A DNA stretch of 64,000 nucleotides. It comes from a virus. Location of the stretch: positions 1-64,000 of IMG/VR virus record IMGVR_UViG_3300030109_003595. One strand, written 5' to 3'. The notes beneath the pieces were generated by a model that was not told the DNA's origin, ran no database searches, and saw only the letters and a list, made by a program, of their open reading frames with translations. The position numbers and the translations under genes were made by a program. Positions within the stretch are counted from its first letter, which is position 1. Every line of letters starts with the position of its first letter. This document shows positions 1-64,000 of the stretch, in pieces.

Positions 1-1
1 C

Positions 2-373
2 ATGGGTGGGGACTTGAGGTCAGCAGTAGGTGTGTTGGAATCACTACACATGCATGACGTGCATGCCCTGAAGGACAGGGTGAGTGACTTCAGTGGGCCG
101 AGCCAAGCGGCCCTGTCTGCTTTGACAGATGAGTGGATGGACATGCGTGTACAATTCCACAAGGCAGTATCCAACGGAAGGGACAGGTTCTTCGTGATGC
201 GTTCCTTCTATCAGAATCTTTCATCCCTGTTCAACATGGATGACGATGAGAAAGTCTGGACAGTGCTTTCCGTGTATGGTGATATGATGATACACATATA
301 CGAATGGCCTGACAGCGACCAAGCATTCCTCGACTACTTCGTAGCGAGATTAAGAAAGGAAGTGAAACAATGA
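2..373 (+). CDS. Clamp loader (RFC small subunit-like) C-terminal fragment, 5' cut by window edge
   Basis: The reading frame is open to the window edge, so the first ATG at base 2 is probably an internal methionine. The fragment opens with GGDLRSAVGVLESL, which matches the sensor-2 region of AAA+ clamp loader subunits (usually GGDxRxAxNxLQ), with the arginine that contacts ATP present. The remaining roughly 100 residues are helical and fit the RFC C-terminal collar domain. RFC subunits load the ring clamp on primed DNA. The probable clamp (3148-3897) and PolB (3894-6275) lie downstream on the same strand. The Walker motifs would be outside the window, so this rests on one short motif plus context. 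Another AAA+ ATPase remains possible. Confidence 0.6.
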   Translation: MGGDLRSAVGVLESLHMHDVHALKDRVSDFSGPSQAALSALTDEWMDMRVQFHKAVSNGRDRFFVMRSFYQNLSSLFNMDDDEKVWTVLSVYGDMMIHIYEWPDSDQAFLDYFVARLRKEVKQ

Positions 374-507
374 ATAGTGGTGTAATAGAAGAACTAGATA
401 GAACGATACAAGGTGGTCTACTTGGCATACAAGTCAGCATAGACAACCTGAACATAACGATGAAGGCAGTCCTTAATGAGATAAAGGAGATGAAGAAACA
501 TGAATGA
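370..507 (+). CDS. Small unknown protein, 45 aa
   Basis: ATG at 370 overlaps the upstream stop (ATGA), and the TGA at 505-507 overlaps the next gene's ATG at 500. The product is a single predicted amphipathic helix rich in Ile, Leu, Asn, Lys and Glu, with no cysteines and no membrane segment. The tight double overlap in a gene-dense operon is the main support for it being real. It may be a small helical adaptor, but I recognise no family. Confidence 0.55.
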   Translation: MNSGVIEELDRTIQGGLLGIQVSIDNLNITMKAVLNEIKEMKKHE

Positions 508-1876
508 AGAAAACAATGAATATGAATACGACGCAACAACAGAGAACGCAAGCGACACACCACTGGCTATGCCAGAAGGAGTCCTAGAACGCATGCAGAA
601 GCACGCAGAGAGAACAGGAGACAAGTTGCCTGATGTAATCAAGCACTTCCTCTCTTTCATTGAGAGCGAGCACGCATGCGAAGACTGGATGGAAGAGGAT
701 GAGGACTTACTCATCGACTGGGCAGAGCAGTGCTTCATCCAGTTGAGGAGAAGTACAGTAGGTGGTGGGGCTAACACAGTCCCATTCGTAGGTTGCTTCG
801 TAGGTGTGGATGCTAAGAAGACAGACCGCAGGGGCGGTATGGTCAGCAGAGCATCGAGAGAGTATGCCATGAACAACAAGGAAGCCATAGACAACGGTGT
901 CGTTGGCGAGTACTTTGAGCAAGGCAACTTCTGGGCTATACGAACTGCCAATGGTGTGGTGGATACGAACGACCCTATCGAAGAAGAACCCTCAATGGGT
1001 ATCAGGATAGACGGGAAGTACATCTGTCTCATGGGTAGGACAACAGGGCGACCCATGTATCCCTCGTTGCTAGGTAGGAACTACTACTTCTTGGGCAACC
1101 ATGAGAATGAGTTCGATAAGGACATCAAACTATGGAGAGTCGATGCACTAGGTGATTCGTCTGACATGCATGTGAAAGTGGGAGACCCATGTAGAATACA
1201 GGTAAGACCTCCTAACCCAGATGCAGCAGAGGCCTTCAGGGATGTGCTCGGCACTGGTATAGGATTCCATGAGAACATCGAGTACACTACGGACTTCGTG
1301 GATGAGGATGAAGTAAAGTTCCTTCACCCACACAAGTTCCTAGCATCCGACTTGTTCCATCAACTGTATGTACCACTTGAATCATTGGGCAATGCCTATG
1401 CTACAGGTAGTAGAACCTTCGAGATAAACGGTGAGACTGGAAGAGCAGGCCCGATTGTGTTCACAAAGGGCAGTGTGAGCAGACTATCCACAGAAGGTAG
1501 GGAGAGTGCGTATGATGAGACTGGTAGAAACTTCAGCCTCAATCTAACCAACATATCCCTACAGAGTCAATATGGTGAGAAGCCACAGGCAGAGGTGTCG
1601 TGTTGGATTAGCGGAGCATGCTATGACAACTCAAATCCATTCGTCGCTAGAAAGGGTGATGAGGAAATACCTTGGGCTGAGAAGTCTTCAATCATCGTGA
1701 TTGGAAGAATAGGTATGAGTGTGAGGGATGGTGTGGAGAGTCCTAAGATGAATGTCTTTGGTATCTACGCAGACCCAAGAAGAATACGAAAGAGGACACA
1801 GGGTGGTAACACCAACATGTCCCAGTTCATAGGAGAAGAGTCCAAGTCGAAAGGCGAAGAAGACAAACAGGAGTGA
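500..1876 (+). CDS. Unknown replication-cluster protein, 458 aa (possible single-stranded-DNA-binding protein)
   Basis: The ATG at 500 overlaps the preceding small gene. The N-terminal 75 residues are acidic and helical. From about residue 85 the protein looks beta-rich, with many Gly, Val and aromatic residues and segments such as VGDPCRIQVRPPN and SSIIVIGRIGMSV. The C-terminal tail (about residues 430-458) is charged and disordered-looking. An acidic or disordered tail after beta-barrel domains, sitting between clamp loader and RecA-like ATPase genes, would suit an OB-fold SSB/RPA-type protein. That is inference, because I see no diagnostic motif. No zinc-binding CxxC pair is present. A structure prediction would separate an OB-fold protein from a structural or regulatory one. 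Confidence 0.5.
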   Translation: MNEENNEYEYDATTENASDTPLAMPEGVLERMQKHAERTGDKLPDVIKHFLSFIESEHACEDWMEEDEDLLIDWAEQCFIQLRRSTVGGGANTVPFVGCFVGVDAKKTDRRGGMVSRASREYAMNNKEAIDNGVVGEYFEQGNFWAIRTANGVVDTNDPIEEEPSMGIRIDGKYICLMGRTTGRPMYPSLLGRNYYFLGNHENEFDKDIKLWRVDALGDSSDMHVKVGDPCRIQVRPPNPDAAEAFRDVLGTGIGFHENIEYTTDFVDEDEVKFLHPHKFLASDLFHQLYVPLESLGNAYATGSRTFEINGETGRAGPIVFTKGSVSRLSTEGRESAYDETGRNFSLNLTNISLQSQYGEKPQAEVSCWISGACYDNSNPFVARKGDEEIPWAEKSSIIVIGRIGMSVRDGVESPKMNVFGIYADPRRIRKRTQGGNTNMSQFIGEESKSKGEEDKQE

Positions 1877-1881
1877 TATAA

Positions 1882-2139
1882 ATGACTGAAAAGAAAATGA
1901 GTAAGAAAGAAGTAGAAACGATGAACGCAGAACTGAAAGAACAGTTGGCTCAGGTGACAGCCGAAGCACAGAGAATCTCTGAAGCAGCACAGCAGATACA
2001 AGCACAATCTGCTAACAGACTGATTATTATCAGGCTTCTAGAGACATTCGTGAACGGTGTCAATGTAAGTCTCCAACAACTACAGAGAGACTTGCTTGAG
2101 ATACAAGGTCCACAGCAGCAAGAGGAAAGTGAGGACTGA
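1882..2139 (+). CDS. Small coiled-coil protein, 85 aa
   Basis: The protein is almost entirely helical, rich in Gln, Glu, Ala and Leu, with heptad-like spacing through the first 50 residues and an acidic Gln/Glu C-terminus. It starts five bases after the previous stop, and its TGA (2137-2139) overlaps the ATG of the RecA-like ATPase gene, so the two are probably translationally coupled. No catalytic motif is visible. It is likely a coiled-coil partner or accessory protein of the replication or recombination machinery. Its partner is unknown. Confidence 0.6.
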   Translation: MTEKKMSKKEVETMNAELKEQLAQVTAEAQRISEAAQQIQAQSANRLIIIRLLETFVNGVNVSLQQLQRDLLEIQGPQQQEESED

Positions 2140-3146
2140 TGGCCGGTTTCGGTAAAGCAAAGCAGATGGAAGCGTCGAAAGACACACCACTAGAACTACA
2201 GAACACACCGCAGCCGATGCAACAGGCAAAGAAGCCCATGACTCAGAAGGCTGATGCCTTCGCAGACTTGAGGGCTGAGTTGACTAACCTGCATCAGAAC
2301 AGGCCTAAGACTCACATGTTCGTGGGTATTGCTGGACACGAGAACACTGGTAAGTCGGCCATCGTGCTTGACGCATTCACCAAAGACGAGGAAGCAACCA
2401 AGAGGGGAGATACCCTTGAGATTCTAGACTTTGATGGTGGAGGTTCAGCATCAGCGAGTGCCTTCTATCCAGACAATGACCGCATTAGGTGTTGGGATAC
2501 TTGGGTCATGCAGACCAATGATAGGACTGCTTATGATTATCCAGAGACTCACAACCGTGTCATGAAGATTATGCAGTTCGCCTTGCAGAGAGCGAAGGAC
2601 CAGAACGCACCTGACTATGATGGGCCTCGACTATGGGGAGTGCACATCACTGGTGTGGATTTGTGGGACAGCGTGTGTGTAAACAACATGCGTATCGTTG
2701 ATTTGAATCTGGCTAAGGATGGTATTGACAGTGCTGACTGGAACGTCAAGGTAGGACACCAATGGGACTGGGCTATTCGTAAGACTCGTTTCCACCAGTT
2801 GACTGCCGTGTGCAAGGGACTGGTCAAGCAAGGTGTACGCATCTTCTGGGAGACACATCTCAGGCTGACCAATTACTCCTTCGGTAAGAACGAGGAAGCA
2901 GCCAAGTGGAGACCAGACTGGGAGAAGGCTAGCAACAACTTCGTGTTCCAGATTATCACCATGAACAGAGAAGACACCTATGATGATGAGACAGGTAAAC
3001 TACTCAAGAGCGAGTACACTGCTACGTTCGATAAGTGTAAGACTAACGCACAACTACAGGGACAGAAGAGGACAGTCTTAGTGACTGAAGTGGGAAAGCC
3101 TGCTGTCTTCTTAGGATTACCTGAACTATACGACGGAAGTCTGTGA
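2139..3146 (+). CDS. RecA/RadA-like P-loop ATPase (Sak4/AAA_24 type)
   Basis: A classical Walker A, GHENTGKS, is at residues 66-73, followed by a strand with an acidic pair (LEILDFDGGGS, about residues 92-102), as in phage and archaeal-virus RecA-like NTPases of the Sak4/AAA_24 group. About 60 disordered, Gln-rich residues precede the ATPase core. These proteins act with single-strand annealing or recombination factors and often sit in replication operons. At 335 aa it is the usual size for the family. It overlaps the coiled-coil gene by one base and ends two bases before the clamp candidate. A bona fide RadA recombinase is less likely because I see no N-terminal helix-hairpin-helix domain. 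A packaging ATPase is unlikely here because the neighbours are replication genes. Confidence 0.7.
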   Translation: MAGFGKAKQMEASKDTPLELQNTPQPMQQAKKPMTQKADAFADLRAELTNLHQNRPKTHMFVGIAGHENTGKSAIVLDAFTKDEEATKRGDTLEILDFDGGGSASASAFYPDNDRIRCWDTWVMQTNDRTAYDYPETHNRVMKIMQFALQRAKDQNAPDYDGPRLWGVHITGVDLWDSVCVNNMRIVDLNLAKDGIDSADWNVKVGHQWDWAIRKTRFHQLTAVCKGLVKQGVRIFWETHLRLTNYSFGKNEEAAKWRPDWEKASNNFVFQIITMNREDTYDDETGKLLKSEYTATFDKCKTNAQLQGQKRTVLVTEVGKPAVFLGLPELYDGSL

Positions 3147-3147
3147 T

Positions 3148-3897
3148 ATGACACACGTGACTCTTGATAGGAAGAAGGCGTTAGCCTTCCTCTCATCGTT
3201 CGGTGAGAATGTGGAAGACCTGTTGGTGATGGTAGCGGGTGCTAGGTTAACTGGTACTATCGCATACGACACACATTACCTACGCAGGCACATGTTAGTA
3301 CCACATGATGATGTCAAGAGCGAGGGCAACCTAGGTATATCAGACCTGAAGAAAGTGATACAGTTCTGTAAGAAGGCCAAGGGTGCTAAGGTGGTGTTCA
3401 CCCAACAGGACATGGGGAAGCAACTGACAGTGAAGTGTGATTCAATGACACTGAAAGTGCCCACCATGAGTAGCATCAACAGTTATTCCAAAGTCCCGTT
3501 CGTTGAGAAGATTCTCAGGCAGACGGAGAAGAGCATGTTCACCACATACAAGGACAAGCAGTTAGAGGCTCACGGAACGATAGACATAACCAACCTGAAG
3601 TCGGTATCTAGTTTCAAGAACTTCTTCGCATATCCTAACTTCATGATATCATTACACCCAGAGGAGAATGAGTTCTTCCTCAGGGCAGGCAAACAAGGCA
3701 CTATGCAATTGACAATCGACATTGAATTGACAGATGCAGAAGGCCCGAACCAGAGATTTGAGTCTAAGTTCGGGAAGTGGCTGATGGACTGTACATCCCT
3801 TCTAGAAGAGGGGAGTGCCGTTTTGCATATGGGGGAAAGCACCTTCTTGTTCATTCAACAAGATGACAGTTTCCTCGTTATTAAGAACGAGGCATGA
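3148..3897 (+). CDS. Probable DNA sliding clamp (PCNA-like), 249 aa
   Basis: The length of 249 residues equals an archaeal PCNA monomer. The gene sits directly before PolB, with the PolB ATG (3894) inside its last codons, and the operon begins with a clamp-loader fragment. The sequence alternates beta strands and two short helices per half, with a basic N-terminal helix (RKKALAFLSSF) where PCNA has its DNA-facing helix. The second half repeats that pattern from about residue 130. No single motif proves the family. The call comes from length, predicted fold pattern and position. Structure prediction giving two clamp domains would confirm it. Confidence 0.5.
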   Translation: MTHVTLDRKKALAFLSSFGENVEDLLVMVAGARLTGTIAYDTHYLRRHMLVPHDDVKSEGNLGISDLKKVIQFCKKAKGAKVVFTQQDMGKQLTVKCDSMTLKVPTMSSINSYSKVPFVEKILRQTEKSMFTTYKDKQLEAHGTIDITNLKSVSSFKNFFAYPNFMISLHPEENEFFLRAGKQGTMQLTIDIELTDAEGPNQRFESKFGKWLMDCTSLLEEGSAVLHMGESTFLFIQQDDSFLVIKNEA

Positions 3898-6275
3898 GCA
3901 TGATAGTGGATTGGTTTCACCCTGACTTCGATAGGACTGAGTTGCCTCACATATACGAACGCACGAGAGGTGCGGATGGTGTATTGAAGGAGAGGATAAT
4001 CACAGCCGAGGATGATGATTACATCAAACCGTTCTGCTGGGTCAGGAAGGACATCAATCCAAGATTACAGTCAAGGGTGTGTGCAGACTTCCAAGGCACT
4101 GAGTTCCACTTCGATGAAGAGGCTGAGGGTATTGATGGTGTACTACTCATCAAGATGACAACCACCTCACCAGATAACCTATGGAACATCAAGGATAGAA
4201 TAGACACCTATGAGGCTGACCTAGACTACAGAGACCAATACATCATCAACAGATATCCAGACGGGATACCTGAGTTCATTCCACGCATATGGTACTATGA
4301 CTTGGAGTGGGATGTCAAAGAGGACTTCACCACGGTCATGGCTGTGGTTGATACCTTTGAAGACCATCCTGTGGTATTCGCATGGAAGGAAGGAGTGGAT
4401 TACTTCTCGACTGATTGGATAGACAGACACGGTGGTTATGTGTTGCATCTGTACGGGAGCGAGGCAGCGATGCACGAGGGCTTCCTTCAGTACCTAGATA
4501 CCTGCAACCCAGACATACTGGTAGCACACGCTGGGAATTGGGCTGACCTTCCACACTTGGTTAGAAGGCTAGAGGACATGAACAGACTAAGCCCTCTGCA
4601 TTACATGACTCCCCTGAGAGAGGGTGGTCAAGGATTCTATGATGACACTGCTCAACCCCTGAGGGGTCGTCTGGTATACGACAGTGCGGCACGTGGTATG
4701 ACTGGTAGTGGTTTCGAGTCTATCTGGCAGAAGTCAGGAAGGGGACAGATGTCTAGTAGGAAACTAGACTGGGTGGCACAGAGACTGGAACTGGGTGAGA
4801 AACTCACTAACAGGATAGAGGGGATGACCGTGCATAATGGTTGGAGAGAGTACTTCGATGAGTTCGTTGACTACTGTCTGGTGGATACCACTCTACTCAG
4901 AGACGTTGATGAGAAACTACACGCAATCGACTTTCACCTAGCCATGCAGCAGTTGTGTGGCGTGGCTTTCCCAAGCACCAACAAGGTGACCAGATACTTC
5001 AGGGGATTGATTGCACGAAGGACAGACAAGAAAGCACCATCAGGTAGGGCCAACTCAAGAGAGGAACTACAGGCTGCTTTCATACCAGACCCTAAACATG
5101 GTAGGCACGAGGGTGTAGGTCTCTTTGACTATGCATCACTTTATCCTAACATCATTCTCAGTGATAACCTATCATGGGAGACCAAGAGGGGACATGGTGG
5201 AGAGGGAATAAAGACAGTGGGTAATGGTACACACTGGGAGCAAACCAAACAAGGCCTTCTACCTAGCGTCGTTGTCGAGATGCTGGCTCTAAGGAAGGAG
5301 TACAAGAAGAAGATGTACGAAGCGACTGACCCAGATGAGAGACTGGGATATGATATGTTACAGACTGCTACTAAGGTTGCAGTCAACGCTCTCTATGGTA
5401 TGGTATCCATGCGAAAGATAGGGGGTATGTGGTCTGACTTAGATATTGGTAAGACCATCACCTACAGAGGTAGGGAGAGCATCAAGTTCCTAATGTCGGA
5501 AAGTGAGCAGATGGGTTACAACGCCTTGTATGGTCACACTGATTCCGCATTCATACAAGTTCCCCTCGATGAGGCTGAGGCACTAGCGGAGAGACTCACT
5601 GAGTCTGCACAGAAGAAGTTAGACATGCCTTATCTTGATGTGGAGTTAGAGGCCTACTTTGATTTCTGGATATGCACGAGAACTAAGAACAGATACTTCG
5701 GTATCAAGACATGGCCTGAGTCTGAGAGTGGTAAGATGAAGGTAACAGGGTTTGAGTTGAAAGCCGCTAACTCTGCTCCTATCACTAAGAAGGTGCAAGA
5801 CATAGCATTCAATCTGATAGGAACAGGTGCTTCTGAGGATGAGGTCAACGCAGCAATCAGACCCATAGTCAAATCTCTGAGAGATGGCACTGTGAACATA
5901 GAGGATGTGGCTACCTTCGGTAGAGTCAAGAAACCATTCCATCAATACACAACAGTAGTACCAATGGCTGTTAGAGCAGCGAAGTACTACAATGATAACA
6001 TGCAGCCTGATGAGCCATTCAAACCCGGAGACGGAGCACAGTGGGTATACATATCCAGAACTCCTGAATCAATGCCTAACCAAATTGAGTTCAGTAAGAG
6101 GAAGTCAATGTGGGCAGAGGTAGTTGCATTCAGAGACCCGTCTGAGATAGATGAGTTCGACATTGATTACGAGACAATCACAGAGAAGATGATACACAAG
6201 AAACTAGAGTCAGTGTACAGCACTATGGAATGGAAGTTAGACTCTCTATCAGGTAGTCTACCGGAGGAGTGGTGA
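3894..6275 (+). CDS. polB: Family B DNA polymerase
   Basis: This is a replicative polymerase with an intact 3'-5' exonuclease. Exo I is YYDLEW (D136, E138). Exo II is in NWADLPHL (D218). Exo III is YCLVD (Y327, D331). Polymerase motif A is DYASLYPNII with D412, motif B is K494...N498..Y501G, and motif C is Y546-G-H-T-D-S. In motif C the usual first Asp of DTD is His548, while the metal-binding second Asp (D550) remains. The N-terminal segment YEADLDYRDQYIINR resembles cellular archaeal PolB enzymes. At 793 aa it is a normal archaeal PolB length. It starts inside the clamp gene's last codon and overlaps the next ORF by one base. Confidence 0.95.
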   Translation: MSMIVDWFHPDFDRTELPHIYERTRGADGVLKERIITAEDDDYIKPFCWVRKDINPRLQSRVCADFQGTEFHFDEEAEGIDGVLLIKMTTTSPDNLWNIKDRIDTYEADLDYRDQYIINRYPDGIPEFIPRIWYYDLEWDVKEDFTTVMAVVDTFEDHPVVFAWKEGVDYFSTDWIDRHGGYVLHLYGSEAAMHEGFLQYLDTCNPDILVAHAGNWADLPHLVRRLEDMNRLSPLHYMTPLREGGQGFYDDTAQPLRGRLVYDSAARGMTGSGFESIWQKSGRGQMSSRKLDWVAQRLELGEKLTNRIEGMTVHNGWREYFDEFVDYCLVDTTLLRDVDEKLHAIDFHLAMQQLCGVAFPSTNKVTRYFRGLIARRTDKKAPSGRANSREELQAAFIPDPKHGRHEGVGLFDYASLYPNIILSDNLSWETKRGHGGEGIKTVGNGTHWEQTKQGLLPSVVVEMLALRKEYKKKMYEATDPDERLGYDMLQTATKVAVNALYGMVSMRKIGGMWSDLDIGKTITYRGRESIKFLMSESEQMGYNALYGHTDSAFIQVPLDEAEALAERLTESAQKKLDMPYLDVELEAYFDFWICTRTKNRYFGIKTWPESESGKMKVTGFELKAANSAPITKKVQDIAFNLIGTGASEDEVNAAIRPIVKSLRDGTVNIEDVATFGRVKKPFHQYTTVVPMAVRAAKYYNDNMQPDEPFKPGDGAQWVYISRTPESMPNQIEFSKRKSMWAEVVAFRDPSEIDEFDIDYETITEKMIHKKLESVYSTMEWKLDSLSGSLPEEW

Positions 6276-6406
6276 TGGCTGAGTATGAGTATTGTTCAAA
6301 GTGTGGTGAAAAGATGGAGGGTACATTCGGCAAGACACTTGGACTCTGTGACTACTGTGCAAAGAAATGGTATCAAAAAGAAATAAGGGAGATGAAATAC
6401 AAATGA
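6275..6406 (+). CDS. Mini zinc-ribbon protein, 43 aa
   Basis: ATG at 6275 overlaps the PolB stop, and the TGA at 6404-6406 overlaps the next gene's ATG at 6403. Two CxxC knuckles (C7/C10 and C25/C28) form a textbook zinc ribbon, followed by a short basic tail. Products of this kind often bind nucleic acid or a polymerase partner. Its coupling to PolB suggests a replication or transcription role, but that is only inference. Confidence 0.65.
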   Translation: MAEYEYCSKCGEKMEGTFGKTLGLCDYCAKKWYQKEIREMKYK

Positions 6407-6756
6407 GTAGAATAGAAGATGAGGTATGTAAGAAGATACAGGCAAGAGCGGCAGTAGGCAAGGAGAAGTATGGAGTGACTATGGAGACTGCTCCCCTTTC
6501 TAAGTTAGAGTGGATGGTTCACTTATCCGAAGAGTTGATGGATGCGACTGTGTACTTGCAGAAACTGATAGAGATAGAGACAGAGAGTGCTCACCCCAGA
6601 AGAGATGTCTGTTGGTGGTGCGGTGGTAAACTAATCTGGCAAGCAGACCATGATAAAGAAGACTTGATGGATGAAGAAGGTATAGTGACACACTTACAAT
6701 GTTCTTCATGTAATGCATCAGTTGAGTATATTTCACAGGGGGAAGACGATGAGTGA
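6403..6756 (+). CDS. MazG-like helical protein fused to a C-terminal zinc ribbon
   Basis: I chose the ATG at 6403 (4-base ATGA overlap) over the upstream ATG at 6367, which would bury the start in the previous gene. Residues 1-60 are helical and carry SEELMDATVYLQ with E43, E44 and D47, like the metal-binding EExxD of all-alpha NTP pyrophosphohydrolases (MazG/dUTPase-like) found in many phages. Residues 70-103 hold two CxxC pairs (C70/C73, C100/C103) forming a zinc ribbon. MazG-like enzymes hydrolyse nucleotides or alarmones. The enzyme call is moderate because only one acidic motif is clear. The zinc ribbon is certain from the cysteine spacing. Confidence 0.55.
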   Translation: MSRIEDEVCKKIQARAAVGKEKYGVTMETAPLSKLEWMVHLSEELMDATVYLQKLIEIETESAHPRRDVCWWCGGKLIWQADHDKEDLMDEEGIVTHLQCSSCNASVEYISQGEDDE

Positions 6757-6877
6757 TGAAGTAGAGAAATGGAGTCAGAAGCACTTCGGTGAGTTGGCCC
6801 TATATCGAACGATAGCGGCTACTGTGAATACCATACTCTCAGTGCTAGTACTAGCGAAACTATTCGGGTGGATATGA
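6749..6877 (+). CDS. Single-pass membrane mini-protein, 42 aa
   Basis: ATG at 6749 overlaps the upstream gene, and TGA at 6875-6877 overlaps the next ATG at 6874. A charged N-terminal part of about 20 residues is followed by one hydrophobic segment of about 18 residues rich in Val, Leu, Ala and Ile ending in FGWI. This is consistent with a small integral membrane protein. Possible roles are membrane remodelling, superinfection exclusion or lysis, but nothing in the sequence chooses between them. Confidence 0.5.
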   Translation: MSDEVEKWSQKHFGELALYRTIAATVNTILSVLVLAKLFGWI

Positions 6878-7002
6878 TGATATCGAAATGCAACTGCGGA
6901 TGGCAAGGACTCACTACCACACACATGGTGAAAGGCATACCTATGTGCCCCAACTGTCAAAAACCATTCTCACAATTCAGATGCGAGGGGTGTGGAGAAT
7001 GA
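6874..7002 (+). CDS. Mini double zinc-knuckle protein, 42 aa
   Basis: Three short cysteine pairs are present: CNC at 6-8, CPNC at 25-28 and CEGC at 37-40. Four to six of these could coordinate one zinc ion, as in rubredoxin-like ribbons. ATGA overlaps link it to the genes on both sides. A longer ORF in another frame begins at 6888 but would override this gene. The cysteine pattern supports this frame, with the next gene starting at 6999. Confidence 0.6.
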   Translation: MMISKCNCGWQGLTTTHMVKGIPMCPNCQKPFSQFRCEGCGE

Positions 7003-7976
7003 GGTACAATCCCAATGAGGACATAAAGATAGACAGGACCGAGAGGGATGACTATCCCTTCGATGACCTGCTTGAGTCATACAATAAGAGTACATACGCT
7101 TGGCAGCCCGGTATGGTGGTTGATGGTGTAGAGCAAATACTTAGAGTGACTAAGAGTAGTCTAGGTACGTTCGGCTTCTGTGCAAAGCAGTATGAGTTTC
7201 AGAACATTATGAAACTCCCAACTGAAGAGAAAGACCACCACATTAGAGGGACTAATGTTCACGACTTTACTGAATACTTCTTTGAGAAGATGTACGACCA
7301 CTATGATGAGGTCATGGAACTTATAGGTAAGGAAGAGATAGAGAAGGCAAGGAACTTGATGCACTCTGTCATACCCACACCGCCTGAACCATATCAGTAT
7401 GGTGAGCCTGAGCAGATTACTGCTTGGGTCGATTGGCAATTCAATAGACTGCTAGCCTGTGAGGGGGAGAATTGGTTTCCCGCTGGTAATGAGGCAGAAG
7501 TACATGGTAGCAGAATAGTAGAGATAAAGATGGATGATGGTGAGATTGTAAATGTGCCTATTCATATGAAAGGTTTCATTGATAGGATATTTGAAGATGG
7601 TGAGGGAGGTTTCGCATTGATGGAATTGAAGACCGGCAAGTGGAAGACTAGGAAGTCATCTGACATGAGAGCAGAGATGCAGTTCTACAAGATGATGCTA
7701 GAGAACAGCCCGCATGGTGAGTTCCTTCCCATCACACACTGGGGATGGGAGTTCCCCGGTGGAAACATCAATCAAGGCGATGGTAAGCACTGGGATTACC
7801 AGTCTGTCAATGACAGAAGTGCTAGAAACACCCCAGCAGTAGTGGAGCGTAGGCTGAAGAAGTTAGTCAAGGCCCACTTGGATAAGTCATTTCCCGCAAG
7901 CAGAAACGAGTTTAAGTGCTCTTGGTGCGACTTTCTCGATATCTGTCCTGCGTGGACATTGGAGGAGTTAGAATGA
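6999..7976 (+). CDS. Cas4/RecB-family PD-(D/E)XK exonuclease with Fe-S cysteines
   Basis: The start at 6999 (ATGA overlap) gives 325 aa. The nuclease core reads H88 (GTNVHDF), D195 (GFIDRIF), E209-x-K211 (LMELKTGK) and Q228 (motif QxxxY), which is the RecB/Cas4 active site. C61 near the N-terminus and C307, C310 and C316 near the C-terminus match the four-cysteine iron-sulfur cluster of Cas4 and AddB-type nucleases. Such enzymes resect DNA ends or process replication and recombination intermediates. There is no cas1, cas2 or CRISPR array, so a role in adaptation is not indicated. It more likely serves viral recombination or end processing. Confidence 0.88.
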   Translation: MRYNPNEDIKIDRTERDDYPFDDLLESYNKSTYAWQPGMVVDGVEQILRVTKSSLGTFGFCAKQYEFQNIMKLPTEEKDHHIRGTNVHDFTEYFFEKMYDHYDEVMELIGKEEIEKARNLMHSVIPTPPEPYQYGEPEQITAWVDWQFNRLLACEGENWFPAGNEAEVHGSRIVEIKMDDGEIVNVPIHMKGFIDRIFEDGEGGFALMELKTGKWKTRKSSDMRAEMQFYKMMLENSPHGEFLPITHWGWEFPGGNINQGDGKHWDYQSVNDRSARNTPAVVERRLKKLVKAHLDKSFPASRNEFKCSWCDFLDICPAWTLEELE

Positions 7977-8305
7977 ACAGAGAAGATAATGAAGAGAGAA
8001 GAAATTGCCAGAGAATGCTAGAGAAAGTCTTGACAGGGGTAGTGTCTAGATTAGTACCATACATGAATGTGAATGTCAGTATGAAGATGATAGGTAGAGA
8101 GCACTATACTATCGCATTAAGCAGACAAACTACACTACACGAGTATGGTGACATAGGAGTACAACCACCTGAGGGTGAGAAGCATGACTATCTAGACATA
8201 GCAATCAGCAAGACTCTACTGAACAATCCTGACATTGGGGGTATCGTTAGTGACATGATTGATGACGTGGAAGTAAAAATGGAACACCTAAGGCAGAAGG
8301 ATTAG
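7973..8305 (+). CDS. Unknown protein, 110 aa
   Basis: The start at 7973 is set by the ATGA overlap with the nuclease gene; an open frame extends further upstream but lies inside that gene. The N-terminal half is helical and basic (EERRNCQRMLEKVL), followed by a strand-rich middle and an acidic helical C-terminus. No motif is recognised. Its place between a Cas4-like nuclease and a primase suggests a replication accessory role. Confidence 0.55.
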   Translation: MNREDNEERRNCQRMLEKVLTGVVSRLVPYMNVNVSMKMIGREHYTIALSRQTTLHEYGDIGVQPPEGEKHDYLDIAISKTLLNNPDIGGIVSDMIDDVEVKMEHLRQKD

Positions 8306-8306
8306 G

Positions 8307-9413
8307 ATGAGTTTCATCACACTGGACTTCCCAAGAGAAGTTCTTGAATTGAACTCTGATGGTAACAAGGGTTTCAGGAGACTGGTGAAGAACTCCGAGG
8401 AACTTGAGAGTTATTGGAGAGGAAAGAACGGGAGTGGCAATGTATACTTCACTGCGTATGGATACAGAAGCCTGACCCCACCTCGAAACCACAGGGTTGA
8501 CTACAACACGCCAATCATCAGACACTTCGTGTGTGACTTTGATTGCAAGAACTTCAGGAAGAAAGGTGAGGATGTGCCGTTTGACGAGATGCAAGAGCAA
8601 GTGCGTACACTCCACACCCACTTAAAAAGCAGCAACAAAATCCACTATATTTGGTTTAGTGGTGGTGGTTTTCATTTTTGGATACCACTTAGCAAGACCC
8701 ACACACCCTCCACAGGATACGACGTTGCCATGGTCAAGGAAGCAGGAAGAGTCCTCCTCTCTGACTGGCACAAGAAGTTAGACTTGTACTGCAACGACCC
8801 CACTGTTGCCTTCGATACTGCTGGTATGATTAGGATACCTAACTCCTACAACAGCAGAAGAGGCTGCTGGACAATCCCTCTTACTTCCCATGAAGTGATG
8901 ACGTGCAACCATGATGACCTCATAGAAATGTCACAAGAGTCACGTTCTGGTTTTATCAAGCACGGCACTGAGACTGTCAAACTACAAATCAAAAAGAGAA
9001 GTAAGAAGTTCAAGGGTAAGGAGTACAAGAACATCGACTTACCTGAACTTGCCATTGACAATATGATTATTCTACCATGCCTAGCACAGTCAGCGATGGG
9101 TGGTGGTAACCCCACACACAAGGCTAGGGTTCACTTCGCATCATATCTAGCAGGTAGATTGAGATGGTTCTTCCCACCTGAGTACCCTTCATTAGAGGAG
9201 AAGCAGAGCCATGTAAACCAGATTGTCGATATCATAGAGGCGCAGGAGTGGGTTGACTTCAACCCCTCAGTCACTAGACATCAAGTCAAGAGCATAGTTA
9301 TGGGTAGTGGTGGCAACAACGGGTATATCCCAGCGACTTGTCGCACCCTAATACACGACGGTGTTTGCACTGGAAGGTGTAGATACTATGACGGAACAGC
9401 GGAGGATGATTGA
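8307..9413 (+). CDS. Archaeo-eukaryotic primase (AEP) catalytic protein
   Basis: The AEP signature is present in order: CDFDCKN with D77 and D79, FSGGGFHFWIPL with S118 and H123 (the sxH motif), and DTAGMIRIPNSYN with D170 and R175. The C-terminal part has an added helical domain and a Cys-rich end (about residues 345-362, with three cysteines) that may bind zinc or an Fe-S cluster. AEP primases make RNA or DNA primers for replication. The 368 aa size suits a viral AEP with a C-terminal accessory domain. It starts one base after the previous stop and is followed directly by a zinc-binding mini-gene. Confidence 0.85.
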   Translation: MSFITLDFPREVLELNSDGNKGFRRLVKNSEELESYWRGKNGSGNVYFTAYGYRSLTPPRNHRVDYNTPIIRHFVCDFDCKNFRKKGEDVPFDEMQEQVRTLHTHLKSSNKIHYIWFSGGGFHFWIPLSKTHTPSTGYDVAMVKEAGRVLLSDWHKKLDLYCNDPTVAFDTAGMIRIPNSYNSRRGCWTIPLTSHEVMTCNHDDLIEMSQESRSGFIKHGTETVKLQIKKRSKKFKGKEYKNIDLPELAIDNMIILPCLAQSAMGGGNPTHKARVHFASYLAGRLRWFFPPEYPSLEEKQSHVNQIVDIIEAQEWVDFNPSVTRHQVKSIVMGSGGNNGYIPATCRTLIHDGVCTGRCRYYDGTAEDD

Positions 9414-9632
9414 ATGAATGCCAGAAGAATGTGTAAAGAATGTGGAAAGAAACTACCTAGTAGGAATGGTAACAGGAAGGCCTTTACCAATTTATGTCAA
9501 CGATGTTTCACACACCCGCCACCAGAACACAGATGTCAGGCTATCACAAATGCAGGTACTCAGTGTTGTTTCAGAATAACAGGTGCATCTAAGAAACTAT
9601 GTAAGATACATGCTAGGAGGGAAAGAGAATGA
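9414..9632 (+). CDS. Small Cys-rich zinc-binding protein, 72 aa
   Basis: The N-terminal half has CKEC (7-10) and CQRC, making one zinc ribbon. The C-terminal half has the pattern C-x9-C, then C-x2-H (ending LCKIHARR), typical of small CxxxTxxGxxC...CxxH domains found in phages and nucleic-acid-binding proteins. It begins at the base after the primase stop and its last codon overlaps the XPF-like gene by ATGA. Likely nucleic-acid binding. The specific role is unknown. Confidence 0.65.
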   Translation: MNARRMCKECGKKLPSRNGNRKAFTNLCQRCFTHPPPEHRCQAITNAGTQCCFRITGASKKLCKIHARRERE

Positions 9633-10333
9633 GAAGACCTGCTATGATTGTTGATAGCAATGAACGGGGTGTACTGTGTGATTCAGTAATACGTAAGGCG
9701 GAGAAAGCAGGTTTGTCTGTGATAAGAAAACCGCTAGTGGTGGGGGACTATCTTCTAGGTGAGGCTTGTGTTGAGGCCAAGAGCATCAACGACCTATTTC
9801 TATCCAGTCACAGTGGTCATCTATGGAGGCAACTGGAGAACATGGACATCAACTACCAACGCTTCTTCTTAGTCATACACGGTGGTATAGACAAGTATGT
9901 TGCTATGGCTAAGAAGACAGGCAAGAAGGTGACATACACTAGGATACAGAATGAGTTGACTGGTACTATAGCACGCATCATGAGTGACTTTGAGTGTCAA
10001 GTATTCTACACACCAAACGTCAGTGAGGCTGCTTTGTTCATTACCAAACTCCACAACAAGTTGCACAAACCAGCGTCTAGCCACGGTGCTAGGACAATAC
10101 GAAGAGTGGCATCAAACGATATCAGAGCCGACATGCTACTGGCAATACCCGGTATAGGCAAAGACATGGCTGATAGGATTCTAGAAGAGTGTGGAAGCAT
10201 AGAGGAGATGTGCTTCCCTGAATCTCTGAAGAAGATAAAGGGTCTAGGTGATGTACTGCGTGGTAGAATAGTGCAGGCACTCACATCTGAAGAGAAGATG
10301 GTAGTAGAGAGAAAGGTAAAAAGAAGTGTATAA
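9629..10333 (+). CDS. XPF/ERCC4-family structure-specific nuclease with C-terminal HhH domain
   Basis: The ERCC4 nuclease core is visible as VDSNERG (D9, E12, R13), VVGDYL (D40) and VEAKSINDL (E49, K51, D55). The usual ERKxxxD has Ala in place of Arg, but the catalytic acids and Lys remain. The C-terminal third has two helix-hairpin-helix motifs (IPGIGKDMADRI and IKGLGDVLRGRI). Family members cut branched or flap DNA as dimers, as XPF, Mus81 and Hef do. At 234 aa it is the compact archaeal form without a helicase domain. The operon ends here, with a 61-base gap following. Confidence 0.87.
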   Translation: MRRPAMIVDSNERGVLCDSVIRKAEKAGLSVIRKPLVVGDYLLGEACVEAKSINDLFLSSHSGHLWRQLENMDINYQRFFLVIHGGIDKYVAMAKKTGKKVTYTRIQNELTGTIARIMSDFECQVFYTPNVSEAALFITKLHNKLHKPASSHGARTIRRVASNDIRADMLLAIPGIGKDMADRILEECGSIEEMCFPESLKKIKGLGDVLRGRIVQALTSEEKMVVERKVKRSV

Positions 10334-10346
10334 TGTACGACTGTCT

Positions 10347-10356
10347 TGTATATACA
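10347..10356 (+). promoter_or_regulatory. Candidate archaeal TATA element, palindromic
   Basis: TGTATATACA, a perfect 10-base palindrome, lies in the only sizeable intergenic gap of the left arm (10334-10394). A TATA box here would place transcription start near 10375-10380 and a short leader before the ATG at 10395. Archaeal TATA boxes usually sit about 25 bases before the start site, so the geometry is reasonable. No clear BRE was identified. Confidence 0.4.
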
Positions 10357-10374
10357 TAGTATGTATTAAGTACT

Positions 10375-10390
10375 GACCCCGTTTGGGGTC
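10375..10390 (+). promoter_or_regulatory. Perfect hairpin just before a start codon
   Basis: The arms GACCCC and GGGGTC are separated by GTTT, a perfect 6-bp stem ending four bases before the ATG at 10395. It lacks a T-run, so it is not a standard terminator. It could hide the start region, bind a regulator as a short operator, or mark the 5' end of the downstream message. Confidence 0.45.
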
Positions 10391-10394
10391 ACTC

Positions 10395-11795
10395 ATGCGT
10401 CACTACTCAGAGTACCAAGCAGTGCAGAAGTTTCCTTTGTTCAAGGGGTACTTGGAGCACTTTAGACAGACATCAATGGAAAACGACATACCGGGAATGC
10501 TTTCCTTCTTCTTCCTACAGGGACAGGTTGCTGTTCCTTTTGTGAGGATACCTTGGGGTTCATCACATCTAGACCCACGTGTGCACGTGTTTTGGATTCA
10601 ACCTAGCAGGTCTGGTAAGTCTGTGTCTTGGGAGTTCATAGGTGACATCTGTAGAGAGGCCGAGATACCCACTGAGATGTACACTACAGGGACTGACGCT
10701 GCTCTGATAGGTGGATGGGAAGAAGAGACTGTTGATGGTGAAACAGTCAAGCATCTCAAAGAAGGACTGTTAGATGGGCGTAAGGCTCTCAACTTCGATG
10801 AGGGTTCAATCATACTTAACCCCAACAAGCACAGTCAGGAGACTGTGTTGTATCTACAGTCTGCTTGCAACCCTGTAGGTAGCAACAACAACATACTCGT
10901 GAAACACACTAAGGCCGGTAGAATAGAAACCGAGTCATTGGTGTCAATGTGGATTACCACTTTCCCACCGAAGGGTGTCAAGGAGTACGTTCTGACTAAG
11001 GGTATCTTCCAGAGGGTTCTGCTGTACTGGGCAGACTGGGACACAGACAAGAGGATGGGTGTGAGCATGAAGAGGATGGAGATGGCTTTCAAGAAAATAC
11101 CCAAGTTGTCTGTCGAGCACGATGACATAGTGAATTACTTCAAAGGGCTGACTAAGAGGGTGAGAGACAGACTGCTCAACATCAGTGAGACATCCTTCTC
11201 TGACTGGGACACTATGAACAGGTATGACCAAGAGGAACTACTACAGTCTCATATGCATCAGATGTTCACAGCAGGAGATGACTTCTACGCTGCTGCGTAT
11301 GACTCCATAGAAGACTACTACTCTCTACTAGACGGTCTAGGGCCGGGTATCGGTGATGTGGTGGCTTCATTCATGCCTGCTGTTGAGAACTACACAGTCA
11401 TCTTCGCAACACACATGGCCATGTTAGACGAGTCGTGGGAAGTGACAGGAGAGCACGTTGACATGGCTAAGGACATTCTATACGACCTGACCAAGAATCT
11501 GATTCTATGGTTAGAGGACGAGGTTGAGGTTGGATACAAGAAGACAGAGGTGTCTGAGTATAAGAAGAGATTCGCAATAGCGTATCAGAACACAGATGCC
11601 GTAGACTTCGATGACTCCAGAGGAGCAGGTTGGCACAGGAAGAACAACGTGATACAGACGTACATGAAACTCAATTCAGTCACTAGAGGCACTGGGTGGA
11701 ATCACTTTGGTAAGTACGCTAAAGACATGTTTGACACCGTAAAGGAGAACAAGGTAGTGTATCTCCGAATGAAGGAGGGTGCTAACGATGAGTGA
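10395..11795 (+). CDS. P-loop ATPase, candidate replicative helicase
   Basis: I chose the ATG at 10395 over the TTG at 10383, which would begin inside the hairpin. Walker A is QPSRSGKS (residues 69-76), Walker B is ALNFDEGS (D135, E136), and a sensor-like segment SMWITTFPP is followed by GIFQRVLLYW, whose arginine could serve as a finger. The 466 aa protein has no zinc finger or primase domain. In an operon group with polymerase, primase, clamp and loader candidates, the missing function is a helicase, so this is the best candidate. It does not look like a canonical MCM or DnaB. Another AAA+ motor is possible. Confidence 0.6.
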   Translation: MRHYSEYQAVQKFPLFKGYLEHFRQTSMENDIPGMLSFFFLQGQVAVPFVRIPWGSSHLDPRVHVFWIQPSRSGKSVSWEFIGDICREAEIPTEMYTTGTDAALIGGWEEETVDGETVKHLKEGLLDGRKALNFDEGSIILNPNKHSQETVLYLQSACNPVGSNNNILVKHTKAGRIETESLVSMWITTFPPKGVKEYVLTKGIFQRVLLYWADWDTDKRMGVSMKRMEMAFKKIPKLSVEHDDIVNYFKGLTKRVRDRLLNISETSFSDWDTMNRYDQEELLQSHMHQMFTAGDDFYAAAYDSIEDYYSLLDGLGPGIGDVVASFMPAVENYTVIFATHMAMLDESWEVTGEHVDMAKDILYDLTKNLILWLEDEVEVGYKKTEVSEYKKRFAIAYQNTDAVDFDDSRGAGWHRKNNVIQTYMKLNSVTRGTGWNHFGKYAKDMFDTVKENKVVYLRMKEGANDE

Positions 11796-12405
11796 CATTC
11801 TATCATTAGATATTGAGACTATAAATTACTCATGGGATATAGGTGGATGGGATAATAAGAATCTATTCAAGATGAGTGTGATTGCTACTTGGGATGGTAC
11901 TAATGCTACTTTATTTTGTAATGAAGATATACAGTTAGATGGTGTAAAAGTATTACCATTACATGCAACAGATATAGGTAATCATATTTCAGAACATGTA
12001 GAAAAAGGTGGTAAGATTTTAGGACATAACATCATTGGTTTCGATTTACCTGTAATCAAAGAATCGTTAGACTGCTGGGCTGCTGGTGATATTATGTCTA
12101 AGAGTGCTGACACAATTATAGACACTAAAAATCTAGTTTCAAAAGCATCTAAAATACTATCAGATAATATAGGTACATCATTAGATATACTTACTAAATG
12201 TACTTTGAAAGAAGGTAAGATAATGCAGAGTATAGATGCACCAAAGCAGTGGGCTTTGGGTAATTACAATGAGGTAGCAGAGTACTGCTTGAAAGATGCA
12301 CAACTCACATACGAGTTGTACAAGTACGGTGCTGAGTATGGTATAGTAAAATCACTTTCCTTGGATACAGGAAAAGAGATAGAGATAGAGGTGAATTGGA
12401 CATGA
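11788..12405 (+). CDS. DnaQ/PolB-type 3'-5' exonuclease, stand-alone
   Basis: The ATG at 11788 is preceded by AAGGAGGG seven bases upstream, which decides it over the GTG at 11779. The RNase H-like exonuclease motifs are complete: LDIET (D8, E10), HNIIGFDLP (D86) and YCLKD (Y166, D170), resembling the exonuclease domain of family B polymerases. At 205 aa it is a single domain with no polymerase. Its base composition is visibly richer in A and T than both neighbours (roughly 11800-12250, with many tta, ata and aaa codons), suggesting recent acquisition. It may add proofreading, DNA degradation or RNA processing. PolB already carries its own exonuclease, so a separate role is likely. Confidence 0.8.
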   Translation: MSDILSLDIETINYSWDIGGWDNKNLFKMSVIATWDGTNATLFCNEDIQLDGVKVLPLHATDIGNHISEHVEKGGKILGHNIIGFDLPVIKESLDCWAAGDIMSKSADTIIDTKNLVSKASKILSDNIGTSLDILTKCTLKEGKIMQSIDAPKQWALGNYNEVAEYCLKDAQLTYELYKYGAEYGIVKSLSLDTGKEIEIEVNWT

Positions 12406-13901
12406 CCGATAATGACAAGACAAACAATGCACAAGTGATGAATATACGGGCTGCTAAGGCAATCGTAGAGACTGTACGCACTACACTAGGACCAATGGGT
12501 ATGGACAAGATGATGGTAGATGGTGCTGGAAACGTGATAGTCACCAACGATGGTGCTACTATCCTACGTGAGTTAGACGTAGCACATCCCGGTGGTAAGA
12601 TGATGATAGAGATATCAAAGACACAGGAGACCATCTGCTACGACGGTACTACCAGTACTGTGGTGCTAGCAGGTCAACTACTGTCGAACAGCGAGATGTT
12701 GTTTGAGAAGGGTCTACACCCCAATGTGATATGCAGAGGATATCGTGAAGCATCTCAGATGGCAATAGACTATCTGAACAGTGAAGTGTCAATGAACACA
12801 GGTAATGAGGTTCTACACGACATAGCCAAGACCGCAATCACCGGTAAGACCGTAGAGGCTGCTACTGATATCGTGAGCACCCTCTGTGTGGATGCAGTCA
12901 TGGCTGCTGGTGATGTGGACAAGGTAAGGGTCGTCAGCCTACCCGGTGGTAGTATCGAGGAATCCTACTTGTTCAACGGAGTGATTGTGAGTAAGGACTT
13001 CGTGCTAGACTATGACTTGGATGAAGAGACCAACATCCTTCTGCTCAACACAGGGCTTGAGGAGGAGAAGAGCAAGGAGAATGTACAGGTTCAACTGAAT
13101 GCAGCAGACTACTCGCAGTTCCAGAAGTCAGGTAGAGATAACCTGCTTGAGCGTGCACAGCACATCGTGATGAGAATGGAAGGCAAGGGTGTAGTATTTG
13201 TCAGGGATGGTGTACATGACCACGTGTGTGCCTATCTGAGAAAGAACGGCATAGGTGTGGTGAGAAGAGTGCCTGAGAGTGTGATGAAGGCACTGAGGGG
13301 ATGCTTGGGCATCAGCGTAGCACAGACTCCAGAGGAACTAGAAGCCTCAGCCTTCGTTAAGATATCGAGACAGAAGCACAATGACGTTCAGTACATATTC
13401 GTGGAGTCTATTGTTGACAGTGACCAATCCACTCTAGTTCTAAGAGGGGCTACCCAATCCACTCTGGATGAGGTGGAGAGAGGCTTCGATGACGCACTGG
13501 GTGTGGTCAGCCTCGTCAAGGAAGACGGTAAGGTGGTTGCTGGTGGTGGCTCATCATTCGTGGCTATGGCCTCTTATCTGAGGAATCATGGCGCTAGTGT
13601 GGGTGGAAGGCCTCAGATGGCTATAGAGGCCTTTGCTGACGCTCTAGAGGTTATCCCTGCTACCATAGCGGAGAACGCAGGACATGACCCACTGGATGTA
13701 GTGCTGGCGATGAGACACGAGATACAGAACGGCAACCTGTATCATGGGCCTGATGTCACTGATGGTGGTATCACCAACATGAGAGACGCTGGTATATTTG
13801 AGCCTACCAAACTAATCAAGCAGGCTGTGCTTAGTGCGACAGAAGTCACCACTGCCCTACTAAGGATAGACGATATCGTTGGTAGGAGACCTGTGGAATA
13901 A
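12402..13901 (+). CDS. Group II chaperonin (thermosome/CCT-like) subunit
   Basis: Conserved thermosome blocks are plain: MNIRAAKAIVETVRTTLGP, LGPMGMDKMMVD (29-40), TNDGATIL (48-55), DGTT (81-84), VLRGATQSTLDEVERG, VVAGGGSS, and a C-terminal AVLSATEVTTALLRIDD. Residue 80 is Tyr where the family normally has Gly in GDGTT, while catalytic-type Asp81 is kept. At 499 aa it is shorter than cellular subunits (about 540-550), mainly at both tails. Group II chaperonins form double rings with a built-in lid that fold proteins using ATP. Here it may fold very large virion proteins or supply a virus-specific ring. The ATG at 12402 makes an ATGA overlap with the exonuclease; the upstream TTG is less likely. 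Confidence 0.95.
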   Translation: MTDNDKTNNAQVMNIRAAKAIVETVRTTLGPMGMDKMMVDGAGNVIVTNDGATILRELDVAHPGGKMMIEISKTQETICYDGTTSTVVLAGQLLSNSEMLFEKGLHPNVICRGYREASQMAIDYLNSEVSMNTGNEVLHDIAKTAITGKTVEAATDIVSTLCVDAVMAAGDVDKVRVVSLPGGSIEESYLFNGVIVSKDFVLDYDLDEETNILLLNTGLEEEKSKENVQVQLNAADYSQFQKSGRDNLLERAQHIVMRMEGKGVVFVRDGVHDHVCAYLRKNGIGVVRRVPESVMKALRGCLGISVAQTPEELEASAFVKISRQKHNDVQYIFVESIVDSDQSTLVLRGATQSTLDEVERGFDDALGVVSLVKEDGKVVAGGGSSFVAMASYLRNHGASVGGRPQMAIEAFADALEVIPATIAENAGHDPLDVVLAMRHEIQNGNLYHGPDVTDGGITNMRDAGIFEPTKLIKQAVLSATEVTTALLRIDDIVGRRPVE

Positions 13902-14077
13902 TGGGAAGACTACTAGACAAACTAAACGTCACTTGCCGCGTTTGTGGTCACAAGCACATACCAAGAAGACTCAATGCTCGTTATCAAGATGGCGAAAAGA
14001 GGAGAGTTAACCTCTGGCAATGTAAGCAATGTGGTCACTTCTGGCAGGATTCAGTATACAAGAAGGCGAAACAATAA
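13901..14077 (+). CDS. Zinc-ribbon mini-protein, 58 aa
   Basis: ATG at 13901 overlaps the chaperonin stop TAA. Two knuckles, CRVC (12-15) and CKQC (41-44), each followed by Gly-His, enclose a basic stretch (RRLNARYQ...EKRR). This is a typical small nucleic-acid-binding ribbon. No partner can be named. Confidence 0.65.
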   Translation: MGRLLDKLNVTCRVCGHKHIPRRLNARYQDGEKRRVNLWQCKQCGHFWQDSVYKKAKQ

Positions 14078-14106
14078 ATTACCTTCGGTGTAGAATCTAC
14101 ACTACT

Positions 14107-14397
14107 ATGTTGTGGAGATGGTTTGCTCGTAAACTCATGAGTATAATGGGTAACCTCTACGTGTGGTTAGATAAGCGTGTGAAATACACTGATGAAGAAG
14201 TCAGTCAAGTCCTAGGTTTGGACATTGATGAAGACTTGAGGACCAGTTCAAGGTACGAATTATGTCGTATAGTCGAAGAGGAGTTCAAAGTACCCAAAGA
14301 CTCCTTTTGGACTCTACACAGCACCCAGAAGATACGCTTCGCTACACAGCAGATTCGTGAGATGAAGAAGCCTAGTAAGATGGATATGGGATACTGA
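14107..14397 (+). CDS. Unknown basic protein, 96 aa
   Basis: The frame is open from 14029, but the first ATG after the upstream gene's stop is at 14107. A later ATG at 14137 is an alternative. The N-terminus (MLWRWFARKLM) is hydrophobic and basic, possibly an amphipathic membrane-surface helix. The rest is mixed charged with acidic turns. The stop overlaps the next mini-gene by ATGA. No family is recognised. Confidence 0.45.
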   Translation: MLWRWFARKLMSIMGNLYVWLDKRVKYTDEEVSQVLGLDIDEDLRTSSRYELCRIVEEEFKVPKDSFWTLHSTQKIRFATQQIREMKKPSKMDMGY

Positions 14398-14465
14398 TGG
14401 ATTTACCTTTGAAGAAAATAAAGACGTGTAGAAGATTTGATTGGTGGAGGTGTGAGTTGATATGA
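14397..14465 (+). CDS. Possible micro-ORF, 22 aa
   Basis: ATG at 14397 overlaps the upstream stop and its TGA (14463-14465) overlaps the next ATG at 14462. The peptide is basic with two cysteines and three tryptophans. At this length, the chain of ATGA overlaps is the only support. It may mainly serve translational coupling. Confidence 0.3.
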   Translation: MDLPLKKIKTCRRFDWWRCELI

Positions 14466-14539
14466 GAGGATATACAAAAACTGCGATGTTTATACGATGT
14501 TTGAATGAGATTTTTGAAGACTGGGATGATGAGATATGA
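14462..14539 (+). CDS. Possible micro-ORF, 25 aa
   Basis: It lies between two ATGA overlaps (14462 and 14536). It encodes a short peptide with a basic start and an acidic end (EDWDDE). No motif is recognised. As with its neighbour, translation is suggested only by the regular stop-start overlap. Confidence 0.3.
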   Translation: MRGYTKTAMFIRCLNEIFEDWDDEI

Positions 14540-14673
14540 TTGTTGACCAACGTCTGATAGACGCTGTGTCCAATGACATCCAAGTGGAAATACCGTTAGT
14601 CTTTCCCTTGCTTCTACTGGCCACAACAGGGTTGCTGATATATTTTGTATGGTCTAGTAGGGATAGTGAATGA
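14536..14673 (+). CDS. Single-pass membrane mini-protein, 45 aa
   Basis: ATG at 14536 and TGA at 14671-14673 both sit in ATGA overlaps. Residues 19-39 form one hydrophobic segment (IPLVFPLLLLATTGLLIYFV), flanked by an acidic N-terminal arm and a short charged tail (SSRDSE). It is a probable membrane peptide directly before the HMG-CoA lyase homologue. Its function is unknown, and a lysis or membrane-remodelling peptide is one possibility. Confidence 0.5.
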   Translation: MIVDQRLIDAVSNDIQVEIPLVFPLLLLATTGLLIYFVWSSRDSE

Positions 14674-15521
14674 GTGCCATATCTCTGTATGAAGTGAGTC
14701 CTAGAGATGGTTTGCAGGGTTTACCAAGAGCCATCCCTCTGAGGAAAAAAGTAAAACTAATCAAGAAACTAAAGAAAGCAGGTATAGAGGGTATAGAGGT
14801 AGGCAGTCTAGTACACCCCTCTATACTACCAATGAGAGAAAGTGGTAAACTGTACAAGAAAACCGGAGGAGACTTGCTGGTGGTAAATGAAAAAGGGTTC
14901 GATAGAGCGATAGAACTAGGTGCGAAAAGAGTGAACGTGGTGATAAGCCCTCATGACAATTTCAGCCAATTAAATCAGAAAAATACATATGAGAATATAA
15001 TGAGTATATATCAAAATAAATGCAAGGATATACCGATAAATAGGTTATACATTAGTTGTGCATTTAGTACAGGTATATCTCAAAAAGCCGTTCTAGACTG
15101 CGTGAAGTGGGGTAAAGACATAGCAAAGTACATTGTTCTATGTGATACAGATAGTAATGCTACTGCTGAGAGTATAGCGTCATTATGTAGTGGAGCAAAA
15201 GCAATCACACCCAATCTCAGCATACATCTACACGTTGATGAGGATAGTACAGAATACATCAAAGCAGCCTATGACTCAGGTATCAGACAGTTCGACTGCT
15301 CTGTAGGTGGACTTGGTGGTTGTTTCTCCTTGGATGAAGCACAAGGTAATTTGAGAACAGAGTCATTGGTGTCGTGGGCATTATCCAATAACATACCAAT
15401 AGAAGAGAACATACATGTGGGTAGATTGATATCCACAAGTGAATATGCATACAACCTAGCACACTCATACAGTCAGACTAAACTAGAGAAGATAATGGCA
15501 AGACTAGGAGTCTTAATCTAA
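14670..15521 (+). CDS. HMG-CoA lyase homologue (DRE-TIM metallolyase)
   Basis: HMG-CoA lyase splits 3-hydroxy-3-methylglutaryl-CoA into acetoacetate and acetyl-CoA. The family pattern is complete: SPRDGLQ with R12 and D13, IEVGS with E43, the metal ligands H186 and H188 in SIHLHVD, the flexible active-site loop GGLGGC with C218, and GN at 226-227 (N227). The human enzyme uses R41, D42, E72, H233, H235, C266 and N275, and the spacing here (D to E 30, Cys to Asn 9) is the same. The length of 283 aa is near the usual 300. It overlaps the membrane mini-gene by ATGA and is the last left-arm gene. Another DRE-TIM enzyme such as isopropylmalate or homocitrate synthase is less likely because of the GGLGGC loop. 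Confidence 0.85.
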   Translation: MSAISLYEVSPRDGLQGLPRAIPLRKKVKLIKKLKKAGIEGIEVGSLVHPSILPMRESGKLYKKTGGDLLVVNEKGFDRAIELGAKRVNVVISPHDNFSQLNQKNTYENIMSIYQNKCKDIPINRLYISCAFSTGISQKAVLDCVKWGKDIAKYIVLCDTDSNATAESIASLCSGAKAITPNLSIHLHVDEDSTEYIKAAYDSGIRQFDCSVGGLGGCFSLDEAQGNLRTESLVSWALSNNIPIEENIHVGRLISTSEYAYNLAHSYSQTKLEKIMARLGVLI

Positions 15522-15859
15522 GTGTGAATTATACCATTAGGATGGCTACTCATAAAACTAGGTTGTGCAGGGAAGAAGTCCGGCAAGTCTGTTATAACGA
15601 CATTTCCCTCTGCTGCTAGTACAGTAGCAGGTAAGTCTAACAAAGCCTGTCTGTATTCTCCTAACTCTGTTTTCTGTGAGTCTGTGAGTGCATTATAGAG
15701 TAAGGGTTTAGATTGATAGTAATCCACATACCTCTCCATTACCGAATCCCTAGAAGCCCTTAACTTATCATAAGAGTGTTCCACACTCATAATTACATCG
15801 CTTGCTCTACATGTCGTTCCATCTACTGCGCTCCATACATTCTCTCCCATAATTATCAT
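15518..15859 (-). CDS. Tail-fibre assembly-like protein, 113 aa
   Basis: The gene directly follows the 2711 aa fibre with an ATGA overlap (start 15859; a second ATG at 15850 is possible). The segment LTDSQKTELGEYRQALLDLP resembles the YRQ.LRDLP signature of phage fibre-assembly chaperones and fibre-tip proteins, which help trimeric fibres fold or sit at their tips. Its stop (15518-15520) overlaps the HMG-CoA lyase stop from the opposite strand. The position right after a fibre gene supports the role. The match is a short motif only. Confidence 0.55.
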   Translation of the reverse strand: MIIMGENVWSAVDGTTCRASDVIMSVEHSYDKLRASRDSVMERYVDYYQSKPLLYNALTDSQKTELGEYRQALLDLPATVLAAEGNVVITDLPDFFPAQPSFMSSHPNGIIHT

Positions 15860-18800
15860 CTCCTCTCAAAATACGCTGTAAACCTAGCAGGTCCAATTTG
15901 CGTAGCGTTAGAATAACTGGTCGGTGACTCTACTCTTATGTTGAAAGTGTCTCCCTCATCAAAATCAATATCGTAGTTAGTCTTAGACATGATGAATGCA
16001 TTACCACCACTACCACTAGCGTTACCTGTCATCGGGTCATTTAGTCCCGATTGATTCTTGAATATATCTATACTCATATTGGTGCTATTTGTCCTAGAGT
16101 TTTTGTTACCAAAGTGAATGTATAGTGCCTTAAGGGTACAATCGCATCCTAGAGGCATACCGAAATCCACACCGCTTGATGACTTGGTAGTGTTCTGTGC
16201 CCCGTTACCATATGAGAATGAGAATCCATTTGAGTTACCTGCTGTAGCAGGGCCAAGATAGTCATCTGACTCCTCACCGAAAATCATAAACGAATCTGTG
16301 GAAGAACCACCACCACTTGCATTTTCCCAAGCAACACCACTTCCTGTTGAAGTTAGAACTTGACCATCAGAACCTTGACCGCCATTTACTTTAATATTTT
16401 CAGCATCTACTAATCCAAAGTATGCGTTTTTATATTTGAGAGATGAAGTTCCTAAGTCTATATCATTATCACTAACTGGATTTACTGCATTGTTTATGAT
16501 TTTAATTTGATTAGCACCTGCTACTCTAAATCTTACTTCGTTATCAGTATCAAATTGAATCTCATTATCTGCATCTCTACCAACTTTTAATGACGCATTC
16601 AATACAGAAGTAATACCTGTTTGTGCAGCAGTTACCGCTACATCATTTGCATTTGCAGTTATACCAGTTCCACCAATAACATTGACTGTTACTGCTCCAC
16701 TGCTTCCGCCACCTGTTAATCCAGTTCCTGCGGTGACTCCTGTAATATCGCCTACGGGTATGTCAGTCCAAGACAATGTTCCACTACCGTTTGTGACAAG
16801 CACTTGATTTGCACTACCATCTGCGTTTGGCGTAGTTCCGGGGAATGTGAGAACCTCTCTCCTTGCTCCCCAATTGCCGCTATTTTCATCGGCCTCCCCT
16901 GTCCTAAAGTAAAGAGGCTCAGTATCAACGCTAGTACTACCTGCGTCTGCGGCAGAGAATAACTGCCATGCCCTGTAATTGTCAGACCATCCCTTCATTG
17001 TGAGAATAGAATCCCAAGCATTAGTAGCGTTTGTAACATCGTCTGAGAATGTGAAGGTTGCAGATTTGTCTGCAAACTCTGTCGGTGTCATTTCGGAACT
17101 TGTTGTTGCTCCCTCGTTCCTTGCATCCCTGATTCTTATCTCCGATACATTGTCGCCTATCCATGTCTTTACTCTACCCATCGTGGTCTTACGAGTAGTA
17201 CCACCTGCTCCGTCATCTATAATGAGTAAATCTGCATCTTGGATACTTGCACCTATATCTGTAAGGCCATCAACATCCAAATCAAGAGTCACGCCACCGC
17301 TTGAACCACCACCCGATAGCCCCGTTCCGGCAGTTACGCCAGTAATGTCTCCAGAACCACCACCACTCACCGAAGCAAAGGAGAGTGTACCACTGCCATC
17401 TGTCTGTAACACTTGGTTAGCATCACCGTCTGATGTGGGGAATGTGTATTCTCCATTGAATGTAATCGCACCGCCACTTGCTACACCTATCCTTACAGTG
17501 TCATTCGATACTATGTTGAAGTTGGAGTTGGTGAATGTCCCTACATTACCTGCATTGTTACCTACCTTGAGACCACCCTGTATCCCTGATGAGCCATCCT
17601 CTGCCATGATTCGTGCATCTTCATCCACTACGTGCAAAGTGTAAGAAGGACTTGTAGTGCCTATTCCGACTTTACCATCATGGGTTATCCTCATCCTCTC
17701 AGCAGGTGCGGCATCGGAAGTCGCACTCCTAGTTCCGAAGGTCATGGCGGCTTGATAACTACCTGTTCCGTTTTCCTCCGCCCCTATTCTCACCGAGGGG
17801 TTGGCATCGCTACTGAAATGGCTCAGACCGATGTGAACGCTTCCCTGTGTGCTACCACTCGTTCCCCCTGTGGTTGAGAATAGCGCAACGGTATCGTCAT
17901 TGGAAGAGCCTACGACATGAAGCAATTGGTCAGGACTCGTAGTGCCTATTCCGACATTGCCCTCCGAATTGATACGCATTCTCTCAAGGGAAGCAGTGTC
18001 ATCGGCTTGGTCATTAGGTGCAGTGAAGAATGTCAGATGCCCTCCCTTGTCATCAACCGAATGGTCTTGAGAAGCATAAGCAGCGATACCTGCTGATGCC
18101 TCTGTTGCTCTTGAAGGCGCATTACCATCCTTACCATCAAAACCAATCGCACCGAGTAAATCACCGGAAGCGACAGTTGTAGTGTTTCTGATGATTGTCA
18201 GACCGTCGTTGAAATCCCCACCATTATGGTATAGTGTTAGAGTGGTCAATGGGTGCGAACCACCATTGTTCACGGCCAACTTACCATCTATCATTGTCAT
18301 ACCACAAGTGTTCGATGCATCTTGGGCTTTGCTTGATGATGAGTACCTGAACTCCATGTATCCGCCTTTGGCAGTCGCACTGTGGTCTTGCCTCGCTTTA
18401 GCAACAATAGCAGCAGATGCCTCAAACACACTGCTTGGTACATTGCCATCAGTCGAATCGAAACCAATGCCTCCGAGTATGTCGTTGTTGCCAGTTGTTG
18501 AGTCGGCTCTGACGACCATTATTCCGTTGTCACCATCAACACCAGTATGGTCAACCTGTAGTTTATTCAACGGACTCGTAGTGCCTATTCCGACATTACC
18601 CGAAGAATCAATCCTCATTCTTTCATTACTACCCGCAGTAAAGAACCTAACATTCTGATAAGATGCAGAATTGTTTCCACCATCATCAGCATACAAATCT
18701 AGGTTAAAGTCCGACTTGATTGAGCCGACAGAACCGCTAGTGTCAAACTTGAGATAGCCTGAACCGCTTGTCAGATGAAGCGGTGAACCGGGGCTTGAAG

Positions 18801-21800
18801 TGCCTATTCCGACATTACCATCAGCAGTAATAACCATCTTCTCAGTGAGGCTTGCACCCGAAGCATCTCCTTGAGATGTAAAGAACTCAATCGCACCATC
18901 GAAGTGTCCGGGGTCATTCGGGTCGCTGGTGATACCACGAATCTCAGCGACAGTGGTGACTTCTTGGCTGTTCTCGTTCATGGCAAATTGTAGTTTGCCT
19001 AAGACAAACTCGGTTGTTCCACCGAAGAAGTTGTTGGCATCGAACTGTGCCATCTGTATAATACCGGGTTGGCCCGATGTCCTACCGGAGACTCTTATCT
19101 GTGGGTCTGCCGCCCCTGTTCCTGTGTTAGCAGATGATGGTGCGGCAGTACCCGCATAACCCGTTCCATCCGTATCGTTGAACTCGCCTATCTTAATTCC
19201 GCCCCTTACGGCTAGTGAGTCAGTTGGACTCGAAGTGCCTATTCCCACATTACCTGCTGAATCAATCCTCATTCGTTCTGTGCCTGTCGTCGTGGCATCG
19301 TTAGCCGCAGACCAAAATCTGATGCTGGTAGCCGCATTGACAGCGGTTGACCCACCACCGATATTCACGATGTTATCTGTCCCATCCGAATCACCGACAA
19401 CCAAACCAATTGGTTCTTCGGCGTTGTGATAATGCGGAGTGGCGAACCTACCATACTTTCTTGTATCATTTGTCAAAGTAGCGGCATTCACATCTGCCCC
19501 CATTTGTATAGCGATGCCCGAACCTGTATTCACATCGAGTAATGCTTCGGGCGCAGTAGTGCCTATTCCAACATTACCTGAGAAGTAATTCTTTGTCTCA
19601 CCAGTAACATATAATCCCCAAGGATTAGTTACGTTACCTGCACCTTGCCAATCAAGATACATGAGATAACCAGTTCCCGTTGTAACTGAATCATCATTAT
19701 GGTCTATTGTGAATCTACCACCGAATAAATCTCCTGTTGATATTGAATTGCTATTACTACCTTCAATATCTACTTGGTTATATGAACCGTAAACATTTCC
19801 TACATCGCTTTCCCTGTCATTATTTACTTCAATGTAGTTATATTCAGCATAGGAATTGGTGTTAACTCCAGTCTTTGCTATTCTTATATCGCTATAATGA
19901 CCAACCAGAGAAGTTACAGTAGCACTAGCATGAGTCATGTGAGAGTTCACAGAAGTTTGAACCCCTCTTAATGAATGAATGGTTTGTGCAGTTGAAGGTT
20001 CATACTCTTGATATGATTGAACAGCATATTGTCTGTTAGCATCACCGCTTTGTCTTTGGTCAATGTAAATACCTGCCATCTCTATTTCAGCGTTAGCAGC
20101 ATCACCAGCAGTTGATGAGTTATCTTGGTCAATATAAATTGCATAATGCTCATTATCCTGACCGGGAGTATTAGTTCCTGATGAATCATAATCAATGAAT
20201 ATACCAGCAGAAGCCGTTGCATCTGTAGCAGAATCTACGTTTCTATCAATGTGTATTCTGCCTGTTAAGTCATATTCTCCATAATGCACTAAGTTTGCTA
20301 CTGTATCACTCTTACCAATTTCAACAGGTTGTCCTGTATTGTATTGTAGATGTATTGAACCGCTATCTGTTTCAATTTCATTAGTGCTTCTTAGTTTAAT
20401 ATTACCCATTGTTATTGCAGTAGCGGTTATAGTGCCATCAACATCTAATTCTGAACCGGGACTCGTAGTGCCTATTCCAACTCGGTTTGCTGATGAATCA
20501 ACAACTAAAGTATCTGTATCCCAAATTAAATCCCCTGTCCCACCAGTAAGGGCGGTTAAAGTTCCAAGTGAAGTAATCGCTGATTGCGCAGCACCTGTGA
20601 CAGTCGCCGCAGTACCGCTTACGTTTCCTGTTACATCTCCTGTAAGCCCACCTACGAATGTGCCTGTCACAGTACCTACCTTGAAGTCCTCAAAGGCAGA
20701 GCCGTGCTTCAGTTCCATTCTGTTGTCTGTCGTGTTGTATTGGAATGTGATGTCGTCTCCTGACCCTCCCTCCAGTGTCAGACCAGTACCATCAACAACC
20801 TCAGCGGTTGCGTTTCCACTACCGAGAACTATGTTCTTGTCTTCAACAGTCATGGTTGCTGTGTTGAGTGTGGTGGTCGTGCCACTCACGATTAGTTTGT
20901 TGTGGATGGTGACATCACCTGTCGAACCGCTAACTGTGAGAGCATCTGAGTACGAGTTGTGAGTGGTGTTGGATGACCCTCCTGCTGGAGCATATTGGAG
21001 TTTCAGGTCTCCTCCACTTGCAGTTCCAGTACCAGCACCACCACCTAACTTCAGGACACTGCCCGCTGTGTCATTGCTACTGGTGGGTGCTGGGACAAGG
21101 TAGTTGGTATTCTGACCGAAGTACATGTCTCCGCCGAATCCCTCCAACCAAGTGTCACTACCGCTCTTGAGAAGCAATTGCTTAGTTCCAGTAGCATCAC
21201 GTAAATCACCAACTCCTGCACCGATAACCACGTTATCGCTACCACTGGTGACGTTCTGTCCAGCGTTTCGCCCAATGAATATATTGTCATCACCACCTTG
21301 TAGAGAATCTCCCGCATCATTACCTATGGTGACATTGAAGTCGCCAGTCGTGATTGACATTCCTGCATCTTCACCTATCGCAACGTTCCCACGACCAGTG
21401 GTTATGTCCTGCCCAGCATAGTAGCCGATTGCTACGTTCTTGTATCCACTGGTCACCTCCATCATCGGTTGGTATCCTATACCCACATTGTGGTTACCAG
21501 TGTTGTTTCCAGTGGTCGATGACCCCTCTACTGCTGTGTATCCTATACCGATGTTGTAATCTCCATCCATGTATAATCCTGATTGCACACCCAAGAATAT
21601 GCCCCCAGTCATGTCGATGGAGGTGGCGCTGCCCGCCAATGCTCCAATTGCTATGTTATTACTGCCAGTGGTCAAAGCGTCGAGCGCTCTGTCTCCTATC
21701 GCTACGTTAGTGCTACCAGTCGTGATTGACTCCATGGCTTGGTATCCGACCGCTATGTTGTCCTGACCTGTGGTGTATTCTCTTGCTGCTTGATATCCTA

Positions 21801-23991
21801 TGCCTATATTTCTAACACCAGTGTTATTAGAGGCAGTGGTAGAACCATGAACTGCTTCAAAGCCCAAAGCGATATTGAAACCACTACCCATGTATAGACC
21901 TGCTTCACGACCAATTGCGATATTGTCAGACAAGTCTGTGTCAGTAGAACCCATGCTATTGAATCCTAGTGCAACATTGTAATCACCACCAGTTATAGTG
22001 TCCATTGCAGTAGCACCGATAGCAACGTTACCCATGGTTGACTGTCCAGCGTATAGAGAACGATATCCGATTGCTACATTCTTGTCGCCACCCGTTATCG
22101 CTGTTGCAGCCTCATATCCAAGTGCGACGTTGTGGTCAGCACCAGTATGTACGAAGAGTGTCTTGTATCCTATACCGATATTATCCTGACCAGTATTGTC
22201 GTTCGGTGCAGTAGAGCCTCTTGTTGCGAACTCACCAATCCCTATGTTATTGCCGTTCGCTCCCATGTAGTATCCAGCACTCTTACCAATTGCTACGTTA
22301 CTACTGCTCGTATTCTTCGCACCTCTCATGGTATTAGGGCCAATGGAGACGTTATCCGAGCCAGTTGTGTGTTGATGGAGGGCATGTTGCCCAATAGCGA
22401 CGTTATCATCTCCGGTAGTGAGCGTATCTAGTGCATTATATCCGACAGCAACGTTGCTACTACCCTCTGTTAGTGCGGTTAGCGTCAATTGCCCCAATGC
22501 TACGTTATCTGACCCCGTAGTGACTGCGTTCATCGTCGGTGAGCCAATCGCAATGTTATTCGTACCAGTGTTATCGGCTTTGGTGGAAGAACCAGTCATG
22601 GAGTTATCACCAATGGCTATATTCTCATTGCCCTTCATGCGAAGTCCAGCATGCTGACCTATGAATACTGAAAGGTCTATACCTGAATCCGTATCACCAC
22701 CTGCTTCCACACCTATGAGCACATTCTTACTACCCGTAGTGATATCATATCCCGCTTGGTCTCCGATTGCTATATTGTGGTCTGCGCTTGTTATGATTCG
22801 CAATGCGTCTTTACCTATTGCCACGTTGTCTGTCGCACTGGTTAGTGAACCAGTGACAGGAGTACCACCGAAGTTGTTGATGAAGATTGAGTCATTAGAT
22901 ATGAGTACATCAGTGAGTCCGTTAAGAGCAGAAGCACCCCCTGAGGCTGTGGTGTCTATAGAGTCCTGCAAGTCGTCGAGAGTCATGTACTTCCATGAAG
23001 AGGCAGACTCGTCCCAAAGCAGAATCTTGTCATCAGTGGCATCCGTTGATTCAGTCAACTGAGTCAGATTTATCGGGTCATCCAAACCCACTGTGTCACC
23101 ACTGAGGGTTATCGGTGAGGACACTGCTAGGTTGGTATTAGCGCTTATGTCGACGCTTGCTAGGTAGTTGTAACTCTCTATCTTCTCCTTGATTGCGCCG
23201 GATGACATTATGTGGTCGTCAGCATCCACGAACTCAGTGCCTATGTCTATGTCATCGAAGGTATGTCCGCCGATTGTCATCGAACCCGCTTTGACATCCC
23301 CTGAAGTCTCGAACTTACCCGCTGACGACGCTGTTGGTGATGCCGTGCCGAGAGCGAGTGAGTAGATGTACGAACCTGCTGTGCCGCTAGCCTCGAACTG
23401 ACCCTCAACGTAAGCATCGTTTCCGTTCAGGGCAATCTTGGTGGGACTGGTTGCCCCTACCCTCAAGTCGTCTGTGAAGTATCCGCTACCGACTACGTGA
23501 AGGTCATAGGATGGTGTGCTAGTGCCTATTCCGAGTCTTTGAGTGCTACCATCGAACCTGACGTATTCAGTAGTACCTACTTTGATGACAACATCATCAT
23601 CTGGATTTAGTTGTATATTCGCGTCTGCCGTTATCAGAAGATTCTCAGGATTGCTAGCATCAGCACCAATTCTAGTGTCCGTGGAATCGAAGTTAATGTA
23701 TTTCTGCTGCGGTATCGTCATGTCATTGGTGAGAGTGACCTCACCATCGTTGCCCACTGTGAACTTAGTAGCACCATCTTCGGTGATTACGAAATTGCTA
23801 TTAGTATCATTGGTGTTGGTATCGAGATTGATGTTGACAGAGCCGAGTGAGTTGATTGCCAGTATCGAACTAGATGTACCGCTGATGTTACCGATAGTGC
23901 CTAGAGTGAGTACACCGTCTATTATCGAGGAGTCCTTGTTAGGTCCTTCTACGTCTAGTCCTTTCTTTACCCTGAATGTTTTCTCTGCCAT
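15856..23991 (-). CDS. Giant trimeric tail fibre, 2711 aa, with YadA-like head repeats
   Basis: The N-terminus (MAEKTFRVKKGLDVEG) is nearly the same as that of the next fibre upstream, suggesting a shared virion-attachment module. About 31 YadA-like units (pattern NVAIGxxA, roughly 14-22 residues each) occupy the region encoded at 21205-22830 and should form a left-handed beta-roll trimer. A TTTTLNTATMTVEDKNIVLG motif follows. The next 1000 residues carry repeated VGIGTTSP units typical of phage fibres, then two DITGVTAGTGL blocks and a C-terminal beta-rich tip. It probably binds the host cell surface. I see no C-terminal S74 self-cleaving chaperone; the small gene at 15518 may replace it. 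The start ATG follows GGTGAGGAA. Confidence 0.88.
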   Translation of the reverse strand: MAEKTFRVKKGLDVEGPNKDSSIIDGVLTLGTIGNISGTSSSILAINSLGSVNINLDTNTNDTNSNFVITEDGATKFTVGNDGEVTLTNDMTIPQQKYINFDSTDTRIGADASNPENLLITADANIQLNPDDDVVIKVGTTEYVRFDGSTQRLGIGTSTPSYDLHVVGSGYFTDDLRVGATSPTKIALNGNDAYVEGQFEASGTAGSYIYSLALGTASPTASSAGKFETSGDVKAGSMTIGGHTFDDIDIGTEFVDADDHIMSSGAIKEKIESYNYLASVDISANTNLAVSSPITLSGDTVGLDDPINLTQLTESTDATDDKILLWDESASSWKYMTLDDLQDSIDTTASGGASALNGLTDVLISNDSIFINNFGGTPVTGSLTSATDNVAIGKDALRIITSADHNIAIGDQAGYDITTGSKNVLIGVEAGGDTDSGIDLSVFIGQHAGLRMKGNENIAIGDNSMTGSSTKADNTGTNNIAIGSPTMNAVTTGSDNVALGQLTLTALTEGSSNVAVGYNALDTLTTGDDNVAIGQHALHQHTTGSDNVSIGPNTMRGAKNTSSSNVAIGKSAGYYMGANGNNIGIGEFATRGSTAPNDNTGQDNIGIGYKTLFVHTGADHNVALGYEAATAITGGDKNVAIGYRSLYAGQSTMGNVAIGATAMDTITGGDYNVALGFNSMGSTDTDLSDNIAIGREAGLYMGSGFNIALGFEAVHGSTTASNNTGVRNIGIGYQAAREYTTGQDNIAVGYQAMESITTGSTNVAIGDRALDALTTGSNNIAIGALAGSATSIDMTGGIFLGVQSGLYMDGDYNIGIGYTAVEGSSTTGNNTGNHNVGIGYQPMMEVTSGYKNVAIGYYAGQDITTGRGNVAIGEDAGMSITTGDFNVTIGNDAGDSLQGGDDNIFIGRNAGQNVTSGSDNVVIGAGVGDLRDATGTKQLLLKSGSDTWLEGFGGDMYFGQNTNYLVPAPTSSNDTAGSVLKLGGGAGTGTASGGDLKLQYAPAGGSSNTTHNSYSDALTVSGSTGDVTIHNKLIVSGTTTTLNTATMTVEDKNIVLGSGNATAEVVDGTGLTLEGGSGDDITFQYNTTDNRMELKHGSAFEDFKVGTVTGTFVGGLTGDVTGNVSGTAATVTGAAQSAITSLGTLTALTGGTGDLIWDTDTLVVDSSANRVGIGTTSPGSELDVDGTITATAITMGNIKLRSTNEIETDSGSIHLQYNTGQPVEIGKSDTVANLVHYGEYDLTGRIHIDRNVDSATDATASAGIFIDYDSSGTNTPGQDNEHYAIYIDQDNSSTAGDAANAEIEMAGIYIDQRQSGDANRQYAVQSYQEYEPSTAQTIHSLRGVQTSVNSHMTHASATVTSLVGHYSDIRIAKTGVNTNSYAEYNYIEVNNDRESDVGNVYGSYNQVDIEGSNSNSISTGDLFGGRFTIDHNDDSVTTGTGYLMYLDWQGAGNVTNPWGLYVTGETKNYFSGNVGIGTTAPEALLDVNTGSGIAIQMGADVNAATLTNDTRKYGRFATPHYHNAEEPIGLVVGDSDGTDNIVNIGGGSTAVNAATSIRFWSAANDATTTGTERMRIDSAGNVGIGTSSPTDSLAVRGGIKIGEFNDTDGTGYAGTAAPSSANTGTGAADPQIRVSGRTSGQPGIIQMAQFDANNFFGGTTEFVLGKLQFAMNENSQEVTTVAEIRGITSDPNDPGHFDGAIEFFTSQGDASGASLTEKMVITADGNVGIGTSSPGSPLHLTSGSGYLKFDTSGSVGSIKSDFNLDLYADDGGNNSASYQNVRFFTAGSNERMRIDSSGNVGIGTTSPLNKLQVDHTGVDGDNGIMVVRADSTTGNNDILGGIGFDSTDGNVPSSVFEASAAIVAKARQDHSATAKGGYMEFRYSSSSKAQDASNTCGMTMIDGKLAVNNGGSHPLTTLTLYHNGGDFNDGLTIIRNTTTVASGDLLGAIGFDGKDGNAPSRATEASAGIAAYASQDHSVDDKGGHLTFFTAPNDQADDTASLERMRINSEGNVGIGTTSPDQLLHVVGSSNDDTVALFSTTGGTSGSTQGSVHIGLSHFSSDANPSVRIGAEENGTGSYQAAMTFGTRSATSDAAPAERMRITHDGKVGIGTTSPSYTLHVVDEDARIMAEDGSSGIQGGLKVGNNAGNVGTFTNSNFNIVSNDTVRIGVASGGAITFNGEYTFPTSDGDANQVLQTDGSGTLSFASVSGGGSGDITGVTAGTGLSGGGSSGGVTLDLDVDGLTDIGASIQDADLLIIDDGAGGTTRKTTMGRVKTWIGDNVSEIRIRDARNEGATTSSEMTPTEFADKSATFTFSDDVTNATNAWDSILTMKGWSDNYRAWQLFSAADAGSTSVDTEPLYFRTGEADENSGNWGARREVLTFPGTTPNADGSANQVLVTNGSGTLSWTDIPVGDITGVTAGTGLTGGGSSGAVTVNVIGGTGITANANDVAVTAAQTGITSVLNASLKVGRDADNEIQFDTDNEVRFRVAGANQIKIINNAVNPVSDNDIDLGTSSLKYKNAYFGLVDAENIKVNGGQGSDGQVLTSTGSGVAWENASGGGSSTDSFMIFGEESDDYLGPATAGNSNGFSFSYGNGAQNTTKSSSGVDFGMPLGCDCTLKALYIHFGNKNSRTNSTNMSIDIFKNQSGLNDPMTGNASGSGGNAFIMSKTNYDIDFDEGDTFNIRVESPTSYSNATQIGPARFTAYFERR
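17654..23535 (-). repeat. Eight dispersed copies of a 17-bp fibre-gene repeat
   Basis: Near-identical copies of GTAGTGCCTATTCCGAC (+ strand reading) occur at 17654, 17939, 18578, 18797, 19232, 19556, 20465 and 23519. They encode the recurring VGIGTTSP-type segment. The surrounding DNA differs far more than these blocks do, so they are local islands of nucleotide identity inside one gene. Confidence 0.8.
21205..22830 (-). repeat. Tandem YadA-like beta-roll repeats (about 31 units)
   Basis: Counting the protein gives 29 clear units of the N-[VI]-x-[IVL]-G type and two degenerate ones without the leading Asn. Several units carry the same 5-residue insertion (GST..NNTG type), spaced about 4-7 units apart, giving a higher-order period. 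The DNA repeats are diverged, so this is an old protein repeat, not a recent expansion. Confidence 0.85.
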
Positions 23992-24016
23992 TTCCTCACC
24001 ATGATTTCACTTTCCA

Positions 24017-27000
24017 TCATATATCTAATAGTATTAATTGAGCACGTATGATAAACGTGTCAGCACTGTCGGCAGAGGAGGTGAAATTGACATCTATGTC
24101 AGTTCCGTCTCTTACTGCGCTTATGTCTCCGCTGGCTACATCACCAGAGGAGAGTACTGCGTAGTTGGTGTAGTGCACCTTATCGTCTGCCTGTATTTGA
24201 GTATCATGTCCATCCCACATTACGACTGTCTTGAATAGGTCCGTCGTATTGTCTGTCGTGTTGTACACCGTAGTTAGCACTTCAGCACCTCTGTACGCTG
24301 TGGTGTCTATCGTACCGACAGTGACAGAAGCACCGATGGCTATCTGACCTGAGGCTACCTGCACCGTCTTGATGTCTCCGTAATCAGAGGAGAACTGGGT
24401 GGATGTGACAGAACCAGTAGATGTGAGGTTTCTCATCTTCACGTCTCTGAGGTGGTTGGATGAGTCGTTGAGGTCCTTGTTAGCGTCAACAGTCAAAACC
24501 TTGTCAGCAGTGACCGCACCAGTAGGAACACTACTGGAGAGAGCAATACCATCTAGCACTGCTATCTCAGCAGTCGATATCGTAGTGCTATCTAGAGTAA
24601 ATGACGTGTCAGCCGAGAGAGCACCTGCTACGCTCAGGTCCTTGTTGAAGTTCCATCTATCTCCTGAACTGGCATAGATAAGCGTGGCGCTAGCACCGGC
24701 TACTGTCAGCCCAGCACCGTTAGCAGCAGCAGCATCAGCCGCATTCTTCGCTACGGTGATATTGAGGTCCTCTACTTCCAAGACGGCTGTGTTCACCGTG
24801 GTGGTATCACCATCGACCTGCAAGTCTCCCTTGATTACCACCTTGGAATGAGTGCCGTTTGCTAGGTCACCACCATCTAAGACCATCACGTCGATGAGGC
24901 TACCATCTGACTGCTGTGCCATCTGGAATGTGAGTCTTCCCTCTTCGTCACCATCGGTAGCACTCACCACGTCTGCTTTGATAGCAGCATATGTCGTGAT
25001 GGTCTGGCCATCATCGTCTCCCTTGAAGAGTATCTGACCGAGCACATCGTTAGTAGCACCTGCCGCACCCTTGTTCAACACGAAGTTTATGTTAGGACCA
25101 GATGTATTGTTAGCGGCATGAGTCAAAGTCAGGTTGGGTTGAGCACCGGCAACAGAAGACTGGAAGTAAGCCTCACCAGCAGACGAGTATATGGCGTAGT
25201 TATTTGCAGAACCTGTCGCTGAGAGTTGAAGGGCCTTGGAAGCAGAAGTAGTACCCGCTACGACTCCTGAAACTGATGTGTCTCTCTCTGCTTGTAGAGA
25301 CAGAGCAGTCAGGGACACACCATGTGCTGCGTCGTGTCCGTCTGCTACATCAAAGGCCTGTATGCTAGCACCTTTAATCTGGTCTCCTACACCACTCCCT
25401 TTGTCTACATCTTGTCTTCTAACGATTTGTAGATGAGGGTCAGTGTCAGAAGATGTGGTCTTGCCTGAGCCAGACTGCTCGCCTAGCAGCATCTTGTGCC
25501 CGTCGAGAGTGGCCTTGGCCTCACCGTCGAGTTGTGTGGTTGTGCTGCCCATCGTGACTAGCCTGTTCTCTGATTGGTTGTTCAAGGCTGATACAGTGCC
25601 TGCTGCTGATACCCAAGAAAGCACACCAGCGCTGGTTGATTGCAGTACCTTGCTGCTGCCCGGATACGCAGTGGGGAAAGTGTAGATGCTGTTGGATGCT
25701 GCTAGGTTTGCTGGTAATTTGAAACCTGTGAATCGTGTAGTACCTCCACTGTCCACCCCTTGGAACTTCAGTGAGACAGGGTTGAACTCGTGTGCTCCGC
25801 TTGAACCGTTTACAGTGTCACCCTTGTTGCCCAAGAGAGTCACGTCTCCCCCCTTCTCAATCTTGAAGACGCTCTGTTCGGCTCTGAATGGGTTGAAGAC
25901 GTTAGGGGCGTTAGTCCCTGAGTTCTTGTATCCTATGTCCTCATACGGCTTTGGATAGTATCCTATGGTAAACTCAGAGTTAGAACCGAGAAGCATACGA
26001 CCCATGGCCCAAGAGTCACCAGCACCACCAGTGTCTCCTATAGTGAGGACCGTACCTTGACCTACACCAGCCGCATCATCTGCGTTGTCTATGATTAGAG
26101 CACCAGACATCCCGCTGTAGTCGTTCCATTGACTGACGTAATCGTCTCCCTTCAAATCTGAAAAGAGTCTGGCCTCAGCATATGCTGCTGTACTGCTGCT
26201 ACTGGGACTTGTACCAGCACCAGCACCAGCACCGGTATCCAAACCATCTACTTGGAATCTAGTTGTGTTTTGCAGTGCATTTACTCTGGAGATGTAGCCA
26301 GTGGTTTTCGCTTTGAATACGGTAACTGTTGCGGCTGCTTGTGCAGAACCACCTATTGTAGTCCCGTCTATAGTACCGCTGTTGATATCGACATTCAGCA
26401 TGTCTGTGCTGTGGAAGTTGATATCAGGTGTATCACTGATGGTCATCACTGTGGCTAGGCTGTTGAGAGTGTTAGCAGCAGAACCTGCTGGGGTTGCCAC
26501 GTTGAACTTGATACTACCACCATCGGCAGTACCCTTACCCTGTCCGGCGGAGAGTATGATGTCTCCACCTGTACCTGCATTGTTAGTGCCCCCTGTTGGT
26601 GGAGAGCCTCCCTTTATCGTGAGGTTCACTGCGTTTGCATTCGCTGCTGAGGAGGTTTGTGTGATGGTGGTAGCCACAGCAGCAGCACCGGTGGTGATAG
26701 AACCGAAGCCACCTGCTAGATTCAACTCCTCACTGCTGTTGCTGGTCACGAGTTTGATGTAGGAGTGGTTTGCTGTGGCTATGTCCAGACCAGCAGCCTC
26801 GTCATCCCTGACCTTGAAGGTCATCGCCTCGCCGGTGGTGTCCAGCGTGTCGGTGACGAGGATTATGTCTCCATTACCGTTAGGTTCTATGTGTATATTA
26901 CCGTTAGCGGGTTGGGATGTTATCTTGGATACGTTGGGTGAGCCTGACACTGTGCTCAGGAGCAGCCCGTCAGTCAGTCCTAGCGTTCCAGCCGCTACTA

Positions 27001-27091
27001 CCACGTTTCCTGTCGTCACAGCAACGCTAGTTGCGCTCGACGTACCATCGACTACCAATCCCTTCCTTACACGAAAATCCTTCTCTGCCAT
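24017..27091 (-). CDS. Tail fibre protein, 1024 aa
   Basis: The N-terminus MAEKDFRVRKGLVVDG matches the N-terminus of the 2711 aa fibre, indicating a common mount on the virion. A VDGDTTTVNTAVLEVEDLNI motif of phage fibres is near residue 760-780. The sequence is low in cysteine and rich in Gly, Ala, Thr, Ser and Asp, with repeated beta-strand patterns. The C-terminal 150 residues are a compact beta domain (TTVYNTTDNTTDLFKTVVMW). The start follows GGGGGTGAATGA. It is the second of three consecutive fibre genes and is likely a receptor-binding or side fibre. Confidence 0.8.
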   Translation of the reverse strand: MAEKDFRVRKGLVVDGTSSATSVAVTTGNVVVAAGTLGLTDGLLLSTVSGSPNVSKITSQPANGNIHIEPNGNGDIILVTDTLDTTGEAMTFKVRDDEAAGLDIATANHSYIKLVTSNSSEELNLAGGFGSITTGAAAVATTITQTSSAANANAVNLTIKGGSPPTGGTNNAGTGGDIILSAGQGKGTADGGSIKFNVATPAGSAANTLNSLATVMTISDTPDINFHSTDMLNVDINSGTIDGTTIGGSAQAAATVTVFKAKTTGYISRVNALQNTTRFQVDGLDTGAGAGAGTSPSSSSTAAYAEARLFSDLKGDDYVSQWNDYSGMSGALIIDNADDAAGVGQGTVLTIGDTGGAGDSWAMGRMLLGSNSEFTIGYYPKPYEDIGYKNSGTNAPNVFNPFRAEQSVFKIEKGGDVTLLGNKGDTVNGSSGAHEFNPVSLKFQGVDSGGTTRFTGFKLPANLAASNSIYTFPTAYPGSSKVLQSTSAGVLSWVSAAGTVSALNNQSENRLVTMGSTTTQLDGEAKATLDGHKMLLGEQSGSGKTTSSDTDPHLQIVRRQDVDKGSGVGDQIKGASIQAFDVADGHDAAHGVSLTALSLQAERDTSVSGVVAGTTSASKALQLSATGSANNYAIYSSAGEAYFQSSVAGAQPNLTLTHAANNTSGPNINFVLNKGAAGATNDVLGQILFKGDDDGQTITTYAAIKADVVSATDGDEEGRLTFQMAQQSDGSLIDVMVLDGGDLANGTHSKVVIKGDLQVDGDTTTVNTAVLEVEDLNITVAKNAADAAAANGAGLTVAGASATLIYASSGDRWNFNKDLSVAGALSADTSFTLDSTTISTAEIAVLDGIALSSSVPTGAVTADKVLTVDANKDLNDSSNHLRDVKMRNLTSTGSVTSTQFSSDYGDIKTVQVASGQIAIGASVTVGTIDTTAYRGAEVLTTVYNTTDNTTDLFKTVVMWDGHDTQIQADDKVHYTNYAVLSSGDVASGDISAVRDGTDIDVNFTSSADSADTFIIRAQLILLDI

Positions 27092-27103
27092 TCATTCACC
27101 CCC

Positions 27104-29890
27104 TTATGCTGCCATCCCTATCCATGCTATCTCTGTTGTGAAGTTCTTAGGATTACCACCTATCTGGTTGTAGTTCAGAGTCAGTCTCACGTTATCCCCG
27201 TTTATGTCTATGGTATGAGTGCCGACGACATCAGCACCGTGATTCACAGTGGCGTATGCGGTTCTGTACACCGTACCACTACTCTGTCCGTTGTGAGTGA
27301 ATGCCACTTCTGTGAACTCGAAGGCGGTGTCGTCGTCTGTCGTCTTCGTTGATATGAATAGTTTGCAGCCTCTGAACTGCGTTCTCGTGAATAGAGTGTG
27401 CACTGCGTTGGATGATGATGAGCCTGTGAGTGTGACGCTCTCAACACCCACCTTGTCTATCTGTAGTTGGGTAATTGGACTTGTCTGGTTGATACCCACT
27501 TTGTCAGTAGAGGTATTGACGAACAGGACACCACTGTCTATGTTCATGTCAGCAGAGCCTGTAATTGTGGTTGCAGCCACTGTGCCTGATGACAGGTTAC
27601 CAGTGAGATTGGCGTTGATTGTACCTTTAGTGCCGCTGAACACGTTAGAGGAGTTGGTAGCAGCAGTCAGGAAGGTGAAGTTAGCAGCGTCCTCGTCATA
27701 TCCGAAGAATCCGATTCTGGCTTGTGAGTCGTAGTACCTGAACTCAATGCCCTTGTCCTTGTTGTCATTGCTGCCCGGAGCAGTATCTCCACCAAGAGTG
27801 AGTATTATGTTGTCCGTGGTCATGGTGGTACTGTTGATTGTAGTGGTAGTGCCGTTGACTGTGAGGTCACCACCAATCACCACCTCACCAGCGAGCGTGG
27901 TCTTCTGCGCTGAGTTTATGGTGAGAGCAGTGGTGAGTGATGTGCCGTTGTGGGTGCTCAGGATGAGTTTACCCTTGGTATCGTCGGCAGAGCCATCGTG
28001 ACTGCCCTGTATTTGTGATAGATGTGCGTTTGTGTGGTCCTCGAAGATTATGGTGCTCTCAGCACCACCATCGTTGTTCTCAGCCACGCTGTTCTTGAGT
28101 GTGATTATAGGACCGTCTGCCGTTATCTGCAACTGCGTGCCCGGAGTGGTGTCCCCTATGCCCAATCTAGCAGCGCCACCCAGTATGAGGTCATCCTGAC
28201 TCTCATCCCATAGCATGTAAGAGCCAGAGGTAGCACCGAAGAACTTGACATCGTAGCCAGTGTCATCCACACCGACAGTCACAGGGCCGTCTATGTCCAA
28301 GGTTGATGTCACGAAGAAGGTGTCAGTGGATGCATCCCAGTGGATGAACTTGGAAGCGGTATCTCCGAATGCCTTGAAGTCTATTCCGTAGTCATTCGCC
28401 CCTAGCACCAGTGAGCCGTTGGTAGCGTCGTCATGTGTCCACTTAGCGCCGACGTTATTGGCTGTGGCTGAGTGCAGCAGCAGGTCAGCGCCGTTGCCAG
28501 AAGCACCAACGTTGAGCGTAGCACTAGCGAAAGTGAGGAGAGACTGTGCATCTAATTCGGTTGTCGTACTACCGACAGTCACCAACTCGTTCGCAGTTGC
28601 GTCGTTCAAGGCACTGACAGCACCAGTGCCACTGGTTGATGCGTTGATGAGAACGGACCACTTGGGGTTGCTGCTGCTGTTGTTGCGAATGATGATGGCG
28701 CTTTGCCCACCAGTGATTTGGTAATTCAGAGCGCTACCACCGATTGTGTCGAAGTTGACTGGGTGACCGCTCGATGCGTTGGTGTTCCTGATGTACACTA
28801 TCGAGCCGGGTGCGAACTCGTTGCTGGTGTTGTCTGGGTTGAGTGTGCATCCAGAGGCGCTTGGTGCGATGATGAAGATGTTAGGGCCGTCGTGCGTGAA
28901 GTGATTGACACCAGAGGGTGTGCCTGTGTATATCCTGTCAGGAGCGAGCCTGAGGGTTTTCGGTGTGCCGTCTGACTCATGCGATGCGAAGAAGAGTACA
29001 TCGTCTCCTATATCGCCTAGCCTAGTCCCGCCACCAGTCACCTTGTCTGTGGAGTGCGACATCCATATCGCACCGAATGGCGAGTCGGAGAAGTCACCGC
29101 CCTCGGTGTGTAGTGCATCGAGGTCCGTGTGGCTGTTGATTGAGTTGGCAGAGTCCTTGTTCTTCGGTATGCCCTTGGTGAGGGGAGTGATGAACATCGG
29201 AGATGGTTTGAGGAAGACCCTCTTGTCATTTATCTCTGTGATTCTTATGGCTAGGGTATTAGCACCAGCGACCGTGCCTGTCTCGAATATGGCTCTCACT
29301 GTGGCTAGGACTATGGTGTCCTTGACCGATGTGCTAGTGCCGTCGTCTATGAGGTAGGTGTTGGGTGATGAGGGGTACACCCCAGTCCCCGTATCGACTA
29401 GGCTGCTCTGTTGGAATCTGATGTGCTTGGTGCTGCTTGAGTCATTGGCGTTCACGAATATGGTGAACAAGCACTCCTTGCCGCTGGTCAGGGCATTGGT
29501 AGTCCCTGTTTTGTTAGCACTGCCGGAAGTGAGGTCTATCGTGATGTCATCTGGAGTCCCGTCTGTGTCGTAGCCATCAGCGAAGGCGTACATGCTACCA
29601 TCCAGTATGGCGTACCCACCCTGTATCACTATCTGATGTGCGTTGGAATTGTGCTTCGTCACTGCTCCGGGCAGGAAGTCCGGGTCGTTCCTGTTAGTGC
29701 CGCTGACCGCACCACCCTCAAGCATGAGTATGCCGTTGCCATGCACGCCCTCCAGTATGTTGGTGAATGATGCTGATAGTATCTGGTCGCCGTCTCTGAG
29801 ACCATCAACGGCTCTCCCTTGGCTTGCACTCAATGAGGTGTTGTAGTTAGCCGCTGTGTGTCCTGAAAGTGGATTGCCTGTCGTTCCCAT
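27104..29890 (-). CDS. Tail fibre or baseplate-associated fibre, 928 aa
   Basis: It starts at 29890, overlapping the 115 aa gene by one base. The N-terminus (residues 1-60, including LSASQGRAVDGLRDGDQIL) differs from the other two fibres and probably forms a distinct baseplate attachment. A beta-rich region of about 300 residues follows. The second half contains fibre motifs also seen in its neighbours (VNGTTTTINSTTMTTDNIIL; VGINQTSP). The C-terminal domain is beta-rich (TEVAFTHNGQSSGTVY). It may link the hub to the longer fibres. The exact role is unproven. Confidence 0.75.
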   Translation of the reverse strand: MGTTGNPLSGHTAANYNTSLSASQGRAVDGLRDGDQILSASFTNILEGVHGNGILMLEGGAVSGTNRNDPDFLPGAVTKHNSNAHQIVIQGGYAILDGSMYAFADGYDTDGTPDDITIDLTSGSANKTGTTNALTSGKECLFTIFVNANDSSSTKHIRFQQSSLVDTGTGVYPSSPNTYLIDDGTSTSVKDTIVLATVRAIFETGTVAGANTLAIRITEINDKRVFLKPSPMFITPLTKGIPKNKDSANSINSHTDLDALHTEGGDFSDSPFGAIWMSHSTDKVTGGGTRLGDIGDDVLFFASHESDGTPKTLRLAPDRIYTGTPSGVNHFTHDGPNIFIIAPSASGCTLNPDNTSNEFAPGSIVYIRNTNASSGHPVNFDTIGGSALNYQITGGQSAIIIRNNSSSNPKWSVLINASTSGTGAVSALNDATANELVTVGSTTTELDAQSLLTFASATLNVGASGNGADLLLHSATANNVGAKWTHDDATNGSLVLGANDYGIDFKAFGDTASKFIHWDASTDTFFVTSTLDIDGPVTVGVDDTGYDVKFFGATSGSYMLWDESQDDLILGGAARLGIGDTTPGTQLQITADGPIITLKNSVAENNDGGAESTIIFEDHTNAHLSQIQGSHDGSADDTKGKLILSTHNGTSLTTALTINSAQKTTLAGEVVIGGDLTVNGTTTTINSTTMTTDNIILTLGGDTAPGSNDNKDKGIEFRYYDSQARIGFFGYDEDAANFTFLTAATNSSNVFSGTKGTINANLTGNLSSGTVAATTITGSADMNIDSGVLFVNTSTDKVGINQTSPITQLQIDKVGVESVTLTGSSSSNAVHTLFTRTQFRGCKLFISTKTTDDDTAFEFTEVAFTHNGQSSGTVYRTAYATVNHGADVVGTHTIDINGDNVRLTLNYNQIGGNPKNFTTEIAWIGMAA

Positions 29891-30237
29891 TACCTCACCT
29901 CTATCAATAGTTGAATCTTCACTTCATTTCCGCTTGTCTTAGTCACCGGGCTTATTACATGTCGTGAGACAGGAACGAAATCGCTCGTCCCCCTCAACTG
30001 TATGAATACCTCCTTGAGGGGTTCGGAGAAAGAATGTTCCGTTCCGAGAGTGCCCTCGACCATCAAAGTGGAGTCGTCTATGACTGTCACCGTAGGGGTG
30101 ATTGTGACAGCAGGCCTACCAGCAGCACCATCCGATGCTGTGGCTGGTGTACCGTCGAATCCTAGTATCATCTCATTGATGTTAGACGCTATTGTATCTA
30201 GCATCAACCTCTTCATGTAATCACTTGCTGGCATCAC
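29890..30237 (-). CDS. Small tail/baseplate protein, 115 aa
   Basis: A short N-terminal helix is followed by a beta-rich domain with pattern VTITPTVTVIDDSTLMVEG and a second half of alternating strands. It lies between the hub-like gene (4-base overlap at 30234-30237) and the 928 aa fibre (1-base overlap). Position and size fit a small baseplate or fibre-connector protein. No family was recognised. Confidence 0.55.
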   Translation of the reverse strand: MMPASDYMKRLMLDTIASNINEMILGFDGTPATASDGAAGRPAVTITPTVTVIDDSTLMVEGTLGTEHSFSEPLKEVFIQLRGTSDFVPVSRHVISPVTKTSGNEVKIQLLIEVR

Positions 30238-31670
30238 TCTCCACCTCTTACGCTTACTTCGCTAAACTTCGACATTCCAATCACCTTAGTAGTCCCTGCT
30301 TTCCCTATAGTAGCCCTCCCAGCAGCCCTGCCGATTGCAAACTTGGAATTGAGGCTTTCTACAACTCTCACTGTTATTATGGGAATAGTCATTATTTCAA
30401 ACGAGGAGAACAGGGACAGATTCTTCTCAGTCTGCTGGCTTATCGTATCTGGGTTGTCGCCTGATGAAGAGGCCATCATTCCTTCGCTGATACCTTGTAG
30501 CACACCCTCCACACCAGTCTGCACGGATATGAAGTTCATGTCCGTCAATCTGGATGATAGGATGTGTCTGGATTCTGTGATTAGTTTCTTCTCTCCCTTG
30601 TAGGACACCACCTTTCCGGGTCTCAAGTCCCAAGCGTCTGGGTGACCACTGCTTCTCAATGAGCCTTGCTCTAGGGAGTTGGCCTTGAGAATCTGCCTCG
30701 CCACTCTCTTAGCGGCAGCGTTGGTCTTCACCGTGGCATCGAAGATTGGTGTGACTGTCTCCTGCACGTCTGTGTCGAACTTGCCCTGTTGTCTCTCAGC
30801 ATCGTCTACAGTGACCGATGCACTCTCGTTCTTCGCTAGGGGTATGCCTTGGATTGATATTCTGTTCTCATTGTGGGAGGATGGGTTGGTTTCCTCATTG
30901 CCCTGCCTCATGCCCGCATCTAGGAATCTGGTGGATGTGGTGAATGTGAATGGGGTGTACATGAGATTGGCGAATCTGTCGAAGTAGATGATATTACCAT
31001 CATGACGTGATGAGAACTTCAGCGCTGATATGAGAGGCACGCCGTAGAAATCCTCTGCTAGGAACTTGTTAGTGTGCTTTCTCCTAGCGCTGTTGGTGTT
31101 CGCTGCGTGTCTCAACGAGCCTATCTGCACAGATGTGAGAGTGGATGCCACGTCAGTCCCCAACCTCATTGCCAAGTCGCTAGTTCTTAAGCCAACATCA
31201 ATCGGGTCTCCTAGGTGAACTGTCCGGCCTTGGAAGCCTATGTTCTTGAGACTCCTTCCCTTCATATTCTTCATGTTGATTTTGACTCCCTCCGTAGATG
31301 ACTCTGCTGTGGATAGAGTGAGTCTGTCTGATGTATCCTCACCACTGTACATCAATATGGGGAGATTCGACGTGGATGATATCACACCGCTCTCATAGAA
31401 TGGTGCTGCTGTGCTGGTGTGACCGGGTACACTCACATGCGATAGTTGCACTGAGGACTCACCTTCGACCAATTCGTACCTCTTCTCGCTGAATACGTTG
31501 TATGTTGCGTTGTTCCTGTTCTCTATGGTTATCTTGTGCTTGTGGTCAGACTGAGATTCTAAGAGAGCGTGATGCACTGCGTTGTCCACGAACACAGGTT
31601 TTCTCACATGCTTCATCGCCTCGTTGACGGTATCAGTGAACTTGCCTGTGCTTGCTAGTAGTTTGGTCAT
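30234..31670 (-). CDS. Baseplate hub-like protein, 478 aa
   Basis: The section near residues 330-385 (AKRVARQILKANSLEQGSL, then a DAWDLRPGKVVSYKG block and LITESRHILSS) resembles the final domains of phage tail hubs of the gpD/gp27 group, where a beta barrel follows helices. The rest is beta-rich. The protein lies between the 5567 aa giant (ATGA overlap at 31667) and the baseplate/fibre genes, where a hub is expected. Hubs form the central ring through which DNA and tip proteins pass. The C-terminal 70 residues have hydrophobic Ile/Val-rich parts. The family match is weak by eye. Confidence 0.55.
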   Translation of the reverse strand: MTKLLASTGKFTDTVNEAMKHVRKPVFVDNAVHHALLESQSDHKHKITIENRNNATYNVFSEKRYELVEGESSVQLSHVSVPGHTSTAAPFYESGVISSTSNLPILMYSGEDTSDRLTLSTAESSTEGVKINMKNMKGRSLKNIGFQGRTVHLGDPIDVGLRTSDLAMRLGTDVASTLTSVQIGSLRHAANTNSARRKHTNKFLAEDFYGVPLISALKFSSRHDGNIIYFDRFANLMYTPFTFTTSTRFLDAGMRQGNEETNPSSHNENRISIQGIPLAKNESASVTVDDAERQQGKFDTDVQETVTPIFDATVKTNAAAKRVARQILKANSLEQGSLRSSGHPDAWDLRPGKVVSYKGEKKLITESRHILSSRLTDMNFISVQTGVEGVLQGISEGMMASSSGDNPDTISQQTEKNLSLFSSFEIMTIPIITVRVVESLNSKFAIGRAAGRATIGKAGTTKVIGMSKFSEVSVRGGE

Positions 31671-34600
31671 GCTGCATCACCACTGTGGTTGCTTACGTTG
31701 AAGGACACATCACCTTTGTGTCCCTTGGGGTGCAGAGACTGGCTGAATCTGGGCTTGACGCTGTAGTCCAACCTTCTCACTATCTGATTGGATTCTTCTA
31801 TCTGTCTCCTTCTAGATGCGTCTGCTCTGTAATGCTGTAGGGTGTTCTCGCTTATTATCATCCTAGTCACTGGGCTTGTTATTGTGGTCTTGTCGAAACC
31901 TGTGGTCTCTGTTCCCAGTATCTTAGGCCCTTTGGATGTGGGTGTGGTGGCACTGCTATTGCTCATGAACACCACAGGTACGTATGGTCCGTTGGTGTCT
32001 GGTGCTGTGCTCCTTGGGAAGTTGTCTGAAGCCACTCTAGGTGTGGGTGTTTCGTATGTGAACAGACCGTACTTACCACCACCGGATGCTCTGAAGAAGT
32101 TAGAAGCAGGCTGTGGTGTGTTGCCTGCTACGGACGGTACTGGTCTGAACATCTCCACATGCTGCTTGTCCAACACACGGACGGGTCGTAGCAACCACTT
32201 CACGCTCTGGTCCTTCTGGTTGTTCTTCACAGTGTTCCTGCTGAAGTCGGTGTTCTGATACGGGTTGGTTGTCTTAGCACCACCTGATACACCATCCAGT
32301 CCCCACCCTGTGTCATCGAAGAAAGAGCCGTAACTCTTTGTCTCCAGCACGTAACTACCGCCTAGTGGATTTACGTTGCTAGTGTGACTGAACCTGAGCA
32401 CGCTGTTCATGTGTCCGTTGAATGCAGCGGTCGTCAGGTCCAAGTCACCAAGAGTCTGAGTGTTCGCCACCAGAGCACCGTGCAGCACTGTCCTCTGTCC
32501 TACACCTCTGTCTGTGTGTAGGCTATGTGCTTCGGTGTTGATTGCAATGTGGTCCTTCTCAAGACCCTCCATGTTCTCAGCGTCAATGCCTATCCTAGGG
32601 GTGCTTCTGCTGATTGCGTCTTTGTGTGGTGATGTGCCTACTATCTGCTCTACCCTGTCGCTGACCACTGCATCTGGCTTGAGTAGGCCGTCTTCCTCTA
32701 TCTCCAGTCTAGCGCTGATTCCCCTTGGAATCTCATCGGCTTGCAGTACGTCGTTACGGGGGCGTAACAAGCCCGTTACGGCTGGTGGTTCTGCTGTGTT
32801 GTGACTCAGCACGACACCAGTGGAGTGCACAGGCTCTGACAACTCCGTGAGTATGTCCTCGTTGAATTGGCTGGGGTATCTCACTCCCCTGCCGTTGCCC
32901 ATGTCCCCTACTCTCATGGAGTGCGTAGGGGCGAACACATCGACCAACTCTGTGCTGCTACCACTCAGAGATTGAGTACCACCCAATCTAGGTGCGTCAC
33001 CAGTTCTCTCTCCTGAGGAGTTTATCACACCAAGGACATCGAATATGGGTTTGCCGTTGTTGAATATCCTAGCATGGGGCGACCTGTTGTTGGTTCTGTC
33101 ATACTCGTATGCATCTCCGCAGTCCCATGCTGGTCTGATACCGAATCCACGCACTGGAGCACGCCTTACGTCCTCTCCACGCTCATTGCCCCACCAATCT
33201 ACCAGATAGTACTGAGCGGCCTCTGTGAGGCTGTATACACCCTTCCCTAGTATATCGCCCCACCAGTCCCTGCCTTGGTTGTTATTGGCTACCAATGTTC
33301 TCAGTGGTGCTCCGAACGGTCTGGTCATCCTCCTGCCGTCGCTGTACCTCACTTGGTATTCGGGTCTGTCTGCTGCGAGCATACCAGCGAAGTTGGTCTG
33401 CCTCTCCATGATACCGACGTATGTCGTTGACAGAGGAACGTTAGACTGCGACGTATCTCCACCGATGTACGTCCATGTGGAGGCAGGCATATGCACCAAT
33501 GGTCCTGCAACGTAGTCAGTGGTGTACTGAGTCTCTGATGTGTTGTCATCCTCCAGTTTGCCCCTGCCGGGCAGTATGCCGTATGTCGGCTTGTTGTACA
33601 CCTGTCTCAGGGATATTCTCCACCCGTATGAGTAGCGGTTGGCATCATGCGAACTACTCATCGTATCGAACGTGATGCCACTGCTGGCCATGGCATAACT
33701 TGAGTTGGCCGTATCCTCGTCCTTCCAGAAGTAGAAGTCGTTTGCAGCGTATTTACGGGGTATTGACCATGATACGCTCGCTTCGGTATACAGGTCGAGA
33801 CGACTCACCAGAGGTCCACCACGGCTACCACACGGCCAGAACTTGCTGTACATCACCTTCTGGCTATCCAGTGTAGTACCACCCTGCGCCTCGTATCCAG
33901 AGAGTGCCTCTATTGCCGCTCCTGTGGCTGAAACGCCTGTTTTCGTGTCTGGGTTAGCAGACTTAATCCTCAGTGATAGAGGACCTAAACTCATCGCATA
34001 CACCGAATCATGGTAGTGTATGCTCTCGAAATGCTCAGGTAGGCTGTTGTATGGCTTCTTGTCCACCGCCCTATCACTGGTTGGGTTGTTGAAAGTACGT
34101 GAACTATCCGAGTAGAATGTATATGGTCTTCCCAAATTACTATTCCACATACATAGATATGCATCGGGTATATGTAAATTAGTTGTATCTCTAGTACCTT
34201 TTTCTAATTGTGAAAGTACTTTTGTAAATATACTACTATTAGTATCTGTAAATACATTCTTGGAACTGTATATGTCATATGGTTGTGATAATCTAATGAC
34301 TGTACCTTCTGTTAGATTGTCCCAGAATGGCCCAGAAACGACGTTTGACTGTAGTTTATCTGGTTTGTTAATTGCGTTTAACTGCAATCCTGAGCGTCTT
34401 GTGTATGCTAATGTCTGTCTAATACCATTAGAATCTGTATATTCCAGCACTTCTGCATATTGTGGAGTCTCTGGGAATCTACTTGCGTCATCTACAGTGA
34501 TTGTTCTATACCCATTTGCTGTACTTTGAATACTTTTCACTATACATTTTGCATTTAGAGATGTATTTTGTAATATATGTGAATATATATTTGGATATAT

Positions 34601-37600
34601 TGAAGGATATCCTGCAATTGTTAATTGTACTCCTATACTTCCGAAGGTACTTCTCTTCATATGGTAGTAGTTATCTGGGCGATGAAGCGCTATATGTTTG
34701 AAGTTGTTAGAGGAACTGTCGTCTGGAGCGACCTTGTGGATGAACGACCACCAAGGTGTGCTGACTGTGTATCCGGGCGTGGCATTCCTGAACTGGCCCG
34801 GTGTGTATGGTAGTGCTCTACGTGTGAAAACGGGTGACTCCGTGCCCTCTACGCCGAATTGATTGTACAATAGCAGAGGTGGGATGTTAGTGAATTGGCT
34901 GCCGTGGTCTGGGTTGATGTCTATCATTGCTTCATTGATGAATATCTCACAGCCTCTGACATCAGCCTGCGTAGCCTGTGCTAGAATCAGGGAAACCGTG
35001 CCTAGAGTGTTGTTTGCTGCTTTCCTGCCTATCACTGTATGTACCTGCTGGCTAGTCAGGGATTGGGTGGAAGCACCTACGTCTGTGTGGAAGCCCACCA
35101 ACTGCGTGGAGAAAGTGTTGGGTTGTATCACAATCTGGTATGCACCTACCTCAGCGGGGTCTGGAAAGTTCTTCCCTAGAGTGTAGTAGTATGCGGATTC
35201 CAGCACTATGGTGTGTCCACCTGCTTTGTTCACTGCACCGGCGTGTGTTCCTGTAGATGCGAGAATACCGTAACCATCATATTTGATACCGGTCTCGAAC
35301 ATAAGCGTAAACGCACCTCCATGGATATCGCTGGGCAGCGATGGAGCGGCGTTTACACCACTGAATGATAACTCAGGGTCATGCACGTTGAACTGGTCCG
35401 TCACGGTTGATGCCAAGTCACCCATCACGCTAGTGGCAGTCACACTATCAGCCAGTATGTTCTTGTCAGCAAAGCCTCGCAGTGATGCGTTTTCTGCTTT
35501 GTGTCTCGTGAATAGGCTTTGGTAAACAGGATGTGCCCAGTGACCGGGGAGCATCGGCATAGTCGGTGTGACGAAGTGATGACCCATGCGTGGTAGCGGC
35601 ATTGGTGTCAGTACCTGCTTGTTGTAGATGTTGTATGCTAGGGTGTTGGCATTGACAGTACCGTATGTTCCTGAGAGGTATTCCGTCTTCGCCATGTCCG
35701 GTGAGTTGCCGCTTACTTCTGCGTGGTCACGTAGCCTCCTTGATGCGAAGAAGCGGTTGCTACCGGCTGGAATGTAGTATGACGGTGAGATGTTGATTGT
35801 AGTTGAGGCTGGTGGGTTCGCTGCTAGGAAGACGGTGAAATCCACATCTCCTACCACTCCTGTGAACGTGCTTCCGCTGATTCCTGTGTAAGAAACTACC
35901 ACCGAGTCAGTGGTTGTAGCAAGGCGTAGGAAGCGTCTGTTGTCGCTTACCTCCTTAGTTCCGAATCCAGCAGAGAACACATCGGTGTTAGTAGAGGGCA
36001 TCAGTACTGAAGCATTGGCAGTCAACGTAGTACCGCTGAAACTGCTGACTGTGAGTGAGCGGGACTCTATTCCATTTGCGTGTGTGTATACTGTTGGATA
36101 CCTCTCAGTGCTGCTGTGTCCCATCTTAGTCACATGGAAGTACAGTGTCCTGTCATGCTGCTCATAACTGGTTTGCAGAGGTGCGCTGTTGGTCGCTTCC
36201 TTCCAACCAGCATTGGTACTGTCCTTGGTCAGCACGTCGATGTGCTCCCAGTTGTGGTCCTCGTATGTAGGGCCTGTGCGTGGACTGGACACCGAGTTGT
36301 CGAATAGATTTCCTATGTAGTTCTCGTTGAGGTCTGGGTGTATCATGCCTCCAGAACCCATAGTCTCGTTCTGGTAAGCCTGTAGCCTGTCGAACCCTGA
36401 CCTTACCACGATGTTGCCGGGTATGGAGTTGGGGTCAGGCAACTGTATCTTGAGGTTGGGTGCTACGTCGCTGTTGGCCAGAGCAGGGGACATCCCCTTC
36501 GTTTGCCTGTCCGTGACCTTCCTGAAGCCACGTATGATTGTACCCAGAGGACTGCCGCCCTCAAGCACGTGCTCCTGTCCTGAGTCGTCAGTGACGGTCA
36601 TCTCACCGAACTGCATCTCCTCGTTGGGTATCTCCAAGACGTTCTGTATGTTGAGTGGGAACTTGGATGCGAGTTGGGGGTGATTCAACTCCTGTGCCTG
36701 TAGCACTGGTAGCATGGCGCTGTTGGTGGTCTCGAACGTGAATCTCACGTTGCCGAATATCTTCTCACCCATGGTGTAGGCGTTGTTGCCACTCACCCTG
36801 TTTACGAAGGGAACAGCGCCCAGACCACGTGCATTGATTGCTGGTAGTGATAGATTACCACCATCCATCCTCTTCCACACTATGTGCTCTATCGAGAAGT
36901 TCTTCGCTGCTGACCTCTTGTACAGGTCGTATGCATTCACATCACCGACCCAGAAGTCGTCGTGTGATGGTGTACCACTGTCATCGTATAACTGTGTGAA
37001 GTCCTCACCACTACTACCACCAATACCATTACCGTATAGGTCGGCTGCGACGTTTCTCTCAACCCCTGTCTCCTCAAGGAAGAATGAGCCTACTGAGTGG
37101 TCTAGGTCGAATATCAGGTCTCCTGTCTTGTGCAGGCTTGGTATGGCGTTCTCAAGAGTGGAGTTGTTCGCAGTACCGTGCAGGAAGTACTCCGCATCGA
37201 AGGTAGTGTCCAGTGTGTGGTTCGTTGTGTAGTTGCTGACGGTCTTCACAGTAGGTGTGGTGTGTACCATCGCTTCTACGTTAGGACCTGCGTTCGCTGG
37301 TGCTATGAATCGGTCCTGACCGTGGAATCGCTCATCCCATCTCGTAGTGCCAGCATAGTGAATGGGGTTGGCTACACTGTTAGCGGCAGCACCTTTGACT
37401 TGCAACCAGTCACCTAGACCTGTGATGCCATCCCTGTCGTACTTAGCCACAAGAGCACTCTCACACTCGTAACTCACCACTATGAATGCCCTGCCAAACA
37501 CCCCCTGTGGGTGTGTCATGAAGTCAGGTAGAGTGGTGTCGATGTATGTGGGAGGCTTGGTGTGTATGGTGTGAGGAGCATCAGAGGTGTCGTGTGCAAT

Positions 37601-40600
37601 CGTGTAAGTAGCCTGACTGTCGCTATTCACCCTGAAACCAGTGGAATTACTGTATGGGTTACCTAGGTATGTCATCAGGTTGTTTCCTATGCCATCCACT
37701 GGTGGTGATGCCTCAGGGCTGTGTACCATAGCGCCAACGATAGGTAGGTGACTGAGTGCTGTTATTGCAGAGGATGCGCTACCATAAGGTGAGAAACCGA
37801 GCATCGGATGCCAAGCACCTAGTCCAGCGGCATATCCCTGTGTTCCCACCTTCAGGCTGTTGAGGTAGGAGTATCTCTCTCCTGCCCATCCCATTGTCCC
37901 TATCGGTCTTGTCCTGTCTATGGCATCGACCAGACCTGAGAAGTGACTCTGGCACATGTGGTCACGACTTGCTGTGTTTTCGTTGTTGAATCTGTGAACT
38001 CCTGCTTTCGACCATACCCAAATACTCCCTGAGTTGACTGTGGGGAATGTATCTTTATCGCCAGTTGTATCATACCAAGTGGTCTGGTCCTCAAACTTCA
38101 TTTGTCCACTTATTCTGTTCGGTGCGAGGTAGAACTTGGCCTTCCAAGCACCGTCGTTGTGTACCTCTCTGGCATAGTAGGGAGCGAAACCTGAAGCGTC
38201 TGTCCTGAGCCAGCCGCATGCAGGTAGCCTCTCCAACTCATCCTGCGTGCCTCCGGTCACTGTGATGTGATTATTATCAGGGTCACTGTCTGAGTTGACT
38301 ATTGCAGAGTAGGTCTTCTCCACCCACCCGTACCTATCCTGTCTCATTGCGTTGCCCATTGATGGCATGTGCGTGCCACCCATGGCCTTGAGTGCACCAG
38401 CACCGGGAAAGGCATTGATGGCTGACCCTACCACTGTGGCTAGTTCCTCACCGTTCTGGCATCTTGTCGCATCCACGATGATGTACTCCATGTCCACCTC
38501 GCTAGAGGCAACGACTTCGCTGTATGCCAGTACCTTGGTGGTGATTGGTCCTGCCACCCTGTATGCGCTTGGATGCAATGTGGTATCTGATGAACCACTG
38601 CCCCATCTCTGTAGTATGGTTTCACCCTTGGGATGTGGCGGGTTGAATGTGATTTGGTTGTCCATCCAATGACCACCGGGGTGGTATCCCCCATCCATGT
38701 GATACACCATGTCTGCGGCCATGGCTACACCGTGTCCTATCACCGAGCAATGTCTCATTGGGTGAGCCTTCTTCAAATCGTCATCTATGCCTGAGGTTGC
38801 TGTTCTCACATTGAAGTGATTGCCGTACATCCTGCCTGATGCCTGTGACTGCTTGAGTATCGCTAGGTTGGGCTTGCCTTGTGGTGTCTCCCAGTTGAGG
38901 GTCGTTCTCCAGTGGAATCTACCTCTTGCCAACTGGTAGGCAGAGGCCTCAGGCATGAAGTAGCCCTCACCGAAAGTGCCGTTTGCAAGCACCCCGTCGC
39001 TCTCTATGTGATTGGGGAATCTCCTAGTGCTGGTAGCCTTGGGTACTTTGCTGTGTCCGTTGCCGTTCACTATGACCCTACCCGGATGGGGTTGTTTGAT
39101 GTTGTAACTACCGGCGTTGTCTGCCACCTCCTGTGCGAATGGGAACGCCTGACCCGGCCCGAAGATGATGTACGTGGTCTTGCTGTCTGTCCCATCCCTG
39201 TGGTCCTCGTATCTGGCAGTGGGGTGTGCGAACCTGAGTATCAGTGGGCTGGGCTTCTGCACTGCGACATCAGTGCCTGAGTTGTTGGTGTAGGGAGTGG
39301 AGTTGGGATGACTGCTGTTGATTGTGCCTGTGCCTCTGGATATGTCTGGTGACAGTATGTTGTCCCTGTTGAACATCGGTGGTAGTATGCTTCCCCTGTG
39401 TTGATTACATAAAGCAGCACCGGGGAAGAAGGCGAACATCGCATTGCCGTCAAGCAGGGCGAAACTGGTGGATATCTCGTTGGCGTTCTGTATGCCTGTA
39501 GTCCCTGTAGGGCCATTCGCATACGGATGTGTGTAGAATGAGGAGTAGTCGTTCTTCGTACCGTCGTTGATGTCGAGCGTCACACCGCTGAATCCACCAC
39601 CGAAGAACAGGGGCACGCTGTGGTCGGTGCTGCTCTTCCCCCCTCTGAAGAACACGTATGGCTCGGAGAACACGCTGCCTAGCGAGCGCAGTCCATCGAA
39701 GTGCTTGGTCACATCCACCTTGGCCCAGTGCGAGAAGGCTAAGATGTCACTGACCTCAGCAGCGGGCCAGTCCTCTGATGCGTTTGACCAGACAAACTTG
39801 GTCGTGCTAGTCCCGCCATTGAGACTTTCTACAGTGACAGACTTCTTGTCGTTCATGAAGATGGTCTTGGTCTCACCGAATGACGGTATCTTGCTGCCAG
39901 AACCCTCCTGCCCTGCCGGTATGAGGAAGTTCCACATCTCGTGGTCTAGTGTGAGGTTCTGAGTGCCTCCCGCTGCCCAATCGCTGTTTGCGGAAGAGGC
40001 ATGTGCGAACACCGCTGTCGGATTGTTTATCATCGGCAGAATGTGGTCTCCACTGTGGCGTGTGAAACTCTCACCCTTCAGGTTCTTTCTCCAGTCGCTG
40101 ATGTCAACGGGGTTGTTCAGTGAGTCAACCAGCACAGGAGTAGCCGTATTGCCGTTAGGTCCTCTGCTTCTGGTGGCTATCTGAAGAACGGTCTTGGGTA
40201 TGTACCCGCAGGCTATTCTTCTGTTGATTTCTATGTCTGCGTCTCTCGTCGCTCTGGATGTGCCGAAGGACCAGCCTGTGTTTTGCAGTTGTGTCTTCTC
40301 CACCTCACCGAACTCGACATGCGCCGCTTGCATCCCGAAATCGTTGTGCAACGATGCGCTGAAGAGGTCTGATATCGGTGTGATGTTCTTGGTGGGGTCG
40401 AATGCTCGTATGGTGATGGCATCAGGCAACACACCCATGTCACCGAACGTCTTGCCGTTGGTGGCATACATCTCGGTGCAGTCGAAGTTTATGCCCTCGG
40501 TCAACTGAAGCGCTGTTGCATTGATTGCAGCAGTGGTGACAGCAGCCATCAACTCATCAGTGACGAGCGTAGTCCAGTTGAGGGTAGGGCTGATGAGATA

Positions 40601-43600
40601 TTCCCCACTGTCATACGTGTGGTCTGCCTCATCACCAGCGATACCAAAGAACTTGTGAGTACCACTCTTGTCATTCTGTGTCCTTCTCGTGTAGGAGTAG
40701 GTCATGGCTTCGTTGCCGCCTCCAGCGTCTGTCACCTGTATCATGCCGTTCGTGACTGGGAAGCCGAGGTATCCTAGCACATCGTGATGTGCGAGTCCAC
40801 TATTGTTGTCGAAAGGTGCTTGTAGGTCTACTGTAAGAGTAGTACCGCTTCTGCTTATTTCGCAGTCCACTGCTATGTTTGGTGCAGACACCCCTCTCCA
40901 TCTGTTGCCTGTCCATTTCTTCTGTGTCATTGTACTGGCATTGTCTGTGTTCATCCTTCCAGTGGCATCACCAGTGCCACGCATGTGCTTGCCTATGGTG
41001 AAGCCGCCCTGCGTCGTGTCCCTGTCATCGAAGAAGATACAGACCTCATTGGAGATGGTATCGGGTAGGACAGTGTTGTCATTTGCAAAACCTAGTCCTG
41101 CACCTCTGTAGATGTAGCGTATACCGTGATTGCCTCCCCTGTGGTCTGTCAGTTTGAGACCGTATATTGGTGAGTCCCCTAGCGTGTCGGATTTCAGTTG
41201 GTTAGCATCAGTGTGAGACGTGTAGGATACGACCTCTGTGGTTTGCCCGTATGTGTCTCTGAAGTCTTGAGAGCCTTTCTTGCCAAAGCCCCAAGGTCCT
41301 GCTATTGGTGAGAATCCGGGTACACCGCTGGCTACCAGTCCACCGAAATTGACTCTACCGAAAGAGTTCTTGCCGACTCTGAGTCCCTGTATGATGGTGG
41401 ATGATGAGCCTATCGTGGAGAATGACTCGGTGTTGACGGTATTGAACTGCTGGCCTCCACCCAGTGCATTCGATATGGCTCTGATGACGGGGCTGCTGTC
41501 ATCGTCGGAATCTGTGAAGTCAGTCGTGCTGATTACATTCTCCCCCGTCTCGTCTGGGTTGACGTACTGAGTGAGCGTGGTGATTGGTGCGAAAGGCCTA
41601 CCGTGCTTGTTGAGTGGCATGGGTGCGGGATGCATGTTCTCACCCTCCTTCTCCTCAGGGAGTGCCCAGAAGTCACGCCATCTACCACCATGCCCTATGA
41701 GGAAGTCCGGTTGGTAGACGCTCTGCCCCTTGCTGTTGTCGAGCCATACGCAGAAGTTCCTTCCACTAGCACCGGGCACGGTGCTGTGAATGACGACAGT
41801 GAAGCCCCTGTTGCCATTCCTGTCCTGCACTTCCCTTCCCATGTGTGCTCTGACGTACCCCATGTGAGTCCCTCTGTCACGAGAGGAGAACGCCTTGTCT
41901 GTATCCCAAAAGGGAGCGGGGTCATGGGCGCTGCCGGTAGTGTCCTTGTCAACAACGATTTGTCCCTTGGGAGCACCTGCTTGGTTGATTTGCCTGACAA
42001 TCTCCTGTGCTGCTGATTCTATCGACACCACACCAGACTTAGTAGAAACAGCGCCGCAGTCTATCGAAAGCCTTCTCAGGAAGTCCATGTCTGTCCATTG
42101 CTTGAGATGCTGTAGCCTATCTTCCTCATGACCTGTGAGGTCGAGCGATGTGTCTCTTATCCCTTTGAGACACAGGAAGGCTGGTATGACACGAGTGCCG
42201 TCTGGTGTATCGAAAAAGGTCGATGGGTCTCTTAGGGTAGTGGGGAAAGTGTTCGTGGATGCGTCTCTTCTGAGTTTGACCAGTGCCGCTGTGAATGCCT
42301 CGGTCAACGACCTCTTTGTCCTTGAGAAGGCATGGTCGCTGCTCGCTGTGAATGGATTGACCGTAGAGTCGTTTGTCCTCGGTAGAACGCTGTCTCCCAT
42401 TGAGTACTTGTTGGCCTCACCAAATATGCTGTATCCGGTATGCACGTGGTGACCGTGAGCCTTGCCGTATATTCCCGGTGATGAGGATGTGACTGCGCTA
42501 GCAGGCAGGTTAGACGGTAGAGTGCCGTTGACCGCTGTCATCACGTTAGTGCCTATCCTGTTGGCTAGGTCATGTGAGTATGCGCTCTCTATGAACTTGG
42601 ACTGCTGTGTCGAGCGGATGTACCTGTTCTCGCTGGGGTAGCCGTTTGCTACGTCTATCTGGGTGGTTATCCACGAAGGACCACCACCGTTGAAAGTGGC
42701 AGTGTACTCAGCCAAGTCCACTGGTGCTGTACCACTACCCACCACCATATTCCTCGGTCTGCCGATTGTGACTGCCTCTGCACTCGTCTGGACTTGCATG
42801 TGTAAGTCTTGGAAAGCAATGAACTCCTTGTCATGAGCCACGTCGTAGAGAAGCACTCTAGCATGCCCATCCTCAGCCAGATAGGGGTCAACATAAGCCA
42901 CCTTGGGTGCTTGTGACTCAGCGAGGCCCAGTGACTTGTAGTTCTCCTTGACTGTCTGGTTGACGTGCTGTGCGTAGTTTATGGCTGTCTCAAGGCAGGT
43001 GTCACCGATGAGGAAGTTCTCCAATGGCACGCTCTCCCTAGGTCTGGATGCAGCGAGGCTGGCTACACCGCCGTTGAATCCCTTCCATACCTGAGCCTCG
43101 TTGAACACACCTCTGCTTTTGGAGAACAAACCCTCTGTCGCATAGGGGTTGTTGATTGTCATGTTGGCCCATATCGTGTCACCGCTCCTCAGTCCACCAG
43201 CAGCGTATGGGTAGTTCCACGACTTGTTGAGAACAGCGTCAGGGTCTTCCTCGTATGCGTTGGCTATGGAAAGCCTTAGTGGTTTTGCTGAAGCAGTGTT
43301 CTTAGCAAACCCTCCTAGAGTTACAGAGTAAGTACCATCGTCGTAGTCCTCTATTTTAGACACTGTTCCTATGTAGAGTATCTTACTGGTCGTTTCCTCT
43401 GAGTAGAGTAGGTCTCCCTTTCTTAGATTCAGGCCTAGAGTGTTAGAGCCTGCTAGCCTGCCGTTGCTGTTAGAAATAGTCACATTAAAACTGATTAGTG
43501 AAGAAGCGGTGATTGTCCACCCATCGTCTGCACCGATATCTAAGGGTCTGAAGGTCTTGGCTATGTTCTCGTTGTTGGCCTCCTTCAAGGCTGCGTTGTT

Positions 43601-46600
43601 GCCGTCATCCCCGTCAACATCACCGAAGATGTCCCTCACCCTTCTGGTCAGTCTTATCTCATTGGTGGGTAGTGCGGTCACCCAACTCGGCTCTGATGAT
43701 GATACATCCCTGTATACGAAGACTAGGGTATTGGCTGCAATGACATCATTGATGCTGTTCTTGGTGAGTCTGCCGTAGTAGTGGAACTTCCTGACTGCAC
43801 CAGTGCTGTCTATAGTCTCCGCCTCATACAGGAACTCGCCTGATGAGAAGGAGTACGCACTCATGTCCTCGTAGTCCAAGTCAGGGAAGAGACCCATGTC
43901 CTCCTCAGACATGGTGACGAGGATTTGGTTAACGAACGCACCACTACTCCCTGACAGATTCTTGAAGTTGACAGTGTTGACTGTGCCCACTGCCCTACCA
44001 CTCACTATCCTCGGTGCGTGTGGGTTGGACTCAGGCCCTTCCTTGAACTCCACTGCGCTGACGTACTGACGCAGACCGTAGTCCACGTTACCTCCCTGTG
44101 TCTTGACGCTGGCTGAGTCATGGTAGTACTCCGACCTGTTCTCGAAGTCCGAGGATGGTGTGAATGCATCAGAGCCTATCGGGACTATGCCCTCCAGTGG
44201 AAGCGAAGGTCCACCAGTAGTTATTGAAGCACCAACAACAGCCTCATCGAGGAATCCTGAAGAGTAGGCCCAGTTCGCTGCATTATCTCCTTTAGGCACT
44301 TTTAGAAGAGTCTGACCAGTCGTCAAGTCCATTTCAGTGTAGTAGGCCCACTCTCCGCTGGCTAGGAACATCTTCCTGTAGTTCCTTACGTTATCCACGT
44401 TCTGGTATGACTCATCGTCATCAGAGTTCTCTTGCAAGGCTAGGCTACCGGTATCGTGTCCCTGCTGCACTCTAGGGAACATACCGATGTCTTCCACATA
44501 AATGAAATACTGGTATTGAGTGCTGCTGACCTTAGTGATTCTGGTTGATGGTGTGTACCTGTTCTGCCTCTTGTTGAGGGCATAGGCTGACATTGCTTCC
44601 CTGTCCGAAGGCTCGACACCCTTCGGTCTCCTACCCACAGGACTTGGGTTGTACGTGTGCGGGGTGTGTGTAGCGTCTATGTGAATCTTGAACGAGTTGT
44701 CTGGTCCGGGGAAAGTGCCGGTTCGCACGTCATCGAAAAACTGGTTTGCGAAGAACGGTATCTCCACCATCGCCCTTGTGCTTGCGTATTGAGTGCCGAG
44801 TTGGTAGTCATGCTGCACATCGCTCATGCCTTGGAACATCCTGTCATTGAGGGTAGTACCATCCTCAGCGAGGGATGACTCATCGAAGAATCGGTCTGCG
44901 AATAGAGTCACTGAGACGCTCACTATACCCAATGTGTTTCCACTGGCTATGTCAGTAGCAGACAACCAGTCTGCGAAGACTGTGAACTCAGTGCCATTGG
45001 CAAGCAGGAACTTGCCCTCTCCCGCACTGCTGGCATCAGTGAATGTGAAACTCGTACCATCCTTGCTGTCGTATCTAGCACTGCTACCATCTTGTAGGTA
45101 GACTCTACCTAGGTCAGGGAATCCGTATGTGCCCCAAGAGGCCAAATCAGTGGAGTTGTTATTGAGAGGTTTGACTCCCAATGCTCCACCACCACTGCTT
45201 GCAGTGGCCAAGTTAGCGAGGGTAGCGGTGTTTCTCCTAGTCGAGAAGGGTAGTCTAGCCAGTGGGCTTGGGTCGTATGTGGGTTTGACATCCATAGCAC
45301 CCTGACCCGGACCACCAAGGGTGACTGTGACTACGGGTGCGTTAGGCTCTATCTCCTTGACCACCTGTGAGTCTGGGCTGCCCTTGCCTCTCACACTTAC
45401 TGCTCTGTTGACTGTTGACTCTGTGAGACCCACACATCGCACTGTGGTGAAACTGTCACCACCTTGGTCAGAGTCTAGCACCGCTCTGATTCTGGCTCTG
45501 CTCATGAGATACATCATAGTGATGTTGTTAGGCTCTTTGAAATCGCTAGACTGCGACCTAAGTCCTGATAGTTGATTGACTCTCCTCCTATCAGAGGGTT
45601 GTATGAAAACTCTCACACTACCATCATCTTGGAACTGATTGTCGATGACATCGAACATTTCGTAGATGTGTGTGCCAGAACCTGTGCCTGCTTTGTCGAA
45701 CTCACCGTTGGATGGTGATTGTATGACCTCGCTAGGCTCTCTCCTGAAGTACAGACCTTTGTCTGTGAGAGAGTCGTTCTTGCTCCTGCTGGGTTCTATG
45801 ACCATCTTGTTGAACACTGAGTCGTGTTTAGTGGTTGGTGTGTGCGAGGCTGTGATTATCTGTGGTGTTTGATTAGGGTAAGCATTAGTACCTATTCCTA
45901 TGTACAACTGCTCTCCATTAGTGACAGCAGCGGCACGGTTGGTAGTCAGCGTGATATTAGTGCCTATACCACCTGAGGCTATTGTCCCGACGAACGCTAG
46001 ATTAGAATTGTATATGTCGTCGCCTTCCGCTATATGTGTACTCTCACTGCTGTTTCCGCTAGTGGTGATGGAAGTGCCCCCGCCAGATGCTTGGTCGCCG
46101 TCTACGGTGATTCCGGTGGGTGTCATGGGTTTGTAGTTGATTGGTGTCAGACTCTCATCCAATTCATCATCAGCCTCATATCCCTCGCTCACATCTCCTA
46201 TGAGAGAGTGATTTTGCCTCAATGACCCTTTGAGCACATCAGTGTCTGTGAAGTCTATGTAGCCACCAGCAGCGAACACCTCTGACCTGATGGTGTTTGT
46301 TTCTATCGCTGTCTTGATTAGGCTGAAGACAGTTGTAGTACCAGTGACTATGGTAGTGCCAGCAGGTACTGTCTTCTCCACCATCAACAAAGGTTGGCTA
46401 ACACCACTCATACTAGCCCCAGTCAGGTCTATCGCATTGTAGTAGACCTTAACGAAGGGGGCGAGGTCGTACGAAGTCAGGGCAGGTACTTTGAGGAGTG
46501 CTACCCTGCTCTTCTCACTAGGCCTGAGATGAAGTCTGCGCGTCTCTGCATTGAGATTGTCTAAGTCTTGAGGAACAGGACCTTTCAACATGAAAGGTAG

Positions 46601-48370
46601 GTAGTCGAAACTAGGTCCACCGATAGCAATAACCTCTTTCTGTGCATCGACCAATCCGTTGTCGAATACTACTTGTGCCTCTGTCTTATTGACTAATTCG
46701 TCAATCAGAACCGTACCTTGGTCTCTGTAAACATCGACTCTACTGTTGATTGAAATCTGGTCAGAAATGCCACCCTTGGAGACATCGTACATCACATCTA
46801 TGACATCAGCAGAGCCATCTATCTGCTGGTCGATTACCTCTTCCTGTGCTCTTGGCATCATCTTGAGGAAGTCATGACCATCAACGTGATTGAGAATGTG
46901 TCTCCCGCTGTGTCCCACTTGGAAGGATGTGTCTACGTCGGTAGGCCAAGTGGCCGCATATGCGTTGGTTGAGGTGTCTGTGGCCATGTTGGTCGAGTAG
47001 ACGAAACCATGCAGAGCGAACGGACTCTCGTCAATCACCATTTGCCCTGTCCTGTCTATTATCTGAGTGGAGTGATGAGGTGGTTGGTATGGTCTGCCAC
47101 TGGCGCTGTCTATCAGCATGTCAGCACCGATGACCACGAAGTAGTTGTCAACACCCGCTGTTCTGCTATGGAGAGCCTTACGGAGTCCGTTGACTGAACT
47201 GGAGAAGTCCAGATGCACGCTGGACACGAGGCAGTTCCCAGTAGATGTGTTGATGTTGTGAAGCCTGACTCTCTCTGGGGGCTTGTTGTTGGGCTTGAAG
47301 ACATCCCTGTCTGTAGCACCAGCGTTGATGAGCAGGTTGTATGGTGTGTGAGAGACTGCGTATGTGGTCGGAGTGCCTGTGTTCTGTAGGTAATTGATAA
47401 CCTTGTAGTCCCCACCTGAGAACTTGTGAGTGCCTGTGGTGTCCTTAGAGAACACGTAGTTACCAGATACCGTCTCCAAGCCAGTGAGTTTCTTGGCTAG
47501 TTTGACCGCATCGGCAGTGCTGAGTGATATCTGGGATATGGTGACGCTCTGTCCATCCATGCTAGTGCCATTGTCTGATATCGAGGAGAAGGTGTAGACC
47601 TCCTCTACAGGTGCTATTGGTTCTTCAAACCTATAAAGCAGCAACGTATTCTGGTTGGCTACGGGTGCAGACCTCTCTAACGAGCCTTCCTCAAAGTTAC
47701 TGGATATGTGTAGTGACTCCATCACTCCCCTGAATTGTCCTCCTTTTCCCCCGACATACACGTGTGAGTTACCCTTGGCTATCTGTAGGGTTCTGTTCGC
47801 CAACTCTTTGGATACCATCAACTCACCATTGATGTAGAGTTCTATAGCACCAGTCCTCACTGCTGCCACTATGTGCATCAGGGGGCGCTGGTCTGTGTTG
47901 AGGGTAGTCGGGTCGTCGTATGAGCCGTTGTACTTGTTGTATGATGAGTGGATGCCACCGAACTCAGAGTTAGGGTAGACGACTCCTTCATATCCTCTAC
48001 CAGATACCTTAGTCGCTGTGGATATGAAATGATGCTCCTGTCCTGCATCCGTGTCGAGGAACACCTCGAATGTTGCAGGACCGGGTGTGTCTATCTCCCC
48101 TATTGATAATTTGAACTGGTCTTCCTTCTCTACTACCACACCACCGCAGTCTGGTATGACCCAAGCCTCTATGCAAATCTGAGTATTCAGGATACCGGAT
48201 AGTGAGCCTTCACCCTCTATGTGTTGCTTCTCACCCAGTATGTTAACTTTTGACTTAGTTCCATCTGATGTCTCTTTTCCCAAGCGACTCATAGTGCCTT
48301 GTGGAACGACTATGCTGTCAGACACACCATCGAAGAAAAAAGCATGGTTTGAACGACCGAGTATAGGCAT
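31667..48370 (-). CDS. Giant tail-tip/adhesion protein, 5567 aa
   Basis: One uninterrupted reading frame of 16.7 kb lies between a tail protein (48375) and the hub-like gene, where lambda-like viruses place their tail-tip protein. Residues about 60-250 look like a LamG/concanavalin-type lectin domain: IEAWVIPDCGGVVVEK, then ELYINGELMVS and HVYVGGKGGQFRGVMESL. A second similar jelly-roll (FTLMFETGIKYDGYGILAS ... CEIFINEAMIDINP) is encoded around 34900-35350. Most of the rest is beta-rich, His-, Asn- and Trp-containing sequence with no recognisable repeats, no signal peptide and no membrane segments. It could be an extended adhesin or receptor-degrading tip. The region 34130-34650 is AT-rich compared with its flanks. 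A frameshifted fusion is excluded because the frame is open throughout. Confidence 0.75.
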   Translation of the reverse strand: MPILGRSNHAFFFDGVSDSIVVPQGTMSRLGKETSDGTKSKVNILGEKQHIEGEGSLSGILNTQICIEAWVIPDCGGVVVEKEDQFKLSIGEIDTPGPATFEVFLDTDAGQEHHFISTATKVSGRGYEGVVYPNSEFGGIHSSYNKYNGSYDDPTTLNTDQRPLMHIVAAVRTGAIELYINGELMVSKELANRTLQIAKGNSHVYVGGKGGQFRGVMESLHISSNFEEGSLERSAPVANQNTLLLYRFEEPIAPVEEVYTFSSISDNGTSMDGQSVTISQISLSTADAVKLAKKLTGLETVSGNYVFSKDTTGTHKFSGGDYKVINYLQNTGTPTTYAVSHTPYNLLINAGATDRDVFKPNNKPPERVRLHNINTSTGNCLVSSVHLDFSSSVNGLRKALHSRTAGVDNYFVVIGADMLIDSASGRPYQPPHHSTQIIDRTGQMVIDESPFALHGFVYSTNMATDTSTNAYAATWPTDVDTSFQVGHSGRHILNHVDGHDFLKMMPRAQEEVIDQQIDGSADVIDVMYDVSKGGISDQISINSRVDVYRDQGTVLIDELVNKTEAQVVFDNGLVDAQKEVIAIGGPSFDYLPFMLKGPVPQDLDNLNAETRRLHLRPSEKSRVALLKVPALTSYDLAPFVKVYYNAIDLTGASMSGVSQPLLMVEKTVPAGTTIVTGTTTVFSLIKTAIETNTIRSEVFAAGGYIDFTDTDVLKGSLRQNHSLIGDVSEGYEADDELDESLTPINYKPMTPTGITVDGDQASGGGTSITTSGNSSESTHIAEGDDIYNSNLAFVGTIASGGIGTNITLTTNRAAAVTNGEQLYIGIGTNAYPNQTPQIITASHTPTTKHDSVFNKMVIEPSRSKNDSLTDKGLYFRREPSEVIQSPSNGEFDKAGTGSGTHIYEMFDVIDNQFQDDGSVRVFIQPSDRRRVNQLSGLRSQSSDFKEPNNITMMYLMSRARIRAVLDSDQGGDSFTTVRCVGLTESTVNRAVSVRGKGSPDSQVVKEIEPNAPVVTVTLGGPGQGAMDVKPTYDPSPLARLPFSTRRNTATLANLATASSGGGALGVKPLNNNSTDLASWGTYGFPDLGRVYLQDGSSARYDSKDGTSFTFTDASSAGEGKFLLANGTEFTVFADWLSATDIASGNTLGIVSVSVTLFADRFFDESSLAEDGTTLNDRMFQGMSDVQHDYQLGTQYASTRAMVEIPFFANQFFDDVRTGTFPGPDNSFKIHIDATHTPHTYNPSPVGRRPKGVEPSDREAMSAYALNKRQNRYTPSTRITKVSSTQYQYFIYVEDIGMFPRVQQGHDTGSLALQENSDDDESYQNVDNVRNYRKMFLASGEWAYYTEMDLTTGQTLLKVPKGDNAANWAYSSGFLDEAVVGASITTGGPSLPLEGIVPIGSDAFTPSSDFENRSEYYHDSASVKTQGGNVDYGLRQYVSAVEFKEGPESNPHAPRIVSGRAVGTVNTVNFKNLSGSSGAFVNQILVTMSEEDMGLFPDLDYEDMSAYSFSSGEFLYEAETIDSTGAVRKFHYYGRLTKNSINDVIAANTLVFVYRDVSSSEPSWVTALPTNEIRLTRRVRDIFGDVDGDDGNNAALKEANNENIAKTFRPLDIGADDGWTITASSLISFNVTISNSNGRLAGSNTLGLNLRKGDLLYSEETTSKILYIGTVSKIEDYDDGTYSVTLGGFAKNTASAKPLRLSIANAYEEDPDAVLNKSWNYPYAAGGLRSGDTIWANMTINNPYATEGLFSKSRGVFNEAQVWKGFNGGVASLAASRPRESVPLENFLIGDTCLETAINYAQHVNQTVKENYKSLGLAESQAPKVAYVDPYLAEDGHARVLLYDVAHDKEFIAFQDLHMQVQTSAEAVTIGRPRNMVVGSGTAPVDLAEYTATFNGGGPSWITTQIDVANGYPSENRYIRSTQQSKFIESAYSHDLANRIGTNVMTAVNGTLPSNLPASAVTSSSPGIYGKAHGHHVHTGYSIFGEANKYSMGDSVLPRTNDSTVNPFTASSDHAFSRTKRSLTEAFTAALVKLRRDASTNTFPTTLRDPSTFFDTPDGTRVIPAFLCLKGIRDTSLDLTGHEEDRLQHLKQWTDMDFLRRLSIDCGAVSTKSGVVSIESAAQEIVRQINQAGAPKGQIVVDKDTTGSAHDPAPFWDTDKAFSSRDRGTHMGYVRAHMGREVQDRNGNRGFTVVIHSTVPGASGRNFCVWLDNSKGQSVYQPDFLIGHGGRWRDFWALPEEKEGENMHPAPMPLNKHGRPFAPITTLTQYVNPDETGENVISTTDFTDSDDDSSPVIRAISNALGGGQQFNTVNTESFSTIGSSSTIIQGLRVGKNSFGRVNFGGLVASGVPGFSPIAGPWGFGKKGSQDFRDTYGQTTEVVSYTSHTDANQLKSDTLGDSPIYGLKLTDHRGGNHGIRYIYRGAGLGFANDNTVLPDTISNEVCIFFDDRDTTQGGFTIGKHMRGTGDATGRMNTDNASTMTQKKWTGNRWRGVSAPNIAVDCEISRSGTTLTVDLQAPFDNNSGLAHHDVLGYLGFPVTNGMIQVTDAGGGNEAMTYSYTRRTQNDKSGTHKFFGIAGDEADHTYDSGEYLISPTLNWTTLVTDELMAAVTTAAINATALQLTEGINFDCTEMYATNGKTFGDMGVLPDAITIRAFDPTKNITPISDLFSASLHNDFGMQAAHVEFGEVEKTQLQNTGWSFGTSRATRDADIEINRRIACGYIPKTVLQIATRSRGPNGNTATPVLVDSLNNPVDISDWRKNLKGESFTRHSGDHILPMINNPTAVFAHASSANSDWAAGGTQNLTLDHEMWNFLIPAGQEGSGSKIPSFGETKTIFMNDKKSVTVESLNGGTSTTKFVWSNASEDWPAAEVSDILAFSHWAKVDVTKHFDGLRSLGSVFSEPYVFFRGGKSSTDHSVPLFFGGGFSGVTLDINDGTKNDYSSFYTHPYANGPTGTTGIQNANEISTSFALLDGNAMFAFFPGAALCNQHRGSILPPMFNRDNILSPDISRGTGTINSSHPNSTPYTNNSGTDVAVQKPSPLILRFAHPTARYEDHRDGTDSKTTYIIFGPGQAFPFAQEVADNAGSYNIKQPHPGRVIVNGNGHSKVPKATSTRRFPNHIESDGVLANGTFGEGYFMPEASAYQLARGRFHWRTTLNWETPQGKPNLAILKQSQASGRMYGNHFNVRTATSGIDDDLKKAHPMRHCSVIGHGVAMAADMVYHMDGGYHPGGHWMDNQITFNPPHPKGETILQRWGSGSSDTTLHPSAYRVAGPITTKVLAYSEVVASSEVDMEYIIVDATRCQNGEELATVVGSAINAFPGAGALKAMGGTHMPSMGNAMRQDRYGWVEKTYSAIVNSDSDPDNNHITVTGGTQDELERLPACGWLRTDASGFAPYYAREVHNDGAWKAKFYLAPNRISGQMKFEDQTTWYDTTGDKDTFPTVNSGSIWVWSKAGVHRFNNENTASRDHMCQSHFSGLVDAIDRTRPIGTMGWAGERYSYLNSLKVGTQGYAAGLGAWHPMLGFSPYGSASSAITALSHLPIVGAMVHSPEASPPVDGIGNNLMTYLGNPYSNSTGFRVNSDSQATYTIAHDTSDAPHTIHTKPPTYIDTTLPDFMTHPQGVFGRAFIVVSYECESALVAKYDRDGITGLGDWLQVKGAAANSVANPIHYAGTTRWDERFHGQDRFIAPANAGPNVEAMVHTTPTVKTVSNYTTNHTLDTTFDAEYFLHGTANNSTLENAIPSLHKTGDLIFDLDHSVGSFFLEETGVERNVAADLYGNGIGGSSGEDFTQLYDDSGTPSHDDFWVGDVNAYDLYKRSAAKNFSIEHIVWKRMDGGNLSLPAINARGLGAVPFVNRVSGNNAYTMGEKIFGNVRFTFETTNSAMLPVLQAQELNHPQLASKFPLNIQNVLEIPNEEMQFGEMTVTDDSGQEHVLEGGSPLGTIIRGFRKVTDRQTKGMSPALANSDVAPNLKIQLPDPNSIPGNIVVRSGFDRLQAYQNETMGSGGMIHPDLNENYIGNLFDNSVSSPRTGPTYEDHNWEHIDVLTKDSTNAGWKEATNSAPLQTSYEQHDRTLYFHVTKMGHSSTERYPTVYTHANGIESRSLTVSSFSGTTLTANASVLMPSTNTDVFSAGFGTKEVSDNRRFLRLATTTDSVVVSYTGISGSTFTGVVGDVDFTVFLAANPPASTTINISPSYYIPAGSNRFFASRRLRDHAEVSGNSPDMAKTEYLSGTYGTVNANTLAYNIYNKQVLTPMPLPRMGHHFVTPTMPMLPGHWAHPVYQSLFTRHKAENASLRGFADKNILADSVTATSVMGDLASTVTDQFNVHDPELSFSGVNAAPSLPSDIHGGAFTLMFETGIKYDGYGILASTGTHAGAVNKAGGHTIVLESAYYYTLGKNFPDPAEVGAYQIVIQPNTFSTQLVGFHTDVGASTQSLTSQQVHTVIGRKAANNTLGTVSLILAQATQADVRGCEIFINEAMIDINPDHGSQFTNIPPLLLYNQFGVEGTESPVFTRRALPYTPGQFRNATPGYTVSTPWWSFIHKVAPDDSSSNNFKHIALHRPDNYYHMKRSTFGSIGVQLTIAGYPSIYPNIYSHILQNTSLNAKCIVKSIQSTANGYRTITVDDASRFPETPQYAEVLEYTDSNGIRQTLAYTRRSGLQLNAINKPDKLQSNVVSGPFWDNLTEGTVIRLSQPYDIYSSKNVFTDTNSSIFTKVLSQLEKGTRDTTNLHIPDAYLCMWNSNLGRPYTFYSDSSRTFNNPTSDRAVDKKPYNSLPEHFESIHYHDSVYAMSLGPLSLRIKSANPDTKTGVSATGAAIEALSGYEAQGGTTLDSQKVMYSKFWPCGSRGGPLVSRLDLYTEASVSWSIPRKYAANDFYFWKDEDTANSSYAMASSGITFDTMSSSHDANRYSYGWRISLRQVYNKPTYGILPGRGKLEDDNTSETQYTTDYVAGPLVHMPASTWTYIGGDTSQSNVPLSTTYVGIMERQTNFAGMLAADRPEYQVRYSDGRRMTRPFGAPLRTLVANNNQGRDWWGDILGKGVYSLTEAAQYYLVDWWGNERGEDVRRAPVRGFGIRPAWDCGDAYEYDRTNNRSPHARIFNNGKPIFDVLGVINSSGERTGDAPRLGGTQSLSGSSTELVDVFAPTHSMRVGDMGNGRGVRYPSQFNEDILTELSEPVHSTGVVLSHNTAEPPAVTGLLRPRNDVLQADEIPRGISARLEIEEDGLLKPDAVVSDRVEQIVGTSPHKDAISRSTPRIGIDAENMEGLEKDHIAINTEAHSLHTDRGVGQRTVLHGALVANTQTLGDLDLTTAAFNGHMNSVLRFSHTSNVNPLGGSYVLETKSYGSFFDDTGWGLDGVSGGAKTTNPYQNTDFSRNTVKNNQKDQSVKWLLRPVRVLDKQHVEMFRPVPSVAGNTPQPASNFFRASGGGKYGLFTYETPTPRVASDNFPRSTAPDTNGPYVPVVFMSNSSATTPTSKGPKILGTETTGFDKTTITSPVTRMIISENTLQHYRADASRRRQIEESNQIVRRLDYSVKPRFSQSLHPKGHKGDVSFNVSNHSGDAA

Positions 48371-48374
48371 AATA

Positions 48375-49601
48375 TCACAACAAGAAATCCACAGGCACGA
48401 ATTGCATCACAATGTTGTAGACGTTCTCGCCTGCATTGTATGTGATATCTAATTTGTTTACTGTGCCCTTTATTCCTGTTTTGTTACCTTTGAAGGTAGC
48501 GCCTGCTGGATTGGAGTTGTTGTCGCTCCTCTTGTCATTGAATGATTTGCCGAATCCTGTGGGCATGATGAAGTTGCGAGCGACGAATGTATCCCCGTCT
48601 GCTTGTATGGTCGAGTTGTATGGTATTTGTATACCCTTGATGTATCCACTACCTCTACCTGCCCCGTCCATCATAATCCCCACACCTGCTGCTGCCACAC
48701 CGACACCAACAGGAGCACCTACACCAGTCATGGCTGCCGCAGTTCCTCCTGCCACCATTCCTAATCCCAAAACGAACTTCTCAATACCTTCTTTCTTGGA
48801 GTTGTTCATGATACCGTAGAGGTCCATCGCCTTGTCTCCCGCTGACCTCTTGGATACGGTGAGACCCCCAGCAAACTTCTCATGAGAGGGAGGCCTGTAC
48901 CCGTTGGGTTTCTGTGAGAATATGGGAGTGAGGTTGTCACCGTCTTCCCCTGTGGTGTCTTGGTTTATTGTCACTACCGTGTTAGTCTGACCAGTAACTG
49001 CTGAATCTGATTTAGATGCAGTGAACTTGGCTGCCAAATTAGATGTGTTGTTTATCAGGTCTGCGAATGCAGTGGCGAAGCCAGCAGCAGTGAGTGAGCC
49101 TGCTGGGTTGATTCCTATGATATAATCAGTGTTCGTGGTGTTGGTGAATGTTCCTGATGAGAGTTTCTTGAGTCTGATGTTGAAGGTAGTACCGTCATGC
49201 GAGGTGAGTTTGATAGTAGAGAAACTGAACTCAACAGCAGAATTGTTAACGAGCATGCTGTATGTTCTGTTGAATAACTTGTTTATGTTGGAGTTGGTAG
49301 CCCCATCACCGTCTAGGTAACTCTGCGTCTGACCTCCCATCAGTGTGAATGAGAAGTCTATCCTAGATTTCGCTGCTAAGTTAGAGCCTACCAGATTCCT
49401 GTCGTCAGTGAGCACTGCATTGATTAGAATCATCGCCTTGTTCATGTTGAGGTCAAGCCCTACTCTTATACCACCAGTGAAGGGAGTGGGCATACCACCC
49501 GTCTTCCTCTGTGTTGTCATGGTCATGCTTTGGGCGTTTATCTCAGTCAACTGTCCATTGTCATGAACTAGCCTGATGGGAACACCGTTTGCTGCCGCCA
49601 T
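48375..49601 (-). CDS. Tail protein with glycine-rich hydrophobic segment, 408 aa
   Basis: The N-terminal half (about residues 1-250) is beta-rich with a TMTTQRKTGGMPTPF segment, as in distal tail or tube-like proteins. A strongly hydrophobic, Gly/Ala/Val-rich stretch encoded at about 48650-48780 (pieces GLGMVAGGTAAAMTGVGAPV and GVGVAAAGVGIMM) follows, then a second beta domain ending in QFVPVDFLL. It sits between tape measure and giant tip genes, so a distal-tail or membrane-penetration function is plausible. The start overlaps the tape-measure stop by one base. No family was recognised. Confidence 0.55.
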   Translation of the reverse strand: MAAANGVPIRLVHDNGQLTEINAQSMTMTTQRKTGGMPTPFTGGIRVGLDLNMNKAMILINAVLTDDRNLVGSNLAAKSRIDFSFTLMGGQTQSYLDGDGATNSNINKLFNRTYSMLVNNSAVEFSFSTIKLTSHDGTTFNIRLKKLSSGTFTNTTNTDYIIGINPAGSLTAAGFATAFADLINNTSNLAAKFTASKSDSAVTGQTNTVVTINQDTTGEDGDNLTPIFSQKPNGYRPPSHEKFAGGLTVSKRSAGDKAMDLYGIMNNSKKEGIEKFVLGLGMVAGGTAAAMTGVGAPVGVGVAAAGVGIMMDGAGRGSGYIKGIQIPYNSTIQADGDTFVARNFIMPTGFGKSFNDKRSDNNSNPAGATFKGNKTGIKGTVNKLDITYNAGENVYNIVMQFVPVDFLL

Positions 49602-50467
49602 TATGCATACCTACTCTTCGTTGTTGTACCACCCAATGTTCTAGCAACTTCCTCTTGCAAGAGTTCTCCTATCTCTCTCGCTTGTTCTCTAGTTGTTCCA
49701 ACGGTGCTAGTTAGATTGATTGTGATTGCGAAGTTGTTGGTTATTGCTTGAGCGACTGTGTTCATAGCGGATGCCGCTGCTGATTCAGCCTTCTTCTTGC
49801 CTCCACCGAATATACCCTTAGCCTTGTCTATCAGACCACCAACAGCACCAGCGATTGCATCTTTGATTTTCTTAATGATATTCCAGACTTGTTTGAAAGG
49901 CCACATTATGATGTCGCCTACCTTGGCGAACTGTTCACCTATGAACTCACCAACACCTCCTAGTTTGTTTCTTATACCTTGGATGAACGTCCCTATTCTA
50001 CTTCCCACACGACCTATAGCGTCTGTTATTCTCTCAGGTATGCTGAAGATGAAGTCCTTGACGTTGCCTAGTTTCTCGATAATGTTCTCCTTGATTGATG
50101 TAAACACCTCAGGTATCTTGCCCAGATTGGTGGTTATGCTTTCTCTTACATTGTTAAAGGTCTCTGGTATCTTGCTGAATCCGTCGATGATGAAATCTAT
50201 GAACTTCTTAGCAACACCCATCACACCGTTGAACACTGTTGTTGCCACTTTTATTAGTGGGTCAAGAGCAGGCATTATTTTGTCACCAATGAAGTCTTTG
50301 ATTTTGGTGAATATCCTTACAGCGATTTCTCCGAGTTTGTTGAAAACTTTAGTGAATAACTGACCAATCATGCTTATGCCAGACTGCACCGCAGATATGC
50401 CTCCTTGAATCAAGGAGGTGGATGAGTTGATGGCCGCTAGAGATGCCAAGATTGGTGCGAATGCCAT
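49601..50467 (-). CDS. Short tape measure protein, 288 aa
   Basis: The protein is helical throughout, with amphipathic hydrophobic stretches rich in Ile, Phe, Gly and Lys and many short repeats such as IPETFNN, IPEVFTS and IPERITD. The C-terminal part has INLTSTVGTTREQAREIGELL, a signature often seen at the end of phage tape measure proteins. It follows the tail-assembly-chaperone pair, the standard order in tailed viruses. At about 0.15 nm per residue, 288 residues would measure only about 43 nm, so a short tail is expected if this is the whole ruler. The low length is unusual for a long-tailed virus. Confidence 0.72.
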   Translation of the reverse strand: MAFAPILASLAAINSSTSLIQGGISAVQSGISMIGQLFTKVFNKLGEIAVRIFTKIKDFIGDKIMPALDPLIKVATTVFNGVMGVAKKFIDFIIDGFSKIPETFNNVRESITTNLGKIPEVFTSIKENIIEKLGNVKDFIFSIPERITDAIGRVGSRIGTFIQGIRNKLGGVGEFIGEQFAKVGDIIMWPFKQVWNIIKKIKDAIAGAVGGLIDKAKGIFGGGKKKAESAAASAMNTVAQAITNNFAITINLTSTVGTTREQAREIGELLQEEVARTLGGTTTKSRYA

Positions 50468-50766
50468 TAGAAATCATCCTCCTGTAAGAAGGAGTAGTCT
50501 AGTCTCACTATATCACTGCTCTCAGTGTTGGACCTGACTCTCGCATCTTCTGCCTGCTTCTCTTCTTCTGCGTCATACACCATGGCCCATACCAGTGATT
50601 GCTTGAATATCTCCTCACTCATGTTGTATACCTCTGTCAATGAAATCCCGTAGTGTTTTGCTATGTTATATGCAAACAACTGTAGTTGAAGTTCGATGTC
50701 TTCTGATGACTCTATCTCTTGTCTCTTCAGAAAACTCTCAACCTTCAGTTGTTCGCTTTGGTAAAC
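50467..50766 (-). CDS. Tail assembly chaperone, downstream part (made by -1 frameshift)
   Basis: This frame is open from the slippery run to the stop at 50467 and has no good start of its own: the only early candidate is a TTG at 50679 inside it. Read as a -1 extension of the 121 aa upstream ORF, it adds about 99 residues, giving a fusion of about 215 aa. The segment is helical, with ISLTEVYNMSEEIF and a conserved-looking acidic tail, as in lambda G-T type proteins. It ends overlapping the tape-measure start (50467). These chaperones bind the tape measure and recruit tube subunits. Confidence 0.65.
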   Translation of the reverse strand, partial: VYQSEQLKVESFLKRQEIESSEDIELQLQLFAYNIAKHYGISLTEVYNMSEEIFKQSLVWAMVYDAEEEKQAEDARVRSNTESSDIVRLDYSFLQEDDF

Positions 50767-51110
50767 CCCCCTTGCATAGCCTCCGCCATCTCATCAGGCT
50801 TAGGGAGGAGCGATGCCAGTTGTTCACCGGCATATGCATTGAGTTGTCTCATCTCTTCTATGGTTAGTTCCGGGTTAGTGCCTACGACCCAGTTAGTGAA
50901 AGCATACGACCAGTATGCCTCTAAATCAAGAGAAACGCCGGATTCATTCACCACGAACATCGTTTGTGCTGCTTTTTGTACATCCAAATACGTTATGTCT
51001 CTTATCCACACTTCCATGATAGCCTCAGGGTCTTCCCCATCGACTTGTATCTCATGCTTGTGTTCTTGTTTATTCGTCAATATTTTCCTCTTGTTCACTA
51101 CTTTCGTCAT
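50745..51110 (-). CDS. Tail assembly chaperone, upstream part, 121 aa
   Basis: It is a helical protein with a WIRDITYLDVQKAAQTMF segment and a C-terminal LNAYAGEQLASLLPKP, placed between the tail-tube group and the tape measure. Its C-terminus runs through a GGGGGGTTT slip site five codons before the stop. Read in the 0 frame it ends at 121 aa. A -1 shift joins it to the 50467 frame. The start at 51110 is preceded by GAGGAAGTGA and overlaps the SAP-domain gene by 41 bases. The abundant short form would be the usual product, with the fusion less frequent. Confidence 0.65.
   Translation of the reverse strand: MTKVVNKRKILTNKQEHKHEIQVDGEDPEAIMEVWIRDITYLDVQKAAQTMFVVNESGVSLDLEAYWSYAFTNWVVGTNPELTIEEMRQLNAYAGEQLASLLPKPDEMAEAMQGGFTKANN
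50763..50771 (-). promoter_or_regulatory. Programmed -1 ribosomal frameshift site (GGGGGGTTT)
   Basis: On the - strand a run of six G followed by TTT lies five codons before the 121 aa ORF's stop (50745-50747). Slipping back one base at G-GGG-TTT keeps the P-site codon GGG. The next codons (GTT TAC CAA AGC GAA...) stay open to 50467. The position, directly before the tape measure gene, is where tailed viruses usually have this frameshift. Confidence 0.65.
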
Positions 51111-51702
51111 TGTTTGTCACTTCCTCGGTTACAGCCGCTTCTTCAGCGGGGGCATCCGACGATTCCTCAGCAGCCGCTTCTGCGGGGGCTTCGGTCTCGT
51201 CATCTGGTTGTGTTTCTTCGGTAATGCCTTCGTCGTCTCTCCTTAATCGGAGCACGACTTCAGCCTTAGTACCTCGAATCGTAAGTCCTCTGTCTCTACA
51301 TACGTCACGTAGTTCTGCGACAGTCATCGAATCGTAATCTGTGTCTATGTCAAAGGGGGAATCCGTTGGTGCTTCTTCAGGCACGTCAGGTTGTTCTTCT
51401 GCTTCAGGAAGGCCAGTCCATATGTCACCCTCGTTAGGTGCTTGTTCAGGCACGTCAGGTTGCATCTCAGGTTCTGGCTCTGACTGTGCTAGCACTTCCT
51501 CAGCAGCATCCACCCAAGCAGGTTGCTCCTCTACCACCTCAGGAACGGCAAGAGCGGCCTCGAAAGCAGCGTCTATGTGTGCTCTTTCCCTTGATGGTAC
51601 GTGTGTGATTACCACACCAGTCCTACTGGACATCCAAGAGAGGTAGTCCTCTTTGGAGATTCTGTTGAATCTCTTGGCTCTCTCTCTTAGTGCTGGCATC
51701 AT
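51070..51702 (-). CDS. Acidic protein with SAP domain, 210 aa
   Basis: The ATG at 51702 is used because the longer frame (TTG at 51735) would overlap the tail-tube gene. Residues about 10-40 are basic and helical. The middle is Pro/Glu-rich. SMTVAELRDVCRDRGLTIRG and KAEVVLRLRR form a SAP motif (DNA- or RNA-binding helix pair), followed by a highly acidic low-complexity tail of Ala, Glu and Asp. SAP domains bind A/T-rich DNA. In a structural cluster, the protein may organise DNA or bind capsid or tail surfaces. It is not a known tail protein. Confidence 0.6.
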   Translation of the reverse strand: MMPALRERAKRFNRISKEDYLSWMSSRTGVVITHVPSRERAHIDAAFEAALAVPEVVEEQPAWVDAAEEVLAQSEPEPEMQPDVPEQAPNEGDIWTGLPEAEEQPDVPEEAPTDSPFDIDTDYDSMTVAELRDVCRDRGLTIRGTKAEVVLRLRRDDEGITEETQPDDETEAPAEAAAEESSDAPAEEAAVTEEVTNNDESSEQEENIDE

Positions 51703-51712
51703 CTTCAAAACC

Positions 51713-53953
51713 TCAGGAATGGAACACAGGGTCAATCGTTATGACCTTGATTGACTTAGGCATTATCTTCAGCATGCTCCTTATCGGTCCTTTGTCCTCA
51801 GGTATGGGCAGTGGTGCTTCTGTAATGAAGTAGTCATCAATTAGAATCTCTATGGTCTCTTTAGTACCACTACCGCCTTGTTTGACGAATGATAGGCGTA
51901 TCATGTCAGCGTCAGTGGTGTCTGTGGTGGTGTCATCGAAGTTGTCTATGCTCCTTCTCATGTTGTGGTAGAACAGCGGGTCGTCTACTATTATCTCCAT
52001 CTCCATGTCGTACTCGGTCTTGCCAGCGACGGATATGGTTGGGTTTCTAGTGCCTGCGAATGGTACTTGGTCAGTCTTTGAATCAGCGACGTTAGCACCT
52101 GTGATGGTGTAGAACTGCTGTACTCCGGTGCTGCCGTTGAGTTGGAAACTGACGACTTGACCAAGGGTAGTACCCTTGACCCTCATAGTCCCGTTGTAGA
52201 ACATGAATGGCTTCTGAGTCCTCTTGGCTATGCCGGACTCCTTCCTCTTGACCTCGGTGTTGGCCGTGTCCTCGAAGAGCCTGTGTGCGTCATACCTGTC
52301 ACCTTCTTCCGAGTCTTCCAATCTACCAGTGTCGGTGTAGCATAGAGCAGCATCGAAGTTCACTGTCATTTTTAAAGCAGCATCAGTATCGGCCTTGAGC
52401 GAGAAGTCCTTCACCTTGCATCCACGGAATACACGTGTGAGTTGCTTTGAGTCACCTGCACTACCATCCACGACCTCTGTCGCTGCTGTGCCTGCACCAA
52501 GACCTGTGTCGTTCCTCCTGATGCTGACCTCCATGGCGAAGGATGGTAGGTTGGTTCTGGAGTAGATGAGTTTCTCAACTGGATTCTGTAATGTACCGAA
52601 AGTACCAGCAGTTGAACTGGCTGTTGTGGTGAGGAGGTTCGGGCTGCCGTTAGACCCGTCAGCCATGAACCTACAGAAGTAGATGTCCATGTCTGTGTCG
52701 TGGTGGAAGTTGAAGGGGTCATCGACCCATATCTTGCTGTTGTTTATGGCGACTATCCTTCTTATCTCGGTCTTGATGGCCTTGCTTATGACGCTATCAG
52801 CGCCCTGTGCTGGCCAAGTGCCGTCGCTTGCTGTCTCCCTGTGAGTGTGCACGTCTGTGGTGTTGAACTCAGGGATTATCACATAGTCCCCTGCTGCTGG
52901 TGGCTCGTTGTCGCTCGCACCTAGTTCGCTGACGGCAGTGCCGCTGTAGGCGAAGTAGGAGTCACCGGGCGAGATATTACCGTCAGTCTCTAGGCTTGTT
53001 GAGGTACTTGTAGGGCCACACAAAGCAGATGGGCTGAAAGCGAGTGTGTCTGCTGTCGTCAACTGAACCTTAGTACCACCTTCCTCGAATCTCATTGTGC
53101 TGTCTGCTCCGCTATTGGAAACAGCAGTCAATCTACCCACGTATGTCCCGTCGCTCTTGAAGAGTGCATCACCAGCGGCGACTGTTGCAATTGCGCCGTC
53201 TAATGGAATCGCAGTAGCAGTTCCTGCTGCGATAGTGCCTTCCACTTTACCGGCTATGGCTGTGAGTGGTAGTTTGGCCACCTCGTGACCTAGCGCGTAG
53301 TAGAACCAGCGACCGTTGTGTATGTTGCACTCGAAAGAGCCACCTGTGTTGATGAACCTGCCCGGAGTCTGTACTGCTACGTCTCGACCTAGACCGACCA
53401 CGTGGTATCTCTTCAGGTCCACGACGGTCTCAGGTAGAGCCACTGTGCCTACCAGTCCAACGAACTGGTCAGTGAGAACCCTCTCGGCAGCATCATTTGC
53501 GTGACCTGCGTGAGTCATGGATGTGTCCATGCTGGGAGTCTTGAACGGTAGTATGTGCAGAGCACCTGAGTCTGACGTTATGTCACCATCGCTGTGGTCT
53601 GTCAGTAGATGGGGGGATATGGTGAGTTCGATGTCGGATTGAGCGACAATGGTGTACACCCTGCCGGATTCGCTGTAGTTGTCATTCACATCCCAAGGAC
53701 TGCCATCTAGACCGCTGAAGACGAGTTGACTGCCGACCAGCATGCCTCTTGGGAAGGCAATCTTGGCGCTTACTATCGGTGCTCCCGATGCTCCACCAGT
53801 GAACTTGATGACGCTGGTGTCCTTGATTTTGTCTCTTGCACCGGACTTGGCGATGAAGTTTACAGAGCCGAATGCATTGTGCTCTATTGTGATTCCTGAC
53901 TCGTGACCGAACGTGATTTCAGTCAGGTCTCCACGATAAACTGTTGACGGCAT
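51713..53953 (-). CDS. Large tail tube/major tail protein candidate, 746 aa
   Basis: The gene has a clear ribosome site (GAGGTGAGAG) before ATG 53953. The protein is beta-rich with strands such as KDFSLKADTDAALKMTVNF and VAVQTPGRFINTGGSFECNI, like tail-tube proteins. It is much longer than usual (150-300 aa), so extra inserted domains are likely. The order connector, neck, this gene, chaperones, tape measure matches the tail-tube position. I see no separate sheath gene, so a non-contractile tail is suggested. Major tail protein is the best call, but a multi-domain structural protein remains possible. Confidence 0.6.
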   Translation of the reverse strand: MPSTVYRGDLTEITFGHESGITIEHNAFGSVNFIAKSGARDKIKDTSVIKFTGGASGAPIVSAKIAFPRGMLVGSQLVFSGLDGSPWDVNDNYSESGRVYTIVAQSDIELTISPHLLTDHSDGDITSDSGALHILPFKTPSMDTSMTHAGHANDAAERVLTDQFVGLVGTVALPETVVDLKRYHVVGLGRDVAVQTPGRFINTGGSFECNIHNGRWFYYALGHEVAKLPLTAIAGKVEGTIAAGTATAIPLDGAIATVAAGDALFKSDGTYVGRLTAVSNSGADSTMRFEEGGTKVQLTTADTLAFSPSALCGPTSTSTSLETDGNISPGDSYFAYSGTAVSELGASDNEPPAAGDYVIIPEFNTTDVHTHRETASDGTWPAQGADSVISKAIKTEIRRIVAINNSKIWVDDPFNFHHDTDMDIYFCRFMADGSNGSPNLLTTTASSTAGTFGTLQNPVEKLIYSRTNLPSFAMEVSIRRNDTGLGAGTAATEVVDGSAGDSKQLTRVFRGCKVKDFSLKADTDAALKMTVNFDAALCYTDTGRLEDSEEGDRYDAHRLFEDTANTEVKRKESGIAKRTQKPFMFYNGTMRVKGTTLGQVVSFQLNGSTGVQQFYTITGANVADSKTDQVPFAGTRNPTISVAGKTEYDMEMEIIVDDPLFYHNMRRSIDNFDDTTTDTTDADMIRLSFVKQGGSGTKETIEILIDDYFITEAPLPIPEDKGPIRSMLKIMPKSIKVITIDPVFHS

Positions 53954-53967
53954 GGTTCTCTCTCACC

Positions 53968-54417
53968 TCATGGGATTAACTCTGCAAAGATAACAACTTC
54001 TATCTGAAAGGTCGTTCTGAACAACATTTTGCTCCTATCGGACAAATCCGTTCTCGTTTTGAACACGAGTCTGTCGTAGTTCTCGCCGTCTCCTTTGCGC
54101 TTGGTATGGATTGCTCTTCTTATCTCGTTCTCCATGAGTTGCAAGTGCTTTCTGCTTCTCATGGTTCTCGCATCCAATGTGATATTTATCCTAGTGGTAA
54201 CGAAGTCATACAATAGTTCCGGTGTCTCTTCGTTGTGTGCTGTCTCGAAGACCATGATATAGTCGTGGTTCTTCATGTCCAGCCTCTTTCCACGCTCTGG
54301 TCCTACATCGGCTATGTCTATGATGATAGGCTTGTAGTTGCCCGTATTACCCCTGTTCCAATTGTCTTTCAGGACAGCGAGAACAGCGTCTATGCCCTCT
54401 AGGAAGGTTGCTACCAT
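53968..54417 (-). CDS. Tail terminator/neck-like protein, 149 aa
   Basis: An N-terminal helix (FLEGIDAVLAVLKDNWNR) is followed by alternating strands and a helix (KPIIIDIADV, DYIMVFET, HLQLMENEIRRAI). This alpha/beta order and size fit neck or terminator proteins that close the tail tube. It overlaps the upstream 113 aa gene by one base and precedes the tube candidate, the expected position. I see no single diagnostic motif. Confidence 0.55.
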   Translation of the reverse strand: MVATFLEGIDAVLAVLKDNWNRGNTGNYKPIIIDIADVGPERGKRLDMKNHDYIMVFETAHNEETPELLYDFVTTRINITLDARTMRSRKHLQLMENEIRRAIHTKRKGDGENYDRLVFKTRTDLSDRSKMLFRTTFQIEVVIFAELIP

Positions 54418-54758
54418 CAGTTCTTCACCTCGGCAATCGGTAGCAGTTTGCCACCTCTGTAGTTGAAGTTGTGCTCCCTCATCTCAGGGTTTCCCTCTGT
54501 GAGCATCCTCTCATCCACTCTCTTCATCACCTTGTCTATGATTTCCTGTGATGCTGGTAGACCTGTCTTGGTCACTGTGATTAGACCCTCGTCGTTGGTC
54601 AGACCCTCGGACATCATCTCCTCCCTCTCCTTCCTCGTTCTGAGGTTGGATGGGTTTTTTGTGAAGTAGTTTAGTAGTTCTGATTGGTTCGCTATGTTCT
54701 CAGAAAAGGTGTCCCTGATTCTACCACGCATCTCATCTCCTGAATCGTACTTGGTCAT
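54417..54758 (-). CDS. Small neck/head-tail protein, 113 aa
   Basis: ATG at 54758 is in an ATGA overlap with the connector gene. The protein is charged and mostly helical in the first 60 residues (RIRDTFSENIANQSELLN; RKEREEMMSEG) with a basic loop near the C-terminus. It lies between the connector and the terminator-like gene, so a head-tail joining role is likely. No family was recognised. Confidence 0.5.
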   Translation of the reverse strand: MTKYDSGDEMRGRIRDTFSENIANQSELLNYFTKNPSNLRTRKEREEMMSEGLTNDEGLITVTKTGLPASQEIIDKVMKRVDERMLTEGNPEMREHNFNYRGGKLLPIAEVKN

Positions 54759-56398
54759 AGGAAACTTACCACCTCTTTGTAGCGTGGAATGGTGTTTTCG
54801 ATGTCCATTTTGTACATCTGTATCTTGGATGCGAGGTCTACGTTCTGTGTTCCCTCAGGTATGAGAACGCTCCTGTCATCGCTCATGAGTAGGTCTATGG
54901 CTACCATCTTGGTGCACATGTCCTCTATCGCCTTCTCAAGATACCTCTCTCCGTAGATGTAGGATGCCTTGACTGCGTTCCACTCGAAGAACGGGTATGA
55001 GTTGTTGAAGTATATGATTCCCATCTCAGGGTCTAGCCAGAAGTCACGTAGCCTACCACCGTCTCCAGTGCTCCCCTGTAGGTCAACATCCATTTTATGC
55101 TGAGTGATGGTGAGTCCATTCAAGTCGTCTACTGAAGAACCTACAACAGAGGAACAACCAGTGAATGTACCATGTGAAGTCACATTCCCATTAGCATCGA
55201 GTACGTTTGAGGTCTTACCAGTATATCTGATAACCGTATCACCAACGGATAAGACACCAGAATCTACGAAATCGGATGTTGTGTTTTTTGTTGTTGCATT
55301 ACCGTCACCATCGACCGTATGTACAGTTAGTACGCTAGTCGTAGCATTATTGACAACAGCAGTATTGCTGATTGCTGCATCTATAGTCACATTGGAATTA
55401 GTGGATGCTATTGTGCACGTTTCACCCCCCTTTATCGGTCTCATGCTGGTTATCTTTACAATACCACTGCCTAAATCGGCGTTTGCTGTAGCGAGGAACT
55501 CGTTGTTCACTGCTACGTTGGCAGTGCTTCCCTCTAATGTGAAAGCGGGTGAGAAGTCCACTCCTGCTTTCCCTACTCTATCCTCCTTGTTGATTAGGTC
55601 AGCGAGGTTCTGCGCTGTGGTTATCTTATCGAAGTCTGCTCTCCACTGATTGGATGCAGTGCCCATAGTCAAAGTGACAGTGGATGCAGTGCTGTTTCCG
55701 GGGCATAGAACGATAGAGCCTGATAGGGAGTTTACGCTATCGGGTATGACTATGCGTCCTTCTGCTGCACCAATCTCCCTGTAGTCATCTCCCTGCCATA
55801 GTTCAAGACGAAGTATCTGCTGCACATTCCTGTATAGAAGAGGGGTAGTACCCACGTAATCCGTGTAGTATCTTCGCCTGTATGGTTTGTATGTGTCGAA
55901 GTTGATGTACTCGGCAGTGACTAGGTTGGGTCTCCATGAGTTGTGTGTCATGTTGTCTATCTTGTCCTGCATGCGTCTGATGATGGCATCCACCTTGTCC
56001 TTGGTCAACCCTCGTGTCCTGCCGTTGGTGAATGCTGCCTTGTTCTGCACGTAGCCGTTGTCCGTAGTCTCATAGAGACCGGGATTGATTGCTGAGGAGA
56101 ATGCCAGTTTGACACCACTGGCCGTTGATGTAATTGCAGTGATGTCCCTATCTATCCCCATAGGGTCTGCATCTGAGTATAGTAGAAGAGTGTCACCGAC
56201 TGAGAAACCGATGTTCCTGTAATCTGCCCCTGTCACGAATACGGCGTTAGCCTCTGCATTGGCTGACATCAAGACTGCTTCTTGTGGTCCTATATCAAGT
56301 AGGTCTGCAACTTTCTGTGCTGTGGTGTATACAATCGCAGTGGGGTCAAGAGGCCTTGTCTCTGCCTCACCGGGACTGAACACCTGTGGCATTACCAC
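54755..56398 (-). CDS. Head-tail connector/adaptor-like protein, 547 aa
   Basis: The N-terminal TAQKVADLLDI and the C-terminal AIEDMCTKMVAIDLLMSDD match the first and last helices of phage head-tail adaptor proteins (gp6-like), with about 380 residues of beta-rich inserted sequence between them. Ordinary adaptors are 100-200 aa, so this is expanded. The start overlaps the upstream zinc-ribbon gene by seven bases. ATG at 56398 or 56392 could serve. The position right after capsid genes agrees with the call. Confidence 0.6.
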   Translation of the reverse strand: MVMPQVFSPGEAETRPLDPTAIVYTTAQKVADLLDIGPQEAVLMSANAEANAVFVTGADYRNIGFSVGDTLLLYSDADPMGIDRDITAITSTASGVKLAFSSAINPGLYETTDNGYVQNKAAFTNGRTRGLTKDKVDAIIRRMQDKIDNMTHNSWRPNLVTAEYINFDTYKPYRRRYYTDYVGTTPLLYRNVQQILRLELWQGDDYREIGAAEGRIVIPDSVNSLSGSIVLCPGNSTASTVTLTMGTASNQWRADFDKITTAQNLADLINKEDRVGKAGVDFSPAFTLEGSTANVAVNNEFLATANADLGSGIVKITSMRPIKGGETCTIASTNSNVTIDAAISNTAVVNNATTSVLTVHTVDGDGNATTKNTTSDFVDSGVLSVGDTVIRYTGKTSNVLDANGNVTSHGTFTGCSSVVGSSVDDLNGLTITQHKMDVDLQGSTGDGGRLRDFWLDPEMGIIYFNNSYPFFEWNAVKASYIYGERYLEKAIEDMCTKMVAIDLLMSDDRSVLIPEGTQNVDLASKIQMYKMDIENTIPRYKEVVSFL

Positions 56399-56691
56399 CG
56401 AGCCTCCTCATCTCTGTGGCCCATGTTGTACTCCATTGGTTTCTTGCATGAACTGCACTTCTCCACGAACATGAAGTGAAGGAGACCACAATGCTTGCAC
56501 CGTGTGCCCGCACCTATGTTGAGTATGTCGCTTATGTCTTCGACTCTCTTGTTCTGCTTGCTGACAGTGCCTGCCAGAGGTTTGTCGGTATTGAATACCG
56601 AGCCAGTTCCAAGAGTCTCTGCTAGTTTGACGTTCTGCTTCTGTGCACGTTCTATGTCGCTGAGTTCAAGAGTTTGTATATCGAAACCCAT
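56392..56691 (-). CDS. Zinc-ribbon protein in the structural operon, 99 aa
   Basis: The C-terminal part holds CKHC and CSSC pairs separated by a hydrophobic turn (GLLHFMFVEK), a typical zinc ribbon. The N-terminal 60 residues are charged and helical. The start at 56691 follows GAGGGATATGA. A zinc-ribbon protein between capsid and connector genes is unusual in tailed viruses. It may be a scaffold or transcription factor, but its role is unknown. Confidence 0.65.
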   Translation of the reverse strand: MGFDIQTLELSDIERAQKQNVKLAETLGTGSVFNTDKPLAGTVSKQNKRVEDISDILNIGAGTRCKHCGLLHFMFVEKCSSCKKPMEYNMGHRDEEARW

Positions 56692-56706
56692 TCATATCCC
56701 TCACCA

Positions 56707-56880
56707 TCAACTCGTTGTCACAAATATATACACGTTACCCAGAATCGTATGCGGGTCAACTGCCACAGGTGCGTTAGAACCTATAGCAGCAACCACTGCG
56801 TTCTGCATCGTCGTCTTCGCACTACTGCTGTTGAAGTCAGTAGGGGCGAACGGTCCAAGTATCGTAAGTGTCTTTGCCAT
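56707..56880 (-). CDS. Small structural-cluster protein, 57 aa
   Basis: ATG at 56880 and TGA at 56707-56709 lie between two genes of the same strand. The protein is small and beta-like (TLTILGPFAPTDF, then AVVAAIGSNAPVAVDP), rich in Ala, Val and Thr. Comparable small beta-proteins lie on both sides of it, suggesting a family of virion surface or cement proteins. The space would otherwise be empty, which supports the call. Confidence 0.6.
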   Translation of the reverse strand: MAKTLTILGPFAPTDFNSSSAKTTMQNAVVAAIGSNAPVAVDPHTILGNVYIFVTTS

Positions 56881-56893
56881 CTAGGTCACCGCC

Positions 56894-57157
56894 TCAATTG
56901 CGGAAACCTATGCCAATGAATCTTCCGCCTAGGGATGCGCTCTCACTAAAGTGCAGGGTAGTGCCGTTTGCACCAATTGCTACCGGGTTTGCTTCCTCAG
57001 TCGGGTCGTTGTCTCCGCCTACTACTATTACATCGCCGTAAACTAGACTAGCCAAGTGTCCTGAGAAGTCTATGCTTGTATCGCCGTCTGCAAAAGTGCC
57101 TGTCACTAACACTAGGTTTCCTATTATCGTTGGTCTTGGGTCAAATGCTATTGCCAT
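56894..57157 (-). CDS. Small beta-rich capsid-associated protein, 87 aa
   Basis: The ATG at 57157 has a good ribosome site (GGAGGAATAAGAAA). The sequence (LVLVTGTFADGDTSIDFSG, then GDVIVVGGDN) predicts an all-beta domain of about 85 residues with an acidic surface. It lies three genes after the major capsid gene. It is probably a decoration or minor capsid protein. The family is unknown. Confidence 0.6.
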   Translation of the reverse strand: MAIAFDPRPTIIGNLVLVTGTFADGDTSIDFSGHLASLVYGDVIVVGGDNDPTEEANPVAIGANGTTLHFSESASLGGRFIGIGFRN

Positions 57158-57161
57158 TTTC

Positions 57162-57584
57162 TTATTCCTCCATTATTGTTTCTGTTGCCGTCTCTTCGAC
57201 CGCTTCCTCAACCACTTCTTCCACAACTGGCTCTTCGGCTATCTCTTCGACAACCGGCTCAGGTGCGGGTGGGTTTAGAATTGTATCGACTTGTGCTAGT
57301 AGTTGAGTCTTGGTTTGGTAGACCCTACCGACAGTTCCGCCGTTTGCTCTTACCCAGTCTATGATGTCGGCTCTGCGCCATCCATCATCTGGTAGACCGT
57401 CGTTACCAGCATCGGTGGTGAGGGGTTCGTCTCCCTCAAGTGCCCACCTTTCTGCTGGTAATCTGTTTCTCCACTGGTCTATCCATGCTTGGGATTTTTC
57501 CTGCGAAACCATCCTAACGAACTCAGGCCCACCATCAGGAGCAAGTCTCCTGTGGTGTGGTCCGAGAAAAGTTACGGTTGGCAA
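57162..57584 (-). CDS. Protein with HeH/LEM-like helical domain and acidic tail, 140 aa
   Basis: Translation appears to begin at a TTG (57584) preceded by GAGGTGG at normal spacing; there is no nearby in-frame ATG. Residues 75-105 contain GWRRADIIDWVRANGGTVGR and a following helix, a helix-extension-helix (SAP/LEM-like) pattern that can bind nucleic acid. The last 30 residues are very acidic (VEE repeats). With the SAP-domain gene at 51070 it makes two nucleic-acid-binding acidic proteins in the structural operon. Confidence 0.55.
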   Translation of the reverse strand: MPTVTFLGPHHRRLAPDGGPEFVRMVSQEKSQAWIDQWRNRLPAERWALEGDEPLTTDAGNDGLPDDGWRRADIIDWVRANGGTVGRVYQTKTQLLAQVDTILNPPAPEPVVEEIAEEPVVEEVVEEAVEETATETIMEE

Positions 57585-57595
57585 CTGAAACCACC

Positions 57596-58072
57596 TCAGC
57601 CTACAATTAATGTTAGGTAAACGAAGTCGTTTGCGTGTCCAACGGTGAATGTTAGTTCACCAGTCTCGTGAGCGACTGCTGTCACTTGTGCTGCAAGAGA
57701 CTCGTCACTGTCGGTCTCGTTGGTGTAGTTCATTAGGGCGTAGATTCTGCTGAAGTCGCCGTTGTATGCGTTCACTGCGAACTTAGCCGTGGTTGCCGTT
57801 GCTCTGCATCTTACGGAAATCATCCTCAATCCTGAGACTGGTACGTTAGTCCCGGCAGTGTTCGTTGCTCCGAAAGCATCCAGAGTACCGGGGTATCCTG
57901 ATGTTCCTGCAACGAATGCTGCTCCACCTGCGCTTTGCCACGCGGTGTTGTCTGCTAGTCCTGCGCCGTCAACTTCAGGAGAGCCTACTGCTCCACCTGA
58001 GTTTCCACCCATAGGTATGTCTAGGTACGTCGTTATTGTGTCTATTGCTGTGTGTGCTGTTACTGTTGCCAT
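57596..58072 (-). CDS. Capsid-associated (decoration-like) protein, 158 aa
   Basis: It is the first gene after the major capsid protein, separated by 34 bases containing two GGAGATAA repeats and the ribosome site AAGGTGAAAAA. The protein is all-beta (FAVNAYNGDFSRIYALMNYT), rich in Ala, Gly and Thr, with an N-terminal helical arm. Position and type suit a decoration or cement protein binding the HK97-fold shell. A second minor capsid subunit is an alternative. Confidence 0.65.
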   Translation of the reverse strand: MATVTAHTAIDTITTYLDIPMGGNSGGAVGSPEVDGAGLADNTAWQSAGGAAFVAGTSGYPGTLDAFGATNTAGTNVPVSGLRMISVRCRATATTAKFAVNAYNGDFSRIYALMNYTNETDSDESLAAQVTAVAHETGELTFTVGHANDFVYLTLIVG

Positions 58073-58106
58073 TTTTTCACCTTCTTATCTCCATTTATCT
58101 CCAGAC

Positions 58107-59249
58107 TCACTTAAGGTCTCTGATGCTCCCTTGTCCTCCGAAGAAAGTGGTCCAAAGTTCTCCCATGGTCCTGTACATTCCCTCTTGTCCTAGTCTGTTG
58201 ATTGCGAATGGGTCACCAGTCTCAATTCCACTCTCATAGTATTGTGTTGGTATCGCCGTACTGAAGTACATGTAATCAGTGTCTAGGAAGTACATCCTGC
58301 TGATTGTATCTGATGCTACGTCTTTGGAAGGAATGATTGGGACTCCGTTGTAGGTTGCTACTACGAATCCGGCTTCCATTCCGGGTACACCCTTGACACC
58401 GTTGTAGGTTGGGGTGACTCTCTTCTCTTCCATGAATCTCTGTTGGGACTGTAGCAGTTGCTGTAGTCTCATTAGAGTGTCGTATCCAGTTAGAATGACC
58501 TTGGGGTTTCCACCACGTACCCAGATTTTCTGGAATAGGTCGTCTAGTTGGTCTAGGCTTAGAACCCTGTCAGTTGCGCTGGTGTGAGCGTTAGCCTCAG
58601 CATATCCCCAGCCGTTGGTAGTTGCGCTTCTGTCGATGGAGTAGATGTCCTCATCGTGGTCATCGTAGTGAGTACCGCCAGCGGTCATCACGCTCGTGTC
58701 ACCGATAGTCACTCTGTCGAGAGACTCGAAGTTGTTGCCAGCCCTAGATGATACGTCTGCTAGAAGCATCTTGTTAGTCATCTCTGCGTGGTGCTTGCCC
58801 ATCTCTTCTTTCAGGACTGAGCGTATGTCGCCCATTCCGTCATCCTTGTCAGCAAGGAAGATAGCAGTCTCGGACATGTCGAACGTGTGAACGACTGTCT
58901 TTGGCTTTGCAGCCACGTGCTCGAACTTTGGCTTCACTGTGTCTGGTAGTGCTGCGTTCTCTGCAACTCCGCCGTGTATTGCACCTGAGTTAGGCTTGTC
59001 AGTTAGAACTCTCCATCCTGACCTGTCCCAAGGTCTCTTCGGTAGTATGCTGAATGCGTTGAACTCTTGGTTCATCTGCGACCATACTTTGCGTCCGTAG
59101 ATTGCATTGTATGTTCCAGCGGTTGAAGAGAGCATTGGTGCATCTGCTTTCAATAGTTCACTACCGGAGTAGGAGTAACCCATTGAGTTACCTGCTCCAT
59201 AGTAGTATCTTTCCATATCTGTTATTGTTCTTACGTAGTTTCTTGCCAT
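58107..59249 (-). CDS. Major capsid protein, HK97 fold
   Basis: The order protease, capsid, small structural genes is standard. The 380 aa protein begins with an extended arm, then a typical core with DMSETAIFLADKDDGMGDI, EEMGKHHAEMTNKMLL, a long central helix region (LSLDQLDDLFQKIW), VILTGYDTLMRL, and an end of TGDPFAINRLGQEGMYR, as in HK97-type capsids. It has a ribosome site (AGGAGTG) before the ATG. It forms the icosahedral shell. There is no sign of truncation. Confidence 0.9.
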   Translation of the reverse strand: MARNYVRTITDMERYYYGAGNSMGYSYSGSELLKADAPMLSSTAGTYNAIYGRKVWSQMNQEFNAFSILPKRPWDRSGWRVLTDKPNSGAIHGGVAENAALPDTVKPKFEHVAAKPKTVVHTFDMSETAIFLADKDDGMGDIRSVLKEEMGKHHAEMTNKMLLADVSSRAGNNFESLDRVTIGDTSVMTAGGTHYDDHDEDIYSIDRSATTNGWGYAEANAHTSATDRVLSLDQLDDLFQKIWVRGGNPKVILTGYDTLMRLQQLLQSQQRFMEEKRVTPTYNGVKGVPGMEAGFVVATYNGVPIIPSKDVASDTISRMYFLDTDYMYFSTAIPTQYYESGIETGDPFAINRLGQEGMYRTMGELWTTFFGGQGSIRDLK

Positions 59250-59251
59250 TC

Positions 59252-60130
59252 TTAATCACTCCTGAAGGTGCTGTTTGCGAGGTTATGTACCTCTTCCCAA
59301 CTCATTGTTGCGAGTTCCTCAGTCGAAGGGATTTCGACGGTTGGAAGGGATGCTTCTGATTTTGCGATAGTAGAACCGGACTCAACTGAGCCGATGCTGT
59401 CGATGCGCTCTGATAGAGAGGCTAGGGACTTCTCGATAGCGGCTAGTGGGCTGCGAGCATCGAATGCTGCTGCTTCTGCCTTTGCTATTTCCTGTTGTCT
59501 CTCGGAAGCGAAGCGACTGGAGAAGTGGTTCTCTAGGCTTCCCTTGAACTCCTGCTCTAGTGCTGCTGCTTTGTAGACCTCGTATGCTGCCTCGATATCT
59601 GAGTCAGACACTCTGTCTGCTGTTAGGAAGTCAGACTTCTCTAGTGTGGATTTCTTGCCTTTTCCACCAGAGCCAAAGTTGGCCTTGGGTACTTCTGGCT
59701 TTCCGTCTACGGTTTCCCTCTTTGGTGCTTGTCCACCAAACCTTACTGCTCCGTCTCCAATTTCTTCTGGGGTAGAACCAAGGTTTGCCTTGTTGACATC
59801 ATCGAAGTGTGTTCGTGCGGCAACTGTGTCCACACCTGCACTCTTCAGAGTGTCTTCCATCCAATTCAGGTACTCAGAGGAGATAACGTCAGAGTATTGT
59901 GATTTTTCGACATCTTCGTCTTTTTCATCATCTTTCATGGCTTCTTTCTTGTCACCATACAATTTCTCTTGGTCGTCTTTCTCATCGCCGTCGTCGTCGT
60001 TCTTCTTGCCTTGCATATGTTCTTTCAAGCCCGGTGGCATTTCCCCTTTCTCCATAGAGTCGAGACGGCCTTCCAGACGTGACAGTACATCTGTCATTTG
60101 CGTCATTACATCGTTTTCTGTTTCTGTCAT
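59252..60130 (-). CDS. Nested scaffold protein from internal start, about 292 aa
   Basis: At 60130-60128 an ATG is in frame with the protease (codon 177), preceded on the - strand by AAGGTGAAAAAA, almost identical to the site before the decoration-like gene at 58072 (AAGGTGAAAAA). The upstream protease domain ends just before it. Lambda C/Nu3 uses the same nested plan, with a separate scaffold made from the end of the protease gene. Translation from here would give a scaffold without protease. Confidence 0.55.
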   Translation of the reverse strand: MTETENDVMTQMTDVLSRLEGRLDSMEKGEMPPGLKEHMQGKKNDDDGDEKDDQEKLYGDKKEAMKDDEKDEDVEKSQYSDVISSEYLNWMEDTLKSAGVDTVAARTHFDDVNKANLGSTPEEIGDGAVRFGGQAPKRETVDGKPEVPKANFGSGGKGKKSTLEKSDFLTADRVSDSDIEAAYEVYKAAALEQEFKGSLENHFSSRFASERQQEIAKAEAAAFDARSPLAAIEKSLASLSERIDSIGSVESGSTIAKSEASLPTVEIPSTEELATMSWEEVHNLANSTFRSD

Positions 60131-60658
60131 TTTTTTCACCTTATTTTTATCTTCTTTTAATATCCTAAATGTTGCTTCTGGATTGATTCCTTTCTCACAA
60201 ATTGTGATTTCGTGTAGTTCAAGTTTGCTGATTTCTTGGTAGTCTCCATGTACTGGGTCTGATTTTCTGACTCGTTTGAATGCCTGTCCTCCGATACTAA
60301 AGCCTCTTAATGCTCCTTTTCGTATCTCGGCAGCGACTTCCTTTGCTTTTTCGATGTCGTCTCGTAATTCTACAACTACAAACATTCCGACATCATCAAC
60401 TTCGCTTTTCCACAACCTCCCTTCACTATCTGTATAATTAGGAATTACTTCACCCACTTGAATGTTAGAATGCGCTAATTGCACGTTTCTGTATCTGTGG
60501 TCCTCCATGTATTTCTTGAATGCGCCTTTCAATGCTTCTTTCGTAATTTTGTCTCCTTGCTTGTCAACTACTTCTACGCTAGCATACCCGGCAACAACGA
60601 GGTCTCCACCCTTGATGAGTGTAATTCCAGACTGAGGTTGTCGCAATGGGGATAGCAC
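59252..60658 (-). CDS. Prohead protease fused to scaffold, 468 aa
   Basis: Residues 15-170 are an S78-type prohead protease: H63 (QLAHSN), S121 (RGFSIGG) and an acidic/His patch (LELHEITICEKGINPE). This enzyme removes scaffold and matures the capsid. The rest (177-468) is helical, charged scaffold with a long coiled-coil region (RLEGRLDSMEK) and an acidic linker. It starts at a GTG (60658), which no nearby ATG can replace. A TATA-like element 29-36 bases before it suggests a leaderless message. The scaffold part also has its own in-frame start at 60130. It ends two bases before the capsid start. Confidence 0.85.
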   Translation of the reverse strand: MLSPLRQPQSGITLIKGGDLVVAGYASVEVVDKQGDKITKEALKGAFKKYMEDHRYRNVQLAHSNIQVGEVIPNYTDSEGRLWKSEVDDVGMFVVVELRDDIEKAKEVAAEIRKGALRGFSIGGQAFKRVRKSDPVHGDYQEISKLELHEITICEKGINPEATFRILKEDKNKVKKMTETENDVMTQMTDVLSRLEGRLDSMEKGEMPPGLKEHMQGKKNDDDGDEKDDQEKLYGDKKEAMKDDEKDEDVEKSQYSDVISSEYLNWMEDTLKSAGVDTVAARTHFDDVNKANLGSTPEEIGDGAVRFGGQAPKRETVDGKPEVPKANFGSGGKGKKSTLEKSDFLTADRVSDSDIEAAYEVYKAAALEQEFKGSLENHFSSRFASERQQEIAKAEAAAFDARSPLAAIEKSLASLSERIDSIGSVESGSTIAKSEASLPTVEIPSTEELATMSWEEVHNLANSTFRSD

Positions 60659-60686
60659 ACTGACCCAGAGTTACTGTGTCATACTA

Positions 60687-60694
60687 CTTATATG
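60687..60694 (-). promoter_or_regulatory. Candidate TATA element before the protease gene
   Basis: CATATAAG on the - strand lies 29-36 bases upstream of the protease GTG (60658), a distance typical for archaeal promoters that yield leaderless messages. It also forms part of the inverted-repeat arm, so its composition may have another reason. No BRE or start site was verified. Confidence 0.35.
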
Positions 60695-60787
60695 AAGCGG
60701 CAACAAACTAAACTGTTGTTACTTCTTTATCTGGGCCTGAATCTTCGTTTTTGATACCCTTACCCCTCTTTTGTTGCCGCTTCATAT
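60690..60787 (-). repeat. 18-bp perfect inverted repeat spanning a gene end
   Basis: ATATGAAGCGGCAACAAA at 60690-60707 pairs exactly with its reverse complement at 60770-60787. The right arm is in the last codons of the ligase-like gene, the left arm in the intergenic gap before the protease. In RNA it would form an 18-bp stem with a 62-base loop that contains the stop codon (60708). It could be an mRNA processing or stability element. Confidence 0.7.
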
Positions 60788-63700
60788 GTGGGTACGGTTT
60801 TTCAGCATCTTCCGTGGGTCTGGCTCTCATATCGTAGTCGGGCAGGGTCTGCTCACCATCAAGGGTAGTAGGACCTCTAGGGCTTTCTACACTACCACCT
60901 AGTTCTATACCCAACCCTTTGCCGCCGCTCATGGGGAATTGTCCTTTCTCTAATACATCCAGAACCCTGACCATGACACCGAGTGCTTTCTCCATCTGTG
61001 GTTTGAGTATCTGATTCTTCTCTGCCAGCGTTTTCGCTTTATCCTGTATCTTCTTCTCAGGTATGGGTCTCTTCTCGACCTTACCTTTGAGCATCATGCT
61101 GGCAACCTGAGACCAGTATGGTTTGAGACTCTCAGATAATCTGATTGAATAATCGGATTCACCGAACTCTGACAAGAGGGTACGTGGTGAATGCACCCAG
61201 TACCCCAAATCGGATTTCTCCAGTGTGTAGAACACGTCGTTCTCAAGATATGTCTTGACAATCAGCGTGTTGTCCTCTATATCAACATCATGTGGGAAAT
61301 GTAGGTTTGGTGTGGACTTGGCTAGGATGTTGAGTGTTTCCATGCTCACACTGGACTCGCCTTCCCCCTCGCCTACTATCTTCACTGGATTCAGGTCGTA
61401 CACTTCCCTACCGTTGATTTTCTTCCTCTTGATGCCGGTGACCTCTACCTCGACTATCTCACCTTCATCGAAGTGCTTCGGACTTGATACCGTACCTACG
61501 TCGAGATACACCTCCCCTTCGTAATCTACTGTGGCATTCTCTATGTCTTCATTGTCAATTAGAGGACCTGCACCTAGTCTGTATGTGATGCTCTTCTTGC
61601 CTCTCTTATCGAGAATCCTCAGGTTGACACTCTTGTTCGGTCTCAATAGAACCCACTTGGGGTGTCTCTTCTCTCCCTTCATGTATGTGCTCTTACCGTC
61701 TCTGATGAGTAGACAGTCATGCTCTTCAAGTAATGTCTTAACTGTGTCTTCCAGACCCTCGTCGTCAGTCATGCGTGTGTCATGTGGGCCGGGTACAGTG
61801 ACGTTATCATACCCATCGAACTGTCCCCTAAGTATCTTCAATCTCTCTTGAATGGTCATGTCGGTGACATCGGTGTCATCGTAGTAGGTGATGTCGATGA
61901 TGTGCAACTCTTCGTCTGAGAGTATACCATCCAATGTGCAGTCCTTCTTCCCTAGGTTCTTGACACCATCCTTGACCCAATCAGGTATGCTCATCCTTGA
62001 GTTGTGCTCGTTGTACGCTGATATCTTGTCGTTCAACTTCATGACCACGACTCTCTCGCCCTCGTACCACTTGGAAACCACCCAAGAACCAGTGAAGCCC
62101 CTGAGTTGCTTCATATCCTTGAAATCGAATATCCTGTGCATGGGTCGTATGGGAGGCACGAAATTGGGTGTATCGTCTCCTTTCAGCATTAGTGAGTCAG
62201 GATTGAGCAGGTATGCAGCGTAGTCTGACGGCTCGCTGGTCGTTATCGAGTACGATTGTTCTGCTGGTACAGAGCCATCTGGGTAGACCATGTACTGGTT
62301 AGCACCAGTCATAGAGACGTTCTGTTCATCGAGTTTCTGAACTGCTGCTGCCACATCAGCATCAAACTCGTTCTGGATGACTGACATGGGTACTGGGTGC
62401 ATCGGTTGGGGAGCACCTGTCGGCCCTGATGTGAGTTCACCGAAGGTGGCATCGAAGGACTCGGTTGGTTTCCTGAGTCTGTGGTTGCTGTGGTCCATGA
62501 GTCCTGAGTATCCGTAGAGGTCCATGATGGGCGAGCCATGCACTCCCATCGGGTGCAGTTCCCTTTCTCCGAAGCCTATGGTCTCACTCTCAATCATAGC
62601 AGGTGACGATGACAGGTCGAAATTGGGGTCATGCACGAAGAGGTCTTTGCTCGCATGTTGAATGTAGTTGGCTCGTGTGTCTATCCCACGGTTGCTCTTG
62701 TTTGCCTTGATTTTTGCGTTAGAGAGAGCAGAACGCCTTTCCGTCCCTCTACCTATCTCAGGCGCTGCAAAGTATGTCAGACCTAGATTGTCTTGAACCT
62801 CCTTGGGAAGGCTGTTGACCTGACCCCTGAGTCCCCTCATCTGGGACTCTATGCGCTTTGTGTACCCAAGCACGTCATTTTTGGAGTACCCGTACTTCTC
62901 CTCGAACTCCTCGTCGGAGACGGTGTGGTCTCTGGTAGATGCGAATATCTTCCCGGCATGGTCGTGCATGTGGTCTATGTCGTCATACCCCAAGAACATC
63001 CTTTGCCCCTCTCCTGCATACAACTCAGGTGGGTTTGTTGTCATGGAATTGAGAGACATCAGCACTCTGTGGTCATCCTCGTTGTTCGGGTCGAGTGATG
63101 CTTTTATCGAGTCCAGCACGTTTCCATAGTGCGCTGAGTGAGTTCCGTCCTCACCCATACCTAGGTGCTTCACTAGGTCGTCTAGGGTAGTTTTCGAGTC
63201 TATTTTGAAACCGTGCTCTCGCATGTGCTCTGGTAGTCTGTGAAGTCCAGTCCTCTGCAATGGTGTCTTTCTCTCGTCTATGCCATGCTCCATCACCTTG
63301 AGGTTGTTTGTCCAAGTCTCACCGTTAGGTAGTTCTATCTCCGCCCCCCTCGGTAGGTGCATCAGAACCATGTTGGCATCCCTGAACAGACCGTCAATCT
63401 CCGCATCCAAGTTGGGGTTGTCAGGGCTGAACGTACCCTCCGGTTTGAGTTTCCTGAGGACCATTGCCATCTCTGTGATTGCCTTGTGATGGGAATGTAT
63501 CCTATCTGTGTGTTGTTTCATCAACGTACCTCCCATCCTATCATTCAGACCGAAGTGGTCTAGGAACTCTTCAACTGACTCATCGTCACCAACCCTAGCA
63601 CCGAATGAAGGGAGGTTCAACTTGAGGCTGTTTGGTGACAGTCCGAGCATACCGGCAGGTCTCTCACTACTACCTCTTCCCATCATAGTCGCTATAGAGT

Positions 63701-64000
63701 GCGACCATAGATGTTGGAACTTGGAAACTTGGTCTGGGTCTATCTTCTCCTCGTAACTATCCTGCACGTTGTCCCCGGTCGGTAACTCCTCACCCGCTCC
63801 TACGGTTGCTGCTAGGTTCGTACCACCTATGTCCGTCTCCTTCTTCACTGACCTCTTGTATCCCTTGCCATGTGGTATCCTTGAGTTGGTAGCACCTGAG
63901 GAGTATTGTGGTTTGTTGATTCTGTAGTTCTTTCCGTACTTCTCCACTAATTCCTCATCTGACAATCTGGATATGGTATTGACCAGACCGGGTGATAGAT
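60708..64000 (-). CDS. Head-module protein with degenerate ATP-dependent DNA ligase-like domain, N-terminus outside window
   Basis: The frame is open to the window edge (63966-64000 encodes a Leu-Ser-Pro-Gly...Ile-Ser-Arg stretch), so the TTG at 63965 is not the true start. Numbering from 63965, residues 625-860 resemble an ATP-dependent ligase core: KWYEGER at 632-638 (normal KxDGxR), LDGI with IIDITYYDD and IQERLKIL as in motif III and its surroundings, then MKGEKRHPKWVLLRP like motifs IV/V, and an OB-like beta domain. The expected nucleophilic Lys and Asp are shifted or changed, so activity is doubtful. The earlier region has two SDEExxEKYG copies. The position before the protease is where portal genes usually lie. 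No clear portal motif is seen. Confidence 0.6.
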   Translation of the reverse strand, partial: LSPGLVNTISRLSDEELVEKYGKNYRINKPQYSSGATNSRIPHGKGYKRSVKKETDIGGTNLAATVGAGEELPTGDNVQDSYEEKIDPDQVSKFQHLWSHSIATMMGRGSSERPAGMLGLSPNSLKLNLPSFGARVGDDESVEEFLDHFGLNDRMGGTLMKQHTDRIHSHHKAITEMAMVLRKLKPEGTFSPDNPNLDAEIDGLFRDANMVLMHLPRGAEIELPNGETWTNNLKVMEHGIDERKTPLQRTGLHRLPEHMREHGFKIDSKTTLDDLVKHLGMGEDGTHSAHYGNVLDSIKASLDPNNEDDHRVLMSLNSMTTNPPELYAGEGQRMFLGYDDIDHMHDHAGKIFASTRDHTVSDEEFEEKYGYSKNDVLGYTKRIESQMRGLRGQVNSLPKEVQDNLGLTYFAAPEIGRGTERRSALSNAKIKANKSNRGIDTRANYIQHASKDLFVHDPNFDLSSSPAMIESETIGFGERELHPMGVHGSPIMDLYGYSGLMDHSNHRLRKPTESFDATFGELTSGPTGAPQPMHPVPMSVIQNEFDADVAAAVQKLDEQNVSMTGANQYMVYPDGSVPAEQSYSITTSEPSDYAAYLLNPDSLMLKGDDTPNFVPPIRPMHRIFDFKDMKQLRGFTGSWVVSKWYEGERVVVMKLNDKISAYNEHNSRMSIPDWVKDGVKNLGKKDCTLDGILSDEELHIIDITYYDDTDVTDMTIQERLKILRGQFDGYDNVTVPGPHDTRMTDDEGLEDTVKTLLEEHDCLLIRDGKSTYMKGEKRHPKWVLLRPNKSVNLRILDKRGKKSITYRLGAGPLIDNEDIENATVDYEGEVYLDVGTVSSPKHFDEGEIVEVEVTGIKRKKINGREVYDLNPVKIVGEGEGESSVSMETLNILAKSTPNLHFPHDVDIEDNTLIVKTYLENDVFYTLEKSDLGYWVHSPRTLLSEFGESDYSIRLSESLKPYWSQVASMMLKGKVEKRPIPEKKIQDKAKTLAEKNQILKPQMEKALGVMVRVLDVLEKGQFPMSGGKGLGIELGGSVESPRGPTTLDGEQTLPDYDMRARPTEDAEKPYPHMKRQQKRGKGIKNEDSGPDKEVTTV

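Follow-up and report, generated by a model that had tools for sequence, protein, structure and literature searches.

A virus-encoded homologue of HMG-CoA lyase with retained catalytic residues and an altered metal-site motif

The IMG/VR virus contig IMGVR_UViG_3300030109_003595 is 73,023 bases long and carries, within its first 64,000 bases (the stretch of DNA that was analyzed here, hereafter called the window), a gene for a protein that, as judged from the agreement of family scores, a profile search of the PDB, the predicted fold and phylogenetic trees, belongs with HMG-CoA lyases and apart from related synthases. On balance, we lean towards considering this protein an active, metal-dependent HMG-CoA lyase from a subfamily that has been found so far only in viruses of this kind. 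It would act alone on the HMG-CoA of the host, draining a lipid precursor and returning acetyl-CoA. We infer the activity, HMG-CoA as its substrate, an archaeal (Poseidoniales) host and the precursor drain. The presence of the gene in viruses of this kind was already known, since hydroxymethylglutaryl-CoA lyase (HMGCL) is listed among the auxiliary metabolic genes of magroviruses, under leucine degradation, in one clause of the Results of Xu et al. (2023, PMC10160649). This list, together with an HMGL-like protein of Klosneuvirus KNV1 in BFVD, runs counter to the statement in the initial annotation that no viral gene of this type is commonly described. No further treatment of the magrovirus HMG-CoA lyase was found in the literature searched, although two articles on these viruses (PMC11706807 and PMC5434244) may say more. 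New here are the viral clade, the frequency of the gene in large contigs, the catalytic set kept without the HxH-[D/N] motif, and the presence of the RxYxS motif.

That the gene is encoded by a virus, as originally proposed, is borne out by the 73 kb virus record, which has Pfam matches to PolB (130.5 bits), ERCC4 nuclease (59.5 bits), portal (41.3 bits), terminase (46 bits) and prohead protease (41.4 bits). DNA ligase reaches only 20.2 bits, below the Pfam cut-off, and no match to DNA glycosylase was seen among the Pfam-scanned ORFs of the record. With this sub-cut-off ligase, the gene content appears to fit most of the magrovirus list given by Xu et al. (2023, PMC10160649), namely PolB, DNA ligase, ERCC4 nuclease, DNA glycosylase and structural genes. 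The virus is marine and presumably infects archaea, with Poseidoniales as the putative host. No named magrovirus is present among the protein-search matches in the phage collection, which may leave out near records. A further record, L164 (CAKLQH020000001.1; 328 kb), is filed as 'Acinetobacter phage' and contains, next to genes for a CoA transferase and a transporter, a gene that resembles the lyase and is annotated leuA; we suspect the record to be a piece of bacterial chromosome.

The only Pfam family matched by the window protein is HMGL-like (PF00682; 67.3 bits for a cut-off of 29, E 1.8e-18, profile positions 2-257 of 260). The NCBIfam model of HMG-CoA lyase, NF004283, follows the same direction with 121.4 bits (E 4e-35), a score that, like that of Pfam, lies well beyond chance but does not reach its curated cut-off of 246, and the next NCBIfam model, which is the best of the synthases, scores 33.7 bits. 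NF004283 matches all 16 members of the viral set A2, and the other member for which a score is shown, L111, obtains 211.4 bits, also below the cut-off. Searching the PDB with phmmer at E<=0.001 retrieved six sequences, all of HMG-CoA lyases, the best being 6nds, which was crystallised with 3-methylmalate and is devoid of RxYxS. A profile of seven close viral relatives likewise retrieved HMG-CoA lyases from the PDB at values between 1.8e-26 and 1.8e-17, versus 0.032 for the best synthase. The AlphaFold2 model built from 31 viral sequences (pLDDT 88.4, pTM 0.87) matches eight listed HMG-CoA lyase entries with Z scores of 31.0-32.6, the next entry being a synthase at 27.2. These results, and the DRE-TIM tree presented below, uphold the grouping with HMG-CoA lyases of the initial annotation, and none of them places the protein in a synthase clade, the outcome which that annotation had named as contrary to its claim. 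With human HMGCL and the Bacillus, Pseudomonas and Brucella enzymes in the PDB, the window protein shares its predicted fold, the critical catalytic and metal residues, the Cys loop and RxYxS, but its identity to HMG-CoA lyases over the structural alignment is only 26-29%.

The critical residues of HMG-CoA lyase are given in PMC6941031 as Arg41, Glu72, Tyr167 and Cys266, with Asp42, His233, His235 and Asn275 as metal ligands; all have their counterpart in the window, in the same order R12, E43, Y127, C218, D13, H186, H188 and N227 (table 1). Seven of these residues (R12, D13, E43, H186, H188, C218 and N227) had been pointed out before, and each was found at the place then given. The accompanying claim that their spacing equals that of the human enzyme, compared here by means of the human residue numbers that were quoted with it, holds for R-D (1), D-E (30) and C-N (9) but not for the distance from E to the first His (143 versus 161) or from the second His to Cys (30 versus 31). 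Equally, the claim that all catalytic positions are kept is correct for the seven named residues but does not extend to the wider metal-site motif, in which no Asp or Asn follows HxH. Across 86 unique viral segments, which were obtained by removing identical segments and those covering <=200 profile positions, and in which differently cut loci may repeat a gene, the equivalents of Arg41, Asp42, Glu72, Tyr167, Asp204, His233, His235, Cys266 and Asn275 are invariant, except that the Arg, Asp or Glu position falls in a gap in one or two segments. Beyond the seven residues named before, Y127 and D159 are thus kept as well, the latter aligning with Asp204 of the human enzyme. The Gly preceding Asn275 is changed to Ala in 55 of the 86 segments.

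Table 1. Location of the lyase gene, its active-site codons and its neighbours in the window
Feature	Position	Strand	Remarks
HMG-CoA lyase homologue, CDS	14670..15521	+	ATG start, 283 aa (283 codons + stop)
R12-D13 codons (human Arg41, catalytic; Asp42, metal ligand)	14703..14708	+	84/86 unique viral segments; other two gapped
E43 codon (human Glu72)	14796..14798	+	85/86 viral segments; one gapped
Y127 codon (human Tyr167), inside RxYxS	15048..15050	+	86/86 viral segments
D159 codon (human Asp204 by alignment)	15144..15146	+	86/86 viral segments
H186-L-H188-V189 codons (HxH metal ligands, then Val)	15225..15236	+	Cellular homologues sampled have Asp/Asn in place of Val
C218 codon (human Cys266)	15321..15323	+	86/86 viral segments
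N227 codon (human Asn275, metal ligand)	15348..15350	+	86/86 viral segments
Thermosome-like chaperonin, upstream of lyase, same direction	12396..13901	+	Pfam Cpn60_TCP1, 437.7 bits
122-aa ORF upstream of lyase	14029..14397	+	No Pfam match; homologues in 5/17 compared contexts (window, L004, L006, L109, L110)
Convergent 113-aa ORF, end of leftward structural arm	15518..15859	-	4-base overlap with lyase end; weak sub-cut-off match to tail-assembly chaperone

The residue following HxH separates the viral proteins from all others in our sample. Asp or Asn occupies this position in the 18 cellular homologues (taken from a plasmid and phage collection), in the five aligned PDB enzymes and in all 37 archaeal synthase-like segments, versus none of the 86 viral segments; the feature is drawn from this sample and is not a published criterion. 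His is the most frequent viral residue (74 segments), followed by Val (six), Lys (three), Gly (one) and Glu (one), while one segment gives the reading HHHA and also reads HLHH. The window protein has Val189 and so lies outside the Asp/Asn pattern. An earlier viral set of 46 representatives with <85% identity similarly contained no member with Asp or Asn after HxH. A register with viral H188 on the first cellular His, which was present in one alignment, was rejected because the HMMER alignments to the five PDB enzymes and the two-His sequence of the window fit H186-x-H188. The profile misplaced the His233 column in six of the 18 cellular rows; the motif listing gives HxH[D/N] in all 18.

The close relatives of the window protein comprise six contigs with 76-87% identical proteins and one with an identical protein, and a second viral scan using these relatives yielded nothing new. 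Comparison of the window gene with its six relatives gives dN/dS values of 0.08-0.16, and the thermosome gene among four of these viruses gives 0.02-0.04. The lyase gene is under purifying selection, yet it is evolving faster than the neighbouring thermosome. Decay of the gene in the window copy was rejected, for the frame is open and the dN/dS is low as reported above. When 16 viral members were used to scan IMG/VR, a relative was detected in 189 stretches, of which 80 were kept; identity among viral members drops to 34%.

The frequency of the gene was evaluated in two sets of records, both of which consist of the best matches to the window's own proteins and are no census of magroviruses. 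In the set selected with the thermosome (the best 80 of 153 loci), an HMGL-like gene is present in 20 of the 74 records searched and in 11 of the 13 that measure >=70 kb; this set left out six records of <10 kb (L003, L007, L008, L016, L021 and L045), the first three of which contain the lyase. The set selected by capsid and length (the best 80 of 506 loci, of which the 23 records of >=52 kb were searched) has the lyase in 11 of these 23 records and in six of nine at >=70 kb, one of these matches being partial and lying at the end of its contig, and another having an internal TAG. At G480:C1:48950-49798, the matched stretch of a viral homologue contains one TAG. Taking the union of both sets at >=70 kb, 15 of 19 records have a lyase homologue. 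The gene is common, not universal, since four large records have no lyase match, namely G005 (86.7 kb), G024 (95 kb), G470 (70 kb) and G473 (102 kb).

Phylogenetic trees were constructed with 45 viral representatives plus the window protein, 18 cellular homologues and 14 archaeal synthase-like sequences, the remaining synthase-like rows being omitted. The viral proteins form one clade with 100/100 support, as do the synthases, and in the free tree the viral clade is nested among cellular lyases. In AU tests, trees constrained to have the cellular lyases as one side, with the viral clade outside (p 0.557), or the viral proteins together with seven lyases of the RxYxS type as one side (p 0.617), were not rejected and both scored above the free tree, and consequently the tree search had not converged. 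The lineage of the window is set off by a branch of 1.5 changes per column; it has no Pro behind the catalytic Cys, in which it differs from HMG-CoA lyases, and about four residues that are present in other viral members are missing from it. Within the sampled sequences, the viral proteins appear to constitute a subfamily seen so far only in these viruses; the term 'virus-specific' is limited to this sample, because the tree is without a known Poseidoniales sequence.

Searches on the host side used several sets of genomes. A scan with short peptide patterns, which detects close relatives only, found no relative of the window lyase in genome contigs, and the same type of scan with the window thermosome found one Altiarchaeales contig. 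Among 297 genomes centred on the Altiarchaeales one, the window lyase matched in 31, at <=29.9 bits and mostly in ORFs of ~500 aa; the A2 profile matched in 17 of 394 genomes at E<=1e-10, with <=56.7 bits and ORFs of 395-549 aa. The matches in both sets probably correspond to synthases. The window thermosome was matched in 289 of the 297 genomes, the best listed match having 43% identity. For marine group II, a 16S probe pattern had no exact match in the 394 genomes, and its sole match with one mismatch was in the Altiarchaeales genome.

A hint on the substrate comes from the RxYxS motif, which reads RLYIS in the window and is present in all 86 viral segments. Seven of the 18 cellular homologues possess it, namely both of those adjoining an acyl-CoA carboxylase alpha subunit, the single one adjoining a degradative HMG-CoA reductase, and four others; it is also found in four of the five PDB alignments, 6nds being the exception. 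The motif is absent from the six cellular homologues adjoining a CoA transferase, one of which (from Tistrella) has RxY without Ser, and from L162, a cellular homologue adjoining a biotin-binding protein. This correlation from few cases hints that HMG-CoA is the favoured substrate.

An alternative that deserves attention, even if we do not think it likely, is that the same lyase chemistry is applied to another substrate, the protein being a 3-hydroxyacyl-CoA lyase, for example of the citramalyl-CoA type, within the wider HMG-CoA lyase family. The metal-site motif is altered in every viral member, the best phmmer match is the enzyme crystallised with 3-methylmalate, and six of the 18 fetched homologues adjoin a CoA transferase, a setting that would suggest other acyl-CoA substrates. 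What speaks for HMG-CoA instead is the distribution of RxYxS, ubiquitous in the viral segments versus absent from the CoA-transferase-linked homologues (0/6), even if L162 renders the motif imperfect. Several features count against our preferred interpretation of an HMG-CoA lyase: the viral HxH without Asp or Asn, the NF004283 scores below cut-off, the long branch of the window with its missing Pro and about four further residues, 6nds as best phmmer match, L162 without RxYxS, and the higher-scoring, unrejected tree in which the viral clade lies outside all sampled cellular lyases.

Archaea make HMG-CoA for isoprenoid lipids, so that the substrate would be at hand without leucine breakdown. 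Moreover, a Pfam scan of 28 ORFs (20 of the window, including the lyase, and eight in the rest of the record, with the largest structural ORFs left out) detected no other enzyme of CoA-ester, leucine or ketone metabolism. For these two reasons, the lyase most likely acts alone on an intermediate of the mevalonate pathway of the host. The host pathway would supply 3-hydroxy-3-methylglutaryl-CoA, which the viral lyase would cleave to acetyl-CoA and acetoacetate; this drain would starve the synthesis of isoprenoid membrane lipids in the host during infection, and carbon would be returned as acetyl-CoA. Alternatively, an active HMG-CoA lyase could serve the supply of carbon and energy, completing leucine breakdown in the host and feeding acetyl-CoA without any block of lipid synthesis. 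Xu et al. (2023, PMC10160649) assign the magrovirus gene to leucine degradation in the clause mentioned above, and the initial annotation also proposed this role; we regard it as improbable, given that the 28 scanned ORFs include no further gene of the leucine pathway.

With respect to genomic setting, the lyase is the last gene of the rightward arm, which contains the replication genes, and follows the thermosome and the 122-aa ORF at the junction with the leftward structural arm. In L115-L118 it is found instead within a run of same-strand ORFs of the opposite arm and has a 4-base overlap with the upstream ORF, to which L116 and L118 add one with the downstream ORF. Other viral groups show differing neighbours, few of which have recognised domains: Pfam and PHROG matches are restricted to an ORF of L109, which matches a phosphohydrolase PHROG and, below cut-off, an HD domain, and to weak matches for two others. 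The embedding of the gene in L115-L118, among ORFs that are putative tail genes by their position, could be taken to suggest that the protein is retained for a role in the virion or for another function that is not enzymatic. Such a role is very improbable, because the residues of catalysis and metal binding do not vary across the 86 segments despite identities as low as 34%, which is more than a purely structural role would demand. Finally, a synthase of the DRE-TIM superfamily (isopropylmalate or homocitrate) can practically be dismissed: these enzymes and citramalate synthases share with the window protein the superfamily, the barrel fold, the Arg-Asp-Gly motif and the HxH metal site, but they are devoid of the catalytic Cys loop (the Cys column is gapped in 37/37 archaeal synthase-like segments versus Cys in 86/86 viral ones), form their separate, fully supported clade, and give weak scores with NCBIfam and the PDB profile as well as a lower fold match.

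The structural arm of the window includes a single ORF of 5567 aa (31667-48370, minus strand) and another of 2711 aa (15856-23991, minus strand) that is rich in NIAIG-type repeats; L004 has in place of the latter an ORF of 2487 aa whose middle part differs. Many ORFs of different families near viral lyases (e.g., L107:7839-8771, L180:2652-3929 and L184:1802-2260) open with a short N-terminal sequence resembling M-x-[AP]-F-[DEQ]-x-A-W-x-[LV]-L-K. This pattern, which was drawn after examples had been seen, occurs within the first 45 residues of 86 out of 658 unique ORFs, versus 37 matches in later positions, which are about six times as numerous, and may act as a signal for packaging or processing.

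Klosneuvirus is a giant virus of eukaryotes, and its KNV1 protein (BFVD A0A1V0SKU2) resembles that of the window in having an HMG-CoA-lyase-like fold, with a TM of 0.81 and 26% identity. The HMGCL of magroviruses, as annotated in the passage of Xu et al. (2023, PMC10160649), appears to be the same kind of virus gene.

Marine group II archaea are among the most abundant microbes of the ocean surface, where their magroviruses are ubiquitous, according to PMC10160649. We would raise, as a tentative and on present evidence rather unlikely generalization, that in most magroviruses a dedicated HMG-CoA lyase, fast-diverging and altered in its metal-site loop, is a standard means of infection for stopping the isoprenoid lipid synthesis of the host at its precursor and returning the carbon as acetyl-CoA. 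If true, the viruses would be attacking lipid synthesis in archaea in a manner that was not found described in the literature searched. In this way, a one-line annotation becomes a hypothesis that can be assayed. The lyase, intact in most of the large contigs examined and bearing a shared change beside the metal site, points to a step of infection that would proceed via HMG-CoA, the entry to the membrane lipids of archaea.
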